This document shows, in pieces, positions 1-38,156 of a DNA stretch of 38,156 nucleotides. The translations under genes were made by a program, and so were the position numbers. How positions within the stretch are numbered: position 1 is the first letter of the stretch; every line of letters begins with the position of its first letter. Origin of the DNA: an uncultured Saprospiraceae bacterium (GTDB taxonomy: Bacteria > Bacteroidota > Bacteroidia > Chitinophagales > Saprospiraceae); NCBI GenBank assembly GCA_937921825.1, contig CAKZVK010000161.1:1-38156 (forward strand), in the 5' to 3' direction. The notes beneath the pieces were generated by a model. The model worked only from the letters and a program-made list of their open reading frames with translations, was not told the DNA's origin and ran no database searches.

Positions 1-1558
1 TGAAGGCTTGTGCTATTTTACTTCGACCTTCTGCATCCGCGTAGAGGATCCTAGCTTGGGAGCCGACCACTAGTTTGTTTTGCCTTGCATCTTTTATCCA
101 GGTGATATTATCCTGCATCTGCAGTTTTATTTCTGGAGGAGAGCTGGCCATTATTTCTTCTAGTACCTCGGCTGCTATTCTATCAGTATGGTCTAAGTCT
201 TCTGGTTTGCCTGAAGAACAGACCCATCTGAATGGTCCAAAACCATAATCAAAACACATAGGGCCTAAGATGTCTTGCACATAAGAGGGGTAACAAAAAT
301 CTATGTTATTTTCTGCCATTACTTCTGCGCCGGCTCTAGAAGCTTCTAATAAAAAAGCATTGCCATAATCAAAGAAGTAAGTGCCTTGTGCAGTATGCTT
401 ATTGACTATAGCCGCATGACGTCTTAAGGTATCTTGTACTTCAGATTTAAATCTTTCTGGTTCTGAAGTAAGCATCTCATTAGCTTCTTCAAAAGAATAA
501 CCAATAGGATAGTATCCACCTGACCAAGGGTTATGCAGTGAAGTCTGATCAGAGCCGACGTGTACAAAGATGTCGTGCTGAGCAAATTCTTCCCATACTT
601 CTACGATGTTGCCGATATAGGCAATAGAGACTACTTGAGCTTCTGACTGTGCTTTTTTTACAGTAGTAATTAGGTCTTTAGGATTGTCTATCAGAATATC
701 TACCCAGCCTTGCTCATGTCTTTTTTGTGCTGCATTAGGATTAACTTCCGCACAGACAGTGATACAACCTGCAATGTTACCTGCCTTAGGTTGAGCCCCA
801 CTCATACCTCCGAGTCCTGCAGTCAAGAAGATCTTACCCGCTGGGGTTTCTCCTTCTTTTAGAATATTTCTAAAGGCATTCATGACAGTAATCGTGGTAC
901 CATGGACGATTCCTTGTGGCCCGATGTACATGTAGGAGCCTGCCGTCATCTGCCCGTATTGGGTGACGCCAAGGGCATTGTATTTCTCCCAGTCGTCTTG
1001 CTTAGAATAATTAGGGATCATCATACCATTAGTGACGACCACTCTAGGGGCATCTTTGGATGAAGGAAAAAGGCCCATCGGATGACCCGAGTACATATGT
1101 AGAGTCTGTGATTCTGTCATCCTAGCAAGATACTGCATCGTCAGTAGGTACTGTGCCCAGTTTTGGAATACAGCACCATTGCCTCCATAAGTAATGAGTT
1201 CCTCTGGATGCTGCGCGACGGCAGGATCTAGATTGTTTTGTATCATGAGCATGATGGCTGCTGCTTGTGGACTTTCTGCTGGATAGTCTGCTATCGGTCT
1301 AGCATAGATCTCATATGAGGGCTTAAAGCGATACATATAGATTCTTCCGTATGCTTTGAGTTCTGCCGAAAATTCTGCCGCCAGTTCTTCATGCCAGTCC
1401 TTAGGAAAATAGCGTAAGGCATTTCTTATAGCCAATACTTTTTCCTCAGGGGAGAGTATGTCCTTTCTTCTTGGAGCTCTGTTGATGCCTTCTGCATAAG
1501 GTCTCGCTGGTGGAAGTTGTGAGGGTAGCCCTTGAAGTATTTCTTCTTTGAAATTCAT
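1..1558 (-). CDS. hutU: Urocanate hydratase (urocanase), 3' end beyond the window
   Basis: Second step of histidine degradation: NAD+-dependent hydration of urocanate to imidazolonepropionate in the cytoplasm. I translated 519 residues from the ATG at 1558; the frame stays open to position 2, so the C-terminus lies outside. Urocanase hallmarks are seen: YGQMTAGSYMYIGPQGIVHG near residues 201-220, a glycine-rich NAD-binding stretch (TAGLGGMSGAQP, about 246-257), and the active-site cysteine region LGPMCFDYGFGPFRWVC (Cys435). Classical urocanases have about 555 residues; Bacteroidota also carry a longer form, and the missing part cannot be judged here. The start lies only 3 nt after the hutH stop, so the two are almost certainly one transcript read hutH then hutU. 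Identification is secure. Confidence 0.96.
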   Translation of the reverse strand, partial: MNFKEEILQGLPSQLPPARPYAEGINRAPRRKDILSPEEKVLAIRNALRYFPKDWHEELAAEFSAELKAYGRIYMYRFKPSYEIYARPIADYPAESPQAAAIMLMIQNNLDPAVAQHPEELITYGGNGAVFQNWAQYLLTMQYLARMTESQTLHMYSGHPMGLFPSSKDAPRVVVTNGMMIPNYSKQDDWEKYNALGVTQYGQMTAGSYMYIGPQGIVHGTTITVMNAFRNILKEGETPAGKIFLTAGLGGMSGAQPKAGNIAGCITVCAEVNPNAAQKRHEQGWVDILIDNPKDLITTVKKAQSEAQVVSIAYIGNIVEVWEEFAQHDIFVHVGSDQTSLHNPWSGGYYPIGYSFEEANEMLTSEPERFKSEVQDTLRRHAAIVNKHTAQGTYFFDYGNAFLLEASRAGAEVMAENNIDFCYPSYVQDILGPMCFDYGFGPFRWVCSSGKPEDLDHTDRIAAEVLEEIMASSPPEIKLQMQDNITWIKDARQNKLVVGSQARILYADAEGRSKIAQAF

Positions 1559-1561
1559 AAT

Positions 1562-3058
1562 TTAGATATTAACTGTGATAGCTTGGTTTTCTACTAGAGT
1601 TACAATATTGTTGATGTCATCCTTGAGGATGCGGTCGTCTTCTAGCATAGGGACCTGAGCTCTTATGAGTTTGTAGTTTTCTTCTAAGATAGTGGAGAAG
1701 GTATTCGGTCTACGGAAGTCCATTGCTTGGACTGCGTACATGAGTTCTATGGCTAGGATTTTTTCTACATTACCTAATATCTGACAAAACTGTCTCCCAG
1801 AGATACTCCCCATTGAGACATGATCTTCCTGACCCAGTGACGTAGGTATACTATCCGCTGATGGAGGAAAGCACAGTGATTTGTTTTCTGTTACCAAAGC
1901 CGCTGTCGTATACTGCGGTATCATATAGCCGGAATTCAGACCTCCGCTTCGGGTCAGTAGACGAGGTAGGCCATAGAGTCCTTCGAGCAGTAAGTAAGAT
2001 CTACGATCAGAAATATTACCTAATTCCGAAGCTGCAATAGAAGCATAGTCCAGTGCCATCGCTAACGGTTGCCCGTGAAAGTTACCACCAGAGATGGCTT
2101 CTTCAGCACTTATTATGATAGGGTTGTCCGTAACTGCATTCATCTCTATAGTCACCAACTCTAGTAAGTGAGCATAAGCATTTCTAGAGGCCCCATGCAC
2201 CTGCGGCATACAGCGGATAGAGTAGGGGTCTTGAACTCGCTCGCAATCTGTATGTGAATTCAGGTTCTGAGAACCATCTAACAGTTGACGTAATCGTTCT
2301 GCGACTTTTATACTTCCTGGAAAAGGTCTTATGCGATGCAACTCTGCCTTGAATGGTGAAGCACCACCCTGAAAACCTTCGAGGCTCATCGCCCCAGAGA
2401 CATCAGCAAGGTCGAGCAGATAGCGGAATTTTAGTAAGCCACTGATGGCATGCGATAAGATGAACTGTGTCCCATTGATAAGGGCCAGTCCTTCTTTAGC
2501 TGCGAGGGTTAGCGGAGCTAAGTTGTGTTGTGCTAGTACTTCTTTAGCAGGTACGAGCTGACCGTCCATGATGAAATCCCCTTCTCCTAGTAAGGGTAGA
2601 AAAAGATGTGACAGCGGTGCTAAGTCTCCTGAAGCGCCTACCGAACCCTGACAAGGTACTGCAGGCAGTAAGTCATTATCTATGAAATAGAGAATGCGCT
2701 CTATCAGTTCTAGTCTAGCGCCTGAGTAACCTTGGCTCAGGGCATGGACTTTACAGATCATCATGATCTTGGAGAGTCGGCTGTCTATCGGAGCACCGAC
2801 ACCGACGGCATGGGTGATAAGTAGATTCTCTTGGAGCTGACTGGTTTCGTCTGCTGAGATCTGTGTATCGCAGAGTGGTCCAAAGCCTGTATTAATGCCA
2901 TATACCGCTTTATCAGCGGCGACCATCTGTTCTACCTTCTGTCGGCAAGCCTTGATTTGCTCAATGGCTTCTGGAGCTAGTCTACCCATGATACTGCCTT
3001 CTGCTAAGCCGTGCACTATATCTATGTCGAGCTGGTCGAGCCCATATCTAAATTCCAT
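1562..3058 (-). CDS. hutH: Histidine ammonia-lyase (histidase)
   Basis: First step of histidine utilisation: non-oxidative deamination of L-histidine to urocanate and ammonia. The 498 residues match the family's usual size of about 500. The Ala-Ser-Gly triad that cyclises to the MIO electrophile is at residues 142-144, inside the signature GSVGASGDLAPLSHL. The catalytic tyrosine segment VYGINTGFG (Tyr53) is intact, so the enzyme should be active. The ATG at 3058 leaves 80 bp to the divergent LysR gene. hutU follows after 3 nt. hutI and the formiminoglutamate-handling genes are not in the window. A LysR-type operator-like palindrome lies 24 bp upstream of the start, which suggests substrate-inducible control. 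Confidence 0.97.
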   Translation of the reverse strand: MEFRYGLDQLDIDIVHGLAEGSIMGRLAPEAIEQIKACRQKVEQMVAADKAVYGINTGFGPLCDTQISADETSQLQENLLITHAVGVGAPIDSRLSKIMMICKVHALSQGYSGARLELIERILYFIDNDLLPAVPCQGSVGASGDLAPLSHLFLPLLGEGDFIMDGQLVPAKEVLAQHNLAPLTLAAKEGLALINGTQFILSHAISGLLKFRYLLDLADVSGAMSLEGFQGGASPFKAELHRIRPFPGSIKVAERLRQLLDGSQNLNSHTDCERVQDPYSIRCMPQVHGASRNAYAHLLELVTIEMNAVTDNPIIISAEEAISGGNFHGQPLAMALDYASIAASELGNISDRRSYLLLEGLYGLPRLLTRSGGLNSGYMIPQYTTAALVTENKSLCFPPSADSIPTSLGQEDHVSMGSISGRQFCQILGNVEKILAIELMYAVQAMDFRRPNTFSTILEENYKLIRAQVPMLEDDRILKDDINNIVTLVENQAITVNI

Positions 3059-3081
3059 AATTATCTCTTGTAGTTATCTCT

Positions 3082-3099
3082 AAAAGTATTAATACTTTT
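3082..3099. promoter_or_regulatory. Perfect 18-bp palindrome between hutH and the LysR gene, overlapping the LysR promoter
   Basis: AAAAGTATTAATACTTTT is a perfect 18-bp palindrome in the 80-bp divergent intergenic region. Reading right, TACTTTTG (3093-3100) fits the Bacteroidota -7 element TAnnTTTG, with a possible -33 TTG at 3068-3070 (22-nt spacer), so the palindrome covers the LysR gene's own promoter. Reading left, TACTTTTA (complement of 3081-3088) is a weak -7 for hutH without a clear -33, as expected for an activator-dependent promoter. Binding by the adjacent LysR protein is inferred. Confidence 0.65.
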
Positions 3100-3138
3100 G
3101 ATAATCATTAAGATCGTTTTAGTTCATAAATAATAACT

Positions 3139-4020
3139 ATGAGTTATCAAATAGAATTGAGGCATTTGAGGTCATTTATGGCGGTAGCAGAAGATTTGCA
3201 CTTTAAGCAGGCCGCAGAGAAGCGCTTTATCTCTCAGCCGGCACTCAGTAAACAGATTAAAATCTTAGAGGCAGAGACAGGTCTGAAACTTTTTGATAGA
3301 CATAACAGAAAGGTAGAGCTCACAGAAGCCGGTAAGTATCTGCAAGCCGAACTCGGCCAATGGCTCAGTAAGCTCGACACAATGATGAACAGCAGCTTGC
3401 TCATCCAGCAAGGCTATGAAGGTAATCTCCGCTTTGGCTATGTCGGCTCAGCCATGCATGAGGTCATTCCTCGGCTCCTGCTAGATATCCGAAAGACCCT
3501 GCCTAAGATTCTCTTCGATCTCAAAGAAATGGATAATCAGCTACAGATAGATAGTATCCTGAATCATGACATAGATATTGGCTTCGTAAGACTAGATCGT
3601 CTACCGAAGGGCATCGCCGCACATCCCGTCCATCAGGACACCTTCTCGCTGGTCCTTCCCAAAAAGCATCCCGTCACCAAACGGAACTTCAAGAGCCTCG
3701 CCCAACTGAAAGATGAAAGCTTCATTCTCTTCGATGCGTCCTATAGCCATTCCTATTATGATAAAGTGATGCAACTCTTCGAGGACAGTGGCTTCTCACC
3801 GCTAATCTCTCACAAGACTGTGCATGCACATACGATCTACAGTTTGGTTGAGAACCACTTCGGTATCTCTATCGTCCCTACCTCGCTGCAGCAAGGCTAT
3901 AGCAAAGCCATCAAGTTTATAGAACTAGAAAAGATAAAGAGTAGAACGACACTTCAGCTGATATGGAAGAAAGATAATCCTAATCCTGTGCTGAAGAAAG
4001 TGGTGGGGATGATACAGTAG
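3139..4020 (+). CDS. LysR-family transcriptional regulator, probable hut regulator
   Basis: 293 residues, normal for LysR regulators. An N-terminal winged helix-turn-helix covers about residues 4-64 (LRHLRSFMAVAEDLHFKQAA, then the recognition-helix region SQPALSKQIKILE). The rest, about 90-290, is the periplasmic-binding-protein-like effector domain. It is divergent from hutHU across 80 bp holding an 18-bp palindrome, the classic LysR arrangement for activating a neighbouring catabolic operon and repressing itself. Histidine or urocanate as inducer is inference; HutC (GntR type) is the better-known hut regulator in proteobacteria. Family certain, target likely. Confidence 0.9.
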   Translation: MSYQIELRHLRSFMAVAEDLHFKQAAEKRFISQPALSKQIKILEAETGLKLFDRHNRKVELTEAGKYLQAELGQWLSKLDTMMNSSLLIQQGYEGNLRFGYVGSAMHEVIPRLLLDIRKTLPKILFDLKEMDNQLQIDSILNHDIDIGFVRLDRLPKGIAAHPVHQDTFSLVLPKKHPVTKRNFKSLAQLKDESFILFDASYSHSYYDKVMQLFEDSGFSPLISHKTVHAHTIYSLVENHFGISIVPTSLQQGYSKAIKFIELEKIKSRTTLQLIWKKDNPNPVLKKVVGMIQ

Positions 4021-4065
4021 TACTGAATAGAAGCAAAGCAGCTCGATTAAGTCTCAATTCTCTAT

Positions 4066-4107
4066 AATCAGCCAAAAACATACATATGTGTATACTTTTG
4101 GCTGATT
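4066..4107. terminator. Long hairpin between convergent genes, likely bidirectional terminator
   Basis: AATCAGCCAAAA (4066-4077) and TTTTGGCTGATT (4096-4107) are perfect 12-bp inverted arms. The 18-nt loop contains a second inverted repeat (ATACAT/GTGTAT, 4081-4094 with one wobble), so the hairpin can extend almost through. A-runs on one strand and T-runs on the other fit termination both ways between the LysR gene (+) and the NUDIX gene (-). An extra copy of the left arm occurs at 4118-4129 and a degenerate right arm near 4147-4157. Confidence 0.6.
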
Positions 4108-4181
4108 ATGACCATGTAATCAGCCAAAAGTAGGTCAAAGTGGTGTATTTGGCTCATTAGAAAATCACTTATGCTATGAGC

Positions 4182-4700
4182 TTACTTCATCCCTTCCACA
4201 ACTAGCTCCAATAAATAAGTCTCCCTCTCTACCGATAAGCCTTGCTGAGGACTAGTAGCCATCGTTTGTTTGTTGTGGGCAATGGCTTCATGTATATTAA
4301 TCCAGACGGCTTTCATGCCATTCTTTATTTCATAAGATTCTAGAGTTGGAGTCCCGAGTTCTTCACTGATGTCACAAGTGTAACAGTAGGAGAGCATGTG
4401 GCAAATATCGAAGTCGGGCTTGTGCCAAGGTCTATATTCTTCGTATACGCCGAAGGGTTGGATATTGCAGATGTTCTGAGCACCTGTCTCTTCGATCAGT
4501 TCTCGTTTCATGCCTGTAATTATATCTTCGCCAGCATCTAGGCCGCCACCGGGCAGGCTGTAGTCTTGATATCTTTCTGTATAGAGGAGTAGGATAGACT
4601 CACCTTTAAGCGTAATACTTCTAGTGGCCAATCTTTTGAAAATCGTTTTGTTTTCTAGAGTCGTTACTTCGGGATGGAAATGGGTATTTAGAATTTTCAT
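4182..4700 (-). CDS. NUDIX hydrolase
   Basis: 172 residues. The NUDIX box GX5EX7REUXEEXGU is complete at residues 52-74 (GGLDAGEDIITGMKRE followed by LIEETGA), so the Mg2+-dependent pyrophosphohydrolase site should work. The substrate (a nucleoside diphosphate linked to another group) cannot be read from sequence. It is the last gene of the minus-strand run, 72 bp beyond the HMG-CoA lyase gene, and could be cotranscribed; there is no obvious link to leucine breakdown. The ATG at 4700 gives about 30 residues before the beta-sheet core, normal for small NUDIX enzymes. Confidence 0.9.
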   Translation of the reverse strand: MKILNTHFHPEVTTLENKTIFKRLATRSITLKGESILLLYTERYQDYSLPGGGLDAGEDIITGMKRELIEETGAQNICNIQPFGVYEEYRPWHKPDFDICHMLSYCYTCDISEELGTPTLESYEIKNGMKAVWINIHEAIAHNKQTMATSPQQGLSVERETYLLELVVEGMK

Positions 4701-4772
4701 TTTGGGTAACTGTAATCTATAGAGAAAATTGATAATGGAGGTGAATGCAGTAGGATTGTCTAACTTATTTGT

Positions 4773-5639
4773 TTAGACGTCGAGATGAAATACCTTTTCA
4801 CTGGCTTTCATGGCTACTCCAAAGGCCTCGGTATCCAGCCCAGTAGGAATGTCATGATGATCAAAGTAAGCAATCATGTTCTCCATAGGCATATTCCCTG
4901 TCAGGTCATCTTTAGCCATCGGACAGCCGCCATAGCCTTTTATAGCACCGTCAAAACTGCGGCACCCTGCCTTGTAAGCGGCATGGACTTTTTCTTTCCA
5001 TTTGTCAGGGGTCGTATGTAGATGGGCATTGAAGTAGACAGCAGGGAAGTGGGGTATTAGATTTGAAAAGAGATAGTCGATGCTTTCAGGTGTAGAGACA
5101 CCTATAGTATCTGATAGGGAGAATCTATTGATACCCATACTAATCAACTTTTCTACATATTGTTGCGCTATTTCTACATTCCAAATATCCCCATAAGGGT
5201 TGCCAAAAGCCATAGAAATGTAGATGAGTAATTCTTTATCATACTTGAGTGCTATGGCCTGTATGTCGGCGACTCTCTGGAGGGATTCCTCTATAGAGGC
5301 ATTAGTATTTCTTTTTTGGAAAGTCTCACTGATAGAAAAAGGATAACCCAGGTAATTTACTTCTTTGTGCTCTACAGCATCATGAGCACCTCTTCTATTG
5401 GCAACGATGACGGACAACTTAGATGTGGTGTTCTCTAGGTCTAGCTGGGCGAGTACCTCTTTGGTATCTCTCATCTGAGGAATCGCTTTCGGTGATACGA
5501 AGCTTCCAACGTCTATCGTATCAAAGCCTACTTTCAGAATTTTGTTGATGTAAGCGACTTTGTCTGCTGTAGGAATGAAGGCGTTAATACCCTGCATAGC
5601 ATCTCTAGGACATTCTATCAGTCTAACGCTTTCTTTCAT
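4773..5639 (-). CDS. Hydroxymethylglutaryl-CoA lyase
   Basis: Last step of leucine degradation: cleaves HMG-CoA to acetyl-CoA and acetoacetate. 288 residues, close to the family's usual 300. Seen: an N-terminal ECPRDAMQG, equivalent to the family's E-x-GPRDG metal/substrate motif; the HLH metal-ligand pair at residues 206-208; and the glycine-rich loop GYGGCPMAKDDLTGN with the catalytic Cys239. It lies 53 bp downstream of a methylcrotonyl-CoA carboxylase beta gene in the same direction, which supports HMG-CoA over other aldolase-type substrates. Related DRE-TIM lyases (homocitrate or isopropylmalate synthases) are longer and lack the GGCP loop. Confidence 0.93.
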   Translation of the reverse strand: MKESVRLIECPRDAMQGINAFIPTADKVAYINKILKVGFDTIDVGSFVSPKAIPQMRDTKEVLAQLDLENTTSKLSVIVANRRGAHDAVEHKEVNYLGYPFSISETFQKRNTNASIEESLQRVADIQAIALKYDKELLIYISMAFGNPYGDIWNVEIAQQYVEKLISMGINRFSLSDTIGVSTPESIDYLFSNLIPHFPAVYFNAHLHTTPDKWKEKVHAAYKAGCRSFDGAIKGYGGCPMAKDDLTGNMPMENMIAYFDHHDIPTGLDTEAFGVAMKASEKVFHLDV

Positions 5640-5692
5640 TATTATTCTATTCTTTATTTATAGTTATTGGTAGGAGTACTTGTTCGATGCTT

Positions 5693-7330
5693 TTAGGTCT
5701 GTATGACACCTACATTGAATTTTTCTACTACTCCATGATTAGCCGCTTCTATGGCTCTGGATATAGTAAAACGAGTTTTGCCAGGATCTATAATACCGTC
5801 TGTCCACAGTCTGGCCGCTGCATAATAGGGAGAAGTTTCTGCCTCATATTTTGCGGAGATTCTTTCTAGGATCTCGTTTTGTTCTTTTTCTGTCGGTTCT
5901 TCTCCTCTGGCTTTCATAGACGCCACTTGTATCTGCATCAGTACTTTAGCCGCTTGCTTTCCACCCATAACGGCGATACGTCCACTCGGCCATGAATAAA
6001 TAAATCTTGGATCATAGGCTTTGCCACACATCGCATAGTTGCCAGCACCATAAGAGTTGCCGAGGACGATACTGATTTTAGGTACTGTACTATTAGAGAC
6101 TGCACTAACCATTTTAGCGCCATCCTTGATGATACCACCATGCTCTGATCTACTACCAACCATAAAGCCTGACACATCATGTAGGAAGACTAAAGGGATT
6201 TTCTTTTGATTACAATTCATGATAAACCGAGCGGCTTTATCTGCGCTATCAGAATAGATTACCCCACCGAACTGCATTTCCTTTTTGGCTGTCTTTACGA
6301 CTTGTCTATTGTTGACGACGATACCCACTGACCAGCCATCTATTCTTGCGTAGCCGCAAAGGATGGTTTGTCCATATTCTTCTTTGTACTCTGTCCAGCT
6401 GTCTTTATCTATCAGCGTCTTGAGTAATTCTCTTGTATCATACGGCTTAGCTCTATCTGCAGGGAATAGTTGATAGATTTTTTCTTCTGCATATTCTGGT
6501 TTGATAGACTTTATTCTGTCGAAGCCCGCTTTGTCTCTTTCTCCAGTCTTGGAAATGAGGTCTTTGATGGTATCCAGACATTCCTTGTCGTCTTTGCATT
6601 TATAGTCCACATCACCCGAGATAGCCGTCTGAGTATGTGCGCCTCCCAAGGTTTCTTTATCTACATCTTCACCTATAGCTGCTTTTACTAGATAAGGACC
6701 TGCCAGAAAGATACTTCCTGTCCCCTCCACGATAAGGGCTTCATCAGACATGATAGGAAGGTAAGCCCCACCAGCGACACAGCTACCCATGATCGCAGCT
6801 ATCTGAGGAATTCCCATAGAAGACATCACCGCATTATTTCTAAATGTCCGACCAAAGTGCTCCTTATCGGCAAACACTTCATTTTGCATCGGTAGGAAAA
6901 CACCAGCGCTATCCACGAGATAGACAATGGGCAATCTGTTTTCGATCGCTATTTCTTGCGCCCGCAGATTTTTCTTAGCCGTCATCGGAAACCAAGCCCC
7001 CGCTTTTACAGAAGCATCATTAGCCACGACGACACAGAGTCTCCCTGAGATATGCCCTAGTCCTGTCACCACTCCAGCTGATGCTGCACCACCGACTTCT
7101 TGATACATATCATAAGCCGCAAAAGCACCTATTTCCATAAATTCAGAATCATCATCGATAAGATAGGTGACTCTTTCGCGAGCAGTCATCTTCCCCTTGG
7201 CCCGCTGCTTTTCGAGTTTCTTTTCTCCGCCACCAAGCATGACTTTTTCTAGCTTTCGTTTCATCGCTGAGACAGATAGTTTCATTTCGTCTTCGTTCTT
7301 GCTATGGTCTATGTTTATTTTTTTTGCCAC
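5693..7330 (-). CDS. mccB: Methylcrotonyl-CoA carboxylase beta (carboxyltransferase) subunit
   Basis: Carboxyltransferase half of biotin-dependent 3-methylcrotonyl-CoA carboxylase in leucine catabolism. 545 residues, typical for MCC beta. Two crotonase-fold halves are present; LVDSAGVFLPMQNEVFADKE, HFGRTFRNNAVMSSMGIPQI and the oxyanion-hole loop GSCVAGGAYLPIMSDE follow the MCC/geranyl-CoA type more closely than propionyl-CoA carboxylase. The start is GTG at 7330 (MAKKINI); a later in-frame ATG gives MKLSVSAMKRK and is possible. The biotin-carboxylase/BCCP alpha subunit and methylglutaconyl-CoA hydratase are absent here, so the holoenzyme needs a partner elsewhere. Its upstream region is filled by minisatellite DNA. 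Confidence 0.9.
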   Translation of the reverse strand: MAKKINIDHSKNEDEMKLSVSAMKRKLEKVMLGGGEKKLEKQRAKGKMTARERVTYLIDDDSEFMEIGAFAAYDMYQEVGGAASAGVVTGLGHISGRLCVVVANDASVKAGAWFPMTAKKNLRAQEIAIENRLPIVYLVDSAGVFLPMQNEVFADKEHFGRTFRNNAVMSSMGIPQIAAIMGSCVAGGAYLPIMSDEALIVEGTGSIFLAGPYLVKAAIGEDVDKETLGGAHTQTAISGDVDYKCKDDKECLDTIKDLISKTGERDKAGFDRIKSIKPEYAEEKIYQLFPADRAKPYDTRELLKTLIDKDSWTEYKEEYGQTILCGYARIDGWSVGIVVNNRQVVKTAKKEMQFGGVIYSDSADKAARFIMNCNQKKIPLVFLHDVSGFMVGSRSEHGGIIKDGAKMVSAVSNSTVPKISIVLGNSYGAGNYAMCGKAYDPRFIYSWPSGRIAVMGGKQAAKVLMQIQVASMKARGEEPTEKEQNEILERISAKYEAETSPYYAAARLWTDGIIDPGKTRFTISRAIEAANHGVVEKFNVGVIQT

Positions 7331-7340
7331 GGGTATTTTG

Positions 7341-7550
7341 GTTTAAAGGTTTTTGATGGTTTTGGGGGTTAGTGGGGTTAATGGGTTCAAAGGTTTAATG
7401 GGTGCAAGGGTTTTATGGGTTTAGAGGTTTAATGGGTTTAGTGGGTTCAGAGGTTCAGAGGTTTAATGGGTTCAAAGGTTTAATGGGTTTAGTGGGTTCA
7501 AAGGTTCAGAGGTTTAATGGGTTCAGAGGTTTAAAGGTTCAAAGGTTTAA
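7341..7550. repeat. Degenerate 17-bp-period minisatellite
   Basis: About a dozen degenerate copies of AGGTTTAATGGGTTCAA, each built of two similar halves (AGGTTTAAT / GGGTTCAA). Copies starting AGGTTTAATGGGT lie at 7391, 7425, 7459, 7476 and 7510; the spacings 34, 34, 17 and 34 are exact multiples of 17, so the register is strict. It begins just upstream of mccB. I see no open reading frame in it that looks like a gene. With the next array it occupies nearly all of the 355-bp gap 7331-7685. Confidence 0.85.
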
Positions 7551-7562
7551 TTGGAGTAGCTA

Positions 7563-7660
7563 TTAACTCATAATTCATCACTTATATCTTATCACTCATA
7601 ACTTATCACTCATAACTTATCACTCATATCACATAACTAATCTACTCATATCTTATATCT
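7563..7660. repeat. Degenerate 14-bp-period minisatellite
   Basis: A second, unrelated AT-rich array next to the 17-bp one. The unit is CACTCATAACTTAT; clear copies start at 7579, 7593, 7607 and 7621 (exact 14-bp steps), with degenerate ACTCATA / CTTATATCT pieces on both sides. It lies between the end of the acyl-CoA dehydrogenase gene (7686) and the 17-bp array. No gene or clear terminator is visible here. Confidence 0.8.
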
Positions 7661-7685
7661 AACAATTTAATATCAAAAAAAATAG

Positions 7686-8852
7686 CTATGCACTTTTGTT
7701 ATAATTCTTCTTATCGATAACCATTTTAGCAATGATCTCTTTTAGTATTTCTGAGGTTCCTCCTCCTATCGGTCCGAGTCTACTATCTCTAAGCATTCTT
7801 GCTAACGGGTATTCTTCCATGTATCCATATCCGCCTAAGAACTGTAGGCAATCATAGATAACTTGGTCTGCTACTTTTGTGGATTGGAGTTTTGACATAC
7901 ATGCCTCTTTTACGACGTAGGTGCCTTGGTCTAGATTAGCGGCGACTTGATAATTAAAGGTTTTGCACATTTCTACTTCGGTGTACATCTCGCTTACTCT
8001 GTGTCTGAGGGCTTGGTATTTATCTAATGACTTACCGAAGGCTTCTCTCTCTGACATATATTGTAAGGTGTACTCTAGAGCATATTCAGCACGTGCATGT
8101 GCATTGATACCCATGATGAGCCTTTCTAGTGCAAAGTGTTGCATGACGTAGTAGAAGCCTTTGCCAGGTTCGCCCATGAGGTTGCTGGCAGGAATTCTTA
8201 CATTGTCAAAAGCGATCTCTCCGGTATCCGAAGCTCTCCAACCTAGCTTGTCCAATTTAGAGGCACTAAGTCCAGGTGTATCTCTATCTACTAGGAATAC
8301 TCCCATCGCTCTAGGATTATCTGCGATATCCATTTTGGCTATGACGACGAGGTAGTCAGAGTAGACGCCATTAGTGATGAAAGTCTTGGAGCCATTGATG
8401 ACATATTCGTCACCTTCTAATACGGCTTTAGTTCTCATGGCTCCTACGTCAGAACCGCCTACTGGCTCACTGATGCAGAGACAGCCGATCATTTTTCCTT
8501 CTATACTCGCTTTCAGGTATTTTTCTTTGTGGGCCTCAGAGCCTTCTTTGAGTAAGTGGGTCATCGCTAGATAATTATGTGCCCACATGGCTGCTGCAAA
8601 TCCTCCAGAGTTAATACGTTGCATTTCTTCTAGCCAGATAGTGAGGTAGAATATATCTAGATCTAGTCCTCCATATTTTTCAGGATAGCGAATTCCAAAA
8701 TATCCCATCTCTCCAAATTTAGGCCAGATGTCTCTTGGTATCGTTCCAGTTTTTTCCCACTCGTCTAGGTGAGGCACGACCTCTGCCTTTAGGAAACTTC
8801 TGAATCCTTCTCTAAATAGGTTGTGCTCTTCTGTAAAATATGCTGAATGCAT
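7686..8852 (-). CDS. Acyl-CoA dehydrogenase, probably isovaleryl-CoA type
   Basis: FAD-dependent alpha,beta-dehydrogenation of an acyl-CoA, passing electrons to ETF. 388 residues, the standard length. Seen: the FAD-binding segment CLCISEPVGGSDVGAMRTKA (about 124-143), KTFITNG (156-162), and a C-terminal LGPIGGGTSEILKEIIAKM. In most family members the catalytic glutamate sits in the C-terminal Y-E-G-T loop; here that position is glycine, and a glutamate is present in helix G (FALERL, Glu243), the arrangement of isovaleryl-CoA and long-chain dehydrogenases. With mccB and HMG-CoA lyase downstream, isovaleryl-CoA is the best substrate guess. It follows the TetR gene by 13 bp, so those two form an operon. 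Confidence 0.88.
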   Translation of the reverse strand: MHSAYFTEEHNLFREGFRSFLKAEVVPHLDEWEKTGTIPRDIWPKFGEMGYFGIRYPEKYGGLDLDIFYLTIWLEEMQRINSGGFAAAMWAHNYLAMTHLLKEGSEAHKEKYLKASIEGKMIGCLCISEPVGGSDVGAMRTKAVLEGDEYVINGSKTFITNGVYSDYLVVIAKMDIADNPRAMGVFLVDRDTPGLSASKLDKLGWRASDTGEIAFDNVRIPASNLMGEPGKGFYYVMQHFALERLIMGINAHARAEYALEYTLQYMSEREAFGKSLDKYQALRHRVSEMYTEVEMCKTFNYQVAANLDQGTYVVKEACMSKLQSTKVADQVIYDCLQFLGGYGYMEEYPLARMLRDSRLGPIGGGTSEILKEIIAKMVIDKKNYNKSA

Positions 8853-8865
8853 TGAGTATATAATT

Positions 8866-9519
8866 TTAAAGTAAATGTTTTATGTCTATGTATTGTTGAA
8901 TCGGGATACCAGATTTAGAAAGAAAGTCCTCCCCAAAGTATCCGATGAATTCCTTCATGCCTTTTTCAGTAAAATGCGGGTAGATCGTACTCCATACTGT
9001 CACCTCTGCTTCTTCTTTTCCTATCTCTCTAACGGCCTCTTGCGCCACCCAATAGTAGGTCAGCAACCAAGCATTCAGGGAGAGCTGATAATAGAGCCCT
9101 TGGTAGGGTTCCGGTTTTACGTTGCCTACCTTGATTCCATATGTAAAGGCATTGAGATTGCTCTTTAGGACTTCCTTACTCCAGCCATTCATTACCAGTC
9201 TAATCGATTTATGTTCTAAGACGGACATATCTCTGAAGATAAAAGTATACTGCTCCTGAAGGTAGCGGCAGGTTCTGATATCCAGACTGAGATTATAGAA
9301 AGCGGGATAGTCCATGCGCCGTCTGCGGAATCTCTCTATATCTTTGGTCATACTCATGGACACGTCATCTAAGACGGCCTCCTTGTCCTTGTAATGATAG
9401 GCGAGATTTCCACGACTCATCTTGCACTTATGTGCCAGCTCGGTCAACGAAAAGGCGTGATAGCCTTTCTCATTGAATGCTTTTATAACTGTGGTTAATA
9501 TTCTAGCCCTGGTCTTCAA
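8866..9519 (-). CDS. TetR/AcrR-family transcriptional regulator
   Basis: 217 residues. The N-terminal TetR helix-turn-helix covers about residues 3-50, including ILTTVIKAFNEKGYHAFSLT and the recognition-helix region SRGNLAYHYKDKEAVL; the remainder is an all-helical ligand domain. The start is TTG at 9519, the first codon after an in-frame TAA and just ahead of the DNA-binding domain; no ATG lies early enough. It heads a transcript with the acyl-CoA dehydrogenase gene. A perfect TATATTTG -7 element and an inverted repeat lie immediately upstream, suggesting autoregulation. By analogy with other TetR regulators beside acyl-CoA dehydrogenases, the ligand may be an acyl-CoA; this is inference. 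Confidence 0.88.
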   Translation of the reverse strand: MKTRARILTTVIKAFNEKGYHAFSLTELAHKCKMSRGNLAYHYKDKEAVLDDVSMSMTKDIERFRRRRMDYPAFYNLSLDIRTCRYLQEQYTFIFRDMSVLEHKSIRLVMNGWSKEVLKSNLNAFTYGIKVGNVKPEPYQGLYYQLSLNAWLLTYYWVAQEAVREIGKEEAEVTVWSTIYPHFTEKGMKEFIGYFGEDFLSKSGIPIQQYIDIKHLL

Positions 9520-9533
9520 TTATCGTAGATGAC

Positions 9534-9541
9534 CAAATATA
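9534..9541 (-). promoter_or_regulatory. -7 element (TATATTTG) of the TetR-dehydrogenase operon
   Basis: On the minus strand the sequence TATATTTG exactly fits the Bacteroidota -7 consensus TAnnTTTG, 14 bp before the TTG start of the TetR gene. No convincing -33 TTG is present. The leader would be very short. Confidence 0.55.
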
Positions 9542-9551
9542 GATATAAATA

Positions 9552-9569
9552 TTAGTCACGTAAGACTAA
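9552..9569. promoter_or_regulatory. Candidate TetR operator (TTAGTC-N6-GACTAA)
   Basis: Perfect 6-bp inverted arms TTAGTC (9552-9557) and GACTAA (9564-9569) with a 6-nt spacer, placed 10 bp upstream of the TATATTTG -7 box, so a bound repressor would cover the -33/-7 spacer. Size and position fit autoregulation by the adjacent TetR protein; binding is inferred. Confidence 0.5.
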
Positions 9570-9589
9570 AATTGTGGATTTCGCCCTCT

Positions 9590-10546
9590 TTAATGCTTAT
9601 TTTCTCTGAGTTCAGCCATTTCTAGGGCTTGTAGTTCTAATCTCTCCACGATTTCATTGTTTTCTAGGTTATTAACGAAGGAATCCACAATGAAAAGCAG
9701 GGTATTCAGCTGTTGGGCAAGCTTGGTCTTGTATTCTATGCCATCGAGTGGTTTTGAAAGACTCTGTTTGGGGTCATCAAGGAACTTCATTTTAGAATCC
9801 ATAAGCAGCGTAATTCTTTCTCCCTCTGCCTCCAGTCTGATGTCTCCTTGTTGGTGTCGGAGATGAGAGATAAAGGGAAGCAAGGTCTGCATAGTTTCCT
9901 GATAGGCTCGTTCATCCTCAGTCTCATACCAGAAATCGTGTTCCTCATCTTGAACAAAGTCATTAAATAGCATCTGGAGGAGTCTGCGTTGGCTTTGGAT
10001 TCTGGTCTTAGGGAATTGGCGCCCTGGTAGTCTTAGGTCAAATAGGATGCCTCTAAACTTTGTGTCATAATCAGTATGGCCATTCTTATCGGTGCTCTTG
10101 TCTTGTAGATGAATTTCTGAAAAGTAGAAATCCGCATCATTATAGATGCCGGTGACGACATCCTCCTCTTTGTATCTGTCTGCGCTGATAAGACTGACTG
10201 AATCCAGAATGTTTTTGACACTATGTTTTTCGGGGTGATAATTGTACTCGACATCTGGATGATAGCTTGCCATGAATTTTTCTATGAGATTTAGTCTTGT
10301 CACAGATTTTAACTCATCAAAGTATCTACCGATTTTCAAGTGGTAAATCATAAAAGAAATGACTACGCTTAATGCAGTGCTTCCGATTACAATAGGCGGA
10401 AATCTTGTAAGAACTAGTGTAGTGATAAGGACTACTACAGGAACTAAAAATAGGAGTGGTTGTAACTTATTCTTTTTGGCTAGCAGTTCTAATCTTTTTT
10501 CCTCGAAGGAAGCTAGCTGGTCTTGAATGTGGTCATCTGGGTTCAT
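9590..10546 (-). CDS. DUF3137-like membrane protein of unknown function
   Basis: 318 residues from the ATG at 10546, preferred over an upstream GTG at 10579 because it gives a normal N-terminus (MNPDDHIQDQLASFEEKRLE). A charged, possibly coiled-coil N-terminus (about 1-35) is followed by two adjacent hydrophobic helices (about 36-80: LLFLVPVVVLITTLVLTRF and IVIGSTALSVVISFMIYHL). A large soluble domain follows, with GIYNDADFYFSEIHL and KFRGILFDLRLPGR, which resemble the DUF3137 pattern. A glutamate-rich helix closes the protein. The family assignment is from memory of its pattern and moderate in confidence; no function is known. It stands alone between the TetR gene and dapD. Confidence 0.7.
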   Translation of the reverse strand: MNPDDHIQDQLASFEEKRLELLAKKNKLQPLLFLVPVVVLITTLVLTRFPPIVIGSTALSVVISFMIYHLKIGRYFDELKSVTRLNLIEKFMASYHPDVEYNYHPEKHSVKNILDSVSLISADRYKEEDVVTGIYNDADFYFSEIHLQDKSTDKNGHTDYDTKFRGILFDLRLPGRQFPKTRIQSQRRLLQMLFNDFVQDEEHDFWYETEDERAYQETMQTLLPFISHLRHQQGDIRLEAEGERITLLMDSKMKFLDDPKQSLSKPLDGIEYKTKLAQQLNTLLFIVDSFVNNLENNEIVERLELQALEMAELRENKH

Positions 10547-10734
10547 GGTTCTAGGTCTTAATTCCAAAGTAAGATGCACTTTAGGATATTAAGATAAGAA
10601 AAACTTAGAGGGAAGAAAGTCACAAGTGCAAAAGAATCCGCTACATGCAGCTTCTTCTAGAACTCGATATGGAAGCGAGCAAAGTACTTGAAATTTGTGC
10701 TCACACATCTTAGACAATAACTTAGCTCTATACC

Positions 10735-11892
10735 TTACCCATGTAAGGTCTCATTCAGCTCTATAACTTTTGTATTAGGTCTAGCTATGATCTTGCCTGA
10801 AAGAGAGTCTTGAATAAATAGCATATACTTGACACCGTTAAGGTCGGCACCTTTTACAATGTTTTGCCCCTCTTCTACAAGTTCACCATTTAGGTTTATG
10901 GGTTGCTTCTCTTTATTATAGAGAGATACTTTCGCTGCGGCAGTGACATAGACGCCAGCAGCTATTGTGCAACCATCACCAAGGGAAATTCCTGTGCCAG
11001 CGTTTGCACCCAGTAAGCATTGTTCTCCTATGGATATAACATTTTTGTTGCCTCCAGACAGAGTACCCATTATGGAAGCCCCTCCGCCGATATCGGTTTT
11101 ATCTCCAACTACTACTCCTGCAGATATTCTTCCTTCTACCATTGCACTGCCTAAGGTGCCTGCATTAAAGTTTATAAAGCCAGCAGGCATGACAGTCGTG
11201 CCAGGGCTAAGATGGGCGCCTAGTCTGACCTTAGACCCCTGCACTATCCTGACGCCATTCGGTACATGAAAGTTGACCATGTAAGGAAACTTATCTACGT
11301 GGCTCACGACTAGTTCTTCTCCTTGTAAGGTCCACTTTAGTTTTTGGCTGGCTAGATCTTCGGGGAGTAGTGGCCCTTTATTGGTCCAGGCTACATTATT
11401 CATTTTACCAAAGATTCCAGAGCAGTTTATACCATGTGGCTTTACTAATAATTGGGATAGACATTGTGTCTTGAAGTATCCTTCTTCAGGATTTTCTACT
11501 GCTTGGTTCTTGTCATATAAAAAGTAGCAGATAACATCAAGTTCGTGATAACTATGACTTTTCTGATCTGATGTACAGAGTGACTTTAGCAGATCTATAT
11601 TAGCATGCTTTTGCCCATCGCCTTCAAAAGCTTGAAACTTCCCCAGCGCTTCTTGTAGCGCAGCCCTAGAAAGTATAGCAAAACCATTTTCGCAAGTCTC
11701 CCAGCCTGCAGCATCGTAGAGGACGGCTGCTGTGCCGTAGTTGCTCTCGAAATTAATCAGAGGATAGAATACCTCTAAGGTCTTATCCTTTCTTTGCTTT
11801 CTAAGACCAAGACCAAATGCAATCGGTCTTTTGTATGCTGCTCTAGATTCTACTTCTTGGACGAAGCTCTTGAATTCCTCTATACTATTCAT
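10735..11892 (-). CDS. dapD: Tetrahydrodipicolinate N-succinyltransferase (DapD), long form
   Basis: Lysine/diaminopimelate biosynthesis: transfers succinyl from succinyl-CoA to tetrahydrodipicolinate. 385 residues from the ATG at 11892. The C-terminal half is a left-handed beta helix of hexapeptide repeats containing the DapD core RLGAHLSPGTTVMPAGFINF, GRISAGVVVGDKTDIGGGAS and GTLSGGNKNVISIGEQCLLG, which resembles the Pseudomonas-type DapD (about 340 residues). The extended N-terminal domain (about 1-200) fits that longer type rather than the 270-residue E. coli enzyme. A promoter at 11911-11940 supports the ATG at 11892; an upstream TTG (11913) would fall inside its -7 box. No other lysine genes are nearby. 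Confidence 0.93.
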   Translation of the reverse strand: MNSIEEFKSFVQEVESRAAYKRPIAFGLGLRKQRKDKTLEVFYPLINFESNYGTAAVLYDAAGWETCENGFAILSRAALQEALGKFQAFEGDGQKHANIDLLKSLCTSDQKSHSYHELDVICYFLYDKNQAVENPEEGYFKTQCLSQLLVKPHGINCSGIFGKMNNVAWTNKGPLLPEDLASQKLKWTLQGEELVVSHVDKFPYMVNFHVPNGVRIVQGSKVRLGAHLSPGTTVMPAGFINFNAGTLGSAMVEGRISAGVVVGDKTDIGGGASIMGTLSGGNKNVISIGEQCLLGANAGTGISLGDGCTIAAGVYVTAAAKVSLYNKEKQPINLNGELVEEGQNIVKGADLNGVKYMLFIQDSLSGKIIARPNTKVIELNETLHG

Positions 11893-11910
11893 CGGTATAT
11901 ATTTTCTGCG

Positions 11911-11940
11911 CAAAACTAATAGCTGAATCTCAAATCACAA
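11911..11940 (-). promoter_or_regulatory. dapD promoter, Bacteroidota type
   Basis: Minus-strand -7 box TAGTTTTG (complement of 11911-11918) fits TAnnTTTG exactly. A -33 TTG (complement of 11938-11940) lies upstream with a 19-nt spacer, the preferred spacing. Transcription would begin near 11905, just before the ATG at 11892. Confidence 0.65.
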
Positions 11941-12102
11941 GCGCTTTGTAGTCATTATTAGTTAAGGCTGGATATAGAGCATTCTTTTTTTATATGACAA
12001 CTAGCTGACAGATATAAAAAATCCATCTATGAAGCCTCACAATCGGCTTAATCCTTGAATAATGCTATTCATACCCAGAATCTTACCCTTAATACCTTAA
12101 TT

Positions 12103-13518
12103 ATGAAAATTCATCCACTTGCGGTCGTAAGTCTAGTCCTACTATATGTTACGACATCATTAACTTCTCAGCAATCATTAACCGATTACACTTTCGAAGA
12201 CACAGATCTTAGTGTCAGTCTGGTAGACATAGATGGTGATGAAGATATGGATGTCTTCATTGGCGCTGATTCCAGAATTTATTTCTTAGAAAATGAAGGA
12301 GACGGAATGTACTCTGACAATACTGAGATCTGGGCAGAGCAATTGCCTAAAGTTGATTGGAGTGAGATAACTATGGATTTTGCAGACTTAGATGGTGATG
12401 GCGATTTTGACCTTAGTTTATTAGGCGATGAATTTACAGATAGAGAACTCTATATGAATGAAGGAACTTCAGAGTTTCCTGTATTCAAATTGGAGGAGGA
12501 TAGTCCACTAAAAGCAATGGATCTATCTGTACTAGATGGTTCTTTTGAGGTGGGTTTTACAGACGCAGTGCATTCTTGGGCAGATCTTGATAATGATGGT
12601 GATGAAGACTGCATAGTGGGTGGAAAGCAAGGATGGTTTCTTTATTTTGAAAATGTAGGTACAGATAAGAAGCCTCAGCTTACTGCTCGCAAAGGAGCCG
12701 ATAATCCACTTGACGGGTACAGAGTAAGAGGTGGTGATGAAGGAAGCGGTATGCAATACGAATCCTCTCCATATCTTATAGACATAGATGTGGATGGAGA
12801 CTATGATTTATTTTCAGGCAATCAGATGGGTACCTTTCATTATTATGAGAATGTGGGCACTGCAACTGAACCTAGCTATGAAGAAAAATTTGAACGGTAT
12901 AATCCTCTCCATGAGATAAGTGTAGAGAAAGATTCCAAAGTGGCGATCTCCGATGATGACTGTGATGGTGTATGGGAGGCTTATTATTCTGGTGAAGGGG
13001 AGAGATCTATAAAAGTTACAGATCTAAATAAATATCAGGTACAACCTGTAAAAGTTATCATAGATCAAGATGCGCTAAATATTGAAGATGGGGTCATGTT
13101 GCTCTCAGGTGGATATCCCTCGGGAGGAGAGTGGTCAGGAAATGGTGTCGTCGATGGTCAGTTTTTTCCAGAAGAAGTAGGCTTAGGGTTTCATAGAATA
13201 ACTTATACAGTGATGGCTTACTATGGCTGTGAATTAACAACTACTGAAATATTAACGATCGGGTCGGAGATAGAGGTTGATGATAACTTACCTGATGGCG
13301 TCCTCATAGAATCTAAAGCGAATCTGTTATCAATAATCAATTGGGAGAATGCAGCTTTGTCCTTTTCTCTATTTGATAATATTGGAAATAGGATCTTGGC
13401 TCAGGAAATCATAGGATCTGAAGAAATTTATCTTGATGTGGAGACAGCAGGATTATATGTCATCAATATATCCACTGAGAATTCAAGTTACAGCAAAAAA
13501 ATATTTTTAAATAATTAA
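12103..13518 (+). CDS. Secreted FG-GAP/VCBS repeat protein with T9SS sorting domain
   Basis: 471 residues from the ATG at 12103; an upstream TTG (12055) would place 16 polar residues before the signal peptide and is rejected. The N-terminus MKIHPLAVVSLVLLYVTTSL is a signal peptide. At least four Asp-rich calcium-binding FG-GAP/VCBS-type motifs follow: DIDGDEDMDVFIG, DLDGDGDFDLSLLG, DLDNDGDEDCIVGG and DIDVDGDYDLFSGN, probably forming a beta propeller. The last 80 or so residues, ending SLFDNIGNRILAQE ... YVINISTENSSYSKKIFLNN, have the pattern of type IX secretion type-A sorting domains, so the protein is probably exported to the cell surface. Binding partner unknown. It converges on the E1 gene with only 21 bp between them. 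Confidence 0.87.
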   Translation: MKIHPLAVVSLVLLYVTTSLTSQQSLTDYTFEDTDLSVSLVDIDGDEDMDVFIGADSRIYFLENEGDGMYSDNTEIWAEQLPKVDWSEITMDFADLDGDGDFDLSLLGDEFTDRELYMNEGTSEFPVFKLEEDSPLKAMDLSVLDGSFEVGFTDAVHSWADLDNDGDEDCIVGGKQGWFLYFENVGTDKKPQLTARKGADNPLDGYRVRGGDEGSGMQYESSPYLIDIDVDGDYDLFSGNQMGTFHYYENVGTATEPSYEEKFERYNPLHEISVEKDSKVAISDDDCDGVWEAYYSGEGERSIKVTDLNKYQVQPVKVIIDQDALNIEDGVMLLSGGYPSGGEWSGNGVVDGQFFPEEVGLGFHRITYTVMAYYGCELTTTEILTIGSEIEVDDNLPDGVLIESKANLLSIINWENAALSFSLFDNIGNRILAQEIIGSEEIYLDVETAGLYVINISTENSSYSKKIFLNN

Positions 13519-13539
13519 GCCATCGAGGCAGATCTTCTT

Positions 13540-15624
13540 CTAGTAAGCAAGAAGGCTGTCTAGTTTTGCTCTGACTTTTTCTGCAGAAGGAATCATTGTC
13601 TGTTCCAAAGTAGAATTTAGTGGAATGGCAGGCATATTCTCCGAACCTATAACCATAACTGGTGCATCCAAAGCTTCGAAGCATTGCTCCTGAATCATTC
13701 CTGCTAGACTTCTAGCAAAAGAATTATTAGTAGGCTCTTCCGTAACGACTAGGCACTTACCCGCTTTTCTGACTGACTCTAATATTGTGTTTTCATCTAG
13801 AGGATATAAAGTCCGAAGATCTACAATTTCGACGTGCTCTTTTAAATCTTTTGTAGCATTTAAAGCCCAGTGGACTCCCATGCCATAAGTAATAATTGTG
13901 GCCTGTGTATTTTCATTCTGAGTTTGCTGTACAACTCGTGCTTTTCCAAAAGGTAAGACATAGTCTTCAGAAGGTTCCACAGTTCTAGCCATTTCTGTAC
14001 CCGGCACTTTAGACCAGTAAAGACCTTTATGCTCTAGAATTACAACAGGGTTAGGGTCATGGTATGCCGCCTTCAGCAGTCCTTTGAGATCTGCGCCATT
14101 AGAAGGGTAGGCTATTTTGATTCCTCTTATATTAGTTAGTACTGACTCTACACTAGACGAGTGGTAGGGTCCACCACTACCATAGGCACCTATGGGAACA
14201 CGTAATATCATGCTCACTGGCCACTTTCCTTCAGAGAGGTAACAAGATCTGCTTACCTCCGTAAATAATTGATTAAGGCCAGGCCAGATATAATCGGCAA
14301 ACTGTACTTCCACTATGGGCTTGAGACCTACAGCAGACATACCTACTGTAGAGCCTACTATAAAAGCTTCTTGTATCGGGGTATTAAAGACGCGTTCGTC
14401 TCCAAACTTTTGTGCCAGTGTCGCCGCTTCTCGGAATACACCTCCTAGTCGACCACCTACATCTTGACCATAAAGCAAGCACTCTTTGTGCTCTTTCATC
14501 AGTTCCTCTACAGCCAGCAGGGCACAATCCACCATCACAACCTTGTCGGCCCCTTTTGGTGCTCTTATTCCTTTTTCTTCTGTGATAGGAGTCGGGGCAA
14601 AATCATGCGTAAACAAATCAGAAGGCAATGGGTCATCGGCTGCTCGTGCTTTCTGAAAATCATTCTCTACTTCCAGAGTGGCTTGGGCTTCTATCATAGC
14701 GATATCTGCTTCCGAAATTCCAGCTTCTATAAGTTGGTTTTTAAATACAGGGTAGGGATCTCTCGATCTTGCTTCTTCCAGATCATCTCTGTACCATTCC
14801 ATTCTTACACCAGACGTGTGATGATTAAGGAGCGGTACCTTGGCATGAATTAGAATCGGTCTACGTTCTTTACGGATGGTCTTGATCGCTTTCTGTACAG
14901 TAGTATAACTTTCTGAAAAGTCTGCACCATCGATACTGTAACAATCAATGCCGTGAAAGCCCTTGATATATCCAGCAGCATCTTGAGCTCTGGTCTCGGC
15001 AGCATTGGCAGATATGTCCCATCCGTTATCTTGTATCAGATAGAGGATCGGGAGCTGTTTCAGGGCTGCCATCTGAAAAGCTTCGGCTACTTCGCCTTCT
15101 GTCACTGAGGCATCTCCGAGTGAGCAAATCACAACTGGATTATTGCCGTCATCTATACCTAATAGTTCTTTGTATTGAAATCCCAAAGCTACACCTGTCG
15201 CAGGGATGGCTTGCATGCCTGTGGCGGAAGAATTATGTGGAATCTTTGGTCGGTTTGCATCTTTGAGACTGGGGTGACTATAGTAAGAACGACCTCCTGA
15301 GAAAGGATCGTCTTTCTTAGCCAGTAATTGCAGCATTAATTCATAAGGCTGCATGCCTAGAGAGAGTAATAATGAGTCATCTCTATAATATGGGAAGACA
15401 TAATCGTAGGACTCTAACTGTAAGCCTGCGGCGATCTGAATCGCTTCATGTCCTCTAGAAGTCGCATGTACATATTTGGAAACCAATTTGAAATTGGCTT
15501 CATAGAGTTCAGTCATTGCCTTGGCAGTACATAGCTTTAGAAAGCCTTTTTTGAGAATTTTCTTAGAAACCTTGTTTGAATTTTCAGGCTTGGACTTCGT
15601 TTTTGGTTTCTCTTTAGTATTCAT
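13540..15624 (-). CDS. Fused E1alpha-E1beta 2-oxoacid dehydrogenase, branched-chain type
   Basis: Thiamine-diphosphate decarboxylase (E1) of a 2-oxoacid dehydrogenase complex, most likely for branched-chain 2-oxoacids. 694 residues: E1alpha about 30-330, a linker, then E1beta about 360-690. The ThDP motif starts GDASVTEGE (170-178) and ends at QDNGW (Asn200); the beta half has GVFREAATLAQKFGDERVFN and EHKGLYWSK. Bacteroidota often carry this fusion. The first 25 residues are a Lys/Ser/Asn-rich tail (TKEKPKTKSKPENSNKVSKK) outside the fold. E2 and E3 are absent, so the partners are encoded elsewhere. Pyruvate or acetoin E1 is the main alternative. A TATATTTG -7 element and a palindrome lie upstream, so regulation by a TetR-type protein is plausible. 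Confidence 0.9.
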   Translation of the reverse strand: MNTKEKPKTKSKPENSNKVSKKILKKGFLKLCTAKAMTELYEANFKLVSKYVHATSRGHEAIQIAAGLQLESYDYVFPYYRDDSLLLSLGMQPYELMLQLLAKKDDPFSGGRSYYSHPSLKDANRPKIPHNSSATGMQAIPATGVALGFQYKELLGIDDGNNPVVICSLGDASVTEGEVAEAFQMAALKQLPILYLIQDNGWDISANAAETRAQDAAGYIKGFHGIDCYSIDGADFSESYTTVQKAIKTIRKERRPILIHAKVPLLNHHTSGVRMEWYRDDLEEARSRDPYPVFKNQLIEAGISEADIAMIEAQATLEVENDFQKARAADDPLPSDLFTHDFAPTPITEEKGIRAPKGADKVVMVDCALLAVEELMKEHKECLLYGQDVGGRLGGVFREAATLAQKFGDERVFNTPIQEAFIVGSTVGMSAVGLKPIVEVQFADYIWPGLNQLFTEVSRSCYLSEGKWPVSMILRVPIGAYGSGGPYHSSSVESVLTNIRGIKIAYPSNGADLKGLLKAAYHDPNPVVILEHKGLYWSKVPGTEMARTVEPSEDYVLPFGKARVVQQTQNENTQATIITYGMGVHWALNATKDLKEHVEIVDLRTLYPLDENTILESVRKAGKCLVVTEEPTNNSFARSLAGMIQEQCFEALDAPVMVIGSENMPAIPLNSTLEQTMIPSAEKVRAKLDSLLAY

Positions 15625-15659
15625 CTAGGACTTATAGGTGTAGCATGATCTATTGATTT

Positions 15660-15667
15660 CAAATATA
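15660..15667 (-). promoter_or_regulatory. -7 element (TATATTTG) of the E1 gene
   Basis: Minus-strand TATATTTG exactly fits TAnnTTTG, about 35 bp before the ATG at 15624. No well-spaced -33 TTG is present; the upstream space is occupied by an inverted repeat. Confidence 0.55.
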
Positions 15668-15669
15668 GC

Positions 15670-15691
15670 TAAACTAACAATGGTTAGTTTA
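15670..15691. promoter_or_regulatory. Candidate operator, 9-bp inverted repeat
   Basis: TAAACTAAC (15670-15678), spacer AATG, GTTAGTTTA (15683-15691): perfect 9-bp arms lying 2 bp upstream of the E1 -7 box, in the intergenic region shared with the divergent PaaI-like gene. Position and symmetry are those of a repressor site. The regulator is not identified from sequence. Confidence 0.6.
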
Positions 15692-15746
15692 CTTTGTTTT
15701 GGCAATTTTGTGACTATCTTGATAATACTTACATATCTCCACTATA

Positions 15747-16169
15747 ATGGAAAAGAACCTAGCAAAAGAAGTTTACGATAAGATGATGTCTAAGGACTAT
15801 TGCAGTCAATGGATGGGTATAGAGCCTTTGATTGTGGAGGAGGGCCATTGTAGAATTCAGATGACAGTGAAGAAAGAAATGCTTAATGGTTTTGGAATTC
15901 TTCATGGCGGTATTGCCTTCGCCTTTGCTGATAGTGCCTTTGCTTTCGCAGCCAATTCCTATGGTAGAGTCGCCGTCTCTATTAATGGAATGATGACCTA
16001 TGCCAGACCATCCAAGGAGCATATGATACTCATCGCGGAGGCTAGAGCCCTCAATGTCACTCATAAGACAGCCGAATTTGAAGTACTCATCACAGAGGAT
16101 GAAAGTGACGAAGTTTGTTATAGATTCAGAGGGCAAGTCTACCGAAAGAGTACTGAGGTGCTGGGATAG
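15747..16169 (+). CDS. PaaI-like hotdog-fold acyl-CoA thioesterase
   Basis: 140 residues, the usual length for a single hotdog domain. The PaaI signature is complete: GFGILHGGIAFAFADSAFAF followed by AANS (about 48-71), with the catalytic aspartate in FAFADSA. PaaI enzymes hydrolyse (hydroxy)phenylacetyl-CoA and related thioesters, releasing trapped CoA. It is divergent from the E1 gene and followed after 50 bp by the Nramp-like transporter. No other phenylacetate (paa) genes are in the window, so the exact substrate is open. Confidence 0.9.
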   Translation: MEKNLAKEVYDKMMSKDYCSQWMGIEPLIVEEGHCRIQMTVKKEMLNGFGILHGGIAFAFADSAFAFAANSYGRVAVSINGMMTYARPSKEHMILIAEARALNVTHKTAEFEVLITEDESDEVCYRFRGQVYRKSTEVLG

Positions 16170-16219
16170 TAATCTGCTAGTTTCACATTTTTGCTACTTT
16201 AGGTCTACAATTTTAGTTC

Positions 16220-17482
16220 ATGAACTGGAGCAAAATTTTAGGACCCGGGATATTATTTGCAAGCACGTGCATAGGTGTCTCTCATCTTGTCCAGAGCACA
16301 AGAGCAGGGGCTAATTATGGCTTTGCTTTGTTCGGACTAGTCATAGCGGCCAATGTATTTAAGTTTCCTTTCTTCGAATATGCCTCTCGATATTCAAATG
16401 CCACGGGAGAAAGTGTCATAGATGGTTACAAAAGGATAGGAAAGGTACCGCTGTGGATATATTTCATAGTCACTATTTGTTCCATGTTTTTTGTGATGGC
16501 GGCTGTCGGTGTTGTGACTGTGGGCTTTTTAGATAACCTATTTGGCTTGTCCAGTTTGTGGCCCGCATTTAAGTTGTTTCCGACCTTGTTATTATTTGTT
16601 GTCTGTTGCAGCATCCTATTGATGGGTAAGTTTAGTGTCCTAGATAATCTCATTAAGTTGATCGGTGGTATACTGGTTCTCTCCACTCTGCTGGCCTTTG
16701 TATTGACGCTAGTACATGGTCCAGTAACTAAGGTGCTAGAATTTGTAGCACCAGATATCTTCGATGAAGCAGGTGTGCTTTTTATTATTGCGCTCATGGG
16801 CTGGATGCCTACCGCCTTGGATCTAAGTGCCTGGAATAGTTTATGGACTGTAGAAAAGATAAAAACCTCAGGTTATCATCCGACGCTGAAAGAGACACTG
16901 GTAGAATTTCATTTGGGGTATTGGATAGCGGCAGGCTTATCGCTCGTCTTTGTGACTATGGGGGCCTACCTTGTTTATGGTACAGGTGTTTCTATGCCTA
17001 CTGGTAGTGTGGCCTTTGCAAGTCAGATAGTAGATCTGTATACGACGACGATAGGGGATTGGAGTTATCTCATTATTTCGGCTTCTGCTTTTTCTATCAT
17101 GTTTGGGACGAGTATCGCCATCTTTGACGGTTATGCAAGATCTCTAGAACGAACCTCCGAACTGATTCTACTTTCTGACAGTCAAGCCGCAGAAGCATTA
17201 GATAGTTCTAAGTTCTACAATGTTTCTTTACTCGTTCTAGCTGTTGGCTCCTTTCTTCTGATTGCGCTCTTCCTTGAGCATTTTAAAATTTTAGTGGACC
17301 TCGCGACAACTATTTCTTTTCTGATTGCACCTTTAGTCGCATGGGCCAATATGACTTTGGTTACAGAAAAGTATATAGACAAAGCTGCTGTGCCACCGTT
17401 AGGGATGAAGGTGTTGAGCTATTTGGGTCTGGTTTTCCTGACAGGATTTGCTCTCTTTTTTGTGTACGTTAAACTTAGCTAG
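16220..17482 (+). CDS. Nramp-related (COG1914-type) membrane transporter with altered ligand motifs
   Basis: 420 residues with about eleven hydrophobic helices, an integral inner-membrane protein of the Nramp/SLC11 fold. Known Nramps bind divalent metal through a DPGN motif in helix 1 and M-P-H in helix 6. Here helix 1 reads LGPGILFASTCIGVSH (Gly8 and Ile11 in place of Asp and Asn), and helix 6 reads GWMPTALDLSAW (194-205; Met and Pro kept, His replaced by Thr). IGVSHLVQSTRAGANYG (18-34) is a conserved feature of a Bacteroidota subgroup as I remember it. Homology to Nramp is likely, but Mn/Fe transport should not be assumed. It is cotranscribable with the PaaI-like gene (50-bp gap). Confidence 0.82.
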   Translation: MNWSKILGPGILFASTCIGVSHLVQSTRAGANYGFALFGLVIAANVFKFPFFEYASRYSNATGESVIDGYKRIGKVPLWIYFIVTICSMFFVMAAVGVVTVGFLDNLFGLSSLWPAFKLFPTLLLFVVCCSILLMGKFSVLDNLIKLIGGILVLSTLLAFVLTLVHGPVTKVLEFVAPDIFDEAGVLFIIALMGWMPTALDLSAWNSLWTVEKIKTSGYHPTLKETLVEFHLGYWIAAGLSLVFVTMGAYLVYGTGVSMPTGSVAFASQIVDLYTTTIGDWSYLIISASAFSIMFGTSIAIFDGYARSLERTSELILLSDSQAAEALDSSKFYNVSLLVLAVGSFLLIALFLEHFKILVDLATTISFLIAPLVAWANMTLVTEKYIDKAAVPPLGMKVLSYLGLVFLTGFALFFVYVKLS

Positions 17483-17572
17483 ACTCGTTTTTCCACATAG
17501 CTGAGCCAGTTTTTCATTCATAAATTATCATTTTTACAAATGAATCCTTAGCTTAAGGTTTAAATTATAATC

Positions 17573-18562
17573 ATGATAGAAGAACAGCATCTAGATCATA
17601 ACGCTACTCCAGAACCTGTAAAGCCTCGTTACTCTAATTTATCTTTCCATGGACAAGGGTCGACCTACTTCGGCATAGTTGCCTTAAATGTAGTATTGAC
17701 CCTGGTGACAGTTGGTTTGTATTACCCCTGGGCGAAAGCAGCTTACAGAAAATATCTCTGGAATGAGACAGAGTTTAAAGACTCTAGGTTTGTCTTTAAT
17801 GGTACTGGAAAAGAAATGTTTAAGGGGTTTGTAATAGCCTATTTTATTTTTATTGGGTTCTATGCAAGTCTATCTCTGATGGCTTTGTGGACCTATGCTT
17901 GGATATTCATTATCTTATTCTATATACTATTGATAATTCTTATTCCTTTTGCCATTTATGGTACGTGGAGATATAGAATTACTAGGACCTCTTGGCGTGG
18001 GATCTTTTTCACTTTTGAAGGTAACTTCAAGGAGTTCCTTAAGATATTTGTACCTCAGCTGCTCTTGACTTTAATCACCTTTGGAATATATGCTTCTTGG
18101 ATGCGAGTAAAACTAATGAAGTATCTTTTTTCGCATACGAGAATAGGTAAGATTAGAATGGATTTTCATGGAGATGGTGCTTCCTTTTTCGGGATTAACT
18201 TCGTAGGGATACTACTCTCATACATTACTTTGTTCTTGTATTCTCCAGTATGGATTAAGGATAGGGTAAACTTTACGATTAATCATACCAGTCTCAATGA
18301 TGGAGAGCAACAGCGCTATTTGAGATCCTCCTTGAAAAGTGGGGAAGCTTGGAAGACACTGATGCTTAATTTTGTGATGCTAGTATTTACCTTGGGCTTG
18401 GCCTTTCCTTGGACACTAATGAGGACTTTCAGAATGTACTTCAGAAATACTTGGGTACCTGATGAGTTTGATTTTGATAATCTGGAGCAGTCAGAGGGAG
18501 ACTTCAGAGGCGCAACTGGAGACGAGATGGGGGATATTATAGATATTGATTTCGGATTCTAA
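17573..18562 (+). CDS. YjgN-like DUF898 inner-membrane protein
   Basis: 329 residues with roughly six to eight hydrophobic helices. It contains two copies of the DUF898 pattern: FHGQGSTYFGIVALNVVLTL with YYPWAKAAYRKYLW (about 24-65), then FHGDGASFFGINFVGILLSY (about 203-222). The signature is 'F-x-G-x-G-x-x-[YF]-F-G-I' followed by 'G-L-Y-x-P-W-x-x-x-x'. Function unknown. The next gene, a membrane-anchored M48 peptidase, starts 9 bp downstream, a pairing I recall from other bacteria, so the two probably act together at the membrane. Confidence 0.88.
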   Translation: MIEEQHLDHNATPEPVKPRYSNLSFHGQGSTYFGIVALNVVLTLVTVGLYYPWAKAAYRKYLWNETEFKDSRFVFNGTGKEMFKGFVIAYFIFIGFYASLSLMALWTYAWIFIILFYILLIILIPFAIYGTWRYRITRTSWRGIFFTFEGNFKEFLKIFVPQLLLTLITFGIYASWMRVKLMKYLFSHTRIGKIRMDFHGDGASFFGINFVGILLSYITLFLYSPVWIKDRVNFTINHTSLNDGEQQRYLRSSLKSGEAWKTLMLNFVMLVFTLGLAFPWTLMRTFRMYFRNTWVPDEFDFDNLEQSEGDFRGATGDEMGDIIDIDFGF

Positions 18563-18571
18563 GACCTAAGA

Positions 18572-19768
18572 ATGAAGGCTGTATATTTTGATGGTAAAAG
18601 TTCTAAACCTTACCTAGTCACCGTCGTGCGATCAGGAGGGGGCTTAGTTATTAGTACACCAGAGTCTACTGAGATTAATGCCTTCTGGAATAGTGAAGAA
18701 ATACGAACAGAGAGTTTTGCTACGGGTAAGAAGGTGCTTTTGAGCTATGGCGAATTCCCTTTTCAGAGATTAGAGTTGACCGGTGAGGGAGTAGATGTTT
18801 TTATGAAAGAAGTTCTTCAAAATGAGTCCTTCGTCAAAAAATACCAGCATACCATTACTAGGACCTCTCCTCTTAAGCTGGTCTTTGGAAGTATTGCTGT
18901 ACTGGGATTGGTTATTTACTCTTACATTTTTCACATCTCTCCGTATATAGGTGAGCAAGCTGTCAAGTTGGTTCCTCTGTCTGTGGAAACCAAAGTGGGT
19001 GAGGTGATGTACAATAACATGTCTTATATCATAGATAAGGATGATGCTAAATCAGATTTGCTTTTAGAGTTTTTTGATGCCTGTGGTTTTCAGTCTGATT
19101 ATAATATCCGCATTGATTATTCTAAAAACAATATGGTTAATGCTTTTGCGGTACCTGGAGGTCAAATCGTAGTATTTGAGGGCTTGATCCGGCAGACAGA
19201 ATGCTGGGATGAACTGGCGGCACTGATGGGTCATGAATTAGCACATGTCAATGAACGTCATTCTTTTAAGCAATTAGCACGAAGTATTACAGGGTATTTA
19301 TTGCTTTCAGTCCTTACGGGAGATGTGGCAGGGGTTTCCTCTGTGATCTTAGAAAATGCAAGTGCCATAAATGATATGGCTAATTCGCGTAAGCATGAAA
19401 AGGAGGCAGACATGGTAGGCTTAGAATATCTAAAGCAAAGTAAAATCAGACCCCAAGCTATGATAGATTTATTCAAAAGATTGATGGAGGAATCTGGAGA
19501 AGAAGAAATAACCGAAGAAATAGGGAGCAGCCTTGAGTACCTCAGTACACATCCTTTGACCACAAACAGGATGGACTATATAAGAGATTGGATAGATGGT
19601 GATCCTGCTTTTAATTATGCCCATACAGACATTATAAGAGCACAGGAGATATGGCTCCAACTCAAGGATCAAGCCGCAGATCCGCTAGAACTTAAAGTCA
19701 TTAAAAAGATAAAGGAGAAGATCAAAGAGAAGCTTGATGAAGAAGAGGAGGAAACTATAGAGCAGTAA
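18572..19768 (+). CDS. M48-family membrane-anchored metallopeptidase
   Basis: 398 residues. An N-terminal domain of about 95 residues of unknown fold is followed by one transmembrane helix (about 101-120, LKLVFGSIAVLGLVIYSYIF). The M48 catalytic domain follows: the zinc motif HELAH at 221-225 with glutamate 222 as base, and HEKEADMVGLEYL (275-287) supplying the third ligand, so the site looks complete. The C-terminus is a highly charged Lys/Glu tail (about 368-398), probably helical. The gene lies 9 bp behind the YjgN-like gene. It resembles Oma1/BepA-type M48 proteases in the core, with a different N-terminal domain; a role in membrane-protein quality control is inference. Confidence 0.88.
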   Translation: MKAVYFDGKSSKPYLVTVVRSGGGLVISTPESTEINAFWNSEEIRTESFATGKKVLLSYGEFPFQRLELTGEGVDVFMKEVLQNESFVKKYQHTITRTSPLKLVFGSIAVLGLVIYSYIFHISPYIGEQAVKLVPLSVETKVGEVMYNNMSYIIDKDDAKSDLLLEFFDACGFQSDYNIRIDYSKNNMVNAFAVPGGQIVVFEGLIRQTECWDELAALMGHELAHVNERHSFKQLARSITGYLLLSVLTGDVAGVSSVILENASAINDMANSRKHEKEADMVGLEYLKQSKIRPQAMIDLFKRLMEESGEEEITEEIGSSLEYLSTHPLTTNRMDYIRDWIDGDPAFNYAHTDIIRAQEIWLQLKDQAADPLELKVIKKIKEKIKEKLDEEEEETIEQ

Positions 19769-19790
19769 GTACCTATAGAATTCTTACAAT

Positions 19791-20534
19791 CTACTCCACT
19801 GTTACCGCCTGACCAATACCTGTCGCTAAGAAATCCATCGCCGCAAGCACCTCTGGTGTCAGTGAATGCAGTCTTGAGTTAGCGTCTAGATCATAGGTCT
19901 CGCCATTGTTTACGAATATATTGTTGAGATCGATGGTGATGTCAGTTTCTGTATCACTTGTAGAAGCGGAAAATGATCTCCTAGATTCGTCGGTCCCTAT
20001 ATGAAGTGCAAAGGCCTCTCCAGCACCGAAGGCCCCATCGCCATCAAAATCGTACTTGCCTTCTATTTTGAAAAAAACATAACTATTCCAGTTTCTCCAA
20101 TATTCTTCTGATATGGATAAAGGACTGCTAGAAGTAAAGTCTTCAGGGGCCATGCTATTTTGCTCCTCTGTCAGGCCTATATTGAAAGAAATCGAAGAAT
20201 ATTCCTCTGCACTGATATTTTCCTTTTTGTAATTAAAACCATCTGCAGCAGAGGCCTCAGTAAGATGAGAATCGGTGAGATCTATGTATTCTGCCTCAGA
20301 TATGAGGACGTCCATGCCTTCACTGTTTTGGACAGCGATATCAGATAAGTAGAAGCTTACGCGTTGGAGTTGGATCAGCTTACCATTAGGATACATGAAG
20401 TCTTGAAACATCACTACTGGACTGTCATCGTACTCTAGCTTAAAGTTTAAGTCTAGTACATCTTCTGGCTCTCCACATGAATGAAGAAAGAAAACTGAGA
20501 TCAATAGAGTAGAGTAGGCTAGGACTTTTTTCAT
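19791..20534 (-). CDS. MbnP-like lipoprotein
   Basis: 247 residues. The signal peptide ends in a lipobox, FFLHSCGEP, with Cys20 lipidated, so the protein is membrane-anchored outside the cytoplasm. The pattern LQRVSFYLSDIAVQNSEG, a Y-I-D-L stretch, ISFNIGLTEEQNSM and FFKIEGKYDFDGDGAFG ... FALHIG matches what I know of MbnP-family proteins, which were named from methanobactin/copper contexts and are common in Bacteroidota. No MbnH-type dihaem peroxidase lies next to it. It converges on the M48 gene with a 22-bp gap. Metal binding is not evident from sequence. Confidence 0.72.
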   Translation of the reverse strand: MKKVLAYSTLLISVFFLHSCGEPEDVLDLNFKLEYDDSPVVMFQDFMYPNGKLIQLQRVSFYLSDIAVQNSEGMDVLISEAEYIDLTDSHLTEASAADGFNYKKENISAEEYSSISFNIGLTEEQNSMAPEDFTSSSPLSISEEYWRNWNSYVFFKIEGKYDFDGDGAFGAGEAFALHIGTDESRRSFSASTSDTETDITIDLNNIFVNNGETYDLDANSRLHSLTPEVLAAMDFLATGIGQAVTVE

Positions 20535-20634
20535 GAATTTTATTCTTTTGGGTTTGTAGACATAAACCTAACGCAAGACCTCTCATTTTGATTTGGCGAG
20601 ACCCAAGTTTCTTTCAGAAATGTCTTCTTGGTAC

Positions 20635-21099
20635 TTAAAGTATTTGAATTGCAGTGGTAGATTTTCTTTCTGATAAAGAGAAGCGCGATTCTACTTTCCC
20701 AATATTCGGAATAACAGAGAGCTTATCCAGAATGAATTGATTGTAGGCTTCTATGTCCTTCAGCAGAATCTTCAGTAGGAAATCAGCATCTCCACTTACA
20801 TGATGACATTCTAGCACTTCAGGGTACTTAGTCACTGCCGCTACAAAGCCATTCAGGGCATCTTTGCCATGCTTGCTTATGGAGATCAGAACAAAAACAG
20901 TCAGATTGCTGCCTATCTTCTTGGCATCTAACAGAGAGACGTGTTTTTTGATGACGCCATTTTTCTCAAGCTTTTTCATTCTGTCAAAAATTGGTGTCGT
21001 TGAAAGATGGAGCTGATCCGCCATTTCTTTTATAGTCAGCTTTGCATTCTCTTGCAGGAGTCTAAGGATGGCTTTGTCTGTTTTGTCTAGTGAGACCAT
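20635..21099 (-). CDS. Lrp/AsnC-family transcriptional regulator
   Basis: 154 residues, the standard length. An N-terminal helix-turn-helix covers about 4-60 (LDKTDKAILRLLQENAKLTI, then HLSTTPIFDRMKKLEKNGVI). The C-terminal RAM/AsnC ligand domain includes YPEVLECHHVSGDADFLLKI. It is divergent from phenylalanine hydroxylase across 163 bp, so it probably controls the phhA run in response to an amino acid, likely an aromatic one; this is inferred from position. A TTGTACAA palindrome (21118-21125) lies just ahead of its start. Confidence 0.9.
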   Translation of the reverse strand: MVSLDKTDKAILRLLQENAKLTIKEMADQLHLSTTPIFDRMKKLEKNGVIKKHVSLLDAKKIGSNLTVFVLISISKHGKDALNGFVAAVTKYPEVLECHHVSGDADFLLKILLKDIEAYNQFILDKLSVIPNIGKVESRFSLSERKSTTAIQIL

Positions 21100-21262
21100 A
21101 GATAATATTATTACTCTTTGTACAACAAATCATGCCGCATGAAGGAATATATTTCCTAAAAATCAATATAAGGTAATATTATTCTTTAATCAATAGAATG
21201 TTAATAAATCGATTATCCCAATGCTTTGTTTTGGATAATTTTAGACTAAAAATCATGCTATT
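21100..21262. promoter_or_regulatory. Divergent Lrp/AsnC-phhA control region
   Basis: AT-rich 163-bp region. Visible elements: TAATATTATT repeated in direct orientation at 21103-21112 and 21174-21183; ATAATATTAT (21102-21111), a palindrome; TTGTACAA (21118-21125), a palindrome; AGGAA/TTCCT arms at 21143-21157. TAATTTTA (21236-21243) is a one-mismatch -7 candidate for phhA. Lrp-family proteins bind several spaced AT-rich sites, which fits, but no single site is proven. Confidence 0.45.
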
Positions 21263-22054
21263 ATGAGCAGAATAACAGAACTAAACATAGATGAAATCAA
21301 GGATAGCGAATTACTAAAAGGCTTTGATTTTGACAAATACGACGATGGAGATAGAGAAAGATGGAAGGCCCTCCTTGATGGTGTATTAGAAGCTCAGGAA
21401 GGTATTTCTTGTGATTCTTATACAAGAGGTATGGCTGCTTTAGGAGAGAACTTTGCAGAGCTGCCCAATCTAGAAGAGCTCAATTATAAATTGGAGCAAC
21501 AGACAGGATGGAGGGTAATGGCCGTCAATGGACTACTGCCTTGTGAAGACTTCTATAAGTTGCTTTCTAAAAAGATATTCCCTTCTGCCACCTTTGTGAG
21601 GGATTGGCATTCAACAGCCTTTACTGGCTATCCAGATATCTTTCATGACGTAGTCGGTCATCTCCCGTTGTTTTTCGATAAGAAATTCTCTGATTTTGTG
21701 TCCAAGTCATCAGCAATCATCTATGCCGTTCTTAGAAAAACACCTGATGGTGCAGAAAAGGAAAAGATGATCCAAAACTTTAGCCGATATGGATGGTTTA
21801 CTTGGGAGGCGGGATTAATTTTAGAGCAGGGGACAGCCAAGGCTTACGGAGGTGCGATACTCTCTTCCTCTGGCGAAACTCAAAATCTAAAGGAAAGAGG
21901 CTATGACAAATTCGACCTTCTAGAGGTCTTTAATCAAGAGTACACAGATAAAGAGTTTAGTTGTAGGTACTTTATGATAGATTCCTATGATGATCTTTTT
22001 GCTAGCTTAGAGCAGATAAAAAACCAATACGGTATAGAAGGAATAATTAACTAA
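21263..22054 (+). CDS. phhA: Phenylalanine 4-monooxygenase
   Basis: Iron- and tetrahydropterin-dependent hydroxylation of L-phenylalanine to L-tyrosine. 263 residues, the usual bacterial single-domain length. The 2-His-1-Glu iron site is intact: PDIFHDVVGHLPLFF gives His128 and His133, and WFTWEAGLI gives Glu182. The pterin carbinolamine dehydratase gene begins 2 bp downstream, a classic phhA-phhB pairing, and an Lrp/AsnC regulator is divergent upstream. No 4-hydroxyphenylpyruvate or homogentisate dioxygenase is in the window, so the route beyond tyrosine is not the textbook cluster here. Confidence 0.95.
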   Translation: MSRITELNIDEIKDSELLKGFDFDKYDDGDRERWKALLDGVLEAQEGISCDSYTRGMAALGENFAELPNLEELNYKLEQQTGWRVMAVNGLLPCEDFYKLLSKKIFPSATFVRDWHSTAFTGYPDIFHDVVGHLPLFFDKKFSDFVSKSSAIIYAVLRKTPDGAEKEKMIQNFSRYGWFTWEAGLILEQGTAKAYGGAILSSSGETQNLKERGYDKFDLLEVFNQEYTDKEFSCRYFMIDSYDDLFASLEQIKNQYGIEGIIN

Positions 22055-22056
22055 TT

Positions 22057-22293
22057 ATGTGGGAAGAAAGAGATAATGCTTTACATGCTACTTTTGAGTT
22101 TAAGGACTTTATAGAAGCTTTTGGATTTATGACAGCGGTAGCCATGCTCGCAGAGAAGCAAAATCATCATCCCGAATGGTCCAATGTCTGGAATAAAGTG
22201 TCTATCAAGTTGACGACTCATGACGCTGGTAATACAGTAACTGAGAAGGATAGAAAACTAGCTGATGCTATTACTGAATTAATCTCAAGTTAG
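22057..22293 (+). CDS. phhB: Pterin-4a-carbinolamine dehydratase
   Basis: Recycles the 4a-hydroxytetrahydropterin made by PhhA to quinonoid dihydropterin. The active-site block EKQNHHPEWSNVWNKVSIKL followed by TTHDAG (His37, His38, Trp41, His55-Asp56) is complete. The 78 residues make it shorter than most homologues (about 95-115): the usual N-terminal extension is missing, but the conserved alpha/beta core is present. It lies 2 bp behind phhA and 8 bp ahead of the DoxX-like gene, so cotranscription is near certain. Confidence 0.94.
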   Translation: MWEERDNALHATFEFKDFIEAFGFMTAVAMLAEKQNHHPEWSNVWNKVSIKLTTHDAGNTVTEKDRKLADAITELISS

Positions 22294-22301
22294 ATATAGG
22301 A

Positions 22302-22703
22302 ATGATAGAAAACTACAACGCATTTATTTTCATAGCTATAGGTGTCTTTTGGACCTTGCTTTTTCTTCAGTCTGGCTTGGACAAAGTTTTTGATTGGAAC
22401 GGCAATGTATCATGGCTCAAAGGACACTTTGAAAAATCTATCCTTGGCGGCTTTGTGACACCTATGGTAGGCACACTGGCTTTAGTAGAAATTGTAGCAG
22501 GTCTTGTATGTGCCGCGGGAACCATTCAGGTGTTTCTGTCTGGAAATACTTATTGGTTACTCCAAGGTGTATTCTTATCGATAGTATCTTTATTGATGTT
22601 GTTTTTTGGGCAGCGTCTGGCTAAGGATTATGAAGGGGCAAAGACGATAGCCATCTACTTCGGAGTCGCATTAGTAAGTTGTGGGCTATTGCTACAAGCT
22701 TAG
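22302..22703 (+). CDS. DoxX-like four-helix membrane protein
   Basis: 133 residues with four hydrophobic helices (about 8-26, 50-72, 83-104 and 113-131). The first-loop text LLFLQSGLDKVFDWNGNVSW follows the DoxX/DoxD pattern (helix 1 ending in a G-x-D-K type motif). DoxX proteins are membrane partners of various oxidoreductases with no single known reaction. The gene sits 8 bp behind phhB, so it may support the pterin or hydroxylase redox cycle, or simply be co-expressed; nothing in the sequence decides this. Confidence 0.7.
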   Translation: MIENYNAFIFIAIGVFWTLLFLQSGLDKVFDWNGNVSWLKGHFEKSILGGFVTPMVGTLALVEIVAGLVCAAGTIQVFLSGNTYWLLQGVFLSIVSLLMLFFGQRLAKDYEGAKTIAIYFGVALVSCGLLLQA

Positions 22704-22755
22704 CATACTTAAGGCCAAGTCTGCTTTTATTTTAATTAATCAACCAAATTTTTAA

Positions 22756-23868
22756 ATGGGTAAATCTCAGATCAATATATTCAAAGAATCATTATTACCG
22801 AAAGGAGGCTATAAAGGTGGCAAGAGCAAAGCGGAAGTGGCGGCTCTAGTAGGCAAGAAAAAAGTCTACAAGCTATCTTCTAATGAGAACTATCTAGGGG
22901 CTTCCCCAAAGGCCAAGAAAGCGATTAAGTCCGCAGTCAATGATCTAAACATATACCCAGAGCGCACAGCAGTCAGGCTGCGTCATGCTTTATCTAAATT
23001 TTACGGCGGCATACTAAAGCCCGATCAGTTTGTAACGGATAATAGTGGGGTGGCTTTACTAGAAATGATAGAAAGAGCCTTCCTAAGCCCTGGAAATGAG
23101 ATCATCGTTTGTAATCCAGCTTTCAAGCCCTACCATATGTTCGCCAAGAAACTAGGCGCCAGTGTGGTAGATGTACCACTGAAAGGGAAGTACTACAAAC
23201 TAGATATTCCCAATATCCTAAAGGCCGTAAACAAGAAAACCAGACTCCTCTTTCTATGTAGTCCCAACAATCCTACTGGCACACATATATCTATGGAACA
23301 GTTAGATGAGTTGTTGCCTCAGTTGCCCGCTCATGTAGTCACTGTTTTTGATGAAGTGTATTATCAGTATGCAGATGCTGAAGACTTTACTACGGCGTTA
23401 CCCTATGTAGATGCAGGTATGAATGTGATTGCGGTCAATAGTTTTTCTAAAGCCTATGGTCTGGCAGGTATGAGAGTAGGTTATGGCTATACTACAGAGA
23501 AGCTCGCTAAATACATTTCGCAATTGATCAGACCATTTCATCTCAATACTTTGGCAATGGATTCTGCGATAGCAGCATTACAAGACAAAGCCTATATCAA
23601 AAAGACTGTAGATCTCGTACTGACAGAAAAAGAATATATCTATAAAGCGCTAGATAAGCTAGGAGTAAAGTATTGGAAAACCCAAGCCAACTTCATTACG
23701 ATCAAGCCCAAGATGAAAGACAAGCTCTTCGAAGAAGCAATGCTAAAAAGTGGTGTCATGGTCAGACCTGTAGTAAACTTCGGCGCACCGGGTTGTATTA
23801 GAGTGACTATCGGAGATAGAGAAGCGAATCAAGCTTATCTTAGAGCATTGAAAAAAGTCTTGAAATAG
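22756..23868 (+). CDS. HisC-type (class I/II) PLP aminotransferase, probably aromatic
   Basis: 370 residues, fold type I PLP aminotransferase of the histidinol-phosphate/aromatic group. Seen: SSNENYLGASPKAKKAI (41-57), SPNNPTGTH (169-177), the PLP-pairing DEVYYQY (199-205) and the Schiff-base lysine in NSFSKAYGLAGMRVGYGY (Lys232). No other histidine-biosynthesis gene is near and phhA is just upstream, so transamination of tyrosine/phenylalanine is more likely than histidinol-phosphate; this is inference. The N-terminus (MGKSQINIFKESLLPKGGYK) is extended relative to E. coli HisC. It starts 52 bp after the DoxX-like gene without a visible terminator in between. Confidence 0.85.
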   Translation: MGKSQINIFKESLLPKGGYKGGKSKAEVAALVGKKKVYKLSSNENYLGASPKAKKAIKSAVNDLNIYPERTAVRLRHALSKFYGGILKPDQFVTDNSGVALLEMIERAFLSPGNEIIVCNPAFKPYHMFAKKLGASVVDVPLKGKYYKLDIPNILKAVNKKTRLLFLCSPNNPTGTHISMEQLDELLPQLPAHVVTVFDEVYYQYADAEDFTTALPYVDAGMNVIAVNSFSKAYGLAGMRVGYGYTTEKLAKYISQLIRPFHLNTLAMDSAIAALQDKAYIKKTVDLVLTEKEYIYKALDKLGVKYWKTQANFITIKPKMKDKLFEEAMLKSGVMVRPVVNFGAPGCIRVTIGDREANQAYLRALKKVLK

Positions 23869-23902
23869 GCATACCTATTTAATATAAACTAAGCAGAAGA
23901 TA

Positions 23903-25528
23903 TTGGAAAAGTTAACAGGAGGGCAGGCTGCAGTTAGAACCTTAATCAAAGCAGGCATAAAACAACTCTACGGTCTCCCTGGAGTCCAGAATGATTGGTT
24001 GTATAATGCGCTATATGATTATCGTGATGAAATTAAAGTCATTCATACCAGACATGAGCAAGGGGCAGGATATATGGCCCTCGGTCATTATCTAGCTACT
24101 GGAGAAACGGCTGTATATAATATAGTGCCTGGCCCCGGCTTTTTGAATAGCTGTGGTGCCTTAAGTACTATCTGGGGCTTAAATGCTAAGGTCCTTTGTC
24201 TCGTAGGGCAGATTCCTCAGAAAGTCCAAGGAAAGAAGTTAGGAGTGCTCCATGAGATACCAGATCAGATGGGTATCATGCGCCGACTGACTAAGTGGGC
24301 AGATAATGTTACGGCACCCAGTAAAGCGCCAGAAGTCATTCAAGAAGCTTTTCGCCAGCTATATACAGGTAGACCTAGACCGGTAGGGGTGGAGATTCCT
24401 ATGGACGTGTTGTCGGGATCAGAGGAAGTCTCGTTTGAGAATCTTTCTTTTGTACAGCCTTCTAGTGAAGTATTTGAAGACGAAATATCAAAAGCACTAG
24501 CACTTATAAAAGAGGCTAAGAATCCACTTGTCTTTGTTGCAGGTGGAGCTATGCATGCATCAGCAGAAGTGATAGAACTGGTAGAACATATTCAGGCGCC
24601 TGTCTTTGCCTATCGTACTGGAAAGGGAATAGTACCTAGTTCTCATTATCTCAGCTATCCAGTACCCGCAGCACATAAGTTATGGGCGGACTGCGACCTC
24701 TGTATCACTATAGGATCTCATGCTCGTATGCCATTGATGAAGTGGGGGCAAGATGATAAATTGAAATTATTAAGTATCAATATAGATAAAGATGTCCATG
24801 ATCGCATGCGTAAAGCTGAAGCTTCTGTCACTGCGGATTCTAAGGCCGCATTAGTCGCCTTGAATGCACAGCTGAAAGCTACGATGAAACCTAGGCCAAG
24901 TAAAGAAGAAGCCATGAAAAGCTTTGCAGCAGACTGGGAAGAGCAGACCGCTTACCTAGAGCCACAAAAGTCTTATCTCAATCTTATAAGAGAAGAACTG
25001 CCAGAAGATGGCATCCTAGTAGATGAGCTAACGCAGGTGGGCTTTGCCAGTAGAATCGTATGGAATACAGATCAGCCTAGAACTTATTTATGTACTGGTC
25101 ATATGGGTACGTTAGGTTGGGGATTCCAGACAGCTCTCGGAGCTAAGGCTGCTAGACCCGAGGCAATGGTTGTGTCACTTGCTGGAGATGGAGGCTTTAT
25201 GTTTGGAGTGCAAGAGCTTGCGACAGCTGTACAGCATAAGCTCGGTGTTATTGTCTTGTTATTCAATAATAACCTATACGGTAATGTGCGGAGTATGCAA
25301 GAGCAGTTGTACGATAATCGAGTGATTGCAACAGACCTCCATAATCCAGATTTTGTAAAGATGGCTGAAGCTTTTGGAGCTCATGCTGAAAGGGCACATT
25401 CTATGGATGAACTACGGACAGCGATTCGTTCTGCTAAGGGTAGAGAGTTGCCGACCGTCATAGAGATACCTGTAGATAATGACTGGCCGAGTACGAATAA
25501 ATTCAAAGCCTTACCTAAAGTGCGATAG
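23903..25528 (+). CDS. Thiamine-diphosphate enzyme of the acetolactate synthase/benzoylformate decarboxylase superfamily, substrate unknown
   Basis: 541 residues, three-domain ThDP enzyme. The cofactor-activating glutamate is in HEQGAGYMAL (Glu52); the central domain covers about 190-330; the ThDP/Mg motif begins GDGGFMFG (428-435) and ends at FNNNLYGN. The start is TTG at 23903 since the N-terminal PYR domain begins immediately (MEKLTGGQAAVRTLIKAGIK) and no earlier in-frame ATG is present. I cannot assign it to acetolactate synthase, oxalyl-CoA decarboxylase or sulfoacetaldehyde acetyltransferase. Directly following an aminotransferase (34-bp gap), it may decarboxylate or ligate the resulting 2-oxoacid, for example an arylpyruvate; this is a hypothesis. 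Confidence 0.85.
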   Translation: MEKLTGGQAAVRTLIKAGIKQLYGLPGVQNDWLYNALYDYRDEIKVIHTRHEQGAGYMALGHYLATGETAVYNIVPGPGFLNSCGALSTIWGLNAKVLCLVGQIPQKVQGKKLGVLHEIPDQMGIMRRLTKWADNVTAPSKAPEVIQEAFRQLYTGRPRPVGVEIPMDVLSGSEEVSFENLSFVQPSSEVFEDEISKALALIKEAKNPLVFVAGGAMHASAEVIELVEHIQAPVFAYRTGKGIVPSSHYLSYPVPAAHKLWADCDLCITIGSHARMPLMKWGQDDKLKLLSINIDKDVHDRMRKAEASVTADSKAALVALNAQLKATMKPRPSKEEAMKSFAADWEEQTAYLEPQKSYLNLIREELPEDGILVDELTQVGFASRIVWNTDQPRTYLCTGHMGTLGWGFQTALGAKAARPEAMVVSLAGDGGFMFGVQELATAVQHKLGVIVLLFNNNLYGNVRSMQEQLYDNRVIATDLHNPDFVKMAEAFGAHAERAHSMDELRTAIRSAKGRELPTVIEIPVDNDWPSTNKFKALPKVR

Positions 25529-25561
25529 ACCTCACTCCAGCAGCTAGACTAAATAGAAAGA

Positions 25562-26158
25562 ATGAAAATAGGTGTCATATCAGATATACATGAGAACTTC
25601 CACAACCTCGTTTTGGCTTTACAAAAAATGGAGGCAGAAGGAGTAGAACAGATACTTTGTCTGGGAGATCTGATGAATGCAGGGATTGCAAAGATTCTTG
25701 CTGCGCATTCTGTACCCACCTTTTTGATCTGGGGGAATAATGATGGAGAGAAAGTCGATATCGTCAAAGCCTCATTTAGAGAAAATAGTCAGCTAACCGT
25801 AAGTCTTAATACCTATGACTTTTTGAAGATCGGTGGCAAGAAGATATTCATCAGCCACTACGATGACCTTGCTATACCTATGGCAGAATCTGGTCGCTAT
25901 GATGCCGTCTTTTATGGACATAATCACAAAAAGAAAAATGAGATTATCGGCTCTTGTCATGTTGTGAATCCCGGAGAAATATCCGCACAGAAATCTGGAG
26001 TGGCATCATTAGCTATTTATGATACGGAGACAAATGAAGTCGCTATTCATGACCTTGAGAATATTGTTTCTCTCAAATCTGATTTTATAGATAAGTGGTT
26101 TCGGGAGAATATGGAAAGACTAGATTTCAGATCCAAGGACTCTTTTAATAATCTGTAG
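25562..26158 (+). CDS. Calcineurin-like metallophosphoesterase, YfcE/MJ0936 type
   Basis: 198 residues. All binuclear-metal motifs are visible: GVISDIHEN (4-12), CLGDL (33-37), WGNND (57-61), ISHYDD (about 97-102, where a T-H-G type motif is usual) and GHNHKK (119-124). The size is slightly above the 160-180 typical of YfcE-type enzymes because of a C-terminal helical tail. It probably hydrolyses a phosphodiester or phosphomonoester in the cytoplasm; substrate unknown. It begins 33 bp after the ThDP gene and ends 3 bp before the P-loop gene, so it is most likely a functional partner of that ATPase. Confidence 0.85.
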   Translation: MKIGVISDIHENFHNLVLALQKMEAEGVEQILCLGDLMNAGIAKILAAHSVPTFLIWGNNDGEKVDIVKASFRENSQLTVSLNTYDFLKIGGKKIFISHYDDLAIPMAESGRYDAVFYGHNHKKKNEIIGSCHVVNPGEISAQKSGVASLAIYDTETNEVAIHDLENIVSLKSDFIDKWFRENMERLDFRSKDSFNNL

Positions 26159-26161
26159 ACT

Positions 26162-27022
26162 ATGGATATCCTTCATAATATTATTCCTGAGAGCAGTGCC
26201 GTTTTTAAGCAGCTAGAGGTACTGGCAGCTTCTACCCAGATAGTTGTTTTTTCTGGCTTACCTGGAGTAGGTAAGAGTTTATACATACGTGAGTTCCAAT
26301 TGATCGCTAAGAGTCAAGAAAAAGTGGTAGATGTTATCCAATGGGATGTAGCCAGAAAAGCTTTCGAGACAGAGTATATACAAAGCCATTTCCCCATGGG
26401 AAAGGGCACAGTTCATAATGGCCTAAAGCTTATCGCAGGCAGCTGGCTGATGGATGAAATTGATTTATGGTTAGAGCAGCATAGAGACACAGATAGGATA
26501 CTGCTTATAGAGGCCCCTCTGGTAGGGCACCGATTCATAGAACTGGTGAAGAAGGATGTGCATCCAGACTTGGAAGCTGTACTAGCCTCTCCTGCTACTA
26601 AAATTATAATGCCGATCCCTACTGCAGAAGTTAGAAGCAAAATAGAGGCAGAAAGAATCAGGCAAGTAGATGAGAATGCTAAAGTTTGGTCTGGAGCCAA
26701 GCCCTCTGTCATGCTGATGCTATGGAAAATGACCTGCGGCATCGCCAATGAATTCGGGAAAGATATAGACATGTCAGGTCAGCCTCCCTATAGTGCTAAG
26801 GTCTATGAGTATGTCTTTAGTAATATATTGAAGCATAGAAACTTTGTGCCCTTGATAATAGATGAGGTCTACGAGGTTCCTACAGAAGATGAAAGTACCT
26901 TACATAAGGCAGATTCTATACAAGCCGATGAAGAAACAGCGAATCATTATGGTAAAATGATTGTTGAGCATTATACAGAAGAGCAGATAGACAACATTGT
27001 ATCACAATGGTATCTTTCGTAG
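26162..27022 (+). CDS. P-loop NTPase of unknown function, kinase-like
   Basis: 286 residues. Walker A GLPGVGKS at 32-39, followed by VDVIQWDVARKAFE (about 56-69), an Asp/Arg pair in the position where small-molecule and polynucleotide kinases bind the acceptor. A hydrophobic strand ending LLIEAPLVGHRF (Walker B region) and a basic helix AEVRSKIEAERIRQ that could be the phosphoryl-transfer lid follow. I do not recognise the family. It starts 3 bp after the phosphoesterase gene, so the two are translationally coupled. The C-terminal third is acidic and helical (EDESTLHKADSIQADEETAN). Confidence 0.7.
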   Translation: MDILHNIIPESSAVFKQLEVLAASTQIVVFSGLPGVGKSLYIREFQLIAKSQEKVVDVIQWDVARKAFETEYIQSHFPMGKGTVHNGLKLIAGSWLMDEIDLWLEQHRDTDRILLIEAPLVGHRFIELVKKDVHPDLEAVLASPATKIIMPIPTAEVRSKIEAERIRQVDENAKVWSGAKPSVMLMLWKMTCGIANEFGKDIDMSGQPPYSAKVYEYVFSNILKHRNFVPLIIDEVYEVPTEDESTLHKADSIQADEETANHYGKMIVEHYTEEQIDNIVSQWYLS

Positions 27023-27064
27023 ATTTTATTATTCTGTGTATTAATTAAGTAATCCCTTTGTAAT

Positions 27065-28507
27065 ATGAATAAGTCACTATTGACTCTCCTCTTTTTGGTT
27101 CTGATAGTAATAGACCTATCAGCCCAATTTTCAGAACAAGAATCGAAGGTCGTATCAGAATTAGATTTCAAATCAGAGCACTATTTTAAGATAGCTAAGG
27201 ATATTTGGACCTATGCAGAGGTAGGCTATCAAGAAGAAAAAAGTACTGCAGCTTTGCAGAATTTATTGAAGAAGGAAGGATTTACTATAGAAGCTGGCGT
27301 AGCAGAAATTCCTACAGCTTTTATTGCTTCCTATGGTGAAGGCTCTCCAGTTATCGGCATCCTAGGAGAGTATGATGCCTTACCGGGTATTACGCAGACC
27401 ACTTCCCCTGAGAGAGAAAAGAGAACAGATGTAGGAGCAGGTCATGCTTGTGGTCATCACCTCTTCGGTACAGGATCAGCAGCGGCATCTATTGCGATCA
27501 AGAATTGGATGCAAGAAAACAAAGTGAAAGGGACACTACGATTCTATGGTACCCCAGCAGAAGAAGGTGGTGCAGGCAAAGTGTATCTGGTAAGAGCAGG
27601 ACTTATGGATGACGCTGATGCAATCTTGCATTGGCATCCCTCTAATGCCAACAGTGCCGATGCGGCTTCCTCCCTCGCTAACAAATCTGCTAAGTTCAGA
27701 TTCTATGGCTTGTCTGCACATGCAGCAGCTTCTCCTTGGAATGGTCGATCAGCCTTAGATGGTGTGGAGGCTATGAATATGATGGTCAATATGCTCAGAG
27801 AACATATGACCATGGAGTCCCGTACGCATTATGTCATAACAGAGGGCGGTGCTGCACCTAATGTCATTCCTGACTTTGCAGAGGTCTTTTATTATGTGCG
27901 ACATCCTGATATGCAGATTGCTGCAGATAATTTTGAAAGAGTTGTAAAATGTGCGGAAGGTGCTGCCCTAGGTACGAATACAAAAATGGAATATGAAATC
28001 ATTCATGGTATCTATAACGTATTGCCGAATGTGACTTTAAGTGAAGTGATGCATGATAACCTGCTGAAGGTGGGTGGTGTGACTTATGATGCGGAAGAGG
28101 AAGCTTTTGCTGAGAAAATTGTTAGCTCTTTTGAGTATGCAGATAATGTTAGTCTCGATATAGCAAAAAACGTCAGACCCTTCCAGGTAATTCGTAAAGG
28201 CAATAGAGGCTCTACAGATGTCGGAGATGTCAGTTGGGCCGTGCCGACTGCTGGAGTACGAACGGCGACTTGGGTACCAGGTACTTCGGCACATAGCTGG
28301 CAGGCCATCGCGGCAGGAGGTACGACTATAGGTCAGAAAGGAATGATGGTCGCCGCCAAAACCCTTTCTCTTACAGCTATGCAATTATATAATGATACAG
28401 CCCTACTCAAAAAAGCAAAAGAAGAACTGGTGCAACAAAGAGGGAAGGACTTTATCTATAAACCTCTATTAGGAGATAGAAAACCTCCGCTCGACTACAG
28501 AAAATAA
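27065..28507 (+). CDS. Exported AbgB-like M20 metallopeptidase/amidohydrolase
   Basis: 480 residues. An N-terminal signal peptide MNKSLLTLLFLVLIVIDLSA, probably cleaved before QFSEQ, places the enzyme outside the cytoplasm, unlike typical AbgB. The M20 zinc motifs are present: GEYDALPG, GHACGHHLFGTG (His127-His132 region) and FYGTPAEEGGAGK. The order and size resemble AbgB (aminobenzoyl-glutamate hydrolase B subunit) and other N-acyl-amino-acid amidohydrolases. It likely cleaves an amide-linked amino acid in the periplasm to feed the catabolic genes around it; the substrate is unknown. The aldehyde dehydrogenase gene begins 3 bp downstream. Confidence 0.85.
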   Translation: MNKSLLTLLFLVLIVIDLSAQFSEQESKVVSELDFKSEHYFKIAKDIWTYAEVGYQEEKSTAALQNLLKKEGFTIEAGVAEIPTAFIASYGEGSPVIGILGEYDALPGITQTTSPEREKRTDVGAGHACGHHLFGTGSAAASIAIKNWMQENKVKGTLRFYGTPAEEGGAGKVYLVRAGLMDDADAILHWHPSNANSADAASSLANKSAKFRFYGLSAHAAASPWNGRSALDGVEAMNMMVNMLREHMTMESRTHYVITEGGAAPNVIPDFAEVFYYVRHPDMQIAADNFERVVKCAEGAALGTNTKMEYEIIHGIYNVLPNVTLSEVMHDNLLKVGGVTYDAEEEAFAEKIVSSFEYADNVSLDIAKNVRPFQVIRKGNRGSTDVGDVSWAVPTAGVRTATWVPGTSAHSWQAIAAGGTTIGQKGMMVAAKTLSLTAMQLYNDTALLKKAKEELVQQRGKDFIYKPLLGDRKPPLDYRK

Positions 28508-28510
28508 ACT

Positions 28511-29971
28511 ATGGAACTTAAGAATAAAAATTTACTGCAGACCGAAGCTTATATCAACGGGCAATTTACAGCCTCAGCTAGTGGGTCTAAATTTGAAGTA
28601 ATGAACCCCTATGACGGAACTGTTGTAGCAGAGGTCTCAGATTGTGCAATAGCAGACACGGAGCAAGCTATCCAAGCGGCCTCAGAAGCTTTTCAAGTAT
28701 GGAAAAAATTTACAGCAGGTAAGCGAGCTAGAATACTCAAGCGCTGGTATCAATTGCAACTCGAGAATGTAGATGATCTAGCTCAGATACTGACTATAGA
28801 ACAAGGCAAGCCTCTAGCAGAAGCTAAAGGAGAAATCAAGTATGGTGCTTCTTTCGTAGAATGGTTTGCAGAGGAAGCAAGAAGGATATATGGAGATACT
28901 ATCCCCGGCCATCAAGGAGATAAGCGGATAGTCACTATCAAGCAACCCGTAGGGGTCGTCGCGGCGATTACCCCTTGGAATTTCCCAAGTGCCATGATTA
29001 CTCGGAAGGTCGCACCCGCTCTGGCAGCTGGCTGTACGGTGGTAATAAAGCCATCGGAGCTGACGCCTCTATCTGCATTGGCACTTGCTGAACTAGCAAA
29101 TCAGGCCGGCTTTCCTCCAGGTGTCATTAATATCGTTACCACTACAGATGCTAAAGCAGTAGGAGAAGTAATGACCTCAAGTCCTCTGGTCCGTAAATTA
29201 TCTTTCACTGGTTCTACTCGTGTAGGTAAGATACTACTCAAGCAATGTGCGGACTCTGTAAAAAAAGTATCCCTAGAGCTCGGAGGGAATGCGCCATTTA
29301 TAGTCTTTGATGATGCTGATTTGGATATCGCAGTACAAGGTGCCATAGCGGCTAAGTATCGTAATGCTGGTCAGACCTGTGTCTGTGCCAATCGACTTTT
29401 TGTACAGTCTGGCGTATATGATGAGTTCATCACCAAGTTTACAGCCGCAGTCAAGGAGCAACAACTTGGGAATGGAATAGCAGCAGGTACTGTAATAGGT
29501 CCAATGATAGAAGAGAAGGCAGTGCAGTTTGTAGAATCTGTTGTCAGTGATGCTATAGCGAAAGGCGGAGAGGTCCTTACAGGTGGACAGAGAAACGGGG
29601 ATAAAAGTAGTCTGATGTATGAGCCTACCGTCTTGGCCAATGTCACTACCGATATGTCTGTGTATAGCAGTGAGATCTTTGGGCCAGTAGCACCAGTTTT
29701 CAAATTTGAGACGGAAGAAGAAGTAATCAAGCTGGCCAATGATACCCCCTATGGCTTAGCATCCTACTTTTACGGTAGAGACTATGCTAAGATATGGAGA
29801 GTGGCTGAGGCCTTAGAATATGGGATGGTCGGTATCAATACAGGTATGATATCTACGACTGTTGCTCCTTTTGGGGGCATCAAAGAAAGTGGCTTCGGTA
29901 GAGAAGGCTCTAAGTATGGGATGGATGATTACTTGGAGATTAAATATATGTGCTGGGGCGGAATAGAGTAA
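28511..29971 (+). CDS. NAD(P)+ aldehyde dehydrogenase, succinate-semialdehyde type
   Basis: 486 residues, full length. The catalytic Cys290 is in NAGQTCVCANRLF, the general-base glutamate in SLELGGNAPF (about 256), and the cofactor motifs ITPWNFPSAM and VVIKPSELTPLS are intact. The C-terminal GMISTTVAPFGGIKESGFGR and EGSKYGMDDYLEIKYMC is the succinate-semialdehyde dehydrogenase (GabD) pattern, so succinate semialdehyde or a near homologue such as glutarate semialdehyde is the best guess. Context (behind an aminotransferase and ThDP enzyme, ahead of a 4-oxalocrotonate-decarboxylase-like gene) leaves another carboxy-aldehyde possible. 3-bp gap to the M20 gene. Confidence 0.9.
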   Translation: MELKNKNLLQTEAYINGQFTASASGSKFEVMNPYDGTVVAEVSDCAIADTEQAIQAASEAFQVWKKFTAGKRARILKRWYQLQLENVDDLAQILTIEQGKPLAEAKGEIKYGASFVEWFAEEARRIYGDTIPGHQGDKRIVTIKQPVGVVAAITPWNFPSAMITRKVAPALAAGCTVVIKPSELTPLSALALAELANQAGFPPGVINIVTTTDAKAVGEVMTSSPLVRKLSFTGSTRVGKILLKQCADSVKKVSLELGGNAPFIVFDDADLDIAVQGAIAAKYRNAGQTCVCANRLFVQSGVYDEFITKFTAAVKEQQLGNGIAAGTVIGPMIEEKAVQFVESVVSDAIAKGGEVLTGGQRNGDKSSLMYEPTVLANVTTDMSVYSSEIFGPVAPVFKFETEEEVIKLANDTPYGLASYFYGRDYAKIWRVAEALEYGMVGINTGMISTTVAPFGGIKESGFGREGSKYGMDDYLEIKYMCWGGIE

Positions 29972-29985
29972 GTCAGCTATTTAGC

Positions 29986-30014
29986 TTGTTCTTTGGGACA
30001 TTAATCTATCTTTG
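29986..30014 (+). promoter_or_regulatory. Internal promoter ahead of the 4-oxalocrotonate-decarboxylase-like gene
   Basis: -33 TTG at 29986-29988, an 18-nt spacer, and -7 TATCTTTG at 30007-30014 (exact TAnnTTTG). Transcription from about 30021 would lead straight into the ATG at 30048, so the decarboxylase and the following barrel can be expressed apart from the upstream genes. Confidence 0.6.
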
Positions 30015-30047
30015 CGCCACTAATTTTTTTAATTGCAAATCATTCCT

Positions 30048-30809
30048 ATGAATTTTGAAGAGCTAGCGGAACGCTTAGATACTGCAGCTGTAAAGGCTAC
30101 TGCTACCCCCCAAATAAGTCATTCTACACCGATTACTCTGAGTGAGGCCTACAAGATTCAGGAGCAATCTATACAAAGACGTAAGGATAGGGGACAACAG
30201 CTCGTGGGAGTCAAGATGGGCTTTACCAGTAAGGCTAAGATGGAGCAGATGGGAGTACATGATCTTATCTGGGGCAGACTGACTGATGACATGGCCTATG
30301 CAGCAGGTGCAGAGCTTCCTAGAGATAAGTTTATTCATCCTCGGGCAGAACCTGAGATTGCCTTCTTGCTAGCTAAGGATATCACCGAAGAAGTCACCCT
30401 AGACAATGCACTGAGTTTTGTATCCAAAGTAGCCGTCGCTATAGAGATTATAGATTCAAGATATGAGAACTTTAAATTCTCACTCGAAGATGTGGTAGCG
30501 GACAACTGTTCTTCTGCAGGCTTTACCATAGGAGAGTGGAAAGAAGTAGATACTAAAATAATAGACATCTTAATGTCGTTAGTATGTGACGATGTTATAG
30601 TAGGGAAGGGCAATTCCAATGCAATAATGGGTAACCCATGGGAATCTTTTGTTGCAGCAGCTAGAATATCAAAAGCCAATAACGAGCCTCTAAAAGCAGG
30701 ACATATTGTTCTGGCTGGTGCTGCCACTTCCGCTTCATATATTAAGGTCGGTGAGACAGTATCAGCGCATGCTGAGGGTCTCGGATCCGTTCACCTTGAT
30801 ATAGTCTAA
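30048..30809 (+). CDS. 4-oxalocrotonate decarboxylase-like (2-oxo-3-hexenedioate decarboxylase / 2-oxopentenoate hydratase family)
   Basis: 253 residues from the ATG at 30048; a TTG at 30033 is rejected. Text closely follows the meta-cleavage enzyme 4-oxalocrotonate decarboxylase (DmpH/XylI, NbaG): GVKMGFTSKAKMEQMGV (54-70), HPRAEPEIAF with metal-binding Glu101 and Glu103, IEIIDSRYENFKFSLEDVVA (132-151, Glu133) and a terminal GLGSVHLDIV. These enzymes decarboxylate 2-oxo-3-hexenedioate to 2-oxopent-4-enoate in catechol or 2-aminomuconate degradation. No ring-cleavage dioxygenase, hydratase or aldolase partner is in the window, so the pathway is undetermined. It has its own promoter and the next gene begins 2 bp after its stop. 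Confidence 0.85.
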   Translation: MNFEELAERLDTAAVKATATPQISHSTPITLSEAYKIQEQSIQRRKDRGQQLVGVKMGFTSKAKMEQMGVHDLIWGRLTDDMAYAAGAELPRDKFIHPRAEPEIAFLLAKDITEEVTLDNALSFVSKVAVAIEIIDSRYENFKFSLEDVVADNCSSAGFTIGEWKEVDTKIIDILMSLVCDDVIVGKGNSNAIMGNPWESFVAAARISKANNEPLKAGHIVLAGAATSASYIKVGETVSAHAEGLGSVHLDIV

Positions 30810-30811
30810 AA

Positions 30812-31447
30812 ATGAAACACTTAAGCTTCCTAATTGTAATCTTTGCATTCTTATTCTCCATTCCAGCTATCGGACAGTCTGATAATAGCAAGACAATGGA
30901 CAAAGAGAAATTTAGTATTGGAATAGGTATGGGGATAGATTATAGCCTTTTAGGGCTAAGATTTTCTTATTATACAGGTAAGCGGTTTGGCATAATTGGA
31001 GGAGTCTCTCCTATTGCTTTGATAGATTTAGAACCCACACTGACTTTTGCAAAAATTGGGGTGGAGTATAAATTCAAAGAATTTAAAAATGTCTTTCCTT
31101 ATTTAAATCTTCAATTTGGAATCAATAGGTCGCAACGGCTAGAACCATTTTCTTCAGTAGAAAGTGTGCCTACTGAAGAGTGGCATGAAGAGGTTGACTA
31201 TGTTCCTTTCTATGGACCAGTGCTAGGGACAGGAATAAAAATTCCATTCTTTAAGCACTTAAGATCTTATTGTACCCTGGGACTCAGCGTTGCTTATGAA
31301 AGTCATCTAGGAGGAATACCAGAAATCTATGCAGATTATAATGAGAAATTTAAGACCTCATACGCCGTTCCGGCCAAGAACTTTAAGTGGTTTCCAACAG
31401 TAGCCTTGACCTATATTTTTTCTGAGCATTCTGATAAGGCAAAATAG
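30812..31447 (+). CDS. Small outer-membrane beta-barrel protein, function unknown
   Basis: 211 residues with a signal peptide MKHLSFLIVIFAFLFSIPAI, cleaved near GQS. Alternating hydrophobic/polar strands (FSIGIGMGIDYSLLGLRFSY, FAKIGVEYKF, FPYLNLQFGINR, YCTLGLSVAYES, FPTVALTYIF) and an aromatic near the C-terminus fit an 8-strand-type porin-like barrel. I do not recognise a specific family. It begins 2 bp after the decarboxylase-like gene, so it is cotranscribed and could provide outer-membrane passage for a substrate of that pathway, which is a guess. Confidence 0.75.
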   Translation: MKHLSFLIVIFAFLFSIPAIGQSDNSKTMDKEKFSIGIGMGIDYSLLGLRFSYYTGKRFGIIGGVSPIALIDLEPTLTFAKIGVEYKFKEFKNVFPYLNLQFGINRSQRLEPFSSVESVPTEEWHEEVDYVPFYGPVLGTGIKIPFFKHLRSYCTLGLSVAYESHLGGIPEIYADYNEKFKTSYAVPAKNFKWFPTVALTYIFSEHSDKAK

Positions 31448-31608
31448 TAGGCCGAATTCCTTACTTCTCCTAATTTTCACACTTTAGTCAGTTTTCGATA
31501 ACTGAGACCTAGTCTGTATGTATAAGATTCTGATTTATATGTTCTTATATATAATTATTTATTTAAATGTGTAGTCCCTTGATTATCTGCTAGCCAGCCA
31601 TGCAACCT

Positions 31609-31658
31609 CTGAAAATCCAAGCTTTCTTTAGACTTTAATAGCCCAGTATGATTTTCAG
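31609..31658. other. Inverted repeat in the OmpA upstream region
   Basis: CTGAAAATC (31609-31617) and GATTTTCAG (31650-31658) are perfect 9-bp arms around a 32-nt loop, ending 66 bp before the ompA ATG. It may fold in the 5' leader or be a protein site. The rest of the 276-bp gap 31448-31723 holds only a weak hairpin (TCAGTT/AACTGA, 31488-31505) and a near-consensus -7 candidate TATTTTCG (31682-31689). Confidence 0.35.
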
Positions 31659-31723
31659 GGTTATTCCTACAATGTTTTTTGGTATTTTCGGGGTTAAATT
31701 CAACTACACAAATAAAAAAGAAT

Positions 31724-33355
31724 ATGAAAAAGCAATTGTTATCTATGCTGATATTGCTTCTTGGCTTTGGCTTTTCAGTATCTGCTCAGACTGCAACTAG
31801 TAAATGGGGAGTTATGTTAAGTGGAGGTAAGATGGAGTACAAAGGAGATATTGGCTCTAACATGATCTTCGGAACACCATTCCAAGGACACGTCGGAGGA
31901 AGATTAGGGTACTATTTATCACCAGCATTAGATGTTTTCTTACAAGGATCTACAGGTAGACATGGTATCGACTTATCTACTGAACCAGGAAACACAAAGG
32001 TAGATCAATTTCTTTCTGATGTAACTCAAGGAAATCTAGCTCTACATTGGAAATTTTTAAAAGGAGAAAAATTCAATCCTTTCTTATCAGGTGGTATAGG
32101 GCTTATGAGCTTTAAAAATGTACTCGGTACTAACCTAGATCCAGGAACTCCAGGAGAGCCAAGAGGTGAGGATGAGTCAGGTTTACATATTCCACTAGGA
32201 GTTGGTGTTAGATATAACATCACGGATAACTTTGGTCTATTCTGGCATTCACAATATGGTATTGGTTTCAATGATAACTATGATGGAGCTTATCCAGGAA
32301 ATGTAAACTTCCCAGGTGATAGGGCTACTGATGGTAATGACAATTACCTTCTTCACGAATTAGGTCTAGCACTTTCACTAGGAAAGCAAGATAGAGATAA
32401 GGATGGCGTAGCAGATAAGAAAGATGCTTGTCCAGATACACCAGGTCTTAAAGAATTCGCTGGTTGTCCAGATACAGATAGCGATGGTATCATCGATGGT
32501 GAAGACAAGTGTCCATCAGTGGCAGGTCTTGCAGAGTTCATGGGTTGCCCAGATTCTGATGGAGATAAAATCATAGATGGAGAAGATGCTTGTCCTAATG
32601 TAGCGGGTGAAGCTAGATACAATGGCTGCCCAGATACAGATGGTGACGGTATAGGAGACAACGTAGATAAGTGTCCTGAAGAATCAGGTGTATCTAAGTA
32701 CAATGGATGTCCTATTCCAGATTCTGACGGTGACGGTGTAGACGATGATAGCGATCCTTGTCCTAAGACACCAGGTGATGTTGGCGGTTGTCCTGATTCT
32801 GATGGTGACGGTGTCGTAGACAAAGATGATGATTGCCCAGAGGAAGCAGGAACTGTAAGGGGTTGCCCAGATGCAGATGGTGATGGTGTAGCTGATAAGG
32901 ATGATAAGTGTCCTAATGAAGCAGGTGTGCCAGAAAAAGATGGATGTCCTAAAGTAAGAAAGCCGACTAGAGCAGAAATGATAAACAGATACTGTGCACC
33001 AGCTATTAGCTTTGGCTCAGGAGCATCTAAGTCTGATACTTATGATTCTTCTATCTCAGGTATCGTATCATTCGCTAACCAATATCCAGAAGCATTCTTA
33101 AATGTATCAGGATATACTGATAGCCAAGGTGCTGAAGCTGCTAATCTTAGATTATCTAAGAGAAGAGCTAAGAGAGTAGCAGATAGCTTAATTGCCGCAG
33201 GAATTAGTTCTGATAGAATTACTTACGAAGGATATGGTGAGACTAACCCTATAGCTGATAACTTGACTAAAGAAGGAAGAGAGATGAACAGAAGAGTTCA
33301 GGTATGTGCAAGCACAGCTAAGAGAATTATTACTACAACTAATACAAAGAGATAA
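31724..33355 (+). CDS. OmpA-family outer-membrane protein with thrombospondin type-3 repeats
   Basis: 543 residues from the ATG at 31724 (an in-frame upstream start at 31679 is rejected because it would precede the signal peptide MKKQLLSMLILLLGFGFSVS). An N-terminal beta-barrel of about 220 residues is followed by seven acidic TSP3-type calcium-binding repeats (units such as DTDGDGIGDNVDKCPEESG and DSDGDGVVDKDDDCPEEAG, about 225-420). A C-terminal OmpA peptidoglycan-binding domain contains SGYTDSQGAEAANLRLSKRR and GYGETNPIADN. It tethers the outer membrane to peptidoglycan. Upstream sequence is A-rich (AATAAAAAAGAAT), typical of strongly translated Bacteroidota genes; a strong terminator follows. 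Confidence 0.93.
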   Translation: MKKQLLSMLILLLGFGFSVSAQTATSKWGVMLSGGKMEYKGDIGSNMIFGTPFQGHVGGRLGYYLSPALDVFLQGSTGRHGIDLSTEPGNTKVDQFLSDVTQGNLALHWKFLKGEKFNPFLSGGIGLMSFKNVLGTNLDPGTPGEPRGEDESGLHIPLGVGVRYNITDNFGLFWHSQYGIGFNDNYDGAYPGNVNFPGDRATDGNDNYLLHELGLALSLGKQDRDKDGVADKKDACPDTPGLKEFAGCPDTDSDGIIDGEDKCPSVAGLAEFMGCPDSDGDKIIDGEDACPNVAGEARYNGCPDTDGDGIGDNVDKCPEESGVSKYNGCPIPDSDGDGVDDDSDPCPKTPGDVGGCPDSDGDGVVDKDDDCPEEAGTVRGCPDADGDGVADKDDKCPNEAGVPEKDGCPKVRKPTRAEMINRYCAPAISFGSGASKSDTYDSSISGIVSFANQYPEAFLNVSGYTDSQGAEAANLRLSKRRAKRVADSLIAAGISSDRITYEGYGETNPIADNLTKEGREMNRRVQVCASTAKRIITTTNTKR

Positions 33356-33394
33356 TCTAGTTTCTTAGAAATTAGTTTTTTCATAATTGATCTG

Positions 33395-33426
33395 ATCCCG
33401 GCACATTCATGTGTCGGGATTTTTTT
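33395..33426 (+). terminator. Rho-independent terminator of the ompA gene
   Basis: ATCCCGGCACA (33395-33405), loop TTCA, TGTGTCGGGAT (33410-33420): an 11-pair stem with one G-U wobble, followed by a run of seven T. It lies 40 bp after the ompA-like stop and 13 bp before the end of the convergent membrane frame. Confidence 0.9.
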
Positions 33427-33438
33427 GTGCCTACATAG

Positions 33439-33906
33439 TTACAGTAATTGATCCCATTCTCTGAGCTGACCAGAAACGATTGCTTCTAGCAGCTGTCCAA
33501 ATTCTTCATAATGATCTAATGGGGGATAAACTACTTTCTCTTGCCCATCTGGCCAGATTCTATATCCCCGACGGTCGGTCCAATGGGCATATACTTTTTC
33601 ATATTTGGAGATTTTAGTCAAGCTAAATGTATAAGGTCTCAAGGGCCAGTCATAGACGGTACAAGTCCCTCCTCTGATTTCAATGTTGTATATGAGGTGT
33701 CTTAGAGTTAAGAGTATAGCACTTATGATGCTGAGTAGAATTAGGGATAAAGTCCACCAGGTACTGAGTAGTCTGGGCAGTGTATCATTGGCGTAACCAA
33801 GGTAGAGAAGAAAGAGGGCTGGAAGTATACTTAAAAGGCATCCTCCGAGATGGAAGATGCCTAGTTTATACGTTTTTATTTCTTGGAAGTGAGCGATTAC
33901 ACCTGC
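33439..33906 (-). CDS. Two-helix membrane protein with no canonical start codon, abutting the bacilliredoxin stop
   Basis: The minus-strand frame is open for 155 codons between the BrxA-like stop (TAA at 33909-33907) and its own stop at 33439. It encodes two hydrophobic helices (GIFHLGGCLLSILPALFLLY and WWTLSLILLSIISAILLTLR), then about 85 soluble residues with a beta-rich, possibly PH-like domain (YNIEIRGGTCTVYDWPLRPY, then KISKYEKVYAHWTDRRGYRI). This looks like real coding sequence. There is no ATG or GTG in frame; the first TTG (33642) would delete both helices. Possible starts are the near-cognate ATC at 33897 or ATA at 33879, or readthrough of the upstream TAA. A sequencing error or decay is also possible. 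Product and start uncertain. Confidence 0.55.
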   Translation of the reverse strand, partial: AGVIAHFQEIKTYKLGIFHLGGCLLSILPALFLLYLGYANDTLPRLLSTWWTLSLILLSIISAILLTLRHLIYNIEIRGGTCTVYDWPLRPYTFSLTKISKYEKVYAHWTDRRGYRIWPDGQEKVVYPPLDHYEEFGQLLEAIVSGQLREWDQLL

Positions 33907-34323
33907 TTATGCACAATGTGTATTCATAGCCTCCATAAGGTTATCAGCGATCATCTGTGCTGTTCTGCCTTCTATCATGTGTCTTTCTATCATATGGACC
34001 AATTTTCCTTCTTTAAACAGGGCAATGGCTGGTGATGAAGGAGGATAGGGTAGAAGAAATTCTCTGGCCTTGTCTACAGCTTCTTTGTCTACTCCTGCAA
34101 ATACTGTGACTGCTTTGGTAGGTTTAGCGGCATTATGTAGACTAAATTTAGCAGCAGGTCGAGCATTGCCAGCAGCGCAACCACAGACAGAATTGACAAC
34201 TAATAAGACTGTCCCCTCTTTATTTCCAAGCACTTCATTGACCATTTCTGGACTATGTAGGCCTTCGAAGCCAAAATCTGTAAGGTCTTTGGCCATAGGG
34301 GCAACTAATTCAGGTGGATACAT
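33907..34323 (-). CDS. BrxA/BrxB-family bacilliredoxin
   Basis: 138 residues, matching the YphP/YqiW (DUF1094) family. The C-G-C redox motif is in VVNSVCGCAAGNARP (Cys47, Cys49), and a thioredoxin-like core follows (AVTVFAGVDKEAVDKA, PYPPSSPAIALFKEGKLVHM). In Firmicutes such proteins remove bacillithiol from mixed disulfides; members in Bacteroidota are thought to act as thiol-disulfide oxidoreductases in a similar way. The ATG at 34323 is 68 bp from the divergent lipoprotein gene. The membrane frame described at 33439-33906 follows directly. Confidence 0.92.
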   Translation of the reverse strand: MYPPELVAPMAKDLTDFGFEGLHSPEMVNEVLGNKEGTVLLVVNSVCGCAAGNARPAAKFSLHNAAKPTKAVTVFAGVDKEAVDKAREFLLPYPPSSPAIALFKEGKLVHMIERHMIEGRTAQMIADNLMEAMNTHCA

Positions 34324-34391
34324 AATATTACTATTTTACTTTATATGTGATTTATAATTAACTTGCACACGAATATCTAACAATAATCTGA

Positions 34392-34781
34392 ATGAAAAAG
34401 ATTTCGTTATTACTAACTTTCATGGCCCTCATTTGGTTCTCATGCACTAGGGATACTTTTATCTCTACGAGCTTTGATTGCAGTGAGGAAGTCACCTATG
34501 ATACACATCTTAGACCTATCATAGAGCAAAGTTGTTCCCTGTCTGGCTGCCATAATGGTACACCAGGCACACCAGGTACTTATACTACCTACCAAGGGAT
34601 GCTGGCAGATTTAGAACGTGGGATATTTATGACTCGAGTAGTAGATGAAGTTTCAAATCCTTCTCAGGGCATGCCACCAGATTACGGTCCAGATAGAGTG
34701 GCTGGTGCGCCGGCTGACCTCACGGACGAAGAATTTATGTTGTTCAGCTGCTGGTTAGAGCGGGGTTTTCCAGAAAATTAG
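34392..34781 (+). CDS. Lipoprotein with a C-X4-C-H haem-type motif
   Basis: 129 residues. The signal peptide MKKISLLLTFMALIWFSC ends in a lipobox with Cys18. The motif CSLSGCH (Cys48-X4-Cys53-His54) is a longer-spaced version of the cytochrome c haem site; Bacteroidota surface proteins with I-x-x-x-x-C-x-L-S-G-C-H are common, and several Met and His residues lie downstream (QGMPPDYGP). Whether haem is attached is inferred. It is the first gene of a three-gene set with the DUF5777 barrel (12-bp gap) and cytochrome c. Confidence 0.75.
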   Translation: MKKISLLLTFMALIWFSCTRDTFISTSFDCSEEVTYDTHLRPIIEQSCSLSGCHNGTPGTPGTYTTYQGMLADLERGIFMTRVVDEVSNPSQGMPPDYGPDRVAGAPADLTDEEFMLFSCWLERGFPEN

Positions 34782-34793
34782 AGAAAAAGTTTT

Positions 34794-35675
34794 ATGAGAA
34801 TATTTTTTTGTTTCCTTCTTGCACTATGCTTTGTGCCATGCTTTTCACAAGTAGATACACATCAAACGTTCAAAGACACTAGAGTCATAAATTCTCAGTC
34901 TGTAGAAACGGTACGAAAAGGAATATTAGACTTCAGAATAGGACATAGATTCGGTAATTTGAATGGAGGTTGGACGACCTTGTATGGACTAGAAAATGCT
35001 GCAGATGTTCTTTTTGAGTTTGACTATGGTGTCACAGATAAGCTTATGGTAGGTATCATGCGTACCAAGGGCAGTGGTCCATTAAAGCAAAATGTCAGTG
35101 GTCTACTAAAATATAAAGTACTTAGTCAGGGAGAGAAAAGCCCTTTTAGCATGGCTTTCTCAGGTCTGATGTCTTTGTCCACCATGCAACGCAACGAAGA
35201 GAATATGGGGGTGATCAATCACTTTGCAAAGTATGCTCATAGGATCAGTTATAACTTACAAGTCATCATAGCGTCTAAGTTGTCAGAGAGATTTTCATTT
35301 CAGCTTGCACCTCAGTGGACTTATAGAAATATCGTACCGACTGATGATAGAAGAGTGATACAAGATAAAAATGATCTGCCGAGTATCAGTGCTGCAGCTA
35401 AATTCCAGTTCACGAAGAGTTTGGCTCTAATCGTAGATAGTACGATCTCATTTTCTGAGTATAGACAAGAGCTTAATAGTAATGGCGAGACAGATTTCTA
35501 TTATCCCTTCGGTGTAGGACTAGAATGGGAGACTGGAGGCGGTCACGTTTTTCAGATTAATTTAACGAATTCGACAGGCATCGTAGAGACAGATTATATA
35601 CCTTACACGACTAGTAGCTGGAGAGATGGAGAGTATAGATTCGGATTTACAATAGCTAGACAGTTTAATTTATGA
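34794..35675 (+). CDS. DUF5777-like outer-membrane beta-barrel protein
   Basis: 293 residues. The signal peptide MRIFFCFLLALCFVPCFS is followed by the DUF5777-type opening FKDTRVINSQSVETVRKGIL and DFRIGHRFGNLNGGW, then many amphipathic strands ending FTIARQFNL, consistent with an outer-membrane barrel. Function unknown; the family is repeatedly found beside cytochrome c genes in Bacteroidota, as here. It overlaps the next gene by 4 nt (ATGA at 35672), indicating translational coupling. Confidence 0.78.
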   Translation: MRIFFCFLLALCFVPCFSQVDTHQTFKDTRVINSQSVETVRKGILDFRIGHRFGNLNGGWTTLYGLENAADVLFEFDYGVTDKLMVGIMRTKGSGPLKQNVSGLLKYKVLSQGEKSPFSMAFSGLMSLSTMQRNEENMGVINHFAKYAHRISYNLQVIIASKLSERFSFQLAPQWTYRNIVPTDDRRVIQDKNDLPSISAAAKFQFTKSLALIVDSTISFSEYRQELNSNGETDFYYPFGVGLEWETGGGHVFQINLTNSTGIVETDYIPYTTSSWRDGEYRFGFTIARQFNL

Positions 35676-36715
35676 TAAAGTCGCTCAAAGGAAAGTTCTT
35701 CGTAACCTTTCTTTTATCTGCATTTATTATTGGTGCCTCACTGATTATTCCTGACTACAAGGAACTAACGACAAGTGAGATAGACCTTCAGGTTGCTAAA
35801 GTATTGGCTATACTAGGAGATAAATCTGCATCCCACTATCCTAAGAGTGGAGACTTTGCTGTATCCGCTTCTAGAGGGGAGAGCCTGATCAAAGAAGGGA
35901 TTGCGATAAAACCAGGAGGTGGCAAAACTAAGCTGCAGAGCAAGCATTTTGTCTGTACTTCCTGTCACAATCTCGAAAGAGAAGATCCAGATCTCGCCAG
36001 TAATGATCCACAAGCTAGACTAGACTATACGTCACAGAAAGGATTGCCTTTCTTGCAAGGGACAACTTTATATGGAGCGGTCAATAGGGAGCAGTTCTAT
36101 AATGACGACTACTATAAGAAGTACGGGGATCTGGTCTTACCTGCTCGAAATGATCTCAGAGAAGCTATACAGTTATGTGCGGTAGAATGTGCACAAGGCC
36201 GAAAGCTAAAAGACTGGGAACTAGAATCTGTACTCGCTTACTTATGGACGATAGATCTAAAACTATCAGACCTCAATCTTGATGATAGCCAACTGGAAGC
36301 AGTCTATGCAGCCCTAGATGGTGAGGGGGACCAAGCCGCTGTCATAGGACTTATCAAGTCTAAGTATATGACCAAGTCGCCTGCGACCTTTGGGACCGCT
36401 TATGATAGTATGATCAAGAAGGATGAGTATAAAGGCAATCCAGATAACGGACAGAAGATCTATGAAAACTCTTGTCTGTATTGTCATGAGAATAGAAGAT
36501 ATTCTTTCTATCATCTAGATAATGAGCGCCTCACTTTTAAGCATCTCAAAAGGAAAGCCAACGGCTATGGCAGTCACTCTATCTATCAAGTCACCAGATA
36601 TGGGGTCTACTCTAAGTCGGGTAAGAGGTCTTACATGCCACAGTATCCTCTCGAAAAAATGAGTGATCAGCAACTGGCAGATCTTAGATCATATATAGAG
36701 CTGAAGGCTGAATAA
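35672..36715 (+). CDS. Dihaem c-type cytochrome
   Basis: 347 residues. An N-terminal hydrophobic helix (about 8-26) serves as signal peptide or anchor. Two canonical haem sites are seen: CTSCH (95-99) and CLYCH (268-272), with methionine candidates for axial ligation in the second domain (GKRSYMPQYPLEKM). The fold is two cytochrome c domains joined by a helical linker that has two further cysteines (IQLCAVECAQGRKL). It is translationally coupled to the DUF5777 barrel and probably shuttles electrons in the periplasm or at the outer membrane. Partner enzyme not visible. Confidence 0.88.
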   Translation: MIKSLKGKFFVTFLLSAFIIGASLIIPDYKELTTSEIDLQVAKVLAILGDKSASHYPKSGDFAVSASRGESLIKEGIAIKPGGGKTKLQSKHFVCTSCHNLEREDPDLASNDPQARLDYTSQKGLPFLQGTTLYGAVNREQFYNDDYYKKYGDLVLPARNDLREAIQLCAVECAQGRKLKDWELESVLAYLWTIDLKLSDLNLDDSQLEAVYAALDGEGDQAAVIGLIKSKYMTKSPATFGTAYDSMIKKDEYKGNPDNGQKIYENSCLYCHENRRYSFYHLDNERLTFKHLKRKANGYGSHSIYQVTRYGVYSKSGKRSYMPQYPLEKMSDQQLADLRSYIELKAE

Positions 36716-36749
36716 GCATTTCTTATCTTTAGCTCATAATTTACGCTGA

Positions 36750-38156
36750 TTGCCTATACCTCTCATTAAGAAATTTAACTCAGCAGCTGAAGAGCAACCT
36801 CTATTAGGGATGCTCGTGTATGCGTTCATAGGTTTTCTGAGGCCAGCGATTTACATCTTTTTATTACCGCTCTATCTGAATGTCTTCTCCGAAGCAGAGT
36901 ACGGTCTCTACGACCTGATGATTATCATTGGCTACTTTGTCATGGTGATCATAGGACTACGGCTCAATGCCGCTATGCTGACCCAGTACTATGACTATCA
37001 AGGAGCCCCTGAGAAGCAGAAGCACTTCTTGAATAGCCTCTTTAGTTTTAGTTTGTGGGTCGCAGGTGCTTTCGTGCTTATTAGCTATTTCGTAGGTCCT
37101 GCAGTTTTTGATTTCCTATTTAAGTCAGAGGATGCGAGCTTCTTTCCATATGGCTTTACTATCCTTTGTTATGCAGCACTATCAGAGGTGAACGCCTGCT
37201 ATTTTATCTATCTCAAAAATGAAAAGAATCTAGGACGATACAGCCTTGTGGTACTGACACAGATTATCTTGGCGATCGTCTTTCAGTTTATCTTTATTAT
37301 TCCTCTCCAAGCAGGGGTACAGGGAGCACTCTTCGGTATGCTACTCGCTAATGTCTTGACGACCTTACTCATCATCCTACTCGAAAGAGGCATTATTACC
37401 TTCAAGCCAGATATGGAGATGATAAAAGTCGCCCTGAGATTCAGTGTCAATCTGATTCCGTATCTCTTAGTCTATTGGTTCCTGTCTAAGGGAGGTAAGA
37501 TGTTTCTAGAACGCTATGCTGATCTCGCTACGGTAGGGATCTTTGCGCTACTGATGACTATAGCCGGCGTTATCATTATGATCGTAGAAGCTGTAGTGAA
37601 TGGCGTCAGACCTTTCCTCTTCGAGACCTTTGCCAAGGAAAAAGCGGTGGGTGATGAAGACAAAATTGCCCTGTTTACGAAGTTAATTATCAATATTCCA
37701 CTCTTAGCGATTCCTGTGATAGTACTAGTCGGTTCTAATATAAATCTGATTACGACTACAGAGGGTTATATTGCTGTAGGGCAATACGTCACTTTGGCTT
37801 CACTAGTCGTCTTTATCTTGGTGCATGGTAAGCTCTTTTACCAGCAATTAATTTTCGTCAAAAAATCCAATCTAGTCACTAGGCTTTCTTTCGTAGTTCT
37901 GATAGTGATCGCTATAGGGTTTTATCTATTGGTCCCAGAGTATAAAATATGGGGAGTACTCATAGCGACGCTTATCGCGAATGCTTTGATGGCAGTACTT
38001 TTTTATTTTGCTGCACAGAAGGAATATCCAGTGCAATACAATATGAAATACATCCTGCTGGTCCCCGCTCTGATATTCATCTTGCTGTTCCTGCTAGAGT
38101 GGTTCTGTGTCTATTCTATAGGCATGAGTAGGGCTCTATTCAGCATCATACAATTT
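36750..38156 (+). CDS. Wzx-like polysaccharide flippase (partial, runs off right edge)
   Basis: 469 codons without a stop to the last base; the C-terminus lies outside. Multiple hydrophobic helices (about twelve) with the polysaccharide-biosynthesis/MATE-like pattern: an N-terminal amphipathic segment IKKFNSAAEEQPLLGMLVYA, then GFLRPAIYIFLLPLYLNVFS, EAEYGLYDLMIIIGYFVMVI and SVNLIPYLLVYWFLSKGGKM. The start is probably TTG at 36750 (MPIPLIKKFNSAAEEQ); the alternative ATG at 36810 would begin inside helix 1. It would flip a lipid-linked oligosaccharide or other isoprenoid-linked intermediate across the inner membrane. 34-bp gap after the cytochrome gene. Confidence 0.85.
   Translation, partial: MPIPLIKKFNSAAEEQPLLGMLVYAFIGFLRPAIYIFLLPLYLNVFSEAEYGLYDLMIIIGYFVMVIIGLRLNAAMLTQYYDYQGAPEKQKHFLNSLFSFSLWVAGAFVLISYFVGPAVFDFLFKSEDASFFPYGFTILCYAALSEVNACYFIYLKNEKNLGRYSLVVLTQIILAIVFQFIFIIPLQAGVQGALFGMLLANVLTTLLIILLERGIITFKPDMEMIKVALRFSVNLIPYLLVYWFLSKGGKMFLERYADLATVGIFALLMTIAGVIIMIVEAVVNGVRPFLFETFAKEKAVGDEDKIALFTKLIINIPLLAIPVIVLVGSNINLITTTEGYIAVGQYVTLASLVVFILVHGKLFYQQLIFVKKSNLVTRLSFVVLIVIAIGFYLLVPEYKIWGVLIATLIANALMAVLFYFAAQKEYPVQYNMKYILLVPALIFILLFLLEWFCVYSIGMSRALFSIIQF

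Follow-up and report, generated by a model that had tools for sequence, protein, structure and literature searches.

What does a run of catabolic genes do behind a phenylalanine hydroxylase-like gene (phhA) when the homogentisate genes that normally follow are absent? The run occupies positions 21263–30809 of the window (the whole stretch of DNA analysed, 38,156 nucleotides from an uncultured Saprospiraceae bacterium), and all of the genes named below are open reading frames at the coordinates given. The intergenic gaps from phhA to the last gene are only 2–61 bp, so that a single transcription unit is plausible; neither promoter-like sites (26 versus 24.4 in shuffled sequences, s.d. 3.8) nor terminator-like sites (9 versus 7.5, s.d. 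2.7) are enriched. A preliminary description had assigned the run to no named pathway and offered two readings: an arylpyruvate decarboxylated by a ThDP enzyme to an arylacetaldehyde that is then oxidized, or two unrelated operons placed together. The run is a mosaic, the core of which consists of an aminotransferase, a PRK08266-type ThDP enzyme, a phosphoesterase and an unnamed P-loop protein. It is probably the upper part of an aerobic phenylalanine and tyrosine catabolism that is DOPA-first and ends in meta-cleavage of homoprotocatechuate, a named pathway, and not of homogentisate.

In the proposed route, the biopterin enzyme would convert phenylalanine to tyrosine and then tyrosine to L-DOPA, the HisC-type aminotransferase would yield 3,4-dihydroxyphenylpyruvate, the ThDP enzyme would decarboxylate this to the arylacetaldehyde and an aldehyde dehydrogenase would oxidize the latter to homoprotocatechuate (3,4-dihydroxyphenylacetate). 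Hpa enzymes whose genes lie in other parts of the genome would produce pyruvate and succinate semialdehyde, and the aldehyde dehydrogenase of the run itself would form succinate. We infer all of these substrates, above all that of the DOPA step, from sequence. If the route is true, a tyrosine pathway known biochemically for decades would gain genes for its upper half, and natural bacterial enzymes that make DOPA and decarboxylate arylpyruvates would be on offer.

The biopterin hydroxylase and its neighbours

The phhA gene (21263–22054, + strand) encodes a divergent biopterin-dependent aromatic amino-acid hydroxylase (AAAH; Biopterin_H, 3.9e-33). It scores under both PhhA cutoffs (NF008877, 187.4 versus 247; TIGR01267, 155.1 versus 264.75) and under that of the 457-position tyrosine 3-monooxygenase model TIGR01269 (Tyr_3_monoox; 101 versus 654.65). 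The H..GH and E residues of the iron site, which we take to be the iron ligands, align with those of solved phenylalanine hydroxylases (PAHs). At the site equivalent to D425 of tyrosine hydroxylase (TH) and V379 of PAH, placed with the aid of PAH and TH reference strings, Asp occurs in all 12 members of the phhA group and in none of 30 others. PMC2653193 names this site; it also reports on a Toxoplasma enzyme in which removal of the N-terminal domain abolished the preference for tyrosine, both substrates still being used. The window protein has no N-terminal domain of this type. We propose phhA as a candidate maker of both tyrosine and L-DOPA; the specificity argument comes from one residue, and the enzyme might be limited to supplying tyrosine. 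Genes of such Bacteroidota that are annotated as 'phenylalanine hydroxylase' may be misnamed.

The locus has in common with the phh/homogentisate pathway the biopterin hydroxylase, phhB (22057–22293, + strand; pterin-4a-carbinolamine dehydratase, Pterin_4a 1.9e-27) and a divergent regulator, here of the Lrp/AsnC type (20635–21099, − strand; AsnC_trans_reg 1.2e-21), with an orthologue divergent from phhA at nine congener loci. It differs from that pathway in its hydroxylase, with sub-cutoff PhhA scores and a TH-type Asp, and in 4-hydroxyphenylpyruvate dioxygenase (HPD), which is found over cutoff in none of the 14 genus genomes, that of the window included; as far as HPD goes, this agrees with the earlier remark that homogentisate genes are absent. 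The small gene 3′ of phhB (22302–22703, + strand) was previously called DoxX, an identity that we drop: it has no Pfam family, the only match (0.067) being to a different one, and 'DoxX-like' is used as a label only. It lies directly 3′ of phhB at nine congener loci and 3′ of the aldehyde dehydrogenase gene in genome G353.

This phhA is present in ten genus genomes, counting that of the window, and the neighbourhood is conserved beyond phhA–phhB: phhA, phhB and the DoxX-like gene are joined to the aminotransferase gene in seven of them, the phh and aminotransferase genes are separate in two (G005 and G013) and a contig end interrupts the tenth. The aminotransferase–ThDP module also occurs without this phhA, in G004 and G008.

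The core genes and the homoprotocatechuate linkage

The HisC-family aminotransferase (22756–23868, + strand; hisC, 290.6 over 276.55), a proposed tyrosine/DOPA transaminase, has homologues at 41 of the 80 ThDP loci according to a profile of our own. The ThDP enzyme (23903–25528, + strand), a proposed arylpyruvate decarboxylase, exceeds the cutoff of NF006122/PRK08266 (667.8 over 571), a model titled 'hypothetical protein', so that the role suggested here would, if true, give this unnamed family a candidate function. Its Glu52 and GDG..NN, presumably functional, are unchanged across ten genus sequences.

The genome of the window holds homoprotocatechuate (hpa) genes on another contig, C154, where the ring-cleavage dioxygenase HpaD (373.2 over 321.4), HpaE (755.4 over 638.35) and HpaH (382 over 351.5) exceed their NCBIfam cutoffs, as expected of a 4-hydroxyphenylacetate (hpa) operon, and an HpaI-like protein has HpaI as its top family (332.7 under 368.8). 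These four are the hpa genes located; the contig ends just after hpaD. HpaF-like and HpaG-like genes lie 3′ of hpaD in four congeners (G005, G007, G009 and G011). The HpaF-like, HpaI and StyD-type proteins fall under their cutoffs wherever tested (40.4 versus 215 for the HpaF-like protein of G002), and HpaG, under its cutoff in G005 (175.3 versus 276.4), exceeds it in G008. Relative to the hpa operon, the aminotransferase, ThDP enzyme, phosphatase and P-loop protein are additions.

The ThDP, aminotransferase and P-loop genes recur near hpa genes at Saprospiraceae, Aquimarina, Rhodothermaceae, Anaerolineae and Trueperaceae loci. ThDP homologues sit inside the hpa set in G002 (hpaF-like, hpaD, ThDP, ALDH, hpaE, then hpaH and hpaI-like), in Aquimarina and in a Rhodothermaceae MAG, the last two having near-complete hpa-plus-core operons; the order in Aquimarina and a Bacteroidia MAG is HpaH-I-G-E-D-F, StyD-type aldehyde dehydrogenase, ThDP enzyme, phosphatase, aminotransferase and P-loop protein. 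In two strains with these Aquimarina/Bacteroidia MAG operons a LigB-type HpaD fills the HpaD slot (468.4 over 315.95 for L191). The VOC-type HpaD was not found in four of the 14 genus genomes (G003, G010, G012 and G013); one of these four does carry a LigB-type HpaD. Because the core recurs beside hpa genes, the genome has hpa genes of its own and HPD is missing over cutoff throughout the genus, the earlier decarboxylation–oxidation reading is strengthened and gains homoprotocatechuate as a likely end point.

These same data bear on the notion of unrelated operons side by side, in which case the ThDP enzyme would act on a different amino acid (e.g. arginine) or in acetolactate synthesis. The phh and aminotransferase–ThDP modules are indeed separable, the ThDP enzyme has 5-guanidino-2-oxopentanoate decarboxylase as its second-best NCBIfam model (346 under 500), the M20 and 4-oxalocrotonate-decarboxylase-like genes look foreign and 64 of the 80 ThDP loci, many of them incomplete, have no HpaD near the ThDP gene (16 have one of either type). 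The recurrence next to hpa genes in five groups argues against it, as does a second, more distant ThDP protein of the same genome (31%, contig C61), which is presumably the acetolactate synthase; we regard this explanation as very improbable, though partly true in that the modules are separable. Arginine transaminase-type and indole-pyruvate routes, with which the sequences are compatible, were also considered, and the hpa linkage speaks against both. Since most loci have no HpaD and proteobacterial loci carry aminotransferase, ThDP, P-loop and aldehyde dehydrogenase genes without hpa genes, the ThDP family may act on other 2-oxo acids.

A further possibility is that the hpa genes and the module handle exogenous 4-hydroxyphenylacetate, dopamine or DOPA, with phhA serving tyrosine biosynthesis; hpaD and phhA do lie on different contigs in the genome of the window. 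However, Asp-type hydroxylase genes directly adjoin ring-cleavage genes in two genomes. In G353 only 5 bp separate such a gene from hpaE (768.2 over 638.35), behind which lies hpaD; another contig, sharing 141 identical end bases, opens with the remainder of hpaD and continues with aminotransferase, ThDP, phosphatase and aldehyde dehydrogenase genes. In G013 a second Asp-type gene is followed after 38 bp by a LigB-type hpaD (473.2 over 315.95). Arylacetates or amines would, moreover, need neither an aminotransferase nor a 2-oxo-acid decarboxylase, and we consider this possibility unlikely.

The position of the hydroxylation step

The catechol could also be formed last: the AAAH would make tyrosine only, 4-hydroxyphenylpyruvate would pass through 4-hydroxyphenylacetaldehyde to 4-hydroxyphenylacetate and an unrecognized monooxygenase would then give homoprotocatechuate. 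This is the order reported in gram-positive bacteria (Sparnins & Chapman, 1976, as cited in PMC2991359 and PMC3534580), which likewise take tyrosine through homoprotocatechuate to succinate and pyruvate but via 4-hydroxyphenylacetate and its 3-monooxygenase; for A. arilaitensis, PMC2991359 states that the genes for the 4-hydroxyphenylpyruvate step and the 3-monooxygenase were not located. No gene for a hydroxylase or other catechol-forming enzyme was identified in the Aquimarina operons, and phhB beside phhA would also suit a phenylalanine hydroxylase. Against this order, none of the 14 genus genomes has a match to the HpaB 3-monooxygenase family (PF03241). Matches to PF03241 had suggested HpaB as the hydroxylation step in six Saprospiraceae genomes, a reading that proved wrong on closer comparison because, of 11 matches, nine are of the L288 type and only L291 exceeds the HpaB cutoff: L288 resembles vinylacetyl-CoA isomerase (6vjr, 2.5e-232; 144.4 bits versus the HpaB cutoff of 480.2), eight further proteins are 60–78% identical to it and L292 is under the HpaB-2 cutoff (533 versus 885.2). 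L291 (672.3 versus 480.2), from one module-bearing Anaerolineae genome, is a true HpaB and favours late hydroxylation there.

A second type of hydroxylase gene also argues for early hydroxylation, together with the Asp of the AAAH. G004 and G008, two genus genomes with the module and without this phhA, carry a heme tyrosine hydroxylase (TyrH)-like gene inside the module. Their proteins and that of locus L177 match the heme tyrosine hydroxylases (LmbB2, TyrH and SfmD; HDAO superfamily) by profile, with values for the L058, L059 and L177 proteins of 4.7e-12 to SfmD (6vdp), 2.3e-6 to TyrH (7kqr) and 1.3e-4 to 8r2s. The RW-x3-H motif, described in PMC3851162, is present in all six rows of the alignment. 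Fold comparison ranks TyrH, IDO1 and SfmD at the top, but at E values of 0.03–0.1 and from a model with a mean pLDDT of 54.5. The N-terminal part of the TyrH-like protein is fused to P-loop proteins at some loci, and an iterated profile therefore drew in the P-loop family; the six-row alignment was used instead. TyrH-like genes lie in the module at six of the 80 loci, of which three are Saprospiraceae-type (one carries the label Chitinophagia), two Anaerolineae and one Rhodothermaceae. Among the 14 genus genomes, ten have the AAAH, two the heme type, none both and two neither (G007 and G010, 78% and 89% complete). PMC11791213 places TyrH and SfmD in the biosynthesis of natural products, whereas the heme gene here sits in a catabolic module; if our reading is true, heme tyrosine hydroxylases would have a place in primary catabolism.

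On balance, late hydroxylation seems rather unlikely. We give even chances to the wider form of the DOPA-first reading, in which the 3-hydroxylase of tyrosine catabolism would be one of two unrelated enzymes (biopterin or heme TyrH-type), HpaD would likewise come in two unrelated types, and a P-loop protein would be paired with one of three unrelated phosphatases. The literature searched (titles and the beginnings of abstracts, with subscription journals thinly covered) yielded no DOPA-first or ThDP-based bacterial tyrosine route.

The accessory pair and the end of the run

The YfcE-type metallophosphoesterase (25562–26158, + strand; 72.9 over 56.25) is present at 24 of the 80 ThDP loci, in seven of them as a single open reading frame with its partner, the P-loop protein (26162–27022, + strand), which is present at 60. 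At some other loci the partner phosphatase appears to be of the unrelated HAD or HD type. The P-loop protein exceeds no Pfam or NCBIfam cutoff; its model (pLDDT 89.1) is most similar to nucleotide kinases and other P-loop proteins, and as no match reaches E ≤ 0.001 we claim no function. The two appear to be a recurrent kinase-like/phosphatase accessory pair, which flags an unnamed kinase-like family within an aromatic operon.

Two members of the seven-gene catabolic set of the preliminary description probably do not belong to the route. The M20 amidohydrolase (27065–28507, + strand; TIGR01891, 240.1 over 153.75), with a signal-like N-terminus, has no match in any congener stretch fetched; it was seen in the window alone, is set aside as a pathway member on this ground and is a probable passenger. 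The aldehyde dehydrogenase (ALDH; 28511–29971, + strand) exceeds the succinate-semialdehyde dehydrogenase cutoff (TIGR01780, 709.7 over 646.35), in keeping with the final hpa reaction, and has an orthologue (75–79%) in seven of the 11 congeners with the P-loop gene. The 4-oxalocrotonate-decarboxylase-like gene (30033–30809, + strand; dmpH TIGR03218, 187.8, under 350.55) adjoins tryptophan 2,3-dioxygenase genes in three congeners (G003, G012 and G013), and we set it aside as a step of the tyrosine route for that reason; judged by this neighbourhood, it most likely belongs to tryptophan catabolism (kynurenine, 2-aminomuconate). It remains in the run in G001, G002 and G011.

Conservation of the run and its two modules

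The genes that the preliminary description placed at 21263–30809 are real, as judged by gene calls and family profiles. Flanked by a divergent Lrp regulator, they comprise phhA, phhB, a small protein (the name 'DoxX' was that description's label and is unconfirmed by Pfam), a HisC-type aminotransferase, a PRK08266-type ThDP enzyme, a YfcE-type phosphoesterase, a P-loop protein without a family, an M20 amidohydrolase, an SSADH-type aldehyde dehydrogenase (ALDH) and a 4-oxalocrotonate-decarboxylase-like enzyme, with intergenic gaps of 2–61 bp from phhA through the last gene. The left part of the window (2–15624) looks like further amino-acid catabolism when its ORFs are read without a family search: hutU/hutH-like, HMG-CoA-lyase-like, carboxylase beta-like and acyl-CoA-dehydrogenase-like genes and a 2-oxoacid dehydrogenase fusion.

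The neighbourhood was checked in relatives of the window's genome (G000; 4.0 Mb, 172 contigs, 96.5% complete), the congeners in the named genome collection being mostly Saprospiraceae MAGs. Window-type phhA occurs in ten of the 14 genus genomes; phhA–phhB–(DoxX-like) is joined to the aminotransferase gene in seven of these (G000, G001, G002, G003, G006, G011 and G012), lies away from it in two (G005 and G013) and is cut by a contig end in one (G009). G004 and G008 have the aminotransferase, ThDP, phosphoesterase and P-loop genes without window-type phhA. As each part is thus found apart from the other, the run consists of two modules, often joined. The earlier suggestion of two operons placed together holds in part, in that the modules are separable (G004, G005, G008 and G013). 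The P-loop protein is present in 12/14 genus genomes; used as a query it matched none of 46 other relatives, and its homologues in other groups (∼30% identity) were found only beside ThDP relatives. The M20 gene had no match within the fetched congener stretches. A gene that we label MbnP-like (19791–20534) is found at the corresponding place in many of the congener loci, including two that lack phhA (L058 and L059).

Linkage to homoprotocatechuate cleavage

A ThDP orthologue in G002 (66% identical) lies outside the run, on contig C11, in the order hpaF-like, hpaD, ThDP, ALDH, hpaE, with hpaH and hpaI-like genes next on the opposite strand. HpaD (389.6 versus a cutoff of 321.4), HpaE (767.7 versus 638.35) and HpaH (376.3 versus 351.5) score over cutoff; HpaI (313.3 versus 368.8), the HpaF-like protein (40.4 versus 215) and the StyD-type ALDH (632.9 versus 850) score under it. 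Five Aquimarina strains and one Bacteroidia MAG have the order HpaH–HpaI–HpaG–HpaE–HpaD–HpaF–StyD-type ALDH–ThDP–phosphoesterase–aminotransferase–P-loop. Among these strains, L191 and L192 (both 7193–8086) differ from the other three in having a LigB-type HpaD instead of the VOC-type at the same operon position (468.4 over 315.95 in L191; the L192 protein is 99% identical): one slot, filled by either of two unrelated enzymes with the same activity.

From this linkage, the reading of the run as an upper tyrosine pathway leading into homoprotocatechuate cleavage is well supported. The earlier proposal that an arylpyruvate would be decarboxylated by the ThDP enzyme gains an hpa end point, the ThDP/aminotransferase core recurring beside hpa genes. 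VOC-type HpaD was found in ten of the 14 genus genomes, including the window's own (in one of the ten as a fragment of 55 residues where a contig stops); the lack of a match in the other four counts against this reading, as does the failure to locate the StyD-type ALDH, HpaF and HpaG in the window's genome, where contig C154 ends after hpaD. Gram-positive bacteria are described as degrading tyrosine by homoprotocatechuate via 4-hydroxyphenylacetate (PMC2991359, PMC3534580). Because that route is known, the present one would be a variant and not wholly new: homoprotocatechuate is common to both, whereas a DOPA-first order is proposed here.

The scan of named genomes that revealed the Aquimarina operons gave 457 relatives, and the loci of the best 80, many of them cut short, were counted with our own profiles and cut-offs: 60 have the P-loop protein, 41 the aminotransferase, 16 HpaD (14 VOC, two LigB) and six the heme tyrosine-hydroxylase-like protein. 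No HpaD lies nearby in the remaining 64, and proteobacterial loci have aminotransferase–ThDP–P-loop–ALDH without hpa genes (except L213, with an HpaD match), so the ThDP family may serve other substrates too. Other ThDP matches listed among 296 genomes sampled from the phylum (the window's included) are 28–34% identical and presumably represent acetolactate synthases or similar enzymes. A phosphatase of some kind occurs in 34 of the same 80 loci (metallophosphoesterase 24, HAD hydrolase seven, HD protein three), never two kinds within one locus. The metallophosphoesterase is fused to the P-loop protein in a single ORF in seven of the 24 (L178, L179, L180, L181, L184, L185 and L197). GLPGVGKS is almost invariant in an alignment of 26 P-loop sequences, and the confident structure model (pLDDT 89.1) shows weak likeness to nucleotide kinases; we read the two proteins as a putative kinase/phosphatase pair. 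In L198 a 746-aa ThDP ORF also matches the P-loop profile.

Candidate hydroxylases of tyrosine

The substrate of HpaD must be a catechol, yet neither 4-hydroxyphenylpyruvate dioxygenase over cutoff nor any HpaB-family match was found in the 14 genus genomes. Three lines of evidence suggest that tyrosine itself is hydroxylated, and a DOPA-first order seems probable on balance. At a site implicated in specificity, Asp is present in 12/12 of the window phhA group and in 0/30 of the remaining biopterin hydroxylases that are ungapped at this position; 43 distinct sequences were compared, one of them with a gap, and the site was placed by means of phenylalanine and tyrosine hydroxylase sequence strings. 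PMC2653193 names the residue as D425 for the tyrosine hydroxylase of the rat and as V379 for its phenylalanine hydroxylase. The same source reports that the Toxoplasma enzyme lost its tyrosine preference once the N-terminal domain was taken away, so Asp alone may give only dual substrate use. The window phhA product scores under the PhhA cutoffs. In G353, genes for HpaE (768.2 over 638.35) and HpaD come after an Asp-type hydroxylase; a second contig, sharing 141 identical end bases with the first, carries HpaD–aminotransferase–ThDP–phosphoesterase–ALDH–DoxX-like. A second hydroxylase copy in G013 is followed by a LigB-type HpaD (473.2 over 315.95).

Window-type phhA had no match in G004 or G008, nor had Biopterin_H in the genome that contains L177; all three carry, between the ThDP and phosphoesterase genes, a 364-residue protein without a Pfam family. 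As a single query its sole match was a heme tyrosine hydroxylase (E = 1.4); a six-row profile gave SfmD (4.7e-12), TyrH (2.3e-6) and LmbB2 (1.3e-4), with Smc next (0.64). All six rows retain RW-x3-H, a motif that PMC3851162 notes in LmbB2. The structure model is of low quality (pLDDT 54.5); TyrH, IDO1 and SfmD head its list of fold matches, none at E ≤ 0.001. In Rhodothermaceae and Anaerolineae loci (L186, 1470–3380; L193, 2712–4792; L194, 12361–14290) the N part of this protein is a C-terminal extension of a P-loop protein and the C part a separate downstream gene. The biopterin type occurs in ten of the 14 genus genomes, the heme type in two, both in none and neither in two (78% and 89% complete), a tally that alone is weak evidence of mutual exclusivity.

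No catechol-forming enzyme was identified in Aquimarina, whose biopterin hydroxylases have Ile at the site of the Asp, or in most of the L178–L185 Saprospiraceae, which counts against the proposed route. A PF03241 (HpaB) scan of 20 genomes gave 11 matches in nine genomes. Nine of the matches (L282–L290) were rejected as HpaB, as they resemble vinylacetyl-CoA isomerase/4-hydroxybutyryl-CoA dehydratase, a trap for pathway annotation. G368 (Anaerolineae) has a true HpaB, with the heme protein also present, and L292, found in the L181 genome, resembles HpaB-2 without reaching the cutoff.

The decarboxylase-like gene and tryptophan catabolism

The 4-oxalocrotonate-decarboxylase-like gene is kept in the run in G001, G002 and G011. 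In G003 the genes after it are tryptophan 2,3-dioxygenase, an ALDH and others labelled by reading as ACMSD-type amidohydrolase, kynureninase, kynurenine monooxygenase, formamidase and Rid protein; the homologues in G013 (60%) and G012 (48%) lie upstream of a regulator and tryptophan 2,3-dioxygenase. These neighbours argue against its earlier assignment to the aromatic run, and it looks like a tryptophan-catabolism gene. The window copy scores under the DmpH cutoff. The kynurenine cluster of the window's genome is on C154, where 3-hydroxyanthranilate dioxygenase, kynureninase, 4-hydroxy-2-oxovalerate aldolase and acetaldehyde dehydrogenase score over cutoff, 2-keto-4-pentenoate hydratase slightly below (327.9 versus 350) and Pfam Trp_dioxygenase at E = 3.6e-101; the monooxygenase, formamidase and ACMSD labels there are based on gene order and reading. 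Since no separate decarboxylase was seen in this cluster, the window gene is a candidate that may fill its decarboxylase step. A small ORF without a Pfam family (30812–31447) lies 3' of the window gene; by eye, a small gene (11273–11575) in the kynurenine cluster of L054 resembles it, and the ORF is perhaps a trace of such a cluster.
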